From: Oegoconia quadripuncta
Taxonomy: Eukaryota; Arthropoda; Insecta; Lepidoptera; Autostichidae
NCBI GenBank assembly: GCA_949316235.1
Contig: OX438754.1
Location: forward strand, 4,449,501-4,513,500
Direction: 5' to 3'
Length of the DNA: 64,000 bases
Under the pieces are notes generated by a model. That model was not told the DNA's origin, made no database searches, and saw only the letters and a program-made list of their open reading frames with translations. Shown piece after piece: positions 1 through 64,000 of the stretch (positions within the stretch are counted from its first letter, which is position 1; each line of letters opens with the position of its first letter). The position numbers and the translations under genes were made by a program.

Positions 1-1
1 G

Positions 2-97
2 ACGCAGGACTTTCACATCATAAAGGGGTTTTATGAACACTCTCACCCACCTTCGAGATACTGTAAAACTTTGTCAGGGAAATATATCAAGTGTTGA
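2..97 (+). CDS. mod(mdg4): FLYWCH cassette 1, 3' part only
   Basis: This is the C-terminal end of a FLYWCH finger cut by the window edge. Reading from base 2, the peptide carries the terminal zinc ligands as E-H-S-H, followed by a tail ending G-K-Y-I-K-C and a TGA at 95-97. That tail (G-x-Y-hydrophobic-K/R just before the stop) recurs in most other cassettes here, which supports the call although the two cysteines lie outside the window. The acceptor cannot be seen. Confidence 0.75.
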   Translation, partial: TQDFHIIKGFYEHSHPPSRYCKTLSGKYIKC

Positions 98-282
98 TTC
101 GAGACTGAATAATACGGATAACGTCATTTAAGCTTTACTAGCGACACTAGTTGAAACCTCACGTGCAATTGTGCTGCCACACATCCATAGTCTCCGGTAG
201 ATTGGTTTCGTAACTTGCAAAGTAAGCGAGCGGCGATACTTGGGGTCGTATTAATAAATATATCTTGAGATTGAGACTCTCA

Positions 283-729
283 GGCCCGTATTAATAAACC
301 ATTCTCAAGATTGAGAACAGTCTTGTGACTGGTCTCAAGTAAACGTGTTGATTAATAAACATTACTTGAGACCCGTAACGCACGTGCATACTCAAGCAGT
401 ACTCACTTGAGAGATGTGCCAAGTTTCACGTATTAATAAACGAAACTCAAGACTTTCTTTTATTCGCCGCTGAGGCGAATACTTGAGAAGCGATCTCAGC
501 TGAGTAAACCTCAAGATTCGTTTATAAATCAGCACGGAGCCTGAGGTAACGTCAATTTCTTAAGACGTATCGAGATGCTGATACAGCCTCAAGACTTTTA
601 TTGAGATTGGTTCATTAATACGGGCCTCAGTCTCATTACTATTTTTTTTGATACTGTATTAACATGCAACAGATTCTCAAGCGTCAACTTAAGGACATCT
701 CAATCTTGAGAACGGTTTATTAATAGGCC
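283..729. repeat. MITE-like inverted repeat
   Basis: The left end GGCCCGTATTAATAAACC and a following TTCTCAAGATTGAGA are mirrored at the right end by TCTCAATCTTGAGAACGG and TTTATTAATAGGCC. The interior is rich in shorter CTCAAG/CTTGAG inversions. No coding capacity was seen. It looks like a non-autonomous DNA transposon or nested foldback. Confidence 0.6.
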
Positions 730-1263
730 TTAGTTGCTGTAACCAATCCGAACAACACGTGGTGCCTCTAGCTAGAAAGTTAGGAACTCTAAAATTCGTA
801 TTTTTATTTTTGTACGCGGTCTCTCATTGTTTTGAGACCAGTTGCTCTTACCCCAGTTGTTGACATTGACATTAATTAGTGTTACATGGAACTCTAGTAT
901 TATTGTTTTATTACAAAGTAAAAATAAAAACGTATAACGTGAAATCTGAATTTGATTTTACTACATTTAAGACTTGATAGGTATATGTTATTTGGAGAAA
1001 TTCTTTTCACTTTTCGACGGCTTGTGCAATCTATCGAGCTATATTGAACTATTTTGTGAGCAACTATGTAGGATCAGATTATTGCCAACTCAGTCGAGTG
1101 ACGGTTGTGCGATCGGTCGCTATTACAAAATTCTCCAGCGGTAGCATCAACTGTCTAATATCGCTTCGCCACTTGTGGCGGGCATCGGTTATTTTCTTTG
1201 GCCTTGTGGGACGGCAAATGGCGGTGGCGTGTGCGACTATCAGAGTTACACCCTTCAGCCCCC
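730..1263. other. intergenic/intronic, nothing recognised
   Basis: AT-rich spacer. Short ORFs on both strands overlap each other and resemble no family. No gene is supported. Confidence 0.5.
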
Positions 1264-1400
1264 GTAGCATGACAGGCGCGATAAACGATTATGTCGCGCG
1301 AGATAATATTTGTCCTGCTCATTCGCTTGGACGAAATATACAACTATCCCTCTCTCACTCCTACGTCGCGCGCGATAAACGATGTTATGCTACGCAGGCT
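1264..1400. repeat. dispersed repeat, copy 1 of 2
   Basis: About 135 bp beginning near GGCGCGATAAACGATT and ending near GCGCGATAAACGATG recurs at 30250-30385 with clear sequence identity, including the shared segment CTCATTCGCTTG. The GCGATAAACGAT motif at both ends suggests a small mobile repeat. It creates spurious ORFs in two frames. Confidence 0.55.
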
Positions 1401-1700
1401 GTGGCTCTTTACAGTCGCAAAGGATAGGTTGAGAGAAACGGCGCGTGACTGCGATTCCCGTGGCGGCCACACGTATATAGCTAGGTATCCCTACAATAAT
1501 TAAAGGATACTAAACCCTCTCCATTTCATTACAATACTGTCAATTTTCATTATCATACATACATTTCAAATTTTAATGATTTATTCAAAACAACTTATTT
1601 TTCGATACAGTTTTAGCCCTACGACAAAATCAGTATACATAAAGGCATATAATATGTGTATACATATCTTTCTATCTATATATGTTTGTTTATTATCCAG

Positions 1701-1936
1701 GTCAACTGATAGAGCTCGTGAATGGAAAGACGTTCTACTACTATCGAGGGTACACCTATTACAAGAAGCAGAGTCTAAAGGACGCTACGCGTTGGGCCTG
1801 CACCAAGTCACGGGCTTGCTACGCGTACGTCCACCTGGATGACAAACTGAACATCATCAGCGTATCAAATAAACCGCATACTCATGACATGACAATCTTG
1901 CACAAAACATTCAATGGGAAATATGTTAAGATGTAA
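1701..1936 (+). CDS. mod(mdg4): FLYWCH zinc-finger cassette 2 (alternative 3' exon)
   Basis: A 78-residue terminal exon. The acceptor TTATTATCCAG ends at 1700. The exon begins at the second base of a codon; with a donor-supplied G the first residue is Gly. The FLYWCH finger spans about residues 3-62: aromatic core around 13-21, W32-x-C34, C40, and H60-T-H62, giving C-x5-C-x19-H-x-H. The tail ends G-K-Y-V-K-M. In Drosophila MOD(MDG4), such C-terminal fingers follow a shared BTB/POZ part and set isoform-specific chromatin or partner binding. That role is family knowledge, and which isoform this is remains unknown. An in-frame ATG upstream of the acceptor (1682) is intronic and is not taken as the start. 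Confidence 0.85.
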
Positions 1937-2030
1937 ACTTGGTTACTGAATTTTACTTCTGTGATCTTCTACGTGTACAGTCTTATAAATAGTAGCAAAC
2001 CAAACACGTAACGCCATGCAGGAGCCGTTC

Positions 2031-2224
2031 TACGTAAAAAAAAATTGCGTACTACAAGCACTTAATTTACCGTTTAGCTCGCTTTGGTTACCTAAGCGCC
2101 CTAGAAGTAAATTATGGTAACTCGATACGGCTATCCATTACACTTTATCCCCTTATCCTTACTTCTAGTGCGTTTACGGGGTACGAAATTTAGCGATCGG
2201 ACGTAAATTTTTTTTTTTTTTAAA
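2031..2224. repeat. hairpin MITE, copy 1 of 2
   Basis: A palindromic repeat of roughly 190 bp. The ends are ACGTAAAAAAAAATTGCG and its approximate complement CGGACGTAAATTTTT. The inner arms carry CTAGAAGTAAATTATGG and CCTTACTTCTAG. A related copy lies at 38831-38982. Non-coding. Confidence 0.6.
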
Positions 2225-2400
2225 GAAAAAAAAATGTATTTCGCCACTTCGACACATATAGGTACAATAATTAACACTCAGATAAATGATGCAGCAGCGA
2301 TAGGGAAAAAAATCAGCTTTATGCTGAGCTTATTTATGTTATAAATAAATAATAATAAATATAATAAGTTACATAAAGATACTTGTCATGTATACTGGAT

Positions 2401-2655
2401 GGGTTTTTTTACCGTAAGGAAAAAATAGGGCATATTAGGTAAGTGAAATTAGGTAAGGAATGCAATAAATGATTTGAGTTTGAGTTTGAAATAGAAGGTA
2501 TTGACATAGGAACCCCACGAATCACGCCAGTTGCATATCAATAACAGAACGGAGCGAGCGTTTTTGAAAAAAAATAAAAAAATAACTATGCCAATAACTT
2601 CTATTTCACATTACTAATATGCCCTATCTTTTTCCTTGCGGTAAAAAAACTCGTC
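2401..2655. repeat. MITE with about 50-bp inverted ends
   Basis: Left end GGGTTTTTTTACCGTAAGGA, followed by AGGGCATATTA; the right end has TAATATGCCCTAT then CCTTGCGGTAAAAAAAC. Right-end fragments of the same family occur near 34596-34683 and 40879-40957. Non-coding. Confidence 0.65.
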
Positions 2656-2916
2656 CAGTATATAAAGATTATTTTAAATACAAACTGCCCTTGAAGAACA
2701 AAGATAGATAGGAAGGAGTTCATCGTTTTGTAAATGATTAATCAACTAGTCCAACTAAAACGTGGTACGACGATAGCTTATGTCTTTTTTTTTGTAAAAA
2801 AAAACAGTAGTGACAGTCCTTATGACTTTTTCAGCTTAACCGGGCGGCGGCGGGGCGAGCGCGATAGCGCTCTGCCCAATGGATAGCGCTCTGCCCAATA
2901 ACAGCTTATGTCATTC

Positions 2917-3065
2917 GCATAATAATAGTATCCTTGGACATACACACAGCGCCATCTACTTCCACACTAAAACCTGGCCGTATATTACTAGATGGTTTCA
3001 ATACTACACAAATACATTTTTTTTTGTAAATAAATTGAAATATCCGTAACTCGAGTATACGTGTT
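2917..3065 (-). repeat. tRNA-derived SINE-A, headless copy
   Basis: The family tail is recognisable by ACACACAGCGCCATCTA and ATTTTTTTTTGTAAATAAAT. This copy lacks the tRNA-like head seen in longer copies such as 33440-33767. It is read on the minus strand. Confidence 0.6.
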
Positions 3066-5075
3066 ATATTAATAAATTTTTAATTTAATAAGCCACACAA
3101 TTACTACCCCTTTTCTTCAGACGTCAACTTTTGTATTGGAACAGGCCACGCTATGTTCAGTCTGCTACTATCTGTATGTCTGCATGTGCGTACATGTGAC
3201 ATTTATCGAAAAAATTATCTAGATATTATTATTATTAGGAGCCCATAGTGTCCCACTGCTGGGCAAAGGCCTCCCTCATCTGTTTGTAATACCACCTAGG
3301 TATACAAATACATAATTTATCGACATTTAATGCTAAAAATATTATTTTATTTAATAACTTGGAAACCAAACTAGTGAATTGTCAAACTTTTGGTGAAATA
3401 ATAAATATTGTGGCAATTTTAGTATTGATAAGTTTCATTTGTGACCGTGTTAACTAACTGGACGTTTGGTACCTAATACCTTTATTTTGTATTCAGTTAT
3501 ATACCAATACTAAAGTTAATATTTAAATGTAATTCAGTTAACTTATACATGTCATTTCATTTAAATTTGCACGCTATGGCTAAATAAGCGTATTCCATTT
3601 TTACTGCACTGCCCCAGGAAGAAGGGTATAATGTTTTCGTATGTATGTATATTAGTACGTAAGTATGTATATGTGTTGATCTATGTTACCAAAACGGCTT
3701 GACCGATTTTGAAGTGCAAGGTGTCGTTCGATTCGTCTAGATCCCTGGAGTATCATAGGATACATTATAATGGTAAGAATTCCAACATGTCGCCCGCAAA
3801 ATATAAACTATTCTGTCGGTTTCTTGGGTTTTTAAATAATTAAACAGTTATTATAAAACCACTATCTATGTCAATTCCTACCAAGTTCATGGCAAATAGG
3901 TAAATGAATATGAAGAGTATACTTCCCCTAGACCCGTAATAGACGGAGAGCGCTGTTCGTCAACACATTGAGAAATTGCTCCTACAAATACAATGCAAAC
4001 AATAGACTGTATAGATTACCAACAGATCTTATGGCATCAAGAACTAATGAAAAATCAAGCTATATATATACGGTGTCGCTTTTCTTATGGATCAAACGAA
4101 AATTATCGATATAGGCCTCCTCTTGGACTATCCGATAGGCCCCCATGTATGTTCCGCGAAAGTTGATAGTTTTTGAGAAAATGAAACTTTATACGTATAC
4201 ATAGGATACATAGATCTAAAAAGTTATATACTCATAAAGTTTGGATATGCTTATGCCGTATGGGATAAACGCTCTTTATCCAAACGAAAAGCGGTAAAGC
4301 CGTGTACATACACAAGAACTACTTTTTTGCCAACAAGACGAGGGAATGGTGTAGGAAACATCACATCGTCTGCGGCTGAATACATGAAAATTTGGTGGTA
4401 GGTACAAATGTTCACAAATATGCTCTGCAGCTGTACATCTGGACCTAGATCGCCAGTAACTCGTCCCACAAGTATTTGGTCCCCCAGGCGAGTTTTCTAA
4501 TTCTAAAAACCGAATTGGTCAACTGAGCCCCTGTAAATTATTGCCACAAGAAGTTCCAAAATATCTTGCAAAATGTCACCTTTGTTTTTTTGAGTGGTAA
4601 AAGTAACAGGCTTTTCTGAAATATGTTTGATGTTCGACTGTGAAAGTGTCGGACTTGTTAATATAAATACATTGAAGTTACTAATAGTTGTTTTATTTAG
4701 TTTACGTTTCACACTTCCTTTTTGTATTTTTTAAAGAGTGACAATTATTGTTTAACCACTAGGATATCACGCGCGATTTCAATTGTTTACTCGTGGTGTC
4801 GTTACAGAAACACGTGCTTGGCGCCACACCTTGAGTGGCACGTTAATTAGAACGGGGTTACCCCAGGGGTTAAATTTGATGATCTCTTCTTTAAAAGATA
4901 TTTTTTTTATCTCCTTAGATACAAACTTAATAAATAACTAAGTAGTTAGTTTAGATATACACTGTCACTGAATTTGTTGTTAACGAATGCAATGGATCAA
5001 ACATTAAATTCACTTCGCAAGCTTTTCGATAAACTTTAATTCAAAAGTGTATTTTAATAAATTGTGATTTTGCAG
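3066..5075. other. non-coding spacer with LINE-tail debris
   Basis: Near 3235-3290 the segment CCCACTGCTGGGCAAAGGCC resembles an RTE-type LINE 3' tail. Around 3600-3735 there is a repeat (CCCCAGGAAGAAGGGTA) also seen near 11990 and 55015. Minus-strand ORFs at 4251-4712 show no recognisable domain. No gene supported. Confidence 0.5.
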
Positions 5076-5305
5076 TAAACATATTCATGACGACCCGTGG
5101 GAAAGAGCGATTGGTGTACCACAACTTTACCTACTACAAACAAAGTCGGACCAGGAGCGGATTCAGGTGGGGATGCACCAAGAACAGGTGGCATAAGTGC
5201 AAGGCATATCTTCACTTAGCTGATGATATGACCATCGTTAGAGGCAATATGGAACACACACATGGGCCATTTGGTCCACCGACGCATACACGGGTGCATG
5301 AATAA
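5076..5305 (+). CDS. mod(mdg4): FLYWCH zinc-finger cassette 3
   Basis: A 76-residue cassette after the acceptor GTGATTTTGCAG (ending 5075). The finger has an aromatic core V-Y-H-N-F-T-Y-Y (14-21), W32-x-C34, C42 and H61-T-H63, i.e. C-x7-C-x18-H-x-H. The C-terminal tail is atypical: instead of the usual G-x-Y-hydrophobic-K it ends in a Pro/Thr/His-containing run (residues 64-76). The finger itself looks complete. An ATG at 5087 lies inside the exon and is not needed as a start. Confidence 0.83.
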
Positions 5306-7407
5306 GTAGGTACTGGCTGATTTTATTTCAGGAGGTATTTGGCTTGTTGCAAGTTAGAAGAAGGATTGTACGGCCATTCGATTCAGGTGATTGCGAGTAT
5401 TCGCAGCATTTAATTAACTTTGTGGCTTTATAGGTAACCATAATGGATGACTCGCCATTAGTAGCAATATTGTAGCGAGTTTAGATAAGTAATCAATCAA
5501 ATATGGCACTCATTTCGAAGACATTCCACAGCGTTGCGTGCGCAATCGACCTGATCTCTTCCCCAGGATCTGTATGGAACAATTCGCTCAGGTTTCACCT
5601 GTCATGGAAACGAACAAATCGTGCGTGCACGCGGCATATTGCAGCGGTGTGAAACTACCCTTAGATTAAATGAAGGAGATATTGGTGGCGATTAGGATGG
5701 CACACGGTTAAAACTAAATTTTGGTCAGTCTATCCCTTTTCGAACACACAAAAAGGGCCACATGGCATTTTAGTTCTGTCACTTGGGTGTTTTCAAAATA
5801 GCATCCATAAAGTTAGAGATCATGTGTAGACATGACAACTAAAAATGATTACAATGTGGTCATGATTTCTGAACGAAGTGATAGGACTAAAATTTCATGT
5901 TGTATTTTTGTTTACTTGTAGTTTGTCAGGGCAAAGGGTTACTGCGTTTGTCGTACGGATCGCTAACTCGTGACTGCGACGCGAATACCATGGCACGTGC
6001 CTTCTTGGCTGGGAAAAATGTAGATAATTAATAGTTTGTGAAAATGTAAAGTATAATGTCTAATAAACTTATAAAATTAATATTATTAAATGTTGTATAA
6101 AATGATGTTTAAATGTTTATTAATTAAATAATGTTGTTCTTGTGCGAGTTGGTTGCGGTAAATGTAACTTTTACGCTGTTTCTAGCTGAGCAGAGACGCA
6201 GCGGGTTCAGCGGGTTTACCTAATTTGGTTTACACGCGCTTTACCGGCCCGGCCAAAGTGCAGCACAATGTACGTTGACCATACATATTCAAAAAGGATT
6301 GATTAGTCTAAATTTAGTTTAACCGTGTGCTACGAATGGACGTCATTATAGCGACCAGTAGATAGAGGAATGTCGAATTAATTTCTAGTCACTTGTCTTT
6401 TTCAATGAATTTGCAAATTGCATTCTATTAAAAATGTACCTCTATTTATAGGAGCACTTTTATTTTTGTATTTAATGTGACATATAAATGATCTCAAAGT
6501 TATATATACGTAATTAAATAGAGCTTATGTAGTAATCACAATTCACCTAAAGATAATAAGTAATATCTTAGATTATAGAAATTTGACTTAATACTTTTAG
6601 CATTAGCGAATCCTCGGATAAGAAGTGACGTGCCTTAATAATGTCAACAAATATATTAAGTCTTATATTTGATTAGGTACTTATTTTACTTCAAATTTTT
6701 ATTTCAACCCTTACGAGTACATGTTTCACCTTCTTCCTTGTTCCGCCATCCTTTTCGATTCCATTCGGATATTGGAATTACATCCAAACCTTTATGATGT
6801 TATCTGAGGTGGATTGGTTCTCCTTCTGCCGGCCATTAGTTCGTTACATTTTTGCAATGTAGTTGGTACTTAATTCATCGATCGTTGAAGCTAAAAGTAT
6901 AAAGTATGCTTAGGATATAATTATTGAGTCGCTCTTGTTCCAACTGTGACTCAACTGGTCCAGAGCTTTATTGTTCTTTTGCCTTAATGTCAGTGTGATG
7001 TCTTTTCTAGTCAGTTATAAGTCAAATAATCGTAAATAAGACACTAGTTCTAGTCATTTATTCTAGTAAATGTAATCTATTAAAAGCAAAATTCTAGTAA
7101 AAGCAATGTTTATTAAGAAGCATATATTAGATATAGTTCGTTAAATGGAAAGGTATTTATAATTAGATGGCTTTAGTCGAAAACTAGATTTGGAAATATT
7201 CGCAGTCATTTTGTGTTACAAAACGTTCGATTAAAGCTGTCTAACTGTGATATTAGTAAAGTTATACAGTTGACCACGTGTCAAGCCAGTCTCCCAGAGA
7301 GGAGGCTATACCCCAACAGTGGGGACGTGTACGGCTGTTGATGATGAACACGGGTATAGTAAAGCGCCTCCGCTTGCACCGGTAGGGTTATCCGCGGGGC
7401 TATTGTG
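5306..7407. other. long spacer, no gene seen
   Basis: This is the first part of the largest cassette-free stretch of the array (5.3-11.4 kb). I see AT-rich sequence, degenerate repeats and a LINE-tail-like block near 7275-7350. No ORF with a recognisable domain occurs on either strand. Confidence 0.5.
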
Positions 7408-7529
7408 TAACTCCATCGTTATCGTCATCGATTATGTTCTGACGTGTGATTGGTTGGCGTATCGCTCGCTCGGCAACATGACGTTTTCTCATTGGACATC
7501 GTTTTCGATGACGACATCCATGAAGTTAT
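7408..7529. repeat. small MITE, copy 1 of 2
   Basis: Begins TAACTCCATCGTTATCGTCA and ends CGACATCCATGAAGTTA, an imperfect inverted repeat. A diverged copy lies at 31204-31331, just upstream of a cassette acceptor. Confidence 0.55.
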
Positions 7530-10356
7530 AGAATAACGCACCTGTTGTCGCTTGATGTGTGGTCAACTTTACAATAGGTAAAGTACCCATAATACTGGGC
7601 TGCCATGGAATTCTAGTCAATAATAATTAGTAATTAGTTTGTAAAACACTCGAGCACGATTAGTTGAAGTTTTATTAGTTCCAAAACCGTGGTGATTAAA
7701 ATATTCTTACCGAAAGAAATCAATAAAAAATCCGCCATTCCATAGAAGTATGATACGAACTCGAGCAAGCTATTTATGTAAGCGCTGTCTATGATTTTGG
7801 GATGTAGCTCATACAGAGTGTAAAGTTGAGATGGAGCCCGTAGGGTAGCTGCTAGAACCGTTATTGTATCTGTGGGAAAACATTCTCGGTAAACTAATCC
7901 TAACTTTTACAGTAGGTACCTACTTACAGAATTTGAAAAAATGTTCAGTCATAAAGGAAAATTACAACCTTCACGTAACATTTTGTTCGCGCCTTAAGTA
8001 CTCTAGATAGAGAACAAAACTAATGTAATACTAATACACTTTATTGCAAAATAGAAAAGAAACTACAGTTTCAGAAAAGTGGTAAAAAATAGAATGTACA
8101 ATTTGGCGACCTTATCACTAAAAGCGATCTCTTCCACGCAACCAAGTAATTAGAGGTCAAGTGAATTCACGATACTAGAAGTAGATTTGTAATTAAAATA
8201 GGTTACCTTCAATATCTTTATTGTACACGCACAAGTTACACAAACAATGAAAGCTTAAATCCTTTCTTCTATTGAGTATTAAATTTTATTTTAGAGTACG
8301 AATTATTCAAAATACATAATTCAAATTTCTTTTTATGTTCATTTTCTACATGAGTTTTTTCATATATACTCGTAAATTAGGTATAGGTAATTGTCATTCC
8401 CTATACCAAATCTATGAGAAATTTTATTAGAAAAAAATCACTAACAGAATCGCATGACTTAGGTGACATAACAGAATCAGGTGTGATTGAGGTCAAGTAC
8501 GAACCCGTCTTGCCTAAAAAAAAAATTACGCGAAAAGAAAGTTTGTGAAAATGGTCAAATTCCTCCAAAAATTTCTTAAAAACGTTTTCTCATAGTGACA
8601 ATAGTTATCTGGTTTATATCCACATCTCAGAATGTCTCAACGTTACACTCTGTATACTAGCTTTATTTGTTGTTGTAACCAATGTAAACATACATAACTA
8701 TAGATATATATGATCACAGATTAGAGAAGGTTGATAGGTATAACAAACCTCTCCCTTTGAACAGAGTATCGATCAGGCCAAGGGTTCTCCATAGCGACCG
8801 GCTCGAAGCGGTGCGAAAGCCTAGCTTATACGAGTAAGGGTATATATAGAGCCGTTAATGTATACCATTGCTAGATAGTAGGTCTGTTTTACTGAACCAG
8901 GAGTCCGGGATCTTATTTATTACTTAACAGAGTCTGTACCTAGTATTTACCTTCTAAGTTTTAAAGAAATTGAACAAGTGAAATGAAATAAAAATCATTT
9001 ATTCATGTAGGCAGTACAATATGCACTTATGAACGTCACTTGTTTTTTAAACTACCACTAGCTCGGAACGCGACCACTACTGAGAAGAGCTAGCGAGAAA
9101 CTCAGAGGGTTTGTCTCTTTTCAATCAGTCATTTACAATCTAGGAAGGTTACAACCTTTTTTATATATCGTGTAGAGGAGCCGTTTAATCCCATGGATTA
9201 CTATCATTAATGTAGTCCGAAATTTTGTAATATCCCTTTTTACATAATTTTTGTTTTATAATAAGTTTATGTTTATTAAGCGGAAGATTCTGTATATCCA
9301 TGGGAACCTTGTTGTAGAAGCGCACACATTGACCTCTGAATGACTTATCTCGGTATTATCGTAAACGCCTTATCTATTTCTAATAGAAAGAATTGTATTT
9401 GACAACACACAATAACAGCAACTAGAGTATTACCTATTGTATTCCGATGTGAAGAGTATAAGAGATGAATTGGTGTGTGGGTACCGGGCCTCTATCTATT
9501 ATTATAATGTACCCTGACTATTCGGGATACATACCGAAAACGTTGAACGACTTGTTCCGATCTGTGTACATGTTAAACATAACAAGCAATACATACAGTT
9601 TTTGTGTAATTATGATATAGGTAAGATAAGCTTTGTCGCACACACACGATAGAAAATTGTATGTAAGAATAGGTACAACGCGGAATTCGTCGTATTATAT
9701 CACCATCAGTCCGCACCTCACAGATCTTTAATGGCTAAGTTGCAATTTTGAAAGGTGTGATGCGCATGTGGTTTCCATTTAGGTACTTAATATGTATGTC
9801 TGCTTCCGCAACGCTTCGAGCTGGTTCTCCGCTACTGTGTCCTACAAGTTACTGGGACCACAATATTATTTATGTGTGCCGTTCATAGAAATGCATGATT
9901 AGTTTTATCGAATTCAGCATGAAATTCGATTTGGTTATGTGAAAAACCGTTAATTTGGATCCTACCTGCGGGACGATAATTATTGTTTGTTTTGTTGTAC
10001 CAAAAAAATGTTGTATGGAACCACTCACGCATTTCTGTAACACCGATCCCGCGTCTGCCGATCTGGAATATGCCTAATGAGCATCACAGGAAATAGCGTA
10101 CGCAGGCGCTCTCTACCTCCGCGCCATTTGCCTGGACTTGCATTTCGGCCTTAAGTACAGTCTAACAGATATAAACCTTTACAGGCCGGCATAATACAAA
10201 TAAAGTTTTCTTAGCACATCAGGAATACTTCGATAGTAGTATTAGTATATTGTTGAGCTAATTCTATCTTATTCCTTTTGCTGATGGTTATTCGAGCGTG
10301 GTTCAGTGTGCCCACCAACTATTTTCTTCGTTTTCGATGGAGACTATTTGGTGATA
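7530..10356. other. long spacer, no gene seen
   Basis: AT-rich, non-coding in all frames. A fragment at 8478-8522 matches the 3' end of SINE-B (GATTGAGGTCAAGTACGAAC). A block at about 9040-9370 resembles a LINE 3' region also seen near 34240. Nothing else recognised. Confidence 0.5.
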
Positions 10357-10635
10357 ATTATTCCCAGTCGTGACGATAAACAAACATTATTAACAAATAG
10401 GAGATTTTATCCCACTGACATTTTATTTTGTCCCCACTGACAACAAATTTGTCAACAGATGGGATTTTTTATTCCCATTCGTCACCAGTGGGGACGAACC
10501 AGTGTCGACGATTGAGAATAACTTATAATATTTGGCACCACTGGTAAGAATTTAGTTACCACTGGCAATATAATGGGAACTTCTTTTCCACTTCTCACCA
10601 GTGGGAACGGAGCCAGTGGTGACGGCTGGGAATAA
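10357..10635. repeat. MITE with internal CAGTGG/CCACTG repeats
   Basis: Ends TTATTCCCAGTCGTGACGAT and GGTGACGGCTGGGAATAA are inverted repeats. The interior holds at least six copies of CCACTG or CAGTGG in both orientations, giving strong fold-back potential. Non-coding. Confidence 0.6.
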
Positions 10636-11363
10636 GGGAATCTTCCAGTTTTGTTGCAGAAGGGTATGCTATATGCAGACCTGTGAAGGTTTTTCTATAT
10701 CAAATTGTACTTAAAATAACACCTCTATTTTGTGTTACTTCATCGTTATTATTAGTTACCGGTGTATTCAATAGTTTTGACATTCCCAAATTATGTTGTG
10801 GTGTTTATGTGATACTTAATTATTCTGGAATTAAATATATCAATAATTACAAACCTCCAAACTTTTTATTTTTAAACTTGCGTGACGGTTGAATCAAATA
10901 AATATTAATTAAATTAATAATAAATATTTCAGACACTAGATAACGGATAAACACACAAAAATATTTAGTTAAACATTCACTACTCTCATGCGTATTTACT
11001 CCAGGCGGTATTGGAACCCACATCCGATTGGTTCGAAGGCAATCTCCTACTTCACATCATTTAGTGTGGCATCATCTTCAGCAGAGTGCACGTTTCAACA
11101 GCGTTGGAATTGTTTCAAGCATTAAACTTGTAATGTTTGAAACACCCAAACTTTAATGTTTGGGATATCTCTGACCATCCCATTTGGGATAAAGGTCGTG
11201 ACGTTGTCTTTTATACAAATTATAATCGACAATATTTAAAACGTATACTATGTTTTCTGTATTTTAGTGATAAAAGTATTCGTGGCCACATTCTGGTCCT
11301 CAGGAATTTGATATTTTTGCCATCGACTCGCTAAGAAGAAGTAATAAAAACTTTAATTGGCAG

Positions 11364-11520
11364 GGTCTACCTAGTAACCGTGAATGTAGTGATTACTAAA
11401 TGCTGTAAAGCCTATCTACATGTGAGCAAAGAGAACAAAATTCTGATAGATTCTGCAGACCATAATCACAAACCTGCTAATTGTGTTAAGATGAAAACTG
11501 GTAACTATTTTCGAGCATAG
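11364..11520 (+). pseudogene. decayed FLYWCH cassette 4 (relic)
   Basis: The 3' half of a FLYWCH finger is readable as C-C-K-A-Y-L-H-V-S-K, D-H-N-H-K-P and a tail G-N-Y-F-R-A before TAG at 11518-11520. It is closest to the neighbouring cassette at 12354-12595, which shares the G-x-Y-F-R-A ending. Upstream, nucleotide similarity to that cassette's G-S-R-Y-R-C segment continues, but the frame is broken by stops and a shift, and the aromatic N-terminal third of the finger is missing. A TTGGCAG acceptor-like site precedes it at 11363. I infer a dying duplicate rather than a working exon. Confidence 0.7.
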
Positions 11521-11890
11521 GACCTGCCTCTAGGTACCAGTGGCGAAGAGTTGGTATAACATAAAAATAACACGATTCCTATCAGCTTTAGGAATTGGTC
11601 AGTATTTAGTTTGATTTATCAACAAATTTTTTTACACACATAATATGAAGTCTCTGCTTCCCAAACTGGGTAGAAACCTGTATCTCAGGAATCTGTATCT
11701 TCTATTTGTGTCCATAAGTATGTCAATAAACAGTACAGACTGAACATTTTATGATGCAAAAAATAATTTGATATTTTTACCATAGAGGCTAAACATTGGT
11801 TTAGTAAGCATATTTAAAACGACATAAATAACAATAACCTTAAACGTGATACATGGAAATAAATATTATATATAAATAAATAATATATAT

Positions 11891-11892
<2 letters not shown>

Positions 11893-11933
<41 letters not shown>
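11893..11933. repeat. (TA)n microsatellite
   Basis: An uninterrupted run of about 20 TA dinucleotides, flanked by other TA-rich sequence. Confidence 0.95.
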
Positions 11934-11937
<4 letters not shown>

Positions 11938-12353
11938 ATAAGTTATACGATCATTTTATGCATTATAGAAGTTTGATGGATATTTACTTTTACCCGACTG
12001 TCTCAGGAAGAAGGGTAATGTGTTTCGATAAGTAAGTAAATATATATGTAGATTTCTATGTTACCTTCTGTAGCCTAAACGGCAAGTGCAAGGTGTCGTT
12101 TTCATCATGGTGCCGCAAGATACAAAATATTAAACACTTAAATAGTTATTACTTAATGTAAAACAGAAACCCAATAGTTCAATAGCTCTCATAGCAGTGG
12201 GGTAACCAAGCCCATTGGGCAAGTGACGCTATTGCAACGCTATCCCAGGGCACGGGAACAAACGAATTGGTTCCATTCTTTTTACCTGGCAGAAACCACA
12301 TGATTCTGCAAGTTGGTAACCTTGATGTATGAGTATGGAACTATCACTTTCAG

Positions 12354-12595
12354 CAACCTTCATCACGTTAGCTGCAGGGCCAACACTGCTATTAAACAAC
12401 GAGTACACCTACTCCAGGTCTGGCGCCATCAGAGATTCGGGATCCCGATACCGTTGTTCAAGCCACGCTACTAAGCACTGTAAGGCCTTTCTTCATGTGA
12501 GCAAGGACAACATTATTCTGTCAGGGTGTGAGAACCATAATCATACTCCTAACAAATATATAAAGTTAAATACGGGCCACTATTTTCGAGCATAG
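12354..12595 (+). CDS. mod(mdg4): FLYWCH zinc-finger cassette 5
   Basis: An 80-residue cassette following the acceptor CTATCACTTTCAG (ends 12353). It starts A-T-F-I-T-L, a beginning shared with the cassettes at 14046 and 16982, marking these as a local paralogue group. Finger: core L-L-N-N-E-Y-T-Y (13-20), Y33-R-C35, C43 and H62-N-H64 (C-x7-C-x18-H-x-H). The tail ends G-H-Y-F-R-A. The in-frame ATG at 12329 lies in the intron and overlaps the polypyrimidine tract, so it is not a credible start. Confidence 0.85.
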
Positions 12596-13687
12596 AAAAG
12601 AAAGCTTTACCTGTGTTACAATAAGGATAGATGTAACAAGTCTGGCCATAGATAATGTTATATTTTACAATGCTTAAATACGAGTTATTATATTGGATTT
12701 ATTTGTAAAATGTCAAAATTAAAATAGCTCAAAAAAACAAACGGCATCATAATGATTTGGTACAGAAGTTCATTGTTGTTTAAGCCATAGATTGGTCTTT
12801 GTGAAATACTTTTCGTCTATACAATTTTGTAATTATGTTTACGGTTTATAATTTTCTTCATAAAGTTTCTTAAAATACGATGAAAGAGAACCAATGTTGT
12901 AGGAAAGATATGGCAATATAGATAATATATGAGTCAGCTCCTACTGAAAGACTTAGCGATTGACATCTTTTGGCTAAGAACGATATTTCATTCAGCAGTT
13001 TTGTAGTTATTGTAAGGTTTTTTATTGTTTTGTACCAAGTGAAAGTTAAGAACATTATACGACATGTATTTACTATTCTAATCGTTTACCTAACTTTGTT
13101 GGTGCTCCTATTATAAATAAATTTAGTTTTCACTGAAATCCACGAGTTTGTTTTTCATGATGTGCCACTTTGTTAGAATGGAAAAAATTATGTACTCTAT
13201 CTAGCACACGAGAAAACCTCAAACAAGGAGGTATTTATTAGAAAATAGTAGTTAAAATCTATCGACCACATAGCCCAATACCTAGACTCCTAATTACAGA
13301 GGAGGGGAATTTGTCAATGCATCAGACTTGAGACAAACAAGCGCCCCGGATTAAAACTTCGAATAGTTTTTCTGTGCCCTGCTGTAAACGTTTCCGCGTT
13401 TGTGAAATAAATTGTGAAAACAATACGTGAAAAAGGCCCTTGTAGACGATTATCATCGTCTAGGAGTATCTGTCAATACATTCTAATCGAACAGATGCCG
13501 GAAAACTTGGGATCAGTTATTGGCTACCTTATTGCACTCTGATTGGCTCTGTCAAGGTCACGTAAATAACGACCTTGGCCGGACCAATTACAATGCGGTA
13601 CCTCGCCTCCCTCATACCTCAGCTAGTTGACAGAATTAATTCACAAGAGTAAACCAAAGAGTCGATGGGCTGTGTGGTTGATGCACA
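12596..13687. other. spacer, no gene seen
   Basis: AT-rich. A short perfect inversion AGACGAT/ATCGTCT sits at about 13443-13463. No domain-bearing ORF. Confidence 0.5.
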
Positions 13688-13872
13688 GTCGGCAACACAA
13701 TTAAGGTAGCAAGTCTTTATAAATATATGTAGAAGAAAGTCTATCGGGAAGTAAATGAAATTTATCTATCGCATGATGACATGTAAAGGAAAATATAACA
13801 AAATACAACCACCCAAAACCCTGCAAACAATATCGTCAAAATTAAGCCTGCGGTCTTAATTGTGTTGCCGAC
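13688..13872. repeat. MITE with perfect 18-bp terminal inverted repeats
   Basis: GTCGGCAACACAATTAAG at 13688-13705 is the exact reverse complement of CTTAATTGTGTTGCCGAC at 13855-13872. The roughly 185-bp element has no coding capacity. Confidence 0.75.
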
Positions 13873-14045
13873 GTACTATATACATGGTGTGATAAAACCA
13901 GTCAGACGTTTCCAAAAAGATTGAATAAATTTTCATTGGTAAATGTAATAGTCTTAAAATTGACAGTTATTCTGTACTGAGTATAAAACAATAAGAGTTT
14001 AATGCTCTGCATGGTTGATGTTAAAATCAAACTTGTAACTTACAG

Positions 14046-14236
14046 CGACCTTCATCACTTTGGATGGCAGCAAGACAACAATGCTCTTACACAACAAGTA
14101 CTCGTACAAATGTGGATACTTTCGAGCCAGTGGATCCCGGTACCGTTGCTCAAGCGCCGCCAGGGGATGTAAGGCCTACCTCCACTTGAGCAAGCACAAA
14201 GTCATAGTGTCTAGTTTTATGGAGCATAATCATTAA
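14046..14236 (+). CDS. mod(mdg4): FLYWCH cassette 6, truncated right after the zinc ligands
   Basis: The acceptor TTGTAACTTACAG ends at 14045. The exon encodes 63 residues beginning A-T-F-I-T-L and containing all four ligands: C35, C42, H61 and H63 (Y33-R-C35; H-N-H). The codon after H63 is TAA, where the paralogue at 16982 has a Glu codon followed by 15 more residues. Beyond the stop the frame still reads P-T-K-F, matching the paralogue's P-T-K-Y. The truncation is therefore a point change (or small alteration) in an otherwise intact cassette. It may still fold and bind zinc, or it may be the first step of decay. It has no internal start usable on its own. Confidence 0.78.
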
Positions 14237-15139
14237 CCTACCAAATTTTTATGTAAGTTGTATATTTTCCTTTTGTGCAGTGTTTTGTAGTGTATTGTAA
14301 GTAGGTAGTGGTTAATATAATAAGTGCTCTGAACCCGCGAACAAAATTGGTTTTTAGACTTCGTATTTATAAGCTTAAAACGGAAACCTTACATAATCTT
14401 TTTGGTGTTTGATAGTATTCCAATTCCAATTTAGTGTTATGGCTGCATCGTTGTGCACGATGATTCTGCCAATGTCAGGGTTGAAGTTCACAATGCTAAA
14501 GTTGACGATGATTGTGCAGTAAGTTAAGCTTTTCTAGTTTGTGTAACTGGAGAAAGGACAAACAGAAAAACACATATAACCACCATAATCAACACATAAT
14601 TAAGATAATAGACGATAAACTCGAAGAAGTAGACATGATAGATAAATTATAATATAACGTTATTAACTTTTATAAATTTAGCTAGTACATATACAAGACG
14701 AGAGTGAAATTGACTTAATAATTGATACTATTGGCCGCATGACAAAGGGATGGATAGACAGACATTGACCATTGCACATCTGAGATGGAATCTTTAAAGC
14801 TAAACTTTCCTCAATTGCTATGGCTGAATCTTTTGAATGTGAATGTGGCGACGAAAATTAATCAGCTCATCACATTCTTTGGTAACACGAAAATTGGAGT
14901 GAGGAACCCATGCTTGACTATCTGAATTCCGAAATCCGTTCGGTGTTCTATATGGTAATCCAGTCTGAAGCTCGTTATTCTGCCTCTCATGCTGGCACTA
15001 TTACTCGCGGTATCTTTCTGTTACCTCCATGCTCACTGCATCTAGGCGCAGTCCGTGGAGCTTCACTCGGCCTCTTTCCCCATAATTTTGTATTTCATTG
15101 ATTATACACTCCCATGTGCCGAAGACGGACTTGCACACT
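14237..15139. other. spacer, no gene seen
   Basis: AT-rich, non-coding, with possible LINE-derived sequence from about 14960 leading into the LINE tail that follows. Confidence 0.45.
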
Positions 15140-15285
15140 TTGAGCCTACACCTTCCTCAAAGGCCGGCAACGCATCTGTGACCCTTTTGGTGTTGCGGGT
15201 GTCCATGGGCGGCGGTGATTACTTTCCATCAGGTGACCCGCATGCTCGTTTGCCGCTCTCTCATATAAAAAAAAAAAAACCGTGT
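15140..15285 (+). mobile_element. non-LTR retrotransposon 3' tail
   Basis: Contains AAGGCCGGCAACGCATCTGT, GCGGCGGTGATTACTTTCCA and GGTGACCCGCATGCTCGTTT followed by an A-rich run. The same tail occurs at 50825-50972 next to a reverse-transcriptase C-terminal ORF, and inverted at 48862-48990. It is a 5'-truncated LINE copy. Confidence 0.7.
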
Positions 15286-16981
15286 TTCTTTAATTAATCT
15301 GGGATCCAAGGTACCAACAGAGTCACGTAGGGCACCGTCTACCTTCTAATCCTATAAAAAATATACGCCTTCCACACACTATCTAGACTAGAATCTTGGA
15401 AGAAAATCACCATTGATAATTTTTAAAACTATAAAGTAAAAGTAGTTAGTTAGTCGTCCATCCACCTTGTGAGTGGATTTAACTTGTAAGTGGATGCTAT
15501 CAGTTCATCGAGCTATGTGTGTGCCCTGCCAGTTACAAATTCGCTGGGCTATGTCGGTGAATTCCGTTTACGGATTTCTTCGTTCTTGATTCGTTCACGT
15601 AGTGAAACATCGAGCAGCGCGCGCTCCATAGCTCGTCGGGCTTATGTGAGCGTATCCATTGATTAAAAAAAAAAGTTTTCACAGCAGGTATAATTTAAGG
15701 TTACGCGCTAAAAAAGCCTTCAAAGTACACTTAATACTTTGTAAGTCAGATGAGTACAATAGTCAATATATTCGTTAAGTATGTCATCCATACATCCCCC
15801 TAGGAATTCAATGGAATGTTTAATTTAATCCATGGTAGAGTCTCAAATTAGTTACAGATTGGGTAGTTATAGGCGTATTTATGAAACATATTATTATAAG
15901 ACGGCTTATATAGGTTGCACCTTAGTCTCCTTAAAAATATTTCACCAATATGTATAAAAAATTTGTAAAAGGAAAACAATGAGGAATGGTTTAAACACTG
16001 TAGAATAATGAGTATGTTATTGAAAAGTCTAGTATCTGTAGTTTTGAAGAAATTTCCCAACAGCATTATTAACAAAAGGAAATATGGGAATAGGTATATG
16101 TAAGCTATATTCATATACTCGTAACATAAAATAATGTACTTAAAGAAGTAGGTACTTCATGGATGGATTTTCAACGAATTCCATAGACACATATATCTCC
16201 TTGCTTTCTTTTAATCTTATCCCTAGATATTTGAGGTACCTACTTTTTTATAATTAGTAACGCGACAGGTCACTGATAGGTTTGCCGACTTTTTTTTCGG
16301 CCTAAAGGGACAAACGATCATAGACCGGGATTTTTTTTTCACCCGGGACATATTATATTTCATTGCATTTTTAGTTAAATTTTGTTACTTAAAACTTTAC
16401 TGCACGCAACATATCTGTTTGTATTTTGACATGTTTATAAAAAGTAACATGATCAAAATCGTAAAAACATGGTGAGCAGTTCGGATTTAATTATAGCACT
16501 CCACTCGTCGCACGCGATTGGTTCCAAAGATTTATATACATATAATATTATATTATAGTAATACTGGATATGGCCTGACCTAGCGGGACATCCACAGCAA
16601 AATATATGGGATGTCCCGTGAAATACCGGACGGTTGGCAACCCTAGTCAGTGACCTCATTGGTAAGGTTTTTGTAGGCTTCTTACAGTTAAGATTGTGTG
16701 TGTATGTATAAATAAATTATAAAAAAACTACGACTTATACAATATTGCGTGCATAAATGATGTACTTAATATATACCATAACTATGTAATAAATGTAATG
16801 TTATTCACCAAAAAATTTTTACTTATTGTAGCTAAAATAGTTTTTTCCCTTCTCATTATCGACGTATATGAAATACGAGTACGAGAATCATAGAGGCAAA
16901 AATAACCCCACTATTTGAATATTCTAGTACGCAAAATAACAATAGACAAGAGGGATAATTAGAATCCACTGTCAGTTCCAG
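15286..16981. other. spacer, no gene seen
   Basis: AT-rich. A minus-strand ORF at 15848-16114 is hydrophobic but low in complexity and matches no family I recognise. A GGGACAT/ATGTCCC inversion near 16346-16616 may mark another small repeat. Confidence 0.45.
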
Positions 16982-17220
16982 CTACCTTCATCACATTGAC
17001 TCGTGGAACCACACTGCTCTTACACAACGACTACACGTACTCCAAGAGTGGTTGCATCAGGGCTGGTGGATCCAGGTTCAGTTGCTCGAGCACCGCCAAG
17101 GGTTGCAAGGCCTACCTCCATGTTGACAAGGACAGTATCATTATCGCAGGGTTCATGTTTCATAATCATGAACCTACCAAATATCTTAGGACGCAGAGTG
17201 GCCGATATGTAAGAGTGTGA
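16982..17220 (+). CDS. mod(mdg4): FLYWCH zinc-finger cassette 7
   Basis: A 79-residue cassette behind the acceptor TGTCAGTTCCAG (ends 16981). It starts A-T-F-I-T-L-T. Finger: L-L-L-H-N-D-Y-T-Y core (12-20), F33-S-C35, C42, H61-N-H63 (C-x6-C-x18-H-x-H). The tail ends G-R-Y-V-R-V. It is the best-preserved member of the group with 12354 and 14046 and shows what the truncated 14046 cassette has lost. A second frame is open across the same bases but lacks any motif. Confidence 0.86.
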
Positions 17221-17394
17221 TGATAAAGAGGACTTCGTTTACGACGTCATGTCACGAAGAGGGTTGAACTTTGCATAAGAATAGTGGCGATCTCAAATAT
17301 CGAGAACCAATTGTACTGTGTAATAAGAATTTATACAATGGCATTTCAATTGCGTTTCACACCGAAATCGAATCAGGAATAAAGAAATCCATGC
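17221..17394. other. spacer with likely cassette 3' UTR
   Basis: A possible AATAAA-type signal (GGAATAAAG near 17370) follows the cassette. Nothing else recognised. Confidence 0.35.
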
Positions 17395-17620
17395 AAGAAC
17401 GAAAGTCACCGACATTGCCCAACGGATTACTAAGTTAAAGTGGCAATGGACAGGGCACATACCTCGAAGAACCGATGGCAGATGGAGCATTAAAGGTGGA
17501 CGGATGACATAATGAAGGTAGTGGAAAGTCTCCGGGTACTAGCCACTTCCAACCGATCGCTCTGGAAATATATGACAGAGGCCCATGTTCAACAGTGATG
17601 ACCTACTACTGATATGATGA
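17395..17620 (+). mobile_element. RTE-type LINE ORF2 C-terminal fragment
   Basis: Reads in one frame as I-T-K-L-K-W-Q-W-T-G-H-I and R-R-T-D-G-R-W, the conserved end of RTE-type reverse transcriptase ORFs, then decays. A similar but longer fragment lies at 46100-46755. The 3' end carries CAACAGTGATGAC and a GATGATG run typical of such tails. Confidence 0.65.
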
Positions 17621-18666
17621 TGTTGTCAAATTGGTTTTCTAATGTTTTTTGGAGTTGTCAGGCCCTGAAAAGTTAGCTGTTGTACGACTCCGGAGATTGT
17701 GAATTTAACGGGGTCATTTTTCATTAGTAAGTGATATATTTATTGTGTATTTTTTTTGATACTGTACACTAGAACCCAATTAAGATTATACATTGAAAAA
17801 TAGCAATGTAACTATTTTATTGAATATAAATTATATCTGTAAAATGCTCATGTATATAAGAATAAGAAAAATTTATTTTTAACCATAGGTAAATACGTAG
17901 TTTACAACCGGTAAAATGTTGTAATATTCATTAGAATTTCTAAAAGTATATTCCCAGCTGATGCCCATGCTAAGCATTAAAAATACTTGTGTTAACTCAT
18001 CAAATATCTGTGTAGATACATTTAAACTACGAATGATAATTGTTTAGAAGCGTAATCAAGGCCAAAAAATGGTTCCACGAAACAGAACCCGCGTTTGGCG
18101 GGGTGTAAAATATAGACAGCCCGCGCGCCAATAAGATGTGACACTAGACTCGCCGTCCGGTACGTGACCCTGTCGCGACCAATCGCGTGCAAGCCTTGTC
18201 TATGAGAGAGTGTGAGTCAGTGCTTCATTGTAATAGCGGTTAGTTTGCGTAAATGGACTCAAAATCAAAGCGGTAGGTAATTGTAGAAGAGTTAAGTTTC
18301 TATACAATTATTTTTCGTAGCATTTAATAATAAATATTTATGAAACAAATATAAATTTTTCGTCAACACATAGTTGCCCCCGTAACCGTGCCGTCGCCTG
18401 CTGTCGTCCAGTTCGCGGCCTAAAAAATATTCTAGTCCTTTCTGTAGAACAAATCGCAGCAGCACACCATAGTAGAGCAATAACCTTAGATAATACGAAT
18501 TTTTCAACAATTTGCCACCAATCACGCAACTGTTGCTGTCTCTACAAAGAATCTGTTATTTACGATGATAACTGAGTTTGCTGAAGTAATATGACTCTAA
18601 TGCAAATTAAAGTTATAATGAAATCCTTTATTAATAATACAGTTAATATTCTTCTTTCGGTTGTAG
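17621..18666. other. spacer including a CpG-rich block
   Basis: At about 18060-18250 the otherwise AT-rich sequence becomes CpG-rich (GACAGCCCGCGCGCCAAT, CGCGACCAATCGCGTGC). No coding family is recognised on either strand, including the minus-strand ORFs at 18292-18529. It could be a promoter-like region or a repeat head; the sequence does not decide. Confidence 0.4.
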
Positions 18667-18911
18667 CACAGTTCATAAAGTCGGTCAAAGGAGCGACGTT
18701 GTTACTTCTGAATGGATACACTTTTAGTAGAAACTGCGCCGTCCGCAACGGCGGCAACAGGTACGCCTGCTCCAACATGCTCTCGAAGCTCTGCAAAGCG
18801 TACGTCCACGTATCAAGGAACAACTGCATAGTCAAAGGTTACACTTTCCACAATCATGACCCACCGAAGTATACTTTGACTACTAACGGGGAATATATCA
18901 AATGGATTTGA
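18667..18911 (+). CDS. mod(mdg4): FLYWCH zinc-finger cassette 8
   Basis: An 81-residue cassette. Two AGs are close together: TTTCGGTTGTAG (ends 18666) and CACAG (ends 18671). Only the first gives the phase used by every other cassette, so I chose it. Finger: L-L-L-L-N-G-Y-T-F core (12-20), Y33-A-C35, C43, H62-N-H64 (C-x7-C-x18-H-x-H). The tail reads G-E-Y-I-K-W-I. An AATAAA at about 18977 could serve as its poly(A) signal. The open frame continues far upstream of the acceptor (to 18591), but that part lacks cassette similarity. Confidence 0.84.
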
Positions 18912-19277
18912 ATTATTTTTGTTAAATATTAGAGGGAAACATTGGAACTTTACACAATTATTTTCGATTTTATAAAATAAAGAAACATTATGTGAACTCG
19001 GTCAGAGTTTAAATAAAGTAAGAGCGATTTTTCTGCGCAGCTCGTATTTATTTAAGTGCAGTCGTGTGGTGTGCTTTCCCGTCACTCTCGTCTGTAGTCC
19101 CACGAGCAACTCAAGGTGACAGCAGTAGCGACAACACAAGTTGTCACCCACAGCGGTGGCCAACATTCGAACCGCTCGATGAAACGCTGTGTTGAAAGAA
19201 TAAGTACAGAAAATCATCAAACGTCATTTTCCGGGCGCCGCCGTCGAGTCGTTATTATATTAGGTCCTTACCTATAT
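18912..19277. other. spacer, no gene seen
   Basis: Contains the probable 3' UTR of the preceding cassette and short overlapping ORFs on both strands that resemble no family. Confidence 0.4.
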
Positions 19278-19702
19278 TATATTAGGTCTTTACCTATGAA
19301 ATTGGCGTTTTGTATGAAGAATTTCATTAAGACTGTTTTCTCTATACAAACATTTTTGATTTTTTTCGGGAACGGCAAATCTAAATTTAGCTAAACTTTG
19401 TGTGTACCTATTATCGGATAACATTAAGTTAAGTATAGGCAGCGTTATTTTTTAAAAGTAACCGCTTTATAAAAGTGTCAGCGAATCTAAGAAATGATCA
19501 TGGAAAGCACATGAAAATTTCAATTTTTTTTTATTATGTGATTTAGCCCAGAAATTAAAAAATATTTCATGTGAAACTTTGAAATAATATTCCATTTTCC
19601 AAATAAAAAACAAATTTGGATGTAGCTTTGAAAACCGCAGGAATTGGTACATATGATTAACAAAGAAAAAAAACTCAAATTTCATAGGTAAAGACCCAAT
19701 AT
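19278..19702. repeat. MITE-like element with about 30-bp inverted ends
   Basis: Left ATATTAGGTCTTTACCTATG then AAATT; right AATTTCATAGGTAAAGACCC then AATAT. A second partial copy of the left motif (ATTAGGTCCTTACCTA) lies just before it. The minus-strand ORF inside is low-complexity. Confidence 0.6.
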
Positions 19703-19750
19703 TTATACGTTGACCCTCAATTCATTCCTGCTCTCAGTAACGTGGTCTTA

Positions 19751-19873
19751 GGCCCGTATTTCAGAATAGAATAAAACATATTTAGAAAGAGATGCCGCTA
19801 TACAATATACATAAAGCTGTCCCTTTTTAACTGTCCTCAAGCGGAGATCTCTTCTTGAGTAACATTCTGTACA
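19751..19873. repeat. small repeat, copy 1 of 2
   Basis: About 125 bp containing AAGAGATGCCGCTATACAA, ATAAAGCTGTCCC and CCTCAAGCGGAGATCTCT. It is closely similar to 55823-55951. Ends TTCAGAAT and ATTCTG are inverted. Confidence 0.65.
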
Positions 19874-19996
19874 TTCTTGAGTAGCATCATAAGACAATAT
19901 ACTATACCGCGTCATAAAACAATATTGTCGCATCAATACGGCGTAATACTATGATTTGTTGACTGTTGATACGAGCATTGTTTTATTAAATTATAG

Positions 19997-20247
19997 AACC
20001 AATATTCATCACTCTATCAACGGGGAAGACTCTCCTGATGGTGGATGGTTATACGTTCTACAAGGACAACATTAACAGATGTTCAGGTGGCGTGAGATGG
20101 CGGTGTTCCTCGATGTGGAGGAAATGTCGAGCGTTTGTGATCATCACAGATGACAACAAAACGATATTGAGGATGGGCCTAGAACACAACGACCATCTAC
20201 GTCCTCGGTATAAACGTTTGAATTGTGGCACTTATATTAAAGTTTAA
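19997..20247 (+). CDS. mod(mdg4): FLYWCH zinc-finger cassette 9 (H-N-D-H variant)
   Basis: An 83-residue cassette after the acceptor TAAATTATAG (ends 19996); with a donor G the first residue is Glu. It starts P-I-F-I-T-L. Finger: V-D-G-Y-T-F-Y core (16-22), W35-R-C37, C44, then E63-H64-N-D-H67. The other complete cassettes have H-x-H here, so an extra residue separates the two histidines. The tail ends G-T-Y-I-K-V. Zinc binding may tolerate the wider spacing, as H-x2-H occurs in other folds, but it is exceptional within this array. An AATAAA lies at about 20688. Confidence 0.83.
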
Positions 20248-20998
20248 TATTTTCAATGTGCGTCAGTAGTTGTCGTTTAAAAATTTGCATTTTCAACCAC
20301 CTGCTATGATTACTATGAATTATGAATATGAAATATGAATTTTGACATATTATGGTACCATCAAGCTGATCTGATGATGGAGCCGGGATGTAGGGACTGG
20401 AACTTCCTGATGACAACTAGTCGAATTTGGGGTAGTTTGTTTCGTTGCCATGAGCAACATGATGACGAGGGACTGAAGATGGAGCCAGAAGATTGACACT
20501 CGAACTCCTTCATAGACATTGTGTTACTCGTCTTTGTACTAGAATACCTAATATGTGATAATCATGATGGAGTATTAAATGCTTGTTATTATTAATGTTA
20601 CAATTATTTTCTTTATCTATAAGTAGTGTACTTAACTGCGCAGAGGTATCGACTACTGCCATTTACGTTTGATTTCAATAAAAGAAATATTAATAATATT
20701 CATCAATTTTGTTATTTCTTCTTCGAGTCGATGGCGAAAATATTAATTTGAATTAAAATTTATTTTGTTACTAATGTTAATATTTTATTATATTAGTAAA
20801 TAAAAAGTACATTAATTACTTATTATTTTATTATCGTATTTGTCTTGACCGTCCATAATTCGTGAGATTAGCTTCTCCTATGCAGGTACATAGAAGAAGC
20901 TTTAATGAAGCTATACATTAGGTGTTTTAGTGGCATTAAAACTTGGGGGCGGAAGTGTTCCCGAGGCTTGTAGTTAATCGAGTTTTTATTATATACTA
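20248..20998. other. spacer, no gene seen
   Basis: AT-rich. A GATCTGATGATGGAGCCGGG motif near 20370 is related to segments near 36845, 52795 and 53790, probably a dispersed repeat. Confidence 0.4.
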
Positions 20999-22312
20999 CT
21001 CTGTGTAAAAAGTATCGGGAATATGTCAATAAAAAGACCCGCGTAAAAGAGGTCGTTCTAATTTTTTTACTGCATGTTGGTAGCACTGTACTGATTTAGC
21101 GCGCAAAATTTGAGCGGGATCTGTCATTTAATTTGTTTTAAACTACACTTTTTGTTGGTCATAGTTTTGAGTCCTCGGCGATTTTTACAATGGAAAATAT
21201 TGTTGAACAAAGAGTGTGCCTTAAATTTTGTGTTTCAAATGATATTTCATGTGGTGAATCACTAAAAATGTTGCGAAATACCTACGGCGAATCGTGTATA
21301 TCGAAAACAAGGGCTTATGAATGGTATAAGGCTTTTAAAGAAGGCCGAGAAGTAGTAGTAGACTTGCCTCGTTCTGGTAGACCTTCAACCGCTACGACCA
21401 AAGAAAACATCGACAGAATCAAGAAGCTAGTGCTCGAAAATCGACGTATGAGTCTGAGAGAGTTGGCTAGTGAGGTGAACATATCTTTTAAGTCCGTCCA
21501 CAACATTCTCATTGACATTTTAGGCATGAAACGCGTCGCCGCTCGACTAGTTCCAAAAGAGCTCAATTTTGTTCAAAAAGCGCAGCGAAAGCATGTCGCT
21601 GAAGACATGGTTTCCCGAGCTTCTACGGATCCGACCTTTATGAAACGTATAATAACTGGCGACGAGACATGGGTTTATGCGTACGACATGCAAACAAGCC
21701 AACAGTCTTCAGAATGGCGTCTCGAAAACGAGCCGAAACCCAAAAAACCGCGGCAAAGTCGCTCCAAAATCAAGGTGATGCTGACAGTTTTTTTTGACTA
21801 CCGTGGTGTGGTTCACTCCGAATTCCTTCCAGAGGGAGAAACAGTGAATAAAGAATATTATTTAGGCGTCATGAAGCGTTTGCGTGAGAGTATCCGCCGA
21901 AAACGTCCAGATTTGTGGCAACACAACTCATGGATGCTGCACCATGATAATGCACCATCACACACAGCCATTATAGTGAAAGAGTTTTTAGCGAAAAATT
22001 CAACAAAAGTTCTCGACCAAGCACCGTATTCACCTGATATGGCTCCGTCTGACTTTTTTTTATTTCCCAAGTTAAAATTACCACTTCGAGGAAAACGTTT
22101 TGAGTCGATAGAAGCCATAAAAGAAAATTCGCTGAATGAGCTAAAGGCCATACCGCAAATAGCCTATGAAAAATGTATGGAAGACTGGGTGAAGCGGTGG
22201 AGATGTTGTATTGCAAGCGATGGGGCCTACTTTGAAGGCGATAAAATAAATTTAAATGAATAATTTGTATTTTTTGTTTTATTGACAAATTCCCGATACT
22301 TAGTACACTGAA
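20999..22312 (+). mobile_element. mariner element, near-complete
   Basis: About 1.3 kb bounded by 36-bp imperfect inverted repeats at 20999-21034 and 22277-22312, both containing AAGTATCGGGAAT and TGTCAATAAAA. A TA dinucleotide precedes the left end; the right flank does not show a matching TA, so the target duplication is eroded or the boundary is off by a base or two. It contains one uninterrupted transposase ORF. It lies in a spacer between cassettes 9 and 10. Confidence 0.85.
21190..22263 (+). CDS. mariner transposase (DD34D), intact ORF
   Basis: A 357-residue cut-and-paste transposase acting on the inverted repeats of its own element. The N-terminal half carries helix-turn-helix motifs (about 20-55 and 88-112). 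The catalytic triad is complete: D158 in T-G-D-E-T-W, D253 in H-H-D-N-A-P-S-H, and D288 in A-P-S-D-F-F, with 34 residues between the last two, the mariner signature. The Y-S-P-D-M-A-P block just before D288 and an L-V-P-K-E-L linker (about 120-125) also fit the family. The length is slightly above the usual 345 or so. No stops or shifts, so it could encode active protein. The start ATG at 21190 follows the left inverted repeat by about 155 bp. Confidence 0.93.
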   Translation: MENIVEQRVCLKFCVSNDISCGESLKMLRNTYGESCISKTRAYEWYKAFKEGREVVVDLPRSGRPSTATTKENIDRIKKLVLENRRMSLRELASEVNISFKSVHNILIDILGMKRVAARLVPKELNFVQKAQRKHVAEDMVSRASTDPTFMKRIITGDETWVYAYDMQTSQQSSEWRLENEPKPKKPRQSRSKIKVMLTVFFDYRGVVHSEFLPEGETVNKEYYLGVMKRLRESIRRKRPDLWQHNSWMLHHDNAPSHTAIIVKEFLAKNSTKVLDQAPYSPDMAPSDFFLFPKLKLPLRGKRFESIEAIKENSLNELKAIPQIAYEKCMEDWVKRWRCCIASDGAYFEGDKINLNE

Positions 22313-22847
22313 TGTATGTCGTAGATGGGTGTGTGGGCGTTGCTAGCGACCGAGATGGTGCCAGTCGCGTGGTAAAGAGTGGCTCGGGCAGTGGCGACAT
22401 TATTGCAAGCTACTGTAGGCGAATAGACAACGTATTCACATTCGATTGTTGATCATGGAACCCGAAATGCTTACCGGTGAAAAGTAAACATATGCATGCC
22501 CCTCATGCCATACAACTTGGCCCTCGCGTGCAGTCTGTGGAATTCAGCCGGACCTAGTCTATAATTCCTCCTTGCTCAAATCCCATGATCAACTTCTTAT
22601 TAACTAACGACTCACCGGATTCTTCCAAGCGTCGGTGACTCCGACTCCGACTCCTTTGAAGGCTCGTAGCAAAGTCCCTATCAGTTTCGATGTGCAGACC
22701 TTATATTACTGTTACGTCGTCACCGCGCCGTTTCCGGCGATACCAGCGCCACCAAGGTTTACTTTCCATTAACCGCGTATTATAATAGTCAGTTGACCGT
22801 TCGAATAATGAATTCTATCGCTAATTTATCGCTATCTGCGACATATA
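22313..22847. other. CpG-richer spacer, nothing recognised
   Basis: Less AT-rich than the surroundings (e.g. GCTAGCGACCGAGATGGTGC, CACCGCGCCGTTTCCGGCGA). No ORF with a known domain. Origin unclear. Confidence 0.4.
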
Positions 22848-24489
22848 CAATGTGTCCCGGAGAGAAGTGACCAGCGGGCGTAGTTTGAAAATTTATACAA
22901 AATTATCGATAAATCATTTAAATTTAGAGACCTAACTGCTTTTGTTTTTTAAAAATTGTTAATCCTTTTTTTTTAATAGACATGTCTGACCTTCTGCACT
23001 ATTTTAGTCATAATTTCTTTGTTTTTACGTCTTTCCCAATTCTTTTTTTTTAAATTCAGTGCTGTTATTATTATTCATCAAATTAAGTTATGAAAATTAT
23101 CCCAAAACAAATAAATAATTTATTAAAAAAGAAATAAACTTAAAATTCGACCAACAAAACTGTATTTCTTTAAGTTTAAAAATAAAAAAACGAAAAATGT
23201 CCCTATAACATCATGTTTTTTTTTAATTATTATGATACTACATGATATTCTCTAAAATATCCTCGAACAATGTTTTTAGTTATTTCAAATAAATGTGAAC
23301 GTACGAGACATTGAAATTGACCTTTTATGCTCCAGTAACTAGATAGAGATAAGTTTAAAAAAATGAAAGTAATGTTTTAAGCAGTTTATTTGCACATTTA
23401 AGTGTTTTGTTATTACAATGAATCATTTTGATTTTAACATGATAGTTTAATAATAAATAAAAGATACTTAATTTGTTAAAATGGTTGTTTATTAAGAAAA
23501 ATCAGGTAATTAATTAATTATGTTTCGTTACGTGAATTCATCAATGAAAATTATCCAAGATGGATTGGCAGAGGCGGTCCAATAGCATGGCCCCCGAGGT
23601 CACCAGACTTGACGCCTCTTGATTATTATTTCTGGGGCTACATGAAGCAAAAAGTTTATGCTGTGCCAATAATTTCAAGAGACCAGCTGAAACAGAGAAT
23701 CGATGCTGCTGCCGCAGAAATAGCGCAGAATCATGCAGAAATAAGGCGAACTACACTAAGGATGTCATTTAGGGCCCTGGCCTGCATAACCGCTGACGGC
23801 GGTCATTTTGAAAACATAATTAATTAATTACCTGATTTTTCTTAATAAACAACCATTTTAACAAATTAAGTATCTTTTATTTATTATTAAACTATCATGT
23901 TAAAATCAAAATGATTCATTGTAATAACAAAACACTTAAATGTGCAAATAAACTGCTTAAAACTTTACTTTCATTTTTTTAAACTTATCTCTATCTAGTT
24001 ACTGGAGCATAAAAGGTCAATTTCAATGTCTCGTACGTTCACATTTATTTGAAATAACTAAAAACATTGTTCGAGGATATTTTAGAGAATATCATGTAGT
24101 ATCATAATAATTAAAAAAAAACATGATGTTATAGGGACATTTTTCGTTTTTTTATTTTTAAACTTAAAGAAATACAGTTTTGTTGGTCGAATTTTAAGTT
24201 TATTTCTTTTTTAATAAATTATTTATTTGTTTTGGGATAATTTTCATAACTTAATTTGATGAATAATAATAACAGCACTGAATTAAAAAAAAAAGAATTG
24301 GGAAAGACGTAAAAACAAAGAAATTATGACTAAAATAGTGCAGAAGGTCAGACATGTCTATTAAAAAAAAAGGATTAACAATTTTTAAAAAACAAAAGCA
24401 GTTAGGTCTCTAAATTTAAATGATTTATCGATAATTTTGTATAAATTTTCAAACTACGCCCGCTGGTCACTTCTCTCCGGGACACATTG
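22848..24489. mobile_element. Tc1/mariner-type element with 675-bp inverted arms
   Basis: The sequence beginning CAATGTGTCCCGGAGAGAAG at 22848 is mirrored by the end at 24489, and the flanking dinucleotides on both sides are TA (22846-22847, 24490-24491), as expected of a TA-targeting element. The left arm 22848-23522 and right arm 23815-24489 are equal in length and nearly identical as reverse complements, leaving a loop of about 290 bp. The loop encodes only the end of a transposase. It looks like an internally deleted, non-autonomous derivative. Confidence 0.85.
23534..23827 (+). pseudogene. transposase C-terminal remnant
   Basis: The frame from about 23534 reads P-R-W-I-G-R-G-G-P, W-P-P-R-S-P-D-L-T-P-L-D-Y and F-W-G-Y, the region around the last catalytic acid of IS630/Tc1/mariner-superfamily transposases. 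It continues to a stop at 23825-23827. The first two catalytic residues and the DNA-binding part are absent, so this cannot be functional. It lies in the loop between the inverted arms and identifies the parent family. Confidence 0.8.
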
Positions 24490-25732
24490 TATAATAAATT
24501 TTTTGGTCCCATTACTAAAACCCACTTCTAAGTTTTAGTTCCACTATAAACAATACCTAATGTATAAGCTTCATTAATCACCACACCTTGTATTTGTGGG
24601 CCTTTCCCAGTGTAACATTATTGGGTATATTCCAAAATGGCCACGCTGAGTTCGTACACTGATGTGTCAGTTCGTACACGACGCCAGTGAAAGGCCAGTC
24701 ACTGAGCTGATTCGCGTACTGGATTTGTGTAGCCTCCATCCAGAGCACATTACAGTCTCAGAATGTCTACTTGTTACATCGCTTCGAATAGTAAAATCTT
24801 ATGCATATTATGTTAAATTTACAAACTATTATGTGTAAACATCGCATCTATCAAATAATAGCATATGAAATAATGTAACAAGAAATTAGCTTAGCGATGG
24901 AAAGTGTACCCATTTGCTTTAAATAACAGTTAATCACTCAAACAAAAGAATAGGCGCTTAACCCTTAATTACTCGGGCGGGGTTCATTTGGATCCCAGTG
25001 CAGATTCAACATTATGTCATTCCTTGAATTTTGCAACTATCTTCTTTACGCGCCTAGTAGCTTTCTAAAACGCTCATTACTTCATAATTATCTTGCGTGC
25101 GTGTACCAGTTACGTTGTTGTTTGCGTCTGGGGTTCATACGGAGTGCGAGCACTTCCGTGACTTTTCCGGATGTGCGATTTTTGTTGGCCCATTGCAAAA
25201 TCATATGAAGCGAAGTAGGAAATTGAGAGACCTGAATCTTCTACGACACCCCCTTCATCAATTTCCAAAGGCGATGGTATATTTTGTCCAAGATCTATAG
25301 ACGTGATAATAAAATCACGATGCGCTAAATTTGTAATGACCATTTGAAAATGCTTTGTACTGATGGTCTACAAAAAAATTTTGCTTCTAAATTGTAACGT
25401 GTGACGTTAACTTATTGATAATTTTAAGTCCTATATATAGTCGCTACGTGTTGTTGATTTAACAGATTCCAAAATAAAAAAATCTAATAAAACTTGTAGT
25501 ACAAGTGGCTTCACTTTGATTTTGAAAATGGGGTCCGTAAGAACCCCACCGAGCATCTATGTGAGTTTTTAGGTGCGAATAATTTAAGGTTAACGTACCT
25601 GAATACACAGTATTAACAACAACCAGCCCAAATCGGGAGGTCAGAAACATCACAAACACAAGCGCTTATATAAATAGGAGTCCAAACATCGATGGCTAGA
25701 CAATATAACCAAATAACATTTTATGTCACCAG
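24490..25732. other. spacer, no gene seen
   Basis: Several overlapping short ORFs on both strands (25014-25659) have no recognisable motif. No gene supported. Confidence 0.45.
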
Positions 25733-25980
25733 GAAAAGATGAAAAGATAGTAGGTGGAATCTTTGCTGCTGAATCGGGTAAGAAAGTTCTAATCTTCAAA
25801 AATTACGTATATAACGAAGAGTGTGCCACAGCAGTTGCCAATGTCGTCAAGTGGAAGTGCGCCGATAGCGACTGTCCTGCTTACATTATGATAAAAGACT
25901 ACAATCAAATGATTACACAAAAAACTAAACATAACCATGGGCATGCGACCACGTTGAACTTCTACAATGTGTTAAAATAA
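25733..25980 (+). CDS. mod(mdg4): FLYWCH zinc-finger cassette 10, divergent
   Basis: An 82-residue cassette with a TTTTATGTCACCAG acceptor ending at 25732. The N-terminus is longer and more charged than in the other cassettes (G-K-D-E-K-I-V-G-G-I-F), pushing the finger down by about eight residues. Finger: L-I-F-K-N-Y-V-Y core (20-27), W41-K-C43, C48, H67-N-H69 (C-x4-C-x18-H-x-H). The tail lacks the usual G-x-Y ending and stops after N-V-L-K. Ligands are complete, so I consider it functional but an outlier. Confidence 0.8.
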
Positions 25981-27472
25981 TACTAAATATAATGTTAGTT
26001 TTAAGAGAGTTTATCCCGTCCAGTTGCGACATTGGATAAATAAGTAGAGTTATCGCTGACCTGCACTCGAGAAACCTAAAAGCAAATTTTAAGTAATACC
26101 TAAATACCTTTGAAGGGCGTTATTTTCCAGAATTCACAAATATGAAAAAAGTGGTCGTGTTTATCAATTTTAAATTCTCGAAAATATCCGTATATAAAGC
26201 TAATTAGGTATTATTTATAATAAGCTTTAAGCCTTTCGAGTGCAGATCAGAGCAGAGAGATATTTTAGATTTACGCTGTATTTAAAAATAAATCTTAATT
26301 TATGTAATGGGGGCGCCACTGGACGTATTAAGTACACTTAAGTTACAAAAGGGCAGGAATGGAGACGTGGGTAGAAAATAAAATTTAAAAAATGTTTCAA
26401 TCGACGTGACGTCGATGAACTTGTACAGTTAAGTACTAATGTTACAGGCTGTAAGCCACTGCTGAAATGTAGTATTTTTATTTTTATTTATTAAAGAAAC
26501 CAACAGCGTTACAGATGTGTATAAACTATTATAGTATACATTTTTCGTGTCTTTTTTTATTTTATTTTTTTGAAGTTTAAGCTACATACTTAGTTAAGAA
26601 CCACGTAATGGGTAATTTTAATAATAGAGTAGGATATATTGTTTACAAAAACTGTCGCTAATGAACTTATTTAAAAGAAGTTACGGGGCCCTTCTTTTTG
26701 TTATCTCTTTTTAGGGTTCAGTAGTCAACAAGGAACGCATAGTTTCACCGTGTCCGTCTGTCTGTCCGCCGTTTAGGTCAGAGGCTCTTAGTACTATAAA
26801 GCTGTAATTTAAGCACCCTTCTACGTCCGCATATTGTGACGTGCAATTTCGGAACCCTACACTGCACGTGGCCCTACACGCAATGGACCGGTTTTTTAGT
26901 ATGTTTTTATTAATATCTTTTATACTCCTCTACTGTAAAATAATATGAATAGTTTATCACCTACAGATACTTTTGAGATTTATTATGATCTTAGATTTAC
27001 TTGTTATGTAGGCAAAATTCATATATTTTGGCTGTACTATTTAACAAAGAGTAAATTCATTTATAATTTTAGTATTTATGTTTTTATTTCTAGGTGTTGT
27101 AATTTTTTCAATAATAAATAGTGGTTGACCTAATTTTGATTTAAATTAAATAATCCCATTAAAAAGCTTCAATTAACATAAAATACATCCATATGCTCAC
27201 GCCTGTTTCCCGTTGGGGTAGGCAGAAACTATGGATTTCCACTTACAACGATCTTGACATACTACTGTTCTACAACTCTCATCAAATGCTTCATACACGC
27301 TCGTCGGCTAGTGATTGACCGCACCTTGTAGAATTAACGTTGAATTAAGATGTTGATAATATTCAATTTTGGACACGTAACGAGCTGCCAAAGAGAGGTA
27401 TTGTTTTTAATATTGACCACAGATTCACATGTGATAGCTGAAGATAAAGTACCTCATCCCAGTAACCCTATA
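25981..27472. other. spacer with dispersed-repeat fragments
   Basis: At about 26710-26790 a GGGTTCAGTAGTCAACAAGG segment followed by TCTGTCTGTCCGCC resembles a common insect dispersed repeat, with a partial inverted copy near 33385. No gene seen. Confidence 0.45.
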
Positions 27473-27640
27473 CAGGGTGGATTTGAATTCGTGTAATTTC
27501 CATTAACTTATGACGCAGCTCTTGATTACGAACAACTTTGCCAAAGAGATCATAATGCCGAAATATTGGTCCGTTACAAACAGTAGTAGCCTGGCGTAAA
27601 GACAAGTGAGTCAAGCGAAGCAGTAATGATGTCGGTAGAT
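27473..27640. repeat. MITE, one-ended copy
   Basis: Begins with TA then CAGGGTGGATTTGAATTCGT and shares its first 80 or so bases with the complete MITE at 52216-52471. The opposite terminus is not recognisable. Confidence 0.6.
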
Positions 27641-27762
27641 CAGTTAACAACGCCATATATTGTTTTTTAAAGAACTTAGACTCGAGTGTTCATAGGATTG
27701 TAGACTTTAAGTTATCCATGCAATTAAGTGGTCGGGTGTACAATTGAATATTCAAATTATAG

Positions 27763-28025
27763 ATTTCAGAATACTGGTGGTTATGTCGAATGACGAACTG
27801 GACGCTGTCGATATGTCAAAAAAACACACGTTAACCAAGAAATATGTTAGGACAAAAGAAAAGAGAAGAAGGTGCCGACAATGCTACAAGGATAACGCTG
27901 CAATCATGGGTGCAAGATTGGCCCAAAGTAAAACACGAAGAGTTACCACTTGCTGCAAAATTTGCCCAAGCGAACCCTTTCTTTGTGTACCGTGTTTTAA
28001 TAAAACTCACTCATATTGTTATTAG
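27763..28025 (+). CDS. piggyBac-type cysteine-rich-domain cassette 11
   Basis: An 87-residue exon. The acceptor TTCAAATTATAG (ends 27762) gives exactly the array's splice phase; the later TTTCAG (27769) does not. No FLYWCH core is present. Instead there are basic residues (30-37) and a cross-brace: C38-x2-C41-x23-C65-x2-C68-x6-C75-x2-C78-x4-H83-x2-C86. This, with the F-L-C-V-P-C-F-N-K-T-H segment, resembles the C-terminal zinc domain that lets piggyBac transposases bind their terminal repeats. No DDD transposase domain lies upstream, so this is not a normal piggyBac gene end. I infer a captured DNA-binding cassette. An alternative is another RING/PHD-like finger of independent origin. Confidence 0.65.
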
Positions 28026-28664
28026 TTTATAGAATGAGGTCTTCTGATACAGGTATTACTATACTTACAAGGAGACCTCAACTACTCATTTATTTAAATT
28101 GATATTTTACTGAAAATAAATAATTTTGAATTTTTGAATTTTGAATAGAATGTCAATGGGAATGTAAAGGGTCAAATCCAAATAGGTTTTTAATTAAGTA
28201 AATTTGCTGTTGAATCAAAGTTTGTTTGTATCTATATCAAAAGTGTCATAAGTGGCCGACACACGTGTGCAAGTGTGGATAGCAATTTTTATCCGACCCA
28301 TAAGATTTTGCTGCTAATTGTTGTTATTTTGAGACACGATGCCACGCCAGGCGCCGAGACCCAAGCAACTTACACGATTGCCTGGCAGCCGCCCTCCATC
28401 TGCCAATACATATATATGTATTATAGTAATATAGCATGAATGTATACATATATATTCCAATTCTATGTACCTATAGGATACTTTCTTTGGCGATGTCTGA
28501 GGTGCTGTTGACACGTACTTGAGCGGTTGTTAAATTTGGACGTTGTGGGCACCATCCAAGCGTTACAATTATGTTTTTCATCATTAATACCATTCGAGAA
28601 AAGTGGTATATACAGACAGACGTATGTACACAGTGGATACTATAAAGGTTCTTTTGCTTTTAAG
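28026..28664. other. spacer between the two cross-brace cassettes
   Basis: A possible AATAAA (about 28116) follows cassette 11. No other feature is recognised in the rest. Confidence 0.4.
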
Positions 28665-28903
28665 GTTATGAACTTGCAGTCGACGAAAGACCAAAAAGGC
28701 TAGTACACACATTAGCCAAGAAAGCTGGTACGGCAAGAATAAACAGAAGAAACTGCCAACAATGTTATAGGGATAACGCCGTAATCATGGGCCCAAAAAT
28801 GGCCAAAAATAGGACACAAAAAGTTGTTACTTACTGCGAAGTTTGCCCAAAGAATCCCTTTCTTTGTATACCGTGTTTTAATAAAACTCACTCATCTCAC
28901 TGA
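28665..28903 (+). CDS. piggyBac-type cysteine-rich-domain cassette 12
   Basis: A 79-residue exon directly downstream of, and paralogous to, the previous cassette. The acceptor CTTTTGCTTTTAAG ends at 28664 in the shared phase, and there is no ATG near the 5' end, consistent with use only as a spliced 3' exon. Ligands: C31-x2-C34-x23-C58-x2-C61-x6-C68-x2-C71-x4-H76-x2-H79. Spacing is identical to cassette 11, with the last ligand His instead of Cys. Both share C-Y-x-D-N-A-x-I-M-G and P-F-L-C-x-P-C-F-N-K-T-H-S. The N-terminal 25 residues differ strongly. Conservation of every metal ligand alongside a diverged N-terminus argues for selection after duplication. Confidence 0.65.
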
Positions 28904-29094
28904 ATATTAAGACGTCACTTCATCGGTCCGCAGGGGTTTATTTTTTGGCTAATAATATCCTAGATATATTCTAATCCATTTCAAACTAACGCATCTATTT
29001 CTTATTCTTAACTGCAAGTAATAGGCGAAGCCCGGGCAAGACGAATATATAAAGGGAAAGGCTAAAAAGCACTAAAATTTCTAATCAACAAGTC

Positions 29095-29144
29095 TTTTTA
29101 TTATTAACTTGTACTTTAACTAAAATACAAGTTAATAATAAAAA
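29095..29144. repeat. perfect 19-bp stem hairpin
   Basis: TTTTTATTATTAACTTGTA (29095-29113) is mirrored by TACAAGTTAATAATAAAAA (29126-29144) across a 12-nt loop. It sits downstream of cassette 12 and may be the end of a small repeat. Confidence 0.7.
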
Positions 29145-29219
29145 ACATTGGAAAAATACTAGTAAAAACTTTGAAACTTTTTGTTTTTTTATGTGTTTTG
29201 CTGGGGCCTGCTAACTCAC

Positions 29220-29940
29220 CTATTCAAAAGACAAAGCGTCACTTAAACGGAAAACATCCATTGTCAACGGAGTATTAGTCATTGTACATGAGGCTCCATT
29301 TATACTATTGGGGACAACCATAGTTGACAGAGCATTATTAGTATTCGATGTTGCGACATTGACAGGGTGGTCAGACACTGTTGGCAAAGCAGCAGTAGTG
29401 TTAGATGATGCGTCATTTAAGGTTGGGTCAGTCATACTTGAAAGAGTAAAATCTTCATCTCCAAATACATTCGGATTATAAGGCCAAATTCCCGGTTTAT
29501 TATATCCATTTGTTGCATTCTGGACTGAAGCACTTTTGACGTAAGCTTCACCGAATAGTTTTGCCATGTCATACTGATTCACGATTCTGCCTGGGTGACT
29601 TTTTTGAAACGTGTTCAACTCTTGCTCAAAATAATTTTAACAGTCCATAAATGGTTACGTTTAGTGGTTGCATTCGGGCGGTGGTGTGTGGTGCGAATGA
29701 TAAAAATATGATGTTACTTTCTTAAGCAAACTCTAAAGCTGGATAAAGTTTGTGCGATTCATGGTTTATCAAGTAAGAGTAGCACTTTTCTGTTCTTACT
29801 TGGGTGAGCCCTTTCGGTAAAACATTGCAACCAGCTTCAAAAAGACTCCGTCGATCCAGCCGTAATCTGTGACGGTGGCTTGAGAGTCTGGCGGGGCACC
29901 ATCTAATAGTCTTTTTCGTTTGCATGCGAATATAAAAAAG
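29220..29940 (-). pseudogene. pogo/Tigger (jerky-like) transposase remnant
   Basis: On the minus strand, 29925 to about 29722 reads, with frame changes, W-L-Q-C-F-T and L-L-L-L-D, then N-H-E-S-H-K-L-Y-P, the neighbourhood of the second catalytic Asp of pogo/Tigger-type DDE transposases. After a frame-broken stretch, an open segment 29618-29220 continues with H-P-G-R-I-V-N-Q-Y-D, K-L-F-G-E-A-Y and G-I-W-P-Y-N-P, the conserved C-terminal motif of the same family. Several frameshifts and the missing N-terminal half make it non-functional. It is antisense to the cassette array. Confidence 0.8.
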
Positions 29941-31203
29941 GTGGTATAAATGTACCTGCTGTGTTATTAATATTAATCATATTAATACTTTTGAATTTAG
30001 TTAAGACATCGACAGCACACCTATCAATGCGGACTGCTTTTCCCATCTTATCAGCCTCCTCCTTGTACCGCAAACGTGTATACCATATGGAAACTGGAAA
30101 ATCTTTAAGATGACGTCAGCCATTAGTATATATCTGACTGACTCGTGACTCGTGTTGCAATGCACTTATACTATCTGACAAAATAACTAATTATTCCGTT
30201 AATTATTCAATCCATTAAGTGACCTTTCAAAATTTGGAAAACTGCACTAGTAGCATGATAGGCGCGATAAACTTTAATGTCGGGCGATATAATATTTGTC
30301 CTTCTCATTCGCTTGAACGAAATATATAACTATCCCACTCTTACTCCTACGTCGGGCGCGACAAACGATATCATGGTACGGGGGCTGGTATATTGGGCTA
30401 TATGCTACAAAACAATGCAATGTGAGCCTCCTCGTGTACCTTGGTTTATTAATGGTAATTTAAATAAAACTTATGTTGAGCTATTTCTAAGATTTAGCTC
30501 TGGACACATTCCATTAAGAAAATTTTCATTTAGTAAGATGAAATAAATTGAATAAATTCCTCTAATTGAGAGGTTTGTCGTAAAGTAGAAGATGTTTAAA
30601 ATTTAGTGATGGAGTATGTCAAGAATGAAACTGAAGAATGAAAATGAAAGACAGTCGGTGATGAGAAACTAGGATTGAATCGAGTAGATTTTGGATCAGG
30701 GCATATATATCAGCATTGAATTCAGATGCCGCTGTGATATCGATTAGTCCTGGCTTCCTTTCAGTGACTGGACTATCTTTATAATATTTTTAATGATATT
30801 TGTAATCTAGCGTAGGGGCGATGGGGTTGACATGTAAGAACATATAAGACGACTAAATAAAATAATAATTCAAAAATAATAATAATCATGACTAAACAAT
30901 AATTTATGACTTATATTATTGATTTCTTGAATAAAATTCAAATTAAACTACCACTTCTTTATATTCTATATTTTCGATATTTTTCTGACAAATCAGACTT
31001 TTTAAGCACCATAGATAGGCAGGCTTCCATTCATCTTGAAATCAAATTAGGTATCTCCAGTTATCTGTCTGAACGGTCCATAAAGTAGGGGCTCACTGTT
31101 GTCATCCAATGCCCAAGGAAATTGAAACAGTGATTTGTTTATGCCCTGTTCGAACAAAGTCACTCGGAGTCAATTGAACCTATCACATACCAGGGTTCTA
31201 TAT
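29941..31203. other. spacer holding a dispersed repeat
   Basis: Includes the second copy (30250-30385) of the repeat at 1264-1400. Remaining ORFs are short and motif-free. Confidence 0.45.
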
Positions 31204-31331
31204 GTAATTCCATCGATATCGTCATCAGTAACGTTCTGATATATGATTGGTAGACTCATTGTTCACTCGGCAATTTGATCGTTTCTAATTGGTCAACGAG
31301 ACCAATAAAGCGATTTCGATGAAAGGTAATT
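31204..31331. repeat. small MITE, copy 2 of 2
   Basis: Diverged copy of the element at 7408-7529 (TAATTCCATCGATATCGTCA ... TTCGATGAAAGGTAATT). Its end lies only 17 bases before the cassette 13 exon, so it borders that exon's polypyrimidine tract. Confidence 0.55.
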
Positions 31332-31348
31332 CTATTTTTCTGTTCCAG

Positions 31349-31602
31349 GTCAACTGATCACTTTAACTAACGGCAGGAAGCGTATGCTCTACGACGACCA
31401 TGTGTTCTTCTTGCGCTACATTGTGCCAGCGAAAGGCAATAAGTACTGTTGCACCAGATTCCCCAGGTGTAAGGCCCATTTATTCGTCGACGACGGTTTA
31501 CGAGTAGTCCATAATTTTGCAGACCACAACCATCCGAGATACGGTTTAATAAAGACCGAAGATGGCACATACATCAAGTGCAAATGGTTCCACAAATCCT
31601 AG
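31349..31602 (+). CDS. mod(mdg4): FLYWCH zinc-finger cassette 13
   Basis: An 84-residue cassette after a strong acceptor TATTTTTCTGTTCCAG (ends 31348). It starts G-Q-L-I-T-L-T-N-G, very like cassette 2. Finger: M-L-Y-D-D-H-V-F-F core (13-21), Y33-C-C35, C41, H60-N-H62 (C-x5-C-x18-H-x-H). The tail is longer than usual: after G-T-Y-I-K-C it continues K-W-F-H-K-S. The F-P-R-C-K-A segment is shared with cassettes 15 and 19. An AATAAA at about 31661 is a plausible poly(A) signal. Confidence 0.86.
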
Positions 31603-33439
31603 TTTACCTTTATTTTAAGAACATGTATACTTTGAAGATGCATTTGATGGTACATGCAATAAAATAATACACTTTTTTATATGTACCGTAAAATTACGTA
31701 TAGTGGAAGCAGTGTTTACCTGTATTGTAAATTATTGTTACGTTTAAGTAGTGTTAAGAAATATTGTGCACTAATAATGTATTAGCGTAAACAATGGTTA
31801 GTGAACCTAAATAAATAAAAGATAATCCTTAATATAGCACAAAAAGAACGATATGATCTATATTTTTCGATAAAAAAAAATACACGGGTTATCAAACAGG
31901 TACAAACGCTGACATGGTCCGCGAGTCTTTCATGTCAACATTTGTGATTATATTCGATATACTTACTCACCGACATAATATAAGTAAGTGCGTCAAGTTG
32001 TATGACAACCAAGCAGGTTTGAGATGGAAATTGTACATCCCAGGTAAATTTCGGGCCAAGCCTATTCATGGACACTCCGCTGCGCGCCCTTGCCCTCCTC
32101 TCATCCCAACATGCTGTATGTAAACTTTTGCAATGGGATTTGGCGCTAAGGGTACTGAAGGTAACTTGCTAGTCTAATACCTTTTGTTAATGACAAATGA
32201 AGTTCTACTGACCTGTCGGGCGTTACTTATCAACTGCTAATATTAAAATCGTCGATTCGCCGAAGTAATATTTATAACAAATTATCAATGTGGGCTTCTT
32301 AAAAAAATGCTTCCTTTGACGATCTTTACTTAATCGTTAAGTGGTGGTACTTTTTATACAAGTTTGGTGATTTGCGATAAATATTAATTTGCGAATAATG
32401 CGAATTGGTCAAACCTAATAACTTCCCGTGACTTAGGGCGCTTGGCTCTACATCGATCTCATAACTTTTAATGAGTGAATCGATTTCAAATCTTTTCTTC
32501 ACAAGTGCATGAAATGTTTTTTGATGCGATAGTCCCAATTTCAATAATTGTAACGTTCATTTTTCTTGTCGGCATTAGTAACACGCTGTATTTTAATTTG
32601 TTGGTACCTCAATATTGGTTATCGTTTTGAAATGTATATATTTATTGGATCCTGTAACTGTGCCTAATTGGTAAAACTCAGCATAACAATCAGCATTAGG
32701 TAGGTACATCATTTTGTCATTTCCTACATATCCTGTAGTTTAAATATAATTCATATTTGTTTAAATGCTCAAAACGCGTCTAAATGTTGAAAATGTCTAA
32801 GACCTTACGTAAATTGCATTTATATTATTATATTGAACGTAATGTAAGTATTGTCCGTTTTAAAATTTGCAAAAAAAGGTGCATATTTTACATTTTACAT
32901 ATAAATACATATTATTAATTGATAATGAGAAACTAGATTCGATATGTGACATAATAAACATAACAGAAATACTGTATATATTTACTTAGAATTAAATGTC
33001 ATTGTGATCAACAATAGGCAATTTTTTTTGCTGAACCGATTTTGATGAAGTCTTCCACGCGGATGAAGTCGCGGGAGGAAAACTAGTTATTTAATAATAT
33101 TATTATGTACAAGCCTATTTCATAAGGAAACATAATATCCTTGTAATTGCATGAATAAATTGAAAAATTGAATTGAAATGATTTTCTAAATAACATATAA
33201 CTATATATTGATAATTTTGGAAACTCCCAAGAAAACATGCTTATAATATGTCATCCAGATAAATCAAATCTACAGTGTTAAAAGCTAAATTCTTCGAAAA
33301 GGCTTAACGGATTTCCATTAAACATGGCTAAGAACCTGTTCCAAAGTTTAAAGTTAAATTTAAAAAAACAAGGCGAAATTATAAGTGTTCCTTGTTGACT
33401 GCGGAACTCTAAAAATGAATTTTAATTAAATCCTCAAAA
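31603..33439. other. spacer, no gene seen
   Basis: AT-rich and non-coding. Near 33035-33075 a GCGGATGAAGTCGCGGG segment resembles a common lepidopteran repeat end. Confidence 0.45.
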
Positions 33440-33767
33440 TAATAATAATAATAATATCCTTAGACATACACACAGTGCCATCTAGTTCCACAGTAAGCAA
33501 CTATAGGCTTGTGTTGTGGATACCAGATGGTTGATATACTGCAAGTGATCATCTTTATCCTACGAAATAAATATTTTTGGACTTTGACTTTGACTGCATA
33601 AATACATTTTTTTTTGTAAATAAATACTTATTATAAATGAAAACATCCATAACTCGGGTACACATGTCCGTATTCATCAAACAAACATATGCCCCTAGCG
33701 AGATTCGAACCCGCAACCTTTTGGTATAGTGGTCAGAGTTGCTAACCACTACACCAAACAGGTCGTC
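33440..33767 (-). mobile_element. tRNA-derived SINE-A, full-length
   Basis: Read on the minus strand it starts with a tRNA-like head (A-box-like TGGTGTAGTGG region, B-box-like GGTTCGAATC) followed by a unique body with the CACAGTGCCATCTAGTTCC segment, ending in an ATT trinucleotide run. It is one of about ten copies in the window. An insertion of about 45 bp interrupts the body near 33546-33593. Confidence 0.75.
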
Positions 33768-34971
33768 AATACTATGATATCATCGCAATACACCCATTAG
33801 CTAAGAATCTGTCCCCTAGTTTATTCTTTAGTATAAAAAACAGCTCTCAAATCTGAGCACGCATTACAGAAATTAACAGAAGAAGGAACGGGTTTACAAT
33901 TGAGACACGTCAGACCATTGGGACTGAATACGCCCAACTGTTTAATTACAATGTCACAGGTATTGTTTATTAGTTATTGGCATATAATTGGTTATTAGTT
34001 AATGGCTATTATTTATTGGCTATTGGCATGGGTAGGTAATTTAATTTTCAATTTTTATTTTCAAAACCATCAATGCATAAAGCTTTATGTCTTGACGGTC
34101 GCGTTTGTAGCCTATTCCACATAATTACATTATTAAATTAAATAATTTTAAAAAAAAACCTTTTAGAAAATATTAAAAAAAAAACTAAATTCAAAAATGT
34201 TTTATTTCGTAAGTTAAAAGAGTAGCATTTGTAATCGTCATGACATACAATTGTCGCTCATTCGCTAGGCGTTCCCCAGAGAAGAACGAGGAAGAAACTC
34301 AGGGGTTTCACTTTTTAAATAAGTCAATACAAATACAATTATTTCATACAATTTATGATTCGACAAAAATAAAAATAAGAATACAATATATTGCCGAACG
34401 GTTCATGTCCACGCATTCTTATCATCTAGATAATCAGAAATTTTATAATAGCCTTTCGCACATAGTTTCCGTTTAATGGTTGTTTTAAATGTATTTAAAG
34501 GCAAAAATATTAGTTCCAAATAAATTTCGCATGATTTTCGAATCTCGCCAGTCGCATGTCAATGTCCGGCCGGCGCGTGCGTCGATGATGGTTTAAAAAA
34601 AAACTACCTATGCCAATAACTTCTATTTCACTTACATAATATGCCCTATTTATTTCCTTACGGTAAAAAAACTTATCCGGTATAATATTACATATACCTA
34701 CTTAGTTATAAAGTATACGTACAACACACATACAACAACAGTGTCAAACACATAACAGCCGTCCTTTTCGTCGGGGTTGAATACGGAGTGCGTTTGTGTG
34801 CGATCGCTATTACACTTTATACGCATTCTGAGTCTATAATCTGCACGTCCCCTTTACCTTTCTCCCTTGTCATGATATGCGGCCATCTCCCATCCTAACC
34901 ATATACTTCAATGACTCAAACGCTAACCCCTGGTAACCCATGAACGGTGCTTGATTCAGTTTAACTTTCAG
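33768..34971. other. spacer with repeat fragments
   Basis: Includes a LINE-like 3' fragment near 34240-34400 (related to about 9040) and the right-end fragment 34596-34683 of the MITE family at 2401-2655. No gene seen. Confidence 0.45.
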
Positions 34972-35147
34972 GGAAGGAACCTTTCATCCAACAGGAAGAT
35001 GTGGTAATTGTGGAGACCGCCAGGGGAATGGTCCTCATCCATGACGGTTACCAGTATCACCGGAAGAAGGTGTACAATAATGGATCCATTTACTGGAGAT
35101 GCGCGGATAGAAAGAAGACCAAGTGCAATGGCTCGGTGACTGTTAGA
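34972..35147 (+). CDS. mod(mdg4): FLYWCH cassette 14, first of two exons
   Basis: The acceptor AGTTTAACTTTCAG ends at 34971. Unlike the others, this cassette has a 3' donor: the last codon AGA is followed by GTAAGT at 35148. It encodes 59 residues: acidic start (G-K-E-P-F-I-Q-Q-E-D), core V-L-I-H-D-G-Y-Q-Y (21-29), W42-R-C44 and C52 (C-x7-C). The two histidine ligands would have to come from a second exon; read-through into the intron stops after about seven codons. The start phase matches the array. The split is inferred from the donor consensus and the match at 35907. Confidence 0.78.
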
Positions 35148-35669
35148 GTAAGTCTTTCAATGTATCTTTAAACAGATGGCCCAATAGACAAATTTCTTAT
35201 GAAAAATTTTAACCCGCCTGAAGGCGGAGGCCTGAATGAACGACGTAAAGTAATCCCAAGTTATGGTTTCTAAAGTGTACATGTGACTACTACCACTGTA
35301 ATGTCTGTCTGTCACCAATTTGATCCCTTAAATACGGGTTATGAGTGATAGCGCTTCCTAAGCGGCCTCATCTTGTAACTTAGCATCAGGCATTATTGAG
35401 GGCGAGAGCTCCATTATACATAATAAAACATGTGGCAAAGTACCTCTCAAGCAGCTTTTTTAAGCACAACTGGTTTGAGCTTGACCTCAATCACCACCGA
35501 CTTGGCTTAACGTCTGCGTTCAATTGAAAACCACCAGGACCGACTATTTAACGTGCCCTCCGAAGCACGTAAACGCTCGTATTAAAATGCCACTAGTGGT
35601 TACCCATCCGAGTACTGAGCGTGCCAGATATTGTTTAACTTCGCTAATCGAAAACGAAATCGTACGACG
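35148..35669. other. intron of cassette 14, 5' part
   Basis: Starts GTAAGTCTTTCAA. Contains a repeat piece at about 35530-35600 (CGTGCCCTCCGAAGCACGTA) that recurs inverted near 51030-51060. Confidence 0.5.
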
Positions 35670-35890
35670 GCCTGTTTGGTGTAGTGGTTATAATCTGACT
35701 GCTAGTAATTCGAATTCGAAACCCCTAGAGGCTAATGTTTATATGATGAGTACTGACACGTGTACCCGAGTTATGAATGTTTTCATTTATATATTTGTGT
35801 AGTATATCAACCATCTGGTGTCCATAATGCAAGCCTAGTTACTTAGTGTAGACTAGACTAGACTGTGTGTATATATTGTATATGCAATAA
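35670..35890 (+). mobile_element. tRNA-derived SINE-A inside the cassette 14 intron
   Basis: The head GGCCTGTTTGGTGTAGTGGT with a decayed B-box (AATTCGAAACC) is followed by the family body, ending close to the acceptor of exon 2 at 35906. The SINE therefore occupies most of the sequence just upstream of that splice site. Confidence 0.7.
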
Positions 35891-35906
35891 TATTTTTTTG
35901 TTGTAG

Positions 35907-35984
35907 GACGGTGCCGTAATTAATCAGAAGGACCATTTGACAACTTGTATAAAAGGCATTAAGAAAGTATTTCTTCTGTCTTAA
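35907..35984 (+). CDS. mod(mdg4): FLYWCH cassette 14, second exon
   Basis: The acceptor TATTTTTTTGTTGTAG ends at 35906. It is phase 0, matching the phase-0 donor at 35147. It encodes 25 residues starting D-G-A-V-I-N-Q-K-D-H-L-T-T-C and ending F-L-L-S before TAA. The D-G-x-V-I segment aligns with the strand before the histidines in other cassettes, which supports the join. The expected H-x-H is replaced by H-L-T-T-C, so the metal site is altered (possible C-C-H-C) or lost. The tail lacks the G-x-Y ending. Whether the joined product is used is unknown. Confidence 0.6.
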   Translation, partial: DGAVINQKDHLTTCIKGIKKVFLLS

Positions 35985-36516
35985 GGGGAGATAATGTCAT
36001 CAAAGCTCCATCCTGCTCCATCGCGTGCATGCTTGGATAAATCTATGCCGCTCATCCTGCTTCTCGCACATGCAATAACTTAGATATTTCCATTGCCGTG
36101 ACTATTGTATAATTCAAAAATGTTACAACATACAAGATCTACGTTTCGTGAATTTACCTAAAGTAATTACGTAATGTCATCCGTTTATTTCTATGGAGAC
36201 AATTTCAAGGAATCGTGTTTCGAAACATATAGTCACTAGCATAATCTTGTTTTTATTACGTAATTTATACGAAGGAAACGTTTAATGAAACTGGGCTGGT
36301 CCTGGTAAAGTCTAGTAGTAATCGAGTTGTCCGGAGATGGAAATTGATTGTGCAATTCCAGAGCACACTCACCGAAATGCATACTATTTTTAATTAACGC
36401 CTAAAACGAAGGAGGTTGTTTTGTGTTCGTCCGTATGTATTTTCTTTTTATGTGTATTCGCCTATATTTTCGTCAACCGATTTTGATGATTCTGCCAAAG
36501 TGGTCCCAAAGTAAAA
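35985..36516. other. spacer, no gene seen
   Basis: AT-rich. A segment near 36410-36495 resembles an insect repeat end (GAAGGAGGTTGTTTTGTG, TCAACCGATTTTGATGA). Confidence 0.4.
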
Positions 36517-36820
36517 CAACATTGGGTTTACGATTCGGAGGTCGCGGGTTCAATCCCCAGCGGGGTACATGTTTAAGTACTCGGTTTGGTTGGTGGTAGG
36601 GCATTTTAAATGTCCGCCTAGCTAGCTACCACCATCTTATCTAAATCTGCCGCCAAGCAGCAATGTTAATAGCATTGTTGTGTTCCGGTTGTCAGAGATA
36701 AGATAGCCAGTCCCCCAAATGTGTTGGGGTTTCCGGGTCAGTACGCTTCCACCTTCGACCTCATCTTCACTTAACATCAGGTGCGATTGAGGTCAAGTAC
36801 GAACCCGTGGGGCATAAAAA
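36517..36820 (+). mobile_element. tRNA-derived SINE-B
   Basis: The head GATTCGGAGGTCGCGGGTTC with a B-box (GGTTCAATCCC) is followed by a body containing GTAGGGCATTTTAAATGTCC, CAGAGATAAGATAGCCAGTC and a 3' end GATTGAGGTCAAGTACGAAC plus an A run. Other copies: 40650-40872, 55467-55780, and fragments at 8478-8522 (+) and 50368-50445 (-). Confidence 0.75.
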
Positions 36821-37002
36821 AAATATATAAATTTGGTTAATATCTGATGATGCACTCCGGTGAAGAATGGAACCTTACTGTGGTCGGTTGTTTCCGGTTG
36901 CTTACAGTTACACTAAGCGCAATCGGTAAATAGTAGCGCAATAGTGCGATGTTATAGATGACGTCATTAAATGTCATGGTACGCTATGTGAGTACTGTAT
37001 AT

Positions 37003-37255
37003 CAGGGGGCCAATCGCGCTATTTTACAACGGTTTTACCGCCCGAAAGGTACGTTTTTATCATTGACGTTACCAAAGTAAAACCCAATGCAAATCGTTTA
37101 GAGCTTACTAAGAGATTTTCATTCAAGTGATACGAAATATGCATAACATAACGTTTTTGGTTATGGTTTAGTTTCGTTAAGCTCTAAACGTTTTGCATTT
37201 GATTGCACTTTGGGAACTTCAACGATTAATAAATAATTCACACAATTGGCCCCCT
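37003..37255. repeat. MITE with CAGGGGGCC ends, copy 1 of 2
   Basis: Starts CAGGGGGCCAATCGCGCT and ends AATTGGCCCCCTG. Inner arms carry AAATCGTTTAGAGCTTA and AAGCTCTAAACG. A related copy lies at 53966-54250. Non-coding. Confidence 0.7.
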
Positions 37256-37583
37256 GTACTCACGTTTCGGAGTATGGACGGTGTGAGCGCTGTCATTGAA
37301 ATATCAAAATAGGTGAGCTCACGTAATTTGAACGAACCCGTGAGCCGTGTGAACTACTTGGCCCTTAAATCACATTCGGACGTCAAGGGTTAAATATCTA
37401 TGTGATGAATACTAACATTTATTCCCGAATTATGGATATTTATAAAGATAGATATTTGTTGTAGGTAGCCGATATACTACTATCAAAGTACTTGTTGTTT
37501 TAATCGACATCCATAAGTCAGTAGAGTAGGTAAATTATATACTTATGAATCCGTACAACTGCTACTATGGGAGAAACTCTGTT

Positions 37584-37662
37584 ATGTCGAGTAACATTGA
37601 TTTGTTACTCGACATTGCATGAAAATGTATGGGTCAGCTGATGCCGACCCATACATTTTCAT
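37584..37662. repeat. two adjacent perfect hairpins
   Basis: ATGTCGAGTAAC (37584-37595) pairs with GTTACTCGACAT (37604-37615). Three bases later ATGAAAATGTATGGGTC (37619-37635) pairs with GACCCATACATTTTCAT (37646-37662). Both stems are perfect, with loops of 8 and 10 nt. They lie in a spacer and have no coding content. Confidence 0.8.
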
Positions 37663-38830
37663 CGGTCATTACGAAATTTTCAAGTCCAAGTCGTGGGTAT
37701 TACTCTCACCTATTAATATGGCGATCGATTAAAATAACAGTGGGTATTCCTGAATATTTAATAGATGTACCTAAATAATATTGATCTGCATTAAGAAAAA
37801 TAAAGTTAGCGTTTCCTATTTAAACATTGACGTGTGTAGTAGTTATAGATGTGTGTGTAGGTAAGTGATTGTAAAACTTTGTTTTTAGCTTGAAATTAAT
37901 AAAAATTATCTAGTATTCATTCACTAAAATACAGACAAGAACACATAACTTTATACATTGTGTTGATTAGTTTGCATGAAAACAAGTGCTCGCCCTGTGG
38001 TGCATCCGGTAGGATAGTTGACCCTTATGGCCCAGAAGGGTATCCCCAAAGAACTGTAGTTTAAATTACATCATTTAAGGTCCTCTTTTTAATAATTGTA
38101 ACTTATATTATTTATTCTCTGTGTGCAATAACGTATTATACTTTTAAATGTATAAGCTTTATGTCAGTATCAAATTGTGTTATAGCTAATCCAAGCTACT
38201 TATTCTTAATGAATGTACGGTATTACACGTTTTTGAATCTCAAACTGGGTTTTATTTGGGTCTTTGAATAAGAGGGCGCTGAGCGTCCAGTGGCGATGTG
38301 TGTCACAAGTTCACAACACGATCTACTAAACGGAGATCGACGGCTGGCCACAGTAAGTAGGTAAGTTTATTAAATTGGAATAAAAATATTCAATGTTTAT
38401 ATATTATCTAACACGTAGGTAGAATAGGCATCTATACTGCGATCGTGTGCTTCATCGTCACTTTCCATCAGGTGAGATGGTGGTCAAACGCGTGTCCAGT
38501 TAATTATAAAAAAAACTAACACGTAAAAATAGAAACACTTTTACGAAGTAGGTACACTAATTTCGTCTTCTTTTCCATGTTTTTTTCGTTGATACATATT
38601 TTTGATTTTACACATTCGATTTCACAAATAATTCGTTTTACTTTGACTTTTTAACCGCCATCATGTTTGATTTATCAAAAACTGATTCTTTGGTATTCTA
38701 CATTTGGTAGGGTACCCTAAATGTGCGAAGTCCGAAACGCACTTGACCGGTTGTTCAATTTTCATTTAAATATTTTGTAAAAAATGGAAAGGATCTAACA
38801 AGCCACTGAAGCCACTTCTCTGCAGCCGTT
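37663..38830. other. spacer, no gene seen
   Basis: AT-rich sequence and small repeat fragments. No supported gene on either strand. Confidence 0.45.
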
Positions 38831-38982
38831 CCCCGTAAAAAAATTTGCGTCCGATTGCTAAATTTGGTACCACGTAAGCGAGCTAGAAGTAAGGATAAGG
38901 CGATAAACGTCAAATGGATAGACGTATCGTTTTACCATAATTTACTTCTAGGGCGCTTACGTGGTACTAAATTTAGCGATCT
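38831..38982. repeat. hairpin MITE, copy 2 of 2
   Basis: Related to 2031-2224. The arms ACCACGTAAGCGAGCTAGAA and TTCTAGGGCGCTTACGTGGT are inverted. The expected right terminus is missing; the sequence AAATTTAGCGATCT at its end recurs at 39382-39395 on the far side of a LINE fragment. Confidence 0.6.
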
Positions 38983-39381
38983 CATCATTTTTCTGCCCTT
39001 AACCCACTCTAGGTGGCGTCGGCACAAGATGTCTTCCTCTCCCACTCTCGTCTATCAACCGTCATCTCCGTACTCACCCCCTTTCACACACATAAATCAT
39101 TCCTCACGCAGTCTACCCACACCTTCTTCAGTCTTCCTCTACCTCTGTATCCCTCCATATTCATAGTTAGCACTCGTTTAGTTACGTGCCTTTAATCCCT
39201 CCCCCATAATGTGCCCAAACCATGCTAACCTATTACTCCTCAACTTTTCTGTCATTGGTGGCACTTTCAGGCTTCCTCTGTTATACTCCTTCCTGATCTT
39301 ATCCATTCTAGTCACACCACACATCCATTTTAGCATTCTCATCTCTGCCACATGCATTCTACTTTCATCTGTCTCCACTCA
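38983..39381 (-). mobile_element. LINE ORF2 C-terminal fragment
   Basis: The minus strand (39378 downward) reads R-M-L-K-W-M-C-G-V-T-R-M-D-K-I and L-R-S-N-R-L-A-W-F-G-H. After frame changes it continues E-M-T-V-D-R-R-E-W-E-R-K-T near 39060, the end of a non-LTR retrotransposon ORF2. Frameshifts show it is dead. It is flanked by 14-bp direct repeats AAATTTAGCGATCT (38969-38982 and 39382-39395), which look like a target-site duplication within the preceding MITE. Confidence 0.7.
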
Positions 39382-39548
39382 AAATTTAGCGATCTAATGC
39401 TATCTAGCCTGTCTCGAAATTACTGAAATTGCGATGCTGTCAACCCCTTATTAGCAGTAGTTTGAGGGTTCTAGGTGCGCGTTTCGTTTTCATCTTCATC
39501 TGATATCAGGTATCCTAATAAAAATAACCATGGCACTTTCACTTTCAG

Positions 39549-39787
39549 CTCGATTCATTACAATGACAACCGGCAAGAGGTGCCTACTATACGAAGGCTT
39601 CACTTTCTTCCATCGCTACAAAGTGAAGATTGGCCATAAGTACGTGTGCACCAACTTCCCACGATGTAAGTCGTGGCTCTACATGAACGATATGCACGAA
39701 ATATTCCACTCTGTGATCAACCATAATCATTTATTAAGAAATTTATACCAATGTACAGACGGTAGATATGTTAAAAGATGTTTTTGA
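39549..39787 (+). CDS. mod(mdg4): FLYWCH zinc-finger cassette 15
   Basis: A 79-residue cassette after the acceptor GCACTTTCACTTTCAG (ends 39548). It starts A-R-F-I-T-M-T-T-G. Finger: L-L-Y-E-G-F-T-F-F core (13-21), Y32-V-C34, C40, H59-N-H61 (C-x5-C-x18-H-x-H), with F-P-R-C-K just after the first Cys as in cassette 13. The tail reads G-R-Y-V-K then R-C-F. The ATG at 39530 is intronic and sits over the polypyrimidine tract. Confidence 0.86.
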
Positions 39788-41037
39788 ATGTAAGCTATAA
39801 ATATTTTTTACTATTAAACCAAAAATCGTTTGGATTGTCACGTGTTGCACATAAAAATGTTCCTTTTCATTTCATTAGTCAAATTCAAAAAAAAACTTTA
39901 TTTTGTAGGTACACAGGGTAGCCTTTAATAGTCATATTTTATATTTTTTAAATTATCGATTTTACACAAGGTAAGAGATACAATCAAGAAACCCTTACGG
40001 GTTGCTCTTTTAAATAAGGTTTTATATTAGTAAAGGAAAAAAATATTTAATTATTTGGCTATGTTCTGGGATGATGATGATTTAACAACCGGTTGGTGTC
40101 GTGAATAGTGAATCTACCAGCGAAACAAACGGTTGCGGGTTCGAATCCCGCGAGGAGTCAATGTTTGTATGATGAATACGAACATTTTATTTCCGAGTCA
40201 TGGATGTTTATTATTTATGTATATTTATCTGCTAAATAGTATCCACAGTACAAGCTTTGCTTAGTTTGGGGCTAGATGATTGGTGTCCGAAATATTTATT
40301 TATTATTTATTTATGATCATCATCCAAATAATCTACTAACTACTAACAGTACCTACTTATCTTTAAATTTAGTAGCTTTAGCTTAGTATAAGTAGGAATA
40401 TCATGTACGTCAACGGGAAGTAAGAAAAATTGTATACAGCCCTTTGAATGAGCTACTGGGTTAGCGTAGTCGGCTTACGTGACCTGAAAGTTTATCTTTA
40501 ATAATAATAATAATAAATGTCTGCACAAACACAAAGCGCCTAGATCCTAGTTTTTATATTTATTTAATGATGTAATTATCTGGAATAGGTTACAAACGCA
40601 ACCGTCAAATGACACAGCGCTTTATTCGATGATGGTTTCGAAAAATTGGTAGGGCATTTTAAATGTCCGCCTGGCTAGCTACCCCCATCTTATCTAAATC
40701 TGCCGCCAAACAGCAATGTTAATAGCATTGCTGTGTTCCGGTTGTCAGAGATAAGATAGCCAGTCCCCTAAATGTGTTAGGGTTTCCGGGTCAGTACGCT
40801 TCCACCTTCGACCTCATCTTCACTTAACATCAGGTGTGATTGAGGTCAAGTACCAACCCGTTGTGCATAAAAAAAAAATTAAACTTCCTATGTCAATACC
40901 TTCTATTTCACTTACATAATATGCCCAATATTTTTCCTTACGGTAAAAAAACTCGGTGTAAGTACTTAGTTTGTATGAAATCTAGTTACTATTATATTTA
41001 CCTTAAAGGTGTACTAATAATGATTAATTATTTTTAG
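39788..41037. other. spacer with SINE copies
   Basis: A diverged SINE-A-like copy at about 40110-40300 has a clear B-box (GGTTCGAATCCC). A SINE-B copy spans 40650-40872, and a MITE fragment 40879-40957 abuts it. The remainder is AT-rich with no gene. Confidence 0.6.
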
Positions 41038-41294
41038 TGTGTCTTATTCATATGAAGAATGGCAATACACATGTCTCCTACAAAGACTACACGTACTATG
41101 TAAAATATAAGTCTAGAACAGATGACTCTGTAAGATGGAAATGTACGAGCTCGAAATGCAACGCATATCTGATTCTCGGCCCTCTGTTGCAAATACTTCG
41201 AGGGTCTATTCTACATAACCACAGGCCAGTGAAGTTATTGAAGTTGGACGATGGAACTTATATAAGTTCCCTCCAACCTTTAGGTACAAGATAA
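41038..41294 (+). CDS. mod(mdg4): FLYWCH zinc-finger cassette 16
   Basis: An 85-residue cassette after the acceptor TTAATTATTTTTAG (ends 41037); with a donor G the first residue is Val. It starts V-C-L-I-H-M-K-N-G. Finger: V-S-Y-K-D-Y-T-Y-Y core (13-21), W34-K-C36, C41, H60-N-H62 (C-x4-C-x18-H-x-H). The usual G-T-Y-I tail is extended by ten more residues (S-S-L-Q-P-L-G-T-R). The upstream flank is SINE and MITE material but the exon is clean. Confidence 0.85.
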
Positions 41295-41989
41295 CTGTAT
41301 TTAAGCAACCTATTTAACTGTCAAATATATAATATCGTCGCTCGTATGACGAACTAGTGTATCTCATTTTTTGCTATGTTTCAGAACAAGCGTTTTTCGG
41401 TTGAGAGTAGTGAAAAATTAATTCTATTTAATATTCGCAAACTTGTAAATTAATTGTAAATACAGTAAGTAATATAGTAAATAGAATAGAATGCGGGCTT
41501 TTAGGGTGCGTATTAATTTATTATTGAATTGCAGTAATAAAATTATTTTTGCTCGTTCAAAACAGATAAACGACTTTGTAAAAACTTAGTTTTATATTTC
41601 AACCCACTTAGGTGCTTTTGAACCGTTGTAGATATACTAATAAAACGCAAAATCATTAGTACATATACTAAGTAGTATAATTATTATATGTTTTTTTTGT
41701 TTCTATTGCATAATATATGGATATGATGAGCGAGGTTTCCTGACACAGGTACCATATACATAGCCGAATTCTGCTAAAAATTATTGGACTTCCATATACT
41801 AAACCTTGTAATATTCCTAAATAAAACCATTTTATTTATCACTGAAAAACTACTACAAAATTTGTATGTAAAATATGAACATAAAATAATCTATATAAAA
41901 GAAAAGACACAGGAACATTATATAAAATGTTTATTTCTGTATGTGTGCGAAGCGTCCAGACCGCTTAGCATTCAATTGTTATTGTTCGT
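41295..41989. other. spacer, no gene seen
   Basis: AT-rich, no recognised feature. Confidence 0.45.
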
Positions 41990-42235
41990 ATAACCGTGCG
42001 ATCCTGTGCGTTAATAAGATGTTGGAACCCAGGCGTCAGCGTGGCGTGCGAATTCAAGCGTCAGCGAGGCATAGGAAACTATGCGCCAACAAGACATGCG
42101 AACCCAGGCGTCAGCGAGGCGTGCGAATCTATGCATCAACGAGGCGACTGTACATAACTAAGGATCAGCGAGGCATGGGAACTTATGCGTTAACAAGGCG
42201 TGCGAACCCAGGCGTCAGCGAGGCAACCGAATTAA
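41990..42235. repeat. minisatellite, about 25-bp unit
   Basis: Eight or so degenerate copies of a unit close to AACCCAGGCGTCAGCGAGGC plus GTGCG. The units are GC-richer than the surroundings. The open frame through it (41941-42249) is a by-product of the repeat and not a gene. Confidence 0.75.
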
Positions 42236-42472
42236 AAGAGCTCTCATAATAAACACAGGTAACCGGGAATTTATTCCTTGGTTCATTATCTAGTTGGACG
42301 AGTAGAGTTGATATATATAAACTGGCAATTGATATGCGAATTATTGACATTTCGATGCGACCGAAGGAATTCGCACGACCCCGAATAAACAAGTGAGTAC
42401 ACACAGCCCGCGTCGAGGCCTTAATAATATAATAAGTAAAAATCATAATTTCATCCAATATTTTCATTTTAG

Positions 42473-42627
42473 GTTTAAGAATGACTGCAGCGGAAAGGAT
42501 GCGAAGGTATAGGGAGCGTTTAATAAAGAATAATCCAGAGAAGTATGAAATGCTTAGAAAGAGGCACTTGGAAAGAAGAAAAGAACGAAGAAAATTGCGA
42601 AAACGGGCGAATAAGAAAAGAAAATAG
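42473..42627 (+). CDS. short basic-helix cassette 17 (candidate)
   Basis: The acceptor TATTTTCATTTTAG ends at 42472 in the array phase. The exon encodes 51 residues: G-L-R then M-T-A-A-E-R-M-R-R-Y-R-E-R-L, N-P-E-K-Y-E, and an almost uninterrupted Arg/Lys/Glu helix to R-K-stop. About half of the residues are Arg or Lys. The A-E-R-M-R-x-Y-R-E-R motif recurs in uncharacterised arthropod proteins, in my recollection, but I cannot assign a function. No metal ligands. It could be a real DNA- or RNA-contacting C-terminus spliced onto the shared N-terminus, or a stray exon of a mobile element. The internal ATG at 42481 could also start a 48-residue peptide. Confidence 0.45.
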
Positions 42628-43480
42628 GACGACATGACTGGAGAAAACATAATAGAGAGCAATTAAAACGGGAAGCTACAAAGAAAGATGATATACTGTT
42701 CTCTTACTATAGCACTGTATCTTGTTTGTACATTCTGTTGACGACTGCATAGAACAAATCAACATATCGTCCTGACCTAATTTAAAAAATCTGTTGGTGA
42801 GAAGATGTAATAGATAATACATGCAATAATAGTTACAGCTATGGGAAGGATCATAATTATTTGATATTAATTAAAGCTAATTTCGAAAAAATAATCAATT
42901 AGAAAGTAAACATACCTACTTGGTGACTAAAGCGTTTTGTTATCTACATCTAACACCGAAGTAAGTACTATATTAATTGTGTGAAGTTTGAAGTTAAAAT
43001 TATAACAATAAAATTGCTAATTTCGCGCCCATTAACCATGTTTCCTATTAATAAAAAATAAACTCAATACTGATTTTAAGACTCTGTTTCCTAAAGAGTA
43101 TTTCGTGCAAATATCGAAGTAAAAAGTCTTCCAATTGAACAGGCCGATTAGATAAAGTTATGACATTAGCCCATTTTGACACCTGTCATCGCAACGTTTA
43201 TGATGCATTTGACTTCCAAATATGGAGTACATGAAGCGATTATAAACTTTTCCAATATATCCTTACATGTAAGTAATGTATTTGACGCATTAAGCCTAAC
43301 TAGTTTTCAAAGGATGATTGTTCCTTTGATATGTTGCCCATGATAATTGGTGGAATGGTTTGGTAATTTTTGCCCGTCATCTTTCGTTTCTTAATTTTCT
43401 CTCAAGCATGATCTTAATAGTATTCATTATACATTAACTGTACACAAATGACATAATATTTAATACCAACTGTTGTGCAG
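42628..43480. other. spacer, no gene seen
   Basis: AT-rich and non-coding between cassettes 17 and 18. Confidence 0.45.
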
Positions 43481-44013
43481 GATCTTCTCAGAAATATCAA
43501 GTGTCGTCGTTTAAATCGAAAGAAAGCGAAAGCAGCGAGGAAGAAGAAGACGAAATACCATTGAAAAAGAAATGCCGTGATCCGGTTGTCTGGATTCATG
43601 TAAACACATTTAATACCGAAAATGAAGCCAGAGAAGCTTTACACAAAGAAAATACGTGGTCTATCAACTTTACCAATGAAACGGACATGGGAAAGAAAAC
43701 GTATTATAGATGCAATAAGGTGAAAAAGCGTGGAGTTCAATGCTCGGCTAAAGTGTATCTTTTATTGCAGTCTACTTCAGAGTGTAATGTTTTAATGTAT
43801 CGAACTAATGCAAATCATGATCACGATAGCAAACCAGCTGCAATGCATGGATTAAGTGAAGTAGTTAAGAATGAAATCAATAATATGTTAGATCTAAATA
43901 TGAAACCTAAAAGTATAATGTCTGCGCTCAAGAAAATTAAGGGTATTCAGGTACCTACAATAACGCAAATAAGAAATTATTTATATATTAGCGAGCGCCG
44001 TCGCGCTAAATAA
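43481..44013 (+). CDS. Mutator/Phantom-like zinc-cluster cassette 18
   Basis: The acceptor CCAACTGTTGTGCAG ends at 43480 in the array phase. The exon encodes 177 residues, over twice the normal cassette. Residues 8-31 are Ser/Glu-rich then basic. A zinc cluster follows: Y-Y-R-C78-x9-C88-x24-H113-D-H115, a FLYWCH/WRKY-GCM1-like fold. After it comes a helical part (G-L-S-E-V-V-K-N-E-I to I-R-N-Y-L-Y). This order matches the N-terminus of Mutator-like (Phantom-type) transposases, but the MULE catalytic domain is absent: the ORF stops at TAA and nothing similar follows. Uninterrupted coding over 530 bp with the right phase suggests exaptation as an alternative C-terminus. A solo fragment of a transposon is the alternative. 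Confidence 0.6.
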
Positions 44014-44559
44014 TGTAATATAAATAACAGTTTTTTAAAGGTTTTGTTTGCTTGTTTATAGCATTAATCATAAGATTGAGTCGTAGGTATCAGCGCGCAA
44101 ACTCCGATCCTGGAGGATCAGATGTTACAAATTAAAAGAAAAAAGAAAATATTCAATGTAAAGAATAATGAAATGGTGTAAGTGCGTGAAGGAGTGTATG
44201 TGTGTAGGAGTGAATTTGCTTGAGTATATGTATAATGTAGGCGTGATTGTGAAGAAATAATATAATGCTTGAATCAATTATATTAATTTATCCACATCGT
44301 CCTATGTGAGACTGTGAACCCAGTGAGTTTCAATTTACATTCTTGTTAAAATAAAGGACATGTATATTAATTTCTACGCAAATTCTATAAATGTAAATAA
44401 TACTCGTAATAAGATAACTGATTAATATTATTCATTGTTAAAAAATTATATACAACGTTAGTCGGCAAGGGGGTTATAAGGTATCGCGAACACAAGATAT
44501 TGCCATGGGTAAAACAAATATTATATACGGGTAACCTGTAGATCAACTACACCAAAAAG
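44014..44559. other. spacer, no gene seen
   Basis: AT-rich, no recognised feature. Probably includes the 3' UTR of cassette 18. Confidence 0.4.
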
Positions 44560-44770
44560 TCGCTAAACGTCCTGCGAGTCCAATATAACAACGGTTTTAG
44601 GGTGCTGTTGGGCCTGCCTCGTTTCTGTAGTGCGTCACAAATGTTTGCTCAGGCGGGTACTGACGGTTTCCACGCCATCATACGCAAGAAAACGGCGTCA
44701 CTAGTAGAAAGACGTGGTAGTACCAACAGCATCTTGAAGACCGCGGCGGACTCTCCCATACTAAATCAGT
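44560..44770 (+). mobile_element. LINE reverse-transcriptase C-terminal fragment
   Basis: Reads L-L-G-L-P-R-F-C-S-A-S and M-F-A, then G-F-H-A-I-I-R-K, a conserved stretch near the end of insect non-LTR retrotransposon ORF2 proteins. Short and isolated, so a 5'-truncated and decayed copy. Confidence 0.65.
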
Positions 44771-44775
44771 TCATT

Positions 44776-44825
44776 CATTTGTTGATCAAACAAATTACCT
44801 ATTCAATCTACTTGATCAACAAATG
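44776..44825. repeat. 14-bp stem inverted repeat
   Basis: CATTTGTTGATCAA (44776-44789) pairs with TTGATCAACAAATG (44812-44825). It directly abuts the following MITE. Confidence 0.7.
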
Positions 44826-44835
44826 AAGACCAGCC

Positions 44836-45071
44836 CCCGCAGTCTCGACATAGATAGCGATCGCTATACCACCGATTTCGGTCGTTAAGTCCTAACAATG
44901 TTATTTTAATTGGAGAATTAGAGTCTTTAGTATCAAAATATCGGTTTCCATTGAAACTACGATTCAGGCTTCCAACAAAAACCGATATGATTATGAACAC
45001 TATAACATTTAGAATAAGATCGTTAGGAGTTAACGACCGAAATCGGTTGCTATCTATGTCGAGACTGCGGG
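44836..45071. repeat. MITE with about 50-bp inverted ends
   Basis: Left CCCGCAGTCTCGACATAGAT and right ATCTATGTCGAGACTGCGGG are exact reverse complements. Similarity continues inward through CCGATTTCGGTCGTTAA. The 236-bp element has no coding capacity. Confidence 0.8.
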
Positions 45072-45712
45072 CCCAGGTGATTATTATCTATTTTTGTAAT
45101 TTTACTAACGTTACTAACCCATGGACCTTTGTTATCTTTTAATGAATAAATAAATGAATTGAATAGTACAAATTAAGTTTTCTCAAGAAACGTTTTTCGG
45201 TATTACTAGTTAAATATAACCGAATACATGTAGAACACATATAGACTTACTTTAAATGGGCACCCAAGTATAGTGACATAAGTATTAAAGTATAGATATC
45301 AGAGGATTCTAGTGAAGTGTTGGTTAGTGCTTAGGTGACCTAACTGCTCTGTAGGTTAGTGCTAGCTGTGTAAGTAGCTAGTGTTCCCTTAAATAACCTA
45401 CTATTTTATAGGTTGAAGTCATTGCTGTAACAAATAAAAAAATATCCACAAACATTCCTGATAACCTGAGAAAACTTAAACATTACTTGTACAACTCATC
45501 AGTTACATATGTCGTCGAGACGAAATTTTTTTTAAGAAATAAACATTTTGAAGTTCGCGATATCTAAGAATCCTCTTTCGGCTTAATACAGTACATACAT
45601 ACTTAGTACAGTAGTTAGTTGACTAACCTTGTGTACTGTGGTGTAATTTTGTCTGTTGTTTAGGGATCTGTTTAAAAATTAATAAACTGTAATATTTTAA
45701 CACTTGTTTTAG
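45072..45712. other. spacer, no gene seen
   Basis: AT-rich, with a locally repetitive GTTAGTGCTTAGGTGACCTA region near 45320. No gene. Confidence 0.4.
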
Positions 45713-45951
45713 TGCGACTTGTTGGAATGATGAATGGAAAGTCACGTCTGCTCTACAATGATTACACTTTCTTCAAGTTAAACAAGTCTAAAACAGGTAA
45801 CAAAGGGAAATGGGCTTGCACGTCCTATCCAAAATGCAAGGCACATCTGTTCATTGACGACAGCTTCACAATTATAAGAAGCTTTATCCAACATAATCAC
45901 AAGCCTATCAAGTTAATGCAATTACAATGTGGAAGGTATATTAATGTGTAG
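45713..45951 (+). CDS. mod(mdg4): FLYWCH zinc-finger cassette 19
   Basis: A 79-residue cassette after the acceptor TAACACTTGTTTTAG (ends 45712); first residue Val with a donor G. It starts V-R-L-V-G-M-M-N-G. Finger: L-L-Y-N-D-Y-T-F-F core (13-21), W34-A-C36, C42, H61-N-H63 (C-x5-C-x18-H-x-H). The Y-P-K-C-K-A-H-L-F segment links it to cassettes 13 and 15. The tail ends G-R-Y-I-N-V. Confidence 0.86.
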
Positions 45952-46099
45952 AATAGTAAACCTTATCCTTGTCAGAGTAGCAAGTTTATTTCTTTGAAGT
46001 GTTTTCCCGAGCAACATTTACCTTCGAGAGATAAACTTCTCGAACGCGTTTTTTTATAGATTTTTCCTTCTACATATCAACTGACCTGAGGGTATATTA

Positions 46100-46755
46100 A
46101 AATGAATATGGTCAAGACAAAGACCATGATGAATGCCCATATTGTACCCACCCCTCTGAAGATAAGAGACACTTACCCTCGAATTGTCGACGAGTACGTA
46201 AACCTTGACAAACATTCCAGTTAGGTAAATCCAAATTCGAAAAGGGGGTCAACCGTCGAATCCCACTCGGCTGGGAAGCTATACGTGATATCTTCTCGTC
46301 CCATATACCGCAATGTTAGAATGTGTTGTGTCAAAGAGTGTGTTGCCAGGGATAACATATGGAATTGAATCGTGGTCGCTTATTACGGGCCTCATAAGAA
46401 GGCTCAAGGTCACTCAACGAGCATTGGGGAGAGCTATGCTCGTTGTCTCCCCGCGGGATCGAATCAGAAATGAGGAGATCCGCAGGGGAACCGAGGTGGA
46501 CCGATAAAGCCCGAAGAATTGCCAAACTTAAGTGGCAGTGGGCCGAGCACATTGCTCGTAGGACCGACGGCCGTTGGGGCGGAAAGGCTTTCGAGTGGCG
46601 ACCACGCACCGGAAGACTCAGTGTGGGCAGGCCCCGCATGAGGTGGACCGAGGATTTGGTAAAGATCGCGGGTAGCAGCTGGATGCGGGCAGCGCAGGAC
46701 CGCCTTTGTCCAGCAGTGGAGGTCTTTCGACTGCTGATGAAGGCTATATTGTAAC
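46100..46755 (+). pseudogene. RTE-type LINE ORF2 fragment
   Basis: From 46102 the sequence reads, with frameshifts, N-M-V-K-T-K, V-D-E-Y-V, I-T-Y-G-I-E-S-W-S-L, L-I-R-R-L-K-V-T-Q-R-A and I-A-K-L-K-W-Q-W, then R-R-T-D-G-R-W-G and G-R-P-R-M-R-W-T-E-D-L-V-K. These are the ordered motifs at the end of RTE-type ORF2. At least two frame changes (one near 46440-46500) and missing upstream domains make it a dead, 5'-truncated copy. Confidence 0.8.
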
Positions 46756-47843
46756 TTTATATATACCACGTATTGATATAGACATGACAGTGCAGCGCAC
46801 AAAATCCATGTTAGGGAAGGGACATTTTAGCATTCGCTTTATGCCGTCTATGGCGTACACTTATCTCTAAGGTTTACTTTGCGTACTTGCATCTGGAATA
46901 TAACGTACAATGGATTTTGGAGTGGTGCCGTTGCATCGTATTGTTCCAGGGAGAAAGAGACAGTACTACTTTAAAACTGGTTTTGAGTTAGTTTAGTTGG
47001 TGTACATCCGAATCGACACCCTTTACCCTTCAAATCTCGAGACTAATTCTACGAGTAAAAGAGGCATGCATTGTTCTTTTTAAGCTGTCGTACCTACTAG
47101 TTTTGATGGCGTTGAGTAAATATATCCACATGTTTCTATCATTTTATTCCCTAATGCGTTTTAGTATTTGACCATGTTATTGAAATGATCGTTTGAATCG
47201 AATACAACACATTCGTTTTCACTATAATTTTTTGTACCACAAACAAATAACCATTCTAATGCTGATGGAATAAATAAACTTCTAAAATAGAAAAAATAAA
47301 CTTCTAACGATCAATTAAATAATAATCTGGTGCAGTTCTCTTAACGTTTTGCTGAAATACGAGTACATCCGGTTAGATCAGATGTCACAATGACAGATGA
47401 CAGATAAATAAATAAAGACCTGCTACTTTAATTACCTCACGAGGTGCGTAGTATTTATTTGATTGGGCAGACAATAGTGTACACAAAATTTGAAGATTAT
47501 ATTTTACTTAATTATAAATAATATATAAATAAATATATATCAGATAACAAAATTAAATTACTTACAAGGTATATACATACCTACTACACATTCTGTTCTA
47601 CCCCCCGGTATCCCTATCGTTTTTCACAGGGTTTCTTTCAAACTTATGGCAGAGTCGTCTTCAACACGATGGACCCATAAAAGTAGCCGTCATTTTGACA
47701 ATGATGGGTAGGTATCGCCATAGTTTTACAATTGTCATTTCATCATAACTGACAATGATGAAATTTCTACCAAAATCTTCGTTCTGTGTGAAGTCACTGG
47801 ACGTCCATTAAAATCATAAGCAATCTGGCTGAACTGTAGAGGA
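46756..47843. other. spacer, no gene seen
   Basis: AT-rich, no recognised feature. Confidence 0.45.
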
Positions 47844-48100
47844 ATAATAATAATAATAAAAATATCCATGACATACACACAGCGCCATCTAGTTCCACAG
47901 TAAGCAACTATAGGCTTGTGTTGTGGGTGTATGTGTATGTACTACATAAATACATTGTTTTTTGTAAATAAATACTTATTATAAATGAAAACATCCATAA
48001 CTCGTGTACACATGTCCGTATTCATCACACAACCATATGCCCCTAGCGGGATTCGTGTCAGTGGTCAGAGTTGCTAACCACTACACCGAACAGGTCGTCC
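47844..48100 (-). mobile_element. tRNA-derived SINE-A
   Basis: Body marker ACACAGCGCCATCTAGTTCC and a partial tRNA-like head at the high-coordinate end (TGCTAACCACTACACCGAAC, the complement of the A-box region). It lies 66 bp upstream of the cassette 20 exon and part of it is read in frame with that exon. Confidence 0.7.
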
Positions 48101-48166
48101 TTTCTGAATCCTTTCTGTTTTATACAAGACTAAGTTTGTCTTCTAAACATGATTACTCTTTTTCAG

Positions 48167-48393
48167 CTATATTGACAGTTAATGATAAAGGGAAACAGCG
48201 GGCGTTGTACCAAGGATTCTTGTACTACAAAAAGAACAATTGCCGTCGAAGGTGGGATTGCCTATCTTACCCGTCATGTAGAGCCTTCATAAAAGTTGAT
48301 AACGAATACAATCTAAATGTAATGTATAGTTCAAATAACCATACGCATGCTAAAAGGTCCTATAAGTTTCTGGATGGTTATTCTCAATATTAA
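48167..48393 (+). CDS. mod(mdg4): FLYWCH zinc-finger cassette 20
   Basis: A 75-residue cassette after the acceptor TTACTCTTTTTCAG (ends 48166). It starts A-I-L-T-V-N-D-K-G. Finger: A-L-Y-Q-G-F-L-Y-Y core (13-21), W30-D-C32, C38, H59-T-H61 (C-x5-C-x20-H-x-H). The linker between the core and the first Cys is shorter than in cassettes 2-19, as also in 22 and 23. The tail ends G-Y-S-Q-Y. An apparent start 163 bp upstream is SINE-derived and not real. Confidence 0.83.
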
Positions 48394-48449
48394 ATTAAAT
48401 TTAAACAGTAATTTAAAACCTAATTCTGTTACAATGATGACATTATATT

Positions 48450-48706
48450 TAAATATCCTTGGACATGCACATAACGCCATCTAGTTCCACACTAAGCAAC
48501 TAAGCTTGAATTATGTATACCAGATGGTTGATGTACTACACAAATACATTTTTGTTTGTAAATAAATACATATATAAATGAAAACATCCGTAACTCGGGT
48601 ACACGTGTCCGTATTCATCATACAAACATTATGCCCTTAGAGGGATTCGAACCCGCGACCTTTTGGTATAGCACTGGGGTTTCTAACCACTGCACCAACC
48701 AAGTCT
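48450..48706 (-). mobile_element. tRNA-derived SINE-A, full-length
   Basis: Body plus head on the minus strand; the B-box complement GGGATTCGAACCCGCGACC is well preserved near 48642-48660. Confidence 0.75.
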
Positions 48707-48861
48707 TTATATTATTAATTCATTAGTAGAAATCATTCAAACAATTTTATTAGATTAATTAGACCTTATAGTAATAAAGAGTTTATAGTTGTTACTGTTA
48801 TTTTATTTCATGTTAGATCTTCATATTTATCACGCCTAGTATAATAGATATTTATTTTTTA

Positions 48862-48990
48862 TATGAGAGGGCGGCAAACGAGCATGCGGGTCACCTGATG
48901 GAAAGCAATCACCGCCGCCCATGGACACCCGCAACACCAAAAGGGTCACAGATGCGTTTCCGGCCTTTGAGGAAGGTGTAGGCTCGTTTC
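48862..48990 (-). mobile_element. LINE 3' tail
   Basis: Inverted copy of the tail at 15140-15285: GCGGCAAACGAGCATGCGGG, CACCGCCGCCCATGGACACC and AAAGGGTCACAGATGCGTTT. Confidence 0.7.
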
Positions 48991-49221
48991 TTGAAGGTTC
49001 CAATGTCGTATTCGTTCTAACTCTAACTAAATCTAACGGTTATTGCTAAATATTTACAGCAATTTGAGCAATCTCCTTTGTAAATATGTCTCAATTCTAA
49101 TATTTTCAATTGATTTGTCATCATCATATTCAATTAAACAATTATATTAACAAGTTAGATCAACACTTTAATCTACAAATCTATTAGGGCGTTTTTGGAA
49201 CGTGGGTATATAAAAAAATAT

Positions 49222-49378
49222 AATAATAATAATAAATATCCCTAGACATGCGCACAGCGCCATCTAGTTCCACAGTAAGCAACTATAGGCTTGTGTTGTG
49301 GATACCAGATGGTTGATATACTACATAAATACTTACATATTTTTTTTTTTTTGTAAATAAATACTTGTTATAAATGAA
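49222..49378 (-). mobile_element. tRNA-derived SINE-A, headless
   Basis: Contains GCGCACAGCGCCATCTAGTT and the TTTTTTTTGTAAATAAATAC segment; the tRNA head is missing. It ends about 80 bp before the cassette 21 acceptor. Confidence 0.65.
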
Positions 49379-49460
49379 TAGAAATATACTTAAATTAAAC
49401 TTTTGTAGATAGCAGTTGTTCTTTTATTATCTGTTACTACATCAGTTTTCTTTTTCACAG

Positions 49461-49704
49461 CACAATTAATTTCAATGGTGCAAGGTTCTACATTACTAAA
49501 GTACAGAATCATTTGTACGCAAACAAAAAGACACATTGCGGTTCTTTGTGGCGGTGTCATAAGGCAAATAGTTGTTACGTTACTTTACGTGTAAATACAG
49601 ATATGGTTGTAGTGAAGCATCCGAAAGAGCACAACCATCCTCCTAGATCAGTTATCCAGCTGCGCAATGGGAAATATATTTTTATGAAAAAAAGTCCAAA
49701 TTAA
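49461..49704 (+). pseudogene. FLYWCH cassette 21, broken by a one-base frameshift
   Basis: A good acceptor TTCTTTTTCACAG ends at 49460 in the array phase. The first part reads A-Q-L-I-S-M-V-Q-G-S and L-L-K-Y, matching cassette 22 (A-K-F-I-E-M-I-Q-G-S ... L-L-M-Y). Between about 49501 and 49512 one base is missing relative to cassette 22. From 49513 the correct frame resumes with L-W-R-C, C-Y-V-T-L-R-V and E-H-N-H-P-P-R-S, ending G-K-Y-I-F and a stop at 49704. Total length is 1 mod 3, unlike the intact cassettes. Spliced as is, the product would stop inside the finger, near 49590. The ligand codons are still intact, so the lesion looks recent, or it may be an assembly error. Confidence 0.82.
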
Positions 49705-50642
49705 GTAACATGTTATATAACACGTCCACATTATTTAACATTGCAACTTAAAACAAAACTGTATACATTAATATAATATTGGAATATAACAATGTTGTAT
49801 TATAACATGTCAACAAATTAGTTCTGTCTGTACACAATATCGACACGTCTATTCTCGTCAAATCTTCACCGAACACTGCAGCGCCGCGGTACGTACACTT
49901 ACTTCGAGCGCAAATGTTATAAACATCGTTGCAGATATTAATAACATGTTCAATAACTAGATAACTTTGTTTTTTATAACACTTTTCATTCACACTGATA
50001 AAACATTTAAAAATAATGTTTTTACAACATGTTTTGTTATATAATCGGAACTTGCCTTTACTTATTTTTTTTGTATGAATTACCTACTTAAGTACAAAAT
50101 GTTGGTCGGCAAAAGTGATCGTTGGTTTAGGTTTTGTTAGAAATGATTGGTTTAGTATTAAATAAATTATTGGCGTTCAAATACATCCTAAAATTGATTT
50201 CATTATTTGGAAGTGGAACGACGTGCAACGCTTAATGAGAGTTGAAGAGAATTCGTCAGAACCCATGATGCAACAAAGTCAAAAAACTATCTGTACGACG
50301 CGCATTAAAAAGACGGGGCCAACTGAAACTTCAAACCTTCAAACTTCAAGAATTTTATGGAGAACGGGTTAGCACTTGTCCTCAATCACACCTGATGTTA
50401 AGTGAAGGCCGAAGTTGGTGGCGTACTGACCCGGAATATGCTACTACTTTTACTTTTAATTACAACGGACTAATGTTAATGTAAATCTTCTGGAAATAAT
50501 AAAAGGACTTATTGCATTTATCTGTCAGTCAGTATGTCCAAGCTGTACCGCTTCGGAAAAGGAAATCATCTATAGTAAAAGAAGTGGCACAAGAAACCCA
50601 CAGAGCGGCTCAAGAAAACCTCAATACAGTTGCTTTTTTATA
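49705..50642. other. spacer, no gene seen
   Basis: AT-rich. Includes a SINE-B 3' fragment on the minus strand at 50368-50445. Confidence 0.45.
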
Positions 50643-50972
50643 GTGTTTGTAAATGATTGCAAATTTGTAATTGTACACACTTCTCGCCGAAAATTAAATT
50701 TCCATCCATATCACCTGGATGAGTGGAAGTCTACCACTGTACGTTTCTCAAGAAACTTCTTACCACGTACGACTACCCTGTGGAACGGACTTCCGGCAGC
50801 GGTATTCCCGAACGAGTACCACATTGGAACCTTCAAGAAACGAGCCTACACCTTCCTCAAAGGCCGGCAACGCATCTGTGACCGTTTTGGTGTTGCGGGT
50901 GTCCATGAGCGGCGGTGATTGCTTTCCATCAGGTGACCCGCATGCTCGTTTGCCGCCCTCTAATATATAAAA
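50643..50972 (+). mobile_element. LINE RT C-terminus plus 3' tail
   Basis: The ORF part (to 50918) reads [36 protein letters not shown] and G-V-A-G-V-H, the very end of an insect non-LTR retrotransposon ORF2. It is followed by the same tail as at 15140-15285 with an A-rich end. A 5'-truncated copy. Confidence 0.8.
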
Positions 50973-51583
50973 AAAATCGTTTTAAGAAAAGCACATTCCA
51001 TTGACGAAGTGTCATTTTAATACGAGCATTCCTGTGCTTCGGAGGGCACGTTAAATAGTCGGTCCCGGTTGTTTTCAATTGAGAAAGTCGTTAAGCCATT
51101 GAGGCGGCTTAAAAACACTAACAGTCAAGTATAAAACCATCAATCTTTGGCGGTTTATGGCACACATCCTCCCCCAGTGAGTGGAGGCTGTGGCCTAATA
51201 GTGGGAACGTGTAAGGCTGATGACAACGATTATTGATAAATCGTTATCACATTTATCTACAATTCTATAGACGCGTTTATTAATTATACTGAATGCTCTA
51301 ACCCACTGTGTATAATAAATAAATATCCTTGTATACATACACACAGCGCCATCAAATACCATGCTAAGCATAGTTGCTTAGCCTAGTGGCTTTATTATGG
51401 TTATCAGATGGTTGATAACTAAACAAGTACATTTTTTTGTTGAAAATATGTAGTACAAAAGTAGTACAAATATATTGGGACCAGGGCTAGAAGATGATGA
51501 TAGTACATATTATAAATACTGTAACCTTTGACGTAGAAGATGTTGTGTTGTTATCTGTTACTAAATTATTATTTTGTTTACAG
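50973..51583. other. spacer with SINE-A fragment
   Basis: A diverged SINE-A body lies at about 51308-51445 (ACACAGCGCCATCAA). A CTTCGGAGGGCACGTTAAAT segment near 51037 is the inverse of one near 35560. No gene. Confidence 0.5.
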
Positions 51584-51810
51584 CGAAGTTTATTGAAATG
51601 ATACAAGGTTCCAAATTATTAATGTACAAAAACCATTTGTACACCAACAAAAGGTCAAAGGACGGTTTGTGGCGATGTCACAAATCACACAGTTGTTTCG
51701 TCACTTTACGTGTAAACGGAGATTTGTTTGTTCTCAAGGATCCGAAGGAGCACAACCATCCTCCTAGAAGTGTATTTCAACTACGCGATGGAAAATATCT
51801 TTTCGTTTAA
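51584..51810 (+). CDS. mod(mdg4): FLYWCH zinc-finger cassette 22
   Basis: A 75-residue cassette after the acceptor TATTTTGTTTACAG (ends 51583). It starts A-K-F-I-E-M-I-Q-G. Finger: L-L-M-Y-K-N-H-L-Y core (12-20), W30-R-C32, C38, H57-N-H59 (C-x5-C-x18-H-x-H). The tail ends G-K-Y-L-F-V. It is the intact sister of cassette 21, about 2.1 kb upstream; the two share more identity than any other FLYWCH pair here, notably the R-V-N and K-E-H-N-H-P-P-R-S blocks. An AATAAATAA run at about 51876 may hold its poly(A) signal. Confidence 0.86.
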
Positions 51811-52215
51811 ATACAATTATTATTTTTTTATAACTGAAATGCAAAATATAAATCAGTGTAGGACTTCGTATTTAAATAAATAATTTATTTTGTCACGTGT
51901 TGCTGGAATCCTCATTCTCATACGCAGAGACTGCTTTACCTATGATTGTAATTTATATCTCAAAATAACTGTGAATAAATAGTGCCACCGAAATATATAA
52001 ATCTCATAAATAGTCTTCAAAAACAACGAAGTTATTTAGATGTCTTTGTAAAAAAAGGTAGCGCAGATAACGGTGCTGAAATAGTGTTACTATGTGGCAC
52101 GATCTCAGCATAGTTTTTTGACATCAAAATCGCTGAATTCCACTGTTTGTATTCTAGCTCAACGCGTTATCCATGCATCTTATTAAGCTACATGTTCTTT
52201 TTTGATATATGTATA
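51811..52215. other. spacer, no gene seen
   Basis: AT-rich 3' flank of cassette 22. Confidence 0.4.
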
Positions 52216-52471
52216 CAGGGTGAATTTGAATTCGTGTAATTCCCATTAACTGGTGACGCCACTCTTGATTACGAACAACTTTCCCCAAGGAACCATAATC
52301 AAATTAGATCAAAAGAATTGCGATTACCCGTACAAAGTAAACCATTCTGAAACCACCTTTAGTATGGAAGTCCAATAATTATATAGGCTTTGGTTACCTT
52401 GTAGAAAGTTGTTGGTAATCGGGAGTGGAGTTAGAAAATTGTTGGAGTTACACGAATTAAATTTCACCCTG
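52216..52471. repeat. Tc1/mariner-like MITE with TA target duplication
   Basis: A 256-bp element starting CAGGGTGAATTTGAATTCGT and ending AATTAAATTTCACCCTG, flanked by TA on both sides. No coding capacity. A partial relative starts at 27473. Confidence 0.78.
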
Positions 52472-52899
52472 TATTGCTTGTTTCTAAACAAAATGCTTAC
52501 GAGGTATTAGAGTATTAATAAATTCGTAATCTAATGAACCGGTCAATTATAAGCTAGAAACTAATGTTTTCTCATAGCCTAAGCCTATAACTAATACTTT
52601 TGTATGGAAACAGGCTATATACGCTTATGTTCGGTCTGTTATAATTGTTACAATTATAAATATGTCATGCATCAGACTTTGTAGTGCACATCTAACAATT
52701 TTAACAGTGTTTTTAAGGCGTTGCGGGCCCCATTACCGTTTTAAGCAATTTTAATAGATACCTAAGTAAGTACGTATAATGTGGTACCATACCGCTGAGC
52801 TGATGATGGAACTAAATCCTTTTAACTATAAGTATAATAATTAATCTCACTCAAACTTATGTGTACATTTTCCTGACAATTTTTTTTTTCTGCTAACAG
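52472..52899. other. spacer, no gene seen
   Basis: AT-rich intron-like sequence up to the poly-T tract of the next acceptor. Confidence 0.4.
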
Positions 52900-53156
52900 A
52901 AGAGGAAGTTCATGAAATAATTACAGTACAAGGGAAGAAGTACGTAATGTATCGTGGGTATACGTACCACAGGATGAGGAAGAATCGTTGGCGGTGTACC
53001 AGCGGCTGCAAAGCGTTTTTGATTAGATCAGATTGTGGCACGAAGGTGGTTCGGGCTGTCCACGAGCACAAACATCCGATGCCCATATATCACGTCACTC
53101 CACAAGGGAAATATTTGAAGCTTCACCGTAAAAAAAATCTTGTTTTAGGAACGTGA
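52900..53156 (+). CDS. mod(mdg4): FLYWCH zinc-finger cassette 23 (last seen)
   Basis: An 85-residue cassette after a strong acceptor with a T-run, TTTTTTCTGCTAACAG (ends 52899); first residue Glu with a donor G. The N-terminus is acidic (E-E-E-V-H-E-I-I-T-V). Finger: V-M-Y-R-G-Y-T-Y core (16-23), W31-R-C33, C37, H57-K-H59 (C-x3-C-x19-H-x-H), the tightest Cys spacing in the array. After G-K-Y-L-K-L there is an extension of basic then hydrophobic residues to L-G-T. An AATAAAATA lies at about 53256. No further cassette was found downstream in this window. Confidence 0.84.
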
Positions 53157-53299
53157 ATGTCGTAAATCCAACGATTCGTTCTTGGGGTACTAATTTGTGG
53201 CTACAAAGTTTTTAGTAACCTTTACCAGACTACCCTATTTTAAAGAAAATAGTGTAATAAAATATTATGTCGTAATCACTTCAATACAAGTTGTTAAAT

Positions 53300-53575
53300 A
53301 AGTCGGTCGTGGGCGGGCCACGACCGACTTTTCGTAAGACCGATTTTTTCCTCAATACTGTTATCACCGATATTGTGACCGATTTTTTGTAGAACGTGGG
53401 CGTTGAAATAATTACAATCGGTACGTTCCATTTTTCTCCTACAAAAAATCGGTCACCGATTGTCGGCCGTGGGCGGGCAGCTTAGATTATTAAAAAAAAA
53501 TCGGTCACAATATCGGTGATAAAAGTATTGAAGAAAAAATCGGTCCTACAAAAAGTCGGTCGTGGTCGGGCACAC
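53300..53575. repeat. foldback repeat built from TCGGTC/GACCGA units
   Basis: AAGTCGGTCGTGGGCGGGCC runs straight into GGCCACGACCGACTT, a local palindrome at 53301-53332. The block from about 53320 is mirrored up to about 53570: GACCGATTTTTTCC and CACCGATATTGTGACCGA against TCGGTCACAATATCGGTG and AAAAAATCGGTCC. It is non-coding and GC-richer than its surroundings. Confidence 0.75.
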
Positions 53576-53965
53576 TAAGACAGGTAAACTGAACTGTAAT
53601 GCAATATTGTGTTAGTTTTATGTTTTGTTCTAATTGCCTATTTAGTGCTGACTCATGAAACAGGATTATATTGTTTGTATTGCAATGTGGATTGTGCAAA
53701 TTAAAATATTTCTTGTAATAGTCTCGTAAAGGGCAAAGGCGCAAATTTGTACAAGCGGCCGCACGACGACCGTAATGTAGTTAAGATCTGATGATGGACT
53801 CCGGAGATGCAGAGTGGAAGCTTACTGAAGTCGCTTGTTTTGCAATTTTTTACGGTGCTTTTAATGATTATTTATTGAAATTTCTATTTCTAAGGAAACA
53901 CCTTTTTTCCTAGCTCTAAAAATACAACAATATTTTCTACTAGTAGACAGTTTTAGATCATTTAT
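53576..53965. other. spacer, no gene seen
   Basis: AT-rich. Contains a GATCTGATGATGGACTCCGG segment shared with about 36845. Confidence 0.4.
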
Positions 53966-54250
53966 CTGGGGACCAATCGCGCTATTTTACAACGATTTTT
54001 GGATTTGGTTTAACTTTAGGTTAGCTGATGTAAAAAATGGTATACCGCTATTTTTTGTAAACGATTATATCGTTGACGCTACCAAAGTAAAACCAAATCA
54101 AAATGTTTAGAGCTAACCACGAGTATTATAAAAAACTAGTTTAATTTCCGTTCAAATGATTAACGCGATACGAAATGTGCTTAACGTAACGTTTTTGGTT
54201 ATGGTTTAGCTTTGGTAATACCGTTCATACTTAGCGCGATCGGCCCCCTG
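53966..54250. repeat. MITE with CAGGGGGCC-type ends, copy 2 of 2
   Basis: Relative of 37003-37255, with inner ACCAAAGTAAAACCAAATCA and the GCGATCGGCCCCCTG end. The left end is slightly decayed (CTGGGGACCAATCGCGCT). Confidence 0.65.
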
Positions 54251-54686
54251 GTTACTTAGAGGACCGATATATTGTATCCTTAGATATAAGCAGAGCAATC
54301 ACGTTCAAGTTAGTTAAGTACCTTATATCAGTAGTCATCCTCGTAGAAATATCCTTATTACCACATAAATAAAAATTATCAGCATTCAATAATCATCGCC
54401 CTAAGAATATCTGACAGCTTCCCAATAAATGTAATGAAGTGGAGCTATATCAACCTACCTATTTATTAGTATTCTGCAATATTAGATTATAAGGTACTGA
54501 ATTTATTACTATATATATAGAATATACTTTGGTAGTGGTGAGAAGAAATGATGGAGTAAACAGTCGACACCTCATTTCCTAAAATCGGTAGGAGGTTAAC
54601 ATACGTATTTACATGCGAAACACATTATCTCGTTTTTACGTCGCCGCAATTGGGTAAAAATAATGGGACTTGTAACTATGTCTTTG

Positions 54687-54950
54687 TACGACCTGTTTGG
54701 TGTAGTGGTTAAAAATTCTGACTGCTATACCAAAAGGTCGCGGGTTCGAATCCCGCTAGGGGCATAAGTTTGTATGATGATACAGACATTTGTTCCGGAG
54801 TTTGGATGTTTTTCATTTATTTATGTATTTATTTACAAAAAAAATGTATTTGTGTAGTTTTGGTTTATTCTGGTATCCATAATACAAGCCTAGTTGCTTA
54901 GTGTGGAACTAGATGGCGCTGTGTGTATGTGGAAAGATATTTATTTATTA
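54687..54950 (+). mobile_element. tRNA-derived SINE-A, full-length
   Basis: The cleanest head in the window: CGACCTGTTTGGTGTAGTGG and GTCGCGGGTTCGAATCCCGC (A- and B-box-like), then the body with GGAACTAGATGGCGCTGTGT. Useful as the reference copy for this family. Confidence 0.8.
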
Positions 54951-55420
54951 TACGTCCGGACAAAGACTGGACACACATACAACGCTGCCAAACATTATTT
55001 TATTATTTATTCGACCGCCCCAGGAAGGAGGTAATGTTTTTCTAGTAATTTCTATATTACCTAACCTAGATACTACATACCTAAGACAGATAGTAACCTA
55101 AACTAGATACGTCTCGATCCCCAGTGTTATATGACACATGTTACTGTAAAAAATCCAACACTGGACTGACAAAATAAAAATGGCGTCTGCTCCCAAGCAT
55201 TTCTCCAAGCGAATGGCTTGAAGGATTTTAAGGTAGTAGTTATCTCTTTTTGATATGAAGTCTGGTTTTTTGGGTTTTATATACCCATATGGTTAAGACT
55301 TTTGATACCGCAAGACTTTATTGTATTATGTACGCACGCGCACGACGACCGTTACCCCCAAAAATGGGCTGGGCTCCAGTGGCGAGAGATTAAGACGAGG
55401 GTGAGCAGGTCAAAAAGAAA

Positions 55421-55466
55421 CCGCCTCCGTGGCTCAATGTATGTTTACATTGAGCCACGGAGGCGG
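55421..55466. repeat. perfect 21-bp hairpin at a SINE-B head
   Basis: The 21 bases at 55421-55441 (core GCCTCCGTGGCTCAATGT) are the exact reverse complement of 55446-55466, with a 4-nt loop TGTT. The right arm joins the SINE-B copy that follows. It appears to be an inverted duplication of the SINE's tRNA-like 5' end. Confidence 0.8.
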
Positions 55467-55780
55467 AATGCTGTTGCATTGGGTTTACGATTCGGAGGTC
55501 GCGGGTTCGATCCCCAGCGGGGTACATGTTTAAGTACTCGGTTTGGTTGGTGGTAGGGCATTTTAAATGTCCGCCTGGCTAGCTACCACCATCTTATCTA
55601 AATCTGCCGCCAAGCAGCATTGTTAATAGCATTGTCGTGTTCCGGTTGTCAGAGATAAGATAGCCAGTCCCCCAAATGTGTTTGGGTTTCCGGGTCAGTA
55701 CGCTTCCACCTTCGACCTCATCTTCACTTAACATCAGGTGTGATTGAGGTCAAGTACCAACCCGTTATGCATAAAAAAAA
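55467..55780 (+). mobile_element. tRNA-derived SINE-B
   Basis: The head GATTCGGAGGTCGCGGGTTC with B-box GGTTCGATCCC, then the same body as 36517-36820 and 40650-40872, ending in an A run. Confidence 0.78.
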
Positions 55781-55822
55781 ACATCGCGTGATGCAAGCAT
55801 TAATTCTTGGAATAATGCTTTG

Positions 55823-55951
55823 GGCCCGTAATTCAGAATGTTGCTCAAGCATAGATATGCGCTTGGGGATAGAAAGAGATGCCGCTATACAAGTTACATA
55901 AAGCTGTCCCACTGTCCTCAAGCGGAGATCTCTGATTGAGTAACATTCTAT
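55823..55951. repeat. small repeat, copy 2 of 2
   Basis: Close relative of 19751-19873. Its ends, TTCAGAATGTTGCTCAA and TTGAGTAACATTCT, form an imperfect inverted repeat. Confidence 0.65.
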
Positions 55952-56340
55952 GTATACTAATTACAAAAAAGCACTGATTTTTTTTCAGTAATAATTTTAA
56001 ATACACAAGAATTGATTGGAATTTGAAATAATGTATAGTGGATCGGTGCGCTGATTTGGCTTGTATGGACCCTTCGCCACTGCTGGCCTCTCGCCTCGCT
56101 TACTCACTTGCAAAGAGCCAGTGTGAGTCGATCTCGCTGTGTTCAGATTTCCGATAGTGTACCGCGGGCAGTGTAAACTGGTAGTATGACGGTCGTCGTG
56201 CCGCCGACTGTACATTAGTATAATCACACATTAGTGTAAAAGACACATGTATCTGTCTTTTAAAATTTTAGAAATAAAAGAAGAACAACCTACAGTAGTT
56301 TAGTTTCTAAAACACAGTTATTTATCAGTAGGGTGTTTAT
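55952..56340. other. spacer, moderately CpG-rich, nothing recognised
   Basis: A minus-strand ORF at 55997-56227 has no recognisable domain. No gene supported. Confidence 0.4.
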
Positions 56341-56666
56341 GAGGCTTCTGGGACACTATGTGCGTCTCTTTCTAACGCATGTGTGGGTGATTGGTTAGAA
56401 AGAGAGGTGAATATGATAAGGAAGTGATAGATCTCTGTGCGCCTATAGTGAGTATGGTGTGAGGGGTCAGTGGTGGTTGGTTTCTGGTCGTAGTGTTGGT
56501 GGTGAGGCTTCTGGGACACTATGTGCGTCTCTTTCTGACGCACGTGTGGGTGATTGGTTAGAGCGAGAGATGAATATGATAAGGAAGTGTTGGATCTGTA
56601 TGCGCCTGTGGTGAGTATGGTGTGAGGGGTCTGTGATGGTTGGTTTCTGGTTGTGGTTTGCGGTGG
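56341..56666. repeat. two tandem 163-bp repeats, G/T-rich
   Basis: GAGGCTTCTGGGACACTATG starts at 56341 and again at 56504. The units share GTGGGTGATTGGTTAGA and GTGAGTATGGTGTGAGGGGT with scattered differences. A G/T-rich tail continues to about 56760. The minus-strand ORFs here are repeat artefacts. Confidence 0.75.
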
Positions 56667-57610
56667 GTCGAGGCCTGGTTGTGCTGGTTCTGGTCGATGT
56701 TTGTGTGTGCGGCGGGGCCTATGTTCGGCTGGTTCTGGTCGTTGTGGTTGGCCTTCAACTGTGTGTAGATAATGTGAATGGATTGGGAAAGTTGATGATA
56801 AGAAATTTATAAAAATACTGTGTTAAATGATATGAAATGTATGTAAAAGGGAGTCTCTTTGTTATTAAATTGCATTCACTGACCTCATGCATCCTGATGA
56901 TTCTCGCTTTTGATATACAGTAATCTGTTTTTGATAGTGAACATCCTGTGTGTACATATGCAATTACAATTTATCGTTTTGAAAATAGCTTTTTTTGCGA
57001 TAGTTATAAATAAAGTAGGTGATATATAAGTATTGTGATGATAATAGATGATGATGATATTGTCTATTAATCCCACCTTACATGCTGGAAATGATTAATG
57101 TTTTAAAAATGCTGAAGTATGTTGTGAGTTTCATACTTATTCTAGGATAGGAAACGATATTATTTGTGGATGTGTTGTGTTAACTAGTAACCTATTTTGA
57201 TAATGCATTGTTGCATTTAGGTCAAGGATTGATTATTCTAGTATAAATTGGATATTTATTAATGCAATTATCATTTTATTCATAGTGTGTGGTTCTATCC
57301 GCTTGACTGAGAAGATGTATTTATCTAACTTAATTCCTTATTTAAATCTTATGAATGAATACGGTATTAAAAGAAGTGTAACTATTCCACCTTTGGAAGC
57401 TTACATTACATACTTATGAATACTAATTCCTCAAACGTTTAGAAGCGCACACTATGAATAAATAAGGATGTGGTAGAATAATGATAAGACATTGACGACT
57501 GTGAGAAAATATAGTAAGTACCAAATTATTATTTCCTGTGTTTTAACCACAATTGTAATTTTTTAAATTTTTATTGATAAATTGTGGTTTAATGTTTAAT
57601 ATATAAATGC
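56667..57610. other. spacer before the Polinton-like block
   Basis: AT-rich, no recognised gene. The left boundary of the element downstream may lie here but no terminal repeat was identified. Confidence 0.4.
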
Positions 57611-57640
57611 ATGTTTCTATGCTATTGCTATTCATTATTG

Positions 57641-57796
57641 TTAAGCTTTGATCAATTTAAAAGTAAAGCGCCTCTGTTTATAATAGATTGTTCTCATCAA
57701 GTGGAAAACTTGAAGTCAGGCGGCCCGGTGGATGTTAGAATAGAATTGGAGAGTGACAGAGTACTTCCAGACCAAACGTCGGCCTACTGTGAGTAG
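57641..57796 (+). pseudogene. fragment of a Polinton-type element protein
   Basis: The open segment F-D-Q-F-K-S-K-A-P-L-F-I-I-D-C-S, then G-G-P-V-D-V-R-I-E-L-E and S-A-Y-C-E-stop, recalls the C-terminal region of an uncharacterised protein found with Polinton/adintovirus-like genes in insects. This is from memory and unverified. No plausible full-length upstream part exists: the 57611 start precedes only a hydrophobic run. The stop follows the conserved T-x-A-Y-C position early, so it appears truncated at both ends. It lies 18 bp upstream of the next ORF. Confidence 0.4.
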
Positions 57797-57814
57797 TATT
57801 GTGAAGAAAATATC

Positions 57815-58315
57815 ATGAATGCAAATGATATTTTCGTTGATCTTCAAGGTTTTAAGGATGTGAACAATGATTTTATTGTTAAAGAACTGAGTGTGGCAAA
57901 CGCATATTATACTCAGGTTTTTCTAATAAAACCCCCTTATGCCTATTCCAATTTATCAAATGATGAAAAGAAACATGTATCGTGGATTGAACGAAACAGG
58001 GGTATATATTGGAGTGAAGGACACGTGGATTATAAAGAGTTTAAAGGAATTGCTGAACAAATTTTGGAGAACAAAAATATATTTGTTAAAGGACTCGAAA
58101 AAGTTAAGTGGATAAAGGAATTATGTAATAAATGTAATGTTATAGATATTGTAGAAAAAGGTTGTCCTAGTTTTTTTATCTTGTATGAAAAATATTGTAA
58201 AGGCAAATCTATTAATTGCAGTTTTCATAAAAAAGAATGTGCTTTAAAAAATGTAATTTGTACTAGAAAGTGGTTTTATGAAAATAATATGTATTGTTTC
58301 AATTTACATAATTAA
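57815..58315 (+). CDS. Polinton-associated hypothetical protein (possible nuclease-like)
   Basis: A 166-residue protein. The N-terminus N-D-I-F-V-D-L-Q-G-F ... F-I-V-K-E-L resembles a family I recall from insect large DNA transposons and related integrated viruses, with an acidic residue in the first strand like RNase H-fold exonucleases. Also seen are K-P-P-Y-x-Y, W-I-E-R-N-R-G-I-Y-W, and near the C-terminus I-F-V-K-G-L-E-K-V-K-W followed by a C-x2-C and a later Cys/His cluster (C-S-F-H-K-K-E-C). The assignment to a nuclease is only a fold-level guess. The last 80 or so codons and the 3' UTR are repeated four more times downstream. Codon use is very AT-rich. Confidence 0.6.
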   Translation: MNANDIFVDLQGFKDVNNDFIVKELSVANAYYTQVFLIKPPYAYSNLSNDEKKHVSWIERNRGIYWSEGHVDYKEFKGIAEQILENKNIFVKGLEKVKWIKELCNKCNVIDIVEKGCPSFFILYEKYCKGKSINCSFHKKECALKNVICTRKWFYENNMYCFNLHN

Positions 58316-59510
58316 TTTGTAATAGTTATATTCAATAAATAACAATATTAAATTAGAAACTTCTGAGAACAAAAATATATTTGTTAAAGGACTCGAAAAA
58401 AGTTAAGTGGATAAAGGAATTATGTAATAAATGTAATGTTATAGATATTGGAGAAAAAGGTTGTCCTAATTTTTTTATCTTGTATGAAAAATATTGTAAA
58501 GGCAAATCTATTAATTGCAGTTTTCATAAAAAAGAATGTGCTTTAAAAAAATGTAATTTGTACTAGAAAGTGGTTTTATGAAAATAACATGTATTGTTTC
58601 AATTTACATAATTAATTTGTAATAGTTATATTCAATAAATAACAATATTAAATTAGAAACTTCTGAGAACAAAAATATATTTGTTAAAGGACTCGAAAAA
58701 GTTAAGTGGATAAAGGAATTATGTAATAAATGTAATGTTATAGATATTGGAGAAAAAGGTTGTCCTAATTTTTTTATCTTGTATGAAAAATATTGTAAAG
58801 GCAAATCTATTAATTGCAGTTTTCATAAAAAAAGAATGTGCTTTAAAAAATGTAATTGTACTAGAAAGTGGTTTTATGAAAATAACATGTATTGTTTCAA
58901 TTTACATAATTAATTTGTAATAGTTATATTCAATAAATAACAATATTAAATTAGAAACTTCTGAGAACAAAAATATATTTGTTAAAGGACTCGAAAAAGT
59001 TAAGTGGATAAAGGAATTATGTAATAAATGTAATGTTATAGATATTGGAGAAAAAGGTTGTCCTAATTTTTTATCTTGTATGAAAAATATTGTAAAGGCA
59101 AATCTATTAATTGCAGTTGTCATAAAAAAGAATGTGCTTTAAAAAATGTAATTGTACTAGAAAGTGGTTTTATGAAAATAATATGTATTGTTTCAATTTA
59201 CATAATTAATTTGTAATAGTTATATTCAATAAATAACAATATTAAATTAGAAACTTCTGAGAACAAAAATATATTTGTTAAAGGACTCGAAAAAAGTTAA
59301 GTGGATAAAGGAATTATGTAATAAATGTAATGTTATAGATATTGGAGAAAAAGGTTGTCCTAATTTTTTTATCTTGTATGAAAAATATTGTAAAGGCAAA
59401 TCTATTAATTGCAGTTGTCATAAAAAAGAATGTGCTTTAAAAAATGTAATTGTACTAGAAAGTGGTTTTATGAAAATAATATGTATTGTTTCAATTTACA
59501 TAAAAAAGTT
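58067..59510 (+). repeat. five tandem copies of a roughly 298-bp gene end
   Basis: The unit starting GAGAACAAAAATATATTTGT occurs at 58067 (inside the ORF), 58365, 58665, 58963 and 59259, with periods of 298, 300, 298 and 296 bp. Each contains the coding 3' end and the AT-rich 3' UTR of the 57815-58315 gene. Copies differ mainly by one-base indels in A or T runs, which break the frame; none has an intact 5' end. The last copy ends near 59505. Confidence 0.9.
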
Positions 59511-59643
59511 AATAGTTAATAGTTAGTTGATAGTTATTGTATCAAAACCATGTATCCAAATCGTTCTATTATAAAATTTTATATGGATAGTGAATAATAT
59601 GAATTGATTTTCATAATGTATAATAATATAATTCAATATTTTA

Positions 59644-59795
59644 TAATAATAATAATAATAAATATCCTTAGACATACACACAGCACCATCTAGTTCCACA
59701 GTAAGCAACTATAGGCTTGTGTTGTGGATACCAGATGGTTGATATATTACATAAATACTTTTTTTTTTGGTAAATAAATACTTATTATAAATGAA
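59644..59795 (-). mobile_element. tRNA-derived SINE-A, headless
   Basis: Family body (ACACACAGCACCATCTAGTT, CAGTAAGCAACTATAGGCTT) without the tRNA head. It is inserted between the tandem gene ends and the integrase gene of the Polinton-like block. Confidence 0.7.
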
Positions 59796-59986
59796 ATATA
59801 ATAATGCTTACATAAAAATATGATTTTAAATATATAATAACCCTTTATTTCTTTGTTGTTTCCATCTTTACCCCTATATCCTACAAAGGAAATAAAAAAA
59901 GGTATGATGTTAGTTAGATTTAATAAGATCTAAAAAAACATCCATTAATATTACATTTCAAAAGATATATATTAAAAACTGAACAC

Positions 59987-60904
59987 TTATAGAATATCGC
60001 TGTCATTTATCCAACTCTTTTCCTCCAAACCCAACCACTTTACATATTTTTTTTTCCCTTTACGTTTAAGTACCCTTTCGACGAGGTAAAGATCAGGATA
60101 TTTCACTCCTTGCAGTTCCTGTTCATAGAAACATCCTAGTATAGGTTCCTGTTTCACATCTTGAAGTAGATAGGTGACGGGATTTGTATTTTGCACTCTA
60201 GTAATTCTAAAAATTTCTGTGCTCCAGTTACCTGTGTAGCCCTTAGAAAACATAGATTTGAATTTACTGATTCTCACATACTCTCCCACTTTATACTTTG
60301 CATGTGGCTTGATTTTAATGTGATTATAGACCTTGTTGAGAATATCCAAAGAGTTGAATTTATTTACACTTATCGGTGGTACACCTATAGTTGAATGTTT
60401 TTTATTATTATAACGTTCAACAATTTCTGTAATCTGTTTAGTCCAATTGTACGAACCGTTTAAGCTAAAGATTTGCCACAACCAATGTTTTACAGTTCTG
60501 ATTGCTCTTTCTGCTATGGACGCTTTCATAACACTGTAGGTGGAGTAGTGATTGATTCCAAAACGTTTCATAAGTGTTTGAAACTTGCTATTAAAAAACT
60601 CAGTACCGTCATCAGATTGAATATTTTTAGGAATCCTCTTTGGAATTTCACTTAAAATTGTTTCCATAGCTCTGGTGGTATTATCAGCATTTTTACTCTT
60701 CAGCGGTTGTAACCAAACAAACTTTGAAAATGTGTCTATGCAAAGTAGGATATATTTATAACCACTATTTTCTCTTGAATATTTCTGCATATCGATGAGA
60801 TCAATTTGCCAGGTGTCATCGAGTCCTCTTTGTATAAAACGTCTACGTGTAAAGTTCTTTCTAACATATTTATGTAATTCTTTAACAACTTGTGCTTTAC
60901 TCAT
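59987..60904 (-). CDS. Polinton-type integrase with chromodomain
   Basis: A 305-residue retroviral-type (rve) integrase that would join the element's ends into host DNA. Catalytic residues: D35 in W-Q-I-D-L-I-D, D98 in Q-S-D-D-G-T-E-F and E132 in S-I-A-E-R-A-I-R-T, with 33 residues between the last two. The S-V-M-K-A-S-I-A-E-R block is typical of Polinton/Maverick integrases. The C-terminal part has an SH3-like section (K-Y-K-V-G-E-Y-V-R-I) and a chromodomain-like end (V-K-W-L-G-L-E-E-K-S-W). The ORF is intact. Its start overlaps the end of the neighbouring minus-strand ORF by 8 bases, suggesting one transcription unit. Confidence 0.9.
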   Translation of the reverse strand: MSKAQVVKELHKYVRKNFTRRRFIQRGLDDTWQIDLIDMQKYSRENSGYKYILLCIDTFSKFVWLQPLKSKNADNTTRAMETILSEIPKRIPKNIQSDDGTEFFNSKFQTLMKRFGINHYSTYSVMKASIAERAIRTVKHWLWQIFSLNGSYNWTKQITEIVERYNNKKHSTIGVPPISVNKFNSLDILNKVYNHIKIKPHAKYKVGEYVRISKFKSMFSKGYTGNWSTEIFRITRVQNTNPVTYLLQDVKQEPILGCFYEQELQGVKYPDLYLVERVLKRKGKKKYVKWLGLEEKSWINDSDIL

Positions 60905-61310
60905 TGTTTGGGTTGTTTTTCTTTACTGTTGTTGTAGAGCTCTGTTGAATCGCTTGCGGGGAAACACGGTTAATTTTAGCAGTTGATGATGATGATGATG
61001 ATGATGATGTGTGCGGATCTAACGTTTCCCCACTAGTAGAGGGCTTCAATGGTGAAGTGAACCTTTTATTTAACATTTCTACACATTTTTGTAAACTGTC
61101 AATAGCTTTACTAACATTATCACCATGTGTGATAAGTTTTCTCATCACTTCATCCAGTTGCTCCTTAACCACAACATCATTTTTATTTACACCTCTATCC
61201 ACCCTTATTAATCGTTTATTTTCACAATCAATATCACCCTTATTGAACCTAGCACTATAAATGATATCGTTTTCACTATGAAGATGATGTCCAAACTTGT
61301 TGAGAGGCAT
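60897..61310 (-). CDS. small Polinton-block protein, unknown
   Basis: A 137-residue protein starting M-P-L-N-K-F-G-H-H. The middle (about 50-85) is a predicted coiled coil or helical region (V-K-E-Q-L-D-E-V-M-R-K-L, I-D-S-L-Q-K-C-V-E-M-L). The C-terminal third is low-complexity, with a Ser run from a GAT-type trinucleotide repeat at about 60985-61010. No catalytic motif. It overlaps the start of the integrase and probably shares its mRNA. The N-terminus resembles small proteins beside Polinton integrases in insects, in my recollection. Function unknown. Confidence 0.65.
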   Translation of the reverse strand: MPLNKFGHHLHSENDIIYSARFNKGDIDCENKRLIRVDRGVNKNDVVVKEQLDEVMRKLITHGDNVSKAIDSLQKCVEMLNKRFTSPLKPSTSGETLDPHTSSSSSSSSTAKINRVSPQAIQQSSTTTVKKNNPNNE

Positions 61311-61610
61311 TATTGTTGTGTGTGTATTCGAGTCTAGATACAGCTTTTATAATAATAAAAAAAGTAACAGGTGAATAGACAACAGGTTATCAGTTCTTTC
61401 ACTTCCACTGTTAACTAATCAGTTCAAAACAGCTACAGATATTAACAATAGGTAGCTGATGAATAGGTAATAAACTGATCAGTTCAAACAGCTATAGTAC
61501 CATCAACAACAACAGATAGCTGGTGAACAGCTAACTAATCAGTTTAAAACGGTTATTAGATATAGGCATAAGATGTAGAAATAATAAAACGTATATGATA
61601 TATATATAAT
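61311..61610. other. spacer within the Polinton-like block, short repeats
   Basis: Three imperfect repeats of CTAATCAGTTCAAAACAGCT / CTGATCAGTTCAAACAGCTA / CTAATCAGTTTAAAACGG occur about 50-70 bp apart upstream of the 61310 minus-strand start. They could be promoter elements or simple duplication; the sequence cannot decide. Confidence 0.55.
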
Positions 61611-62696
61611 TTATTTTCTCAATATAATACCCGCCTCAAGTAGTTCCTCTATGATAGCATTGATTTCATTAACATGACCTGTGTTACCAGCGTTCTGAGA
61701 CGCAATCAGTAGACGTAATCGATCCACCAACTCATTCGGATCATCCCAATATATGTAATCAGTGTTTGGAGAGTAGGATTTTTGTATTGGTGTAGAGTCA
61801 TATATCTGGTGGTTGTTGTTGCTGTTTAAAAAATCAACACTACTACCTACACTCCCACCACTTTTGGATGGTACTGATACTGAAACTGAATTTAGATAAC
61901 GCCTGATGTAAGTATTATATTTAATACCTTTATCACCCTGCACTTGACCTTCGGGGGAGAATCCTCGCCGATAGGCATTAGTCATGGTTAAAATTTTTAA
62001 ATATTTATCAATGTCACTTCTTTGAACATTATCCTTTTTTGGTAATTTTTTAAAAATCAGCTCTAACAATCCAGGTGTTTTAGGAAACTTTTCTCCTTTT
62101 ACTATAATCTCATCATTGTTAATTTTAAGGGGACTGTCGCCCACATATATTTTATTACGTTTCATGTAAGCACCAAACGGTATTTTTTCCTGTTTGAAGA
62201 GGTTTGATAAATATTGTATGTGAATTGTTTCATCCAAGTCATTACTATCATCGCCAGTATCTTCATCATCATTCTCATTTTCTTCACTATCATCATTGTT
62301 ATCATTATCATCATCATCGTCATCAAATATTTCTTTTTTAATATCCTGACGATGATGGTAGGGTGTAGATGTTTCTTTTTTAGATGCGATGCCTGTTTTT
62401 TGAGGTGTTTGAAACTTTAAACTTTTTATTTGAGGTTTTCGCTCCTCCTCCTCCTCATTCTTCTTCTCCAACTTTATTTTCTCTGATATTAGAGTTTTTA
62501 ATGGTTTTGTAATAGGTTTGAATGTCTCCTCCAGGCTTGATGTAAGTAATTGCTTATTTGTTTGAAACGCTTTCACTTTCTTCTTAACAACATCAATAGA
62601 TTGTATAAGTTTACGCTTTAGATCTTTATCACCAAATAAGTTAAACTGTTTCTGCTCTGAAAGAGCCTCCAACGTTGGTGGTGGTGACGCCGACAT
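61611..62696 (-). CDS. Polinton-block acidic protein, unknown
   Basis: A 361-residue protein. The N-terminal third is Lys-rich and helical. About residues 125-155 form a Asp/Glu/Asn-rich acidic run. The C-terminus has Y-W-D-D-P-N-E-L-V-D-R-L-R-L-L, A-S-Q-N-A-G-N-T-G-H and I-I-E-E-L-L-E-A-G-I-I, a conserved ending I associate with uncharacterised proteins of Polinton/adintovirus-like elements in arthropods and cnidarians. No enzyme motif. It lies 31 bp downstream of the ATPase on the same strand, so the two are probably co-transcribed. A structural or virion-associated role is a guess from context. Confidence 0.7.
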   Translation of the reverse strand: MSASPPPTLEALSEQKQFNLFGDKDLKRKLIQSIDVVKKKVKAFQTNKQLLTSSLEETFKPITKPLKTLISEKIKLEKKNEEEEERKPQIKSLKFQTPQKTGIASKKETSTPYHHRQDIKKEIFDDDDDDNDNNDDSEENENDDEDTGDDSNDLDETIHIQYLSNLFKQEKIPFGAYMKRNKIYVGDSPLKINNDEIIVKGEKFPKTPGLLELIFKKLPKKDNVQRSDIDKYLKILTMTNAYRRGFSPEGQVQGDKGIKYNTYIRRYLNSVSVSVPSKSGGSVGSSVDFLNSNNNHQIYDSTPIQKSYSPNTDYIYWDDPNELVDRLRLLIASQNAGNTGHVNEINAIIEELLEAGIILRK

Positions 62697-62727
62697 TTTT
62701 GAAATGAGTTTGTTTATTTAAGTCTAA

Positions 62728-63429
62728 TCAATTTATAGCGATGAATATGTCAAAACCTTTACGATATCGTCCTTTATCAATTTCTCTGTCCTTATCAATC
62801 ATAAGAAAAGAGTACTTATCCTCCCAACATTTACGACAGATATCTTGAAATTGTTCCCAAGTCATATCAGTGTTCACATGATCATCGTAAGCATGTCGTA
62901 GGTTCAAATCATCCTGTTTGAATAATAATATAACATTTGCGTTATCCCTAACTAGTTGTTTCGGTATTCTACTATAGGTTTGGCATAAGTAAAAACAATC
63001 TAACCCCTTATGACGTCCCATAGCGAAGTATTGACGTATAGCATCCTGATCCTCTAAGGCAACATCATCAAATATGATAACACTGTTGTCGTCAGCCTCA
63101 TCCGGTGCTATCACTTGACTCTTATCATCATATGTGTAAAATGTTAGGTCATTCACACTCTTAAGTATCATGTTTAAAAGTATATACTTGGGTTGTAGTA
63201 GAGATTTGGAGTACAGGTAAACATTACAAAACTTGATTCCATTCGGATCGAGAAGTAGCGTCAGTAGAACATTGGTCTTGCCACAGTTCGAAGGACCACA
63301 GATGAGACATCTGATACTATCTGGAAACAACACTCCATTTTTGGAGCCTACAACAGTACTCGTATTTGATGTACAACATTTGCTCCAATCTTCCACTTTT
63401 AAAGACCGCTTTTGCCGCTTAAGTTTCAT
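62728..63429 (-). CDS. FtsK/A32-like packaging ATPase
   Basis: A 233-residue P-loop ATPase of the type used to pump DNA into capsids by Polintons, adintoviruses and large DNA viruses. Walker A is G45-P-S-N-C-G-K-T52 and Walker B V117-I-I-F-D-D122. Downstream, C-F-Y-L-C-Q-T-Y-S-R and the L-V-R-D-N-A-N segment fit the sensor region of the family. Length and ORF are intact. The start ATG at 63427-63429 faces a divergent + strand ORF 82 bp away, so the gap likely holds a two-way promoter. Confidence 0.85.
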   Translation of the reverse strand: MKLKRQKRSLKVEDWSKCCTSNTSTVVGSKNGVLFPDSIRCLICGPSNCGKTNVLLTLLLDPNGIKFCNVYLYSKSLLQPKYILLNMILKSVNDLTFYTYDDKSQVIAPDEADDNSVIIFDDVALEDQDAIRQYFAMGRHKGLDCFYLCQTYSRIPKQLVRDNANVILLFKQDDLNLRHAYDDHVNTDMTWEQFQDICRKCWEDKYSFLMIDKDREIDKGRYRKGFDIFIAIN

Positions 63430-63511
63430 TCTTTACTGAGCATCAGAGTCAAACAGTCACCTGATTTATATTCATTGTGTGTTCATATATAAGAATTATT
63501 AATACATTAAA
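63430..63511. promoter_or_regulatory. probable divergent promoter gap
   Basis: Only 82 bp separate the start codons of the minus-strand ATPase and the plus-strand ORF. It contains a TATATAAG at about 63484, suitably placed for the + strand gene. Inference from layout. Confidence 0.4.
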
Positions 63512-63814
63512 ATGTCCCTTCGATCGTTGACAGCAAAAGATTTAGAAAATGTATCGAAAGAATATCTATTGAATTGTACTCCTTCTCTCATATGCGAGCT
63601 GGAGGATATACTACCTGAACGTTTACGAAATGATTCCGATGTTCGGAGGTACTTTATTTGTAGAGAACACCCCACCACCGAATCTAATTCGAATCCAGAC
63701 ATAACTCAATATGATCTACCATTCTTCAAGAAGATGAATTGTCCATATTGCTACCACGCCACCACCACCATCAACACCGTATCCAAACGAGCGAATAAAG
63801 AAAATATCATCTAA
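63512..63814 (+). CDS. Polinton-block small Cys protein, unknown
   Basis: A 100-residue protein starting M-S-L-R-S-L-T-A-K-D-L. It has a helical, acidic N-terminal half (L-I-C-E-L-E-D-I-L-P) and one C-x2-C (N-C-P-Y-C-Y-H) near residues 77-81. The tail is Thr/Lys-rich. I do not recognise a family. It is first in the rightward gene set and 74 bp upstream of the next start, so probably co-expressed with it. Confidence 0.6.
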   Translation: MSLRSLTAKDLENVSKEYLLNCTPSLICELEDILPERLRNDSDVRRYFICREHPTTESNSNPDITQYDLPFFKKMNCPYCYHATTTINTVSKRANKENII

Positions 63815-63888
63815 ATGGAAGTAGATTAATTGTTATGGTGGTATAAAATACTTAAACTAAAACGATTTGCTCCATATTATTACTTAAC

Positions 63889-64000
63889 ATGATTACATTC
63901 ACTCCTCCGCTTAGTAAGAGGTATACAACGAAGAAGAGTGGTGGTGGTTTAATTAATAGCCTTGTGAATAATCTACCATTTGAACTTCACCTACCCGGTG
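63889..64000 (+). CDS. Polinton/adintovirus phospholipase-like protein, 5' end only
   Basis: Thirty-seven codons up to the window edge. After a basic N-terminus and a Gly run (G18-G20) it reads L-P-F-E-L-H-L-P-G. This leader is typical of the parvovirus VP1-like phospholipase A2 proteins encoded by adintoviruses and some Polintons, thought to act during entry. The calcium-binding and catalytic parts would lie beyond the window, so whether the gene is intact cannot be seen. Confidence 0.6.
   Translation, partial: MITFTPPLSKRYTTKKSGGGLINSLVNNLPFELHLPG

Follow-up and report, generated by a model that had tools for sequence, protein, structure and literature searches.

Within a window of 64,000 nucleotides (the whole stretch of DNA analysed, C13:4449501-4513500 of a 622.6-Mb assembly), two open reading frames, here called exon A and exon B, each encode a cysteine-rich domain (CRD) of the piggyBac type. 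This raises the question whether they are coding exons of a host gene or leftovers of transposons. The preliminary description of this DNA had taken them for two alternative exons in an array, and both CRD-only frames could be confirmed in the window (Table 1). In our reading, which we regard as probable, they belong, as alternative 3' terminal exons, to a mod(mdg4)-type locus with predicted trans-splicing, and are two of at least eight CRD-only exons which were captured several times from different piggyBac lineages.

The common exons of this locus occupy C13:6132641-6133773 (minus strand). They encode a BTB domain (Pfam), which spans two exons, and a linker ending in a phase-1 donor (ATGACTG/GTAAGC). 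In a genome-wide search for FLYWCH domains the best 150 of 606 candidates were scored, and 148 of these 150 matches lie at C13:4.419-6.114 Mb; of the other two, one is on C7 and one at C13:12.83 Mb, where a second BTB gene lies next to it. The array spans about 1.7 Mb, which is 0.3% of the genome, and contains FLYWCH acceptors on both strands. The locus is assigned to the mod(mdg4) type by its N-terminal BTB common exons, its many alternative 3' exons, most of which encode FLYWCH domains, and its acceptors of donor phase on two strands. Judged by the donor protein and the FLYWCH array, the insect is likely a moth or butterfly. Since exons A and B (plus strand) and the donor (minus strand) have opposite orientations, only trans-splicing could join them.

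Table 1. Predicted acceptor exons and related reading frames, with positions counted from the first nucleotide of the window.
Feature	Position	Strand	Basis
FLYWCH acceptor exon	1701..1936	+	PF04500 E 1.9e-8; donor phase
FLYWCH acceptor exon	5076..5305	+	PF04500 E 3.3e-10; donor phase
FLYWCH acceptor exon	18667..18911	+	PF04500 E 7.6e-8; donor phase
Exon A, predicted 3' terminal acceptor exon with HC6H piggyBac-type CRD	27763..28025	+	ORF, stop 28023-28025
Exon B, predicted 3' terminal acceptor exon with HC6H piggyBac-type CRD	28665..28903	+	ORF, stop 28901-28903
FLYWCH-like acceptor exon	31349..31602	+	recognised by eye, without Pfam match; strong in-phase acceptor
FLYWCH-like acceptor exon	39510..39787	+	PF04500 E 9.5e-4, under cut-off; donor phase; second in-phase acceptor 39549
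FLYWCH acceptor exon	45713..45951	+	PF04500 E 1.9e-8; donor phase
FLYWCH-like ORF	48001..48393	+	PF04500 E 8.3e-4, under cut-off; top AG out of phase
FLYWCH-like ORF	49399..49704	+	recognised by eye, without Pfam match; top AG out of phase
FLYWCH-like acceptor exon	52900..53156	+	PF04500 E 0.015, under cut-off; strong in-phase acceptor

Some further elements were noticed in and around the array. The window contains a mariner-type transposase with an open 373-aa ORF (21142-22263, Transposase_1 E 4.7e-18). A Polinton/Maverick-like element inside the array covers window positions 57797-64000 and positions 1-8099 of locus L022; it was recognised by an integrase and an A32-like ATPase (Pfam) and, by eye, a polymerase-like ORF of 1,184 aa. 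The second BTB gene (C13:12.834-12.841 Mb) also has a phase-1 donor; in the same orientation there follow a CRD ORF of the zf-Tnp_2 type, with an in-phase acceptor, and a FLYWCH ORF (loci L024 and L030). This is a small paralogous locus, in which CRD and FLYWCH termini may be used alike.

Exons A and B are 80% identical across 192 bp in a pairwise alignment, which agrees with the duplication proposed for them earlier. The genome search with exon B returned exon A with E 1.9e-21, and the 150-bp flanks of the two exons align no better than shuffled sequence. Exon B is also similar to the C-termini of the piggyBac copies L011 and L012 (E 6e-22, 55% identity), therefore its kinship to piggyBac is not due to chance. 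Neither exon matches the Pfam family zf-Tnp_2, and the link to piggyBac is one of pairwise homology to transposases. A tblastn search of window positions 20000-31000 with six transposase pieces found the CRD end only and no transposase core. Both the absence of a transposase domain upstream and the capture of a piggyBac C-terminal domain without its transposase, as they were put forward in the preliminary description, are in line with these results. Pfam matches to Tmpp129, B-box and ZZ were all far under the cut-off, so that these identities were rejected for A and B, and a PDB match to a cytochrome trimer was judged to be due to chance. No homologue was found in two protein searches, the first of which excluded long isoforms by its length limits.

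Both exons had also been assigned the splice phase of the array. In-frame acceptors matching the BTB donor are indeed present in front of both, that of exon A being weak. According to acceptor scoring, the in-phase AG of exon A at 27761-27762 is surpassed by an out-of-phase AG before 27770, which scores best. The in-phase acceptor of exon B (cttttaag/, at 28663-28664) is an AAG of moderate strength and overlaps an in-frame TAA. An AATAAA hexamer is located 90 nt 3' of the stop codon of exon A.

The genome was searched for CRDs with three queries, exon B, the CRD of the L013 transposase and Pfam zf-Tnp_2, which matched at least 10 (exon B itself included), at least 14 and at least 29 places, respectively. 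All CRD counts are lower bounds, because the searches score the best candidates only. L011-L014 are piggyBac copies with the CRD as C-terminus, and their kinship is indicated by a match to the DDE_Tnp_1_7 protein L036; L013 is a single open frame of 548 aa, and L011, L012 and L014 are each broken into two frames. Exons A and B turned out not to be the only CRD exons of the array: at least six further solo CRD loci are found there, which gives at least eight (exons A and B, L015, L016, L017, L033, L034 and L035). Two CRD loci of the array carry a transposase (L036 and L037, with ORFs of 542 and 603 aa). Outside the array the relation is reversed, with three solo CRDs (L018, which is a copy of L017, L039 and L024) versus at least 22 loci with a transposase. 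The enrichment of solo CRDs in the array corresponds to a Fisher p of 2.6e-4 for 22 outside transposase loci and of 1.3e-4 for 25. The number 22 is composed of eight loci from the search with the L013 CRD, six long ORFs from the searches with zf-Tnp_2 and L036, six fetched controls, and C16:565214 and C17:14975132, both from the L036 search; the number 25 includes in addition the inferred loci C9:6090352, C11:21191110 and C6:27638477. Four zf-Tnp_2 matches of 1,008-1,501 aa under the Pfam cut-off were left out of the solo and transposase counts. The two queries foreign to the array, the L013 CRD and zf-Tnp_2, between them recover all eight solo loci. L033, L034 and L035 are above the Pfam cut-off for zf-Tnp_2; L015 is not, and matches L013 with E 3.8e-21. 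A binomial test on 11 solo loci spread at random over the genome was set aside, because one of the queries is derived from the array.

Three of these loci deserve a separate description. L039 (C15:18234988), one of the solo CRDs outside the array, is an ORF of 244 aa, and transposase remains were not found within about 1.9 kb of it. L036 (C13:4955653-4957281, minus strand, in the array) is a piggyBac transposase ORF of 542 aa, in which the first Met occurs at residue 124 or later; its nearest relative in the genome is 37% identical (among 81 scored of 196 candidates). Its acceptor is very strong (score 8.65) and has the phase of the array, and the region of the third catalytic aspartate is changed. 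Going by these features, L036 is possibly an acceptor exon for a whole transposase. L017 (C13:5.441 Mb) shares a segment of about 1.5 kb, which includes a CRD exon, with L018 (C11:18.4208 Mb) at 90-97% identity (39 bp at 100%). This near-copy indicates that CRD segments are also able to move without the array.

Could the CRD frames be decaying 3' piggyBac ends, which lie in a transposon-rich array by chance and are not used as exons? We consider this unlikely. The transposase ORFs L036 and L037 do sit in the array, and the window does hold other transposons. However, no transposase core was found near the eight solo CRDs of the array (upstream stretches from about 1.7 kb at L033 to 7.7 kb in the window), whereas transposase remains are present in six of the seven short-ORF controls outside the array. 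Moreover, the enrichment described above is confined to 0.3% of the genome, which also argues against chance decay.

Splice phase and strand point in the same direction. When acceptors were scored from the start of the frame to the domain, the top-scoring acceptor was in array phase for seven of the eight array CRDs (chance 1/3 each, p 0.0026), the exception being exon A, whose weak acceptor rather fits a decaying end. All eight lie on the same strand as their FLYWCH neighbours. The FLYWCH or FLYWCH-like ORFs have the top acceptor in phase in 11 of 16 cases, the other five being unsettled. Among the controls, two of the seven fetched outside loci are in phase (L043 and L044, one family). Of the full transposons L011 and L012 (one family) are in phase and L013 is not; L018 is out of phase and L024 in phase. 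Counted by family, an in-phase top AG occurs in two of seven transposon or outside families, which is near the chance rate. The phase test is not clean, since the transposon copies L011, L012, L043 and L044 are also in phase, which counts in favour of decaying ends. Seven of the eight array CRDs have a poly(A) signal in the next 400 nt, and L034 has none in the next 600 nt; this is weak evidence, as the density of such hexamers is 3.3 per kb here.

The preliminary description had assumed that A and B are kept by selection. Their dN/dS is 0.87 for the CRD and 0.89 for the whole exon, so that purifying selection is not shown by this pair, and values near 0.9 are what the decay of transposon ends would predict. 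In a neutral simulation at the divergence of A and B, all eight ligands and the reading frame were kept in both copies in 0.01% to 0.6% of the runs, an argument that is biased in favour of the exons, because they were noticed for their intact ligands. Together these values suggest that the metal scaffold is fixed and that surface residues are free to change. A clearer case is the solo locus L033 (C13:4694251-4694717, minus strand, beside a FLYWCH exon), in which one ORF of 157 aa contains two tandem CRDs. With dS 0.77 and dN 0.126 between these two CRDs (dN/dS 0.16, p 1.6e-6 in Fisher's test), the double CRD is under purifying selection, which speaks against decay. L017 and L018 differ by too few changes for a dN/dS estimate, and in one FLYWCH pair the synonymous sites were saturated.

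The origin of the array CRDs was addressed with a tree of 21 rows and 74 columns, some of its branches being long. The near-copies L012, L014, L041 and L044 as well as the unfetched long-ORF matches to zf-Tnp_2 are left out of it. Array CRDs group with transposons in several places: L034 with L037/L042 (100/99), L015 with L013 (99/97), L033 with L043 (90/86) and L017 with L029 (88/85). Exons A and B stand beside L011, L013 and L015 (87/77). In an earlier tree of ten rows L013 and L015 paired as well, with weak support (58). Because the array CRDs branch among different resident piggyBac lineages, capture was likely recurrent, and at least four separate captures are likely the simplest reading of the tree. 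A single ancient capture, which founded every array CRD and was followed by duplication inside the array as for the FLYWCH exons, would be simpler, and A and B are clear duplicates of each other. We nevertheless hold it to be quite improbable, because the array CRDs are nested in different transposon lineages (supports 85 to 100), and a single clade of all nine array CRDs, which lowers the log-likelihood by 157, was rejected, on 74 columns only.

If the CRD frames are acceptor exons, they should be readable from the BTB donor. The in silico junctions of the donor with exon A and exon B are stop-free and encode 343 and 335 aa, respectively. The ORFs of L017 and L035 lack a Met codon altogether, as does exon B up to its CRD, therefore translation would require an upstream exon. 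That the CRD ORFs are small independent genes, with promoters and starts of their own and no link to the BTB donor, is very improbable on account of these missing Met codons, the donor-compatible phase and the stop-free junctions, even though exon A has an in-frame ATG 5' of its CRD.

The ligand pattern of the domain needs a correction. The spacing C-x2-C-x23-C-x2-C-x6-C-x2-C-x4-H is the same in A and B, as noted earlier. The additional C or H after the last H, which had been counted as eighth ligand, is missing in the transposases L011 and L013 and could not be upheld. The full motif starts with a His (H-x15-) that precedes the first Cys pair and is present in all eight CRDs aligned first and in 20 of the 21 CRDs of the tree set. 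By this conservation the upstream His is likely the eighth zinc ligand, in an order of the PiggyMac type. An AlphaFold model of exon B, made from the window sequences, was poor (pLDDT 55).

The label of a DNA-binding domain cannot be taken for granted, because the ligand order is that of PiggyMac, PLE-wu and PGBD2-4, and the PiggyMac CRD binds H3 tails. According to the available text of PMC8086355, the PiggyMac CRD (pI 5.48) binds to H3 tails in vitro and not to DNA, the CRD of the T. ni piggyBac is a DNA binder, and PgmL CRDs of widely different pI all bind H3; its authors warn that the CRD structure does not predict the substrate. The pI is 9.7-10.1 for the five array CRDs computed (exons A and B, L015-L017) and 9.2-10.1 across all eight CRDs computed. 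Such basic values lean towards a nucleic acid as partner, with the PgmL CRDs as a caution against taking this as proof.

We infer from these features that the CRD exons would be spliced and expressed, that their domains would bind zinc and a target, and that they would function in the following way. The phase-1 donor would be supplied by the common BTB exons on the minus strand (C13:6.13 Mb), whereas the zinc domain and the stop codon would come from whichever acceptor exon of the array is joined to it. Exons A and B, being on the opposite strand, would have to be trans-spliced to the donor. This would yield a BTB protein, which forms multimers via its BTB domain and is targeted by its swappable tail. 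A CRD tail could recognise either histone tails or DNA, in the latter case perhaps the termini of the piggyBac lineage from which it came.

In Drosophila Su(Hw) is bound by the C-terminal end of Mod(mdg4)-67.2. The FLYWCH domain of this isoform helps in recruitment, yet a protein lacking it still rescues the mutant (PMC5666082). Three Drosophila isoforms, N, V and AF, act as repressors of the retrotransposon HeT-A, and variant-specific chromatin sites are reported for N and T (PMC9723646). As specificity is set by the C-terminal part of Mod(mdg4) in Drosophila, a CRD terminus would be a targeting device, and the repression of HeT-A turns the use of transposon-derived termini against transposons into a concrete hypothesis. 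A more specific version, which we regard as tentative and rather doubtful, is an arms race, in which mod(mdg4) would keep capturing the CRDs of invading piggyBac elements, so that BTB-CRD isoforms could attach to the termini of elements of the lineage of origin, whose copies would then be silenced or insulated. The pairs would then be A and B with the L011 lineage, L015 with L013, L033 with L043, and L034 with L037/L042.

The available text of the mostly open-access literature found (PMC4667647, PMC10027918, PMC4033408, PMC5666082, PMC9723646) contains no description of a piggyBac-derived terminus at a locus of the mod(mdg4) type, and the earlier suggestion that this class of non-FLYWCH terminus is new for such loci agrees with that. 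The best reading is that the locus type is known, and that the piggyBac-derived CRD is a new class of swappable mod(mdg4) C-terminus. If true, it would show a route by which a trans-splicing array gains protein domains. A transposon end that inserts there and carries a splice acceptor of matching phase would immediately give an extra isoform and leave the existing ones unharmed. It would further provide a testable tie between resident transposon families and host isoforms bearing their domain, and could explain the nature of some non-FLYWCH termini at such loci.

With the mod(mdg4) loci of Diptera and Lepidoptera the present locus shares the BTB common exons, many FLYWCH acceptors, the use of two strands, a remote donor and the occurrence of some non-FLYWCH isoforms (PMC4667647). 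In Danaus plexippus at least 40 isoforms with 24 acceptor genes are reported over 550 kb and on both strands, and 37 of 40 isoforms contain FLYWCH; a distance between donor and acceptor of 0.95-1.28 Mb is given, apparently for Aedes (PMC4667647). At least 148 FLYWCH matches here (best 150 of 606 scored) exceed the 9 to 41 acceptor combinations of six insects in the same source. The locus differs further by an array of about 1.7 Mb and by at least eight acceptor-like exons with piggyBac CRDs. In the available text of PMC4667647 the non-FLYWCH termini are not identified as transposase domains.

As a piggyBac CRD (PF13842, zf-Tnp_2) the domain has its homologues in the C-termini of transposases of the same genome, and the His upstream of the seven Cys/His is shared with PiggyMac, PLE-wu, PiggyBat and PGBD2-4 (PMC8086355). 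In contrast to these, the CRDs described here occur without a DDE core, in a BTB locus, and once doubled in a single ORF. The pI of the PiggyMac CRD, 5.48 (PMC8086355), differs from the 9.7-10.1 of five array CRDs.

Host-transposase fusions have a host regulatory domain spliced to a transposase-derived domain, as is predicted here. Such fusion genes are reportedly the subject of the work of Cosby et al. from 2021 on 'transposase capture'. Here, however, capture seems to be repeated at one locus, and the array could add a terminus with the old ones being kept. A parallel within the locus is offered by the FLYWCH termini of Mod(mdg4) themselves, as FLYWCH is said to derive from a Mutator transposase, and a transposon-derived zinc domain would thus serve as isoform-specific terminus in both cases (PMC10027918). 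The CRDs come from another transposon superfamily, and several of their lineages have resident transposase-bearing relatives here.
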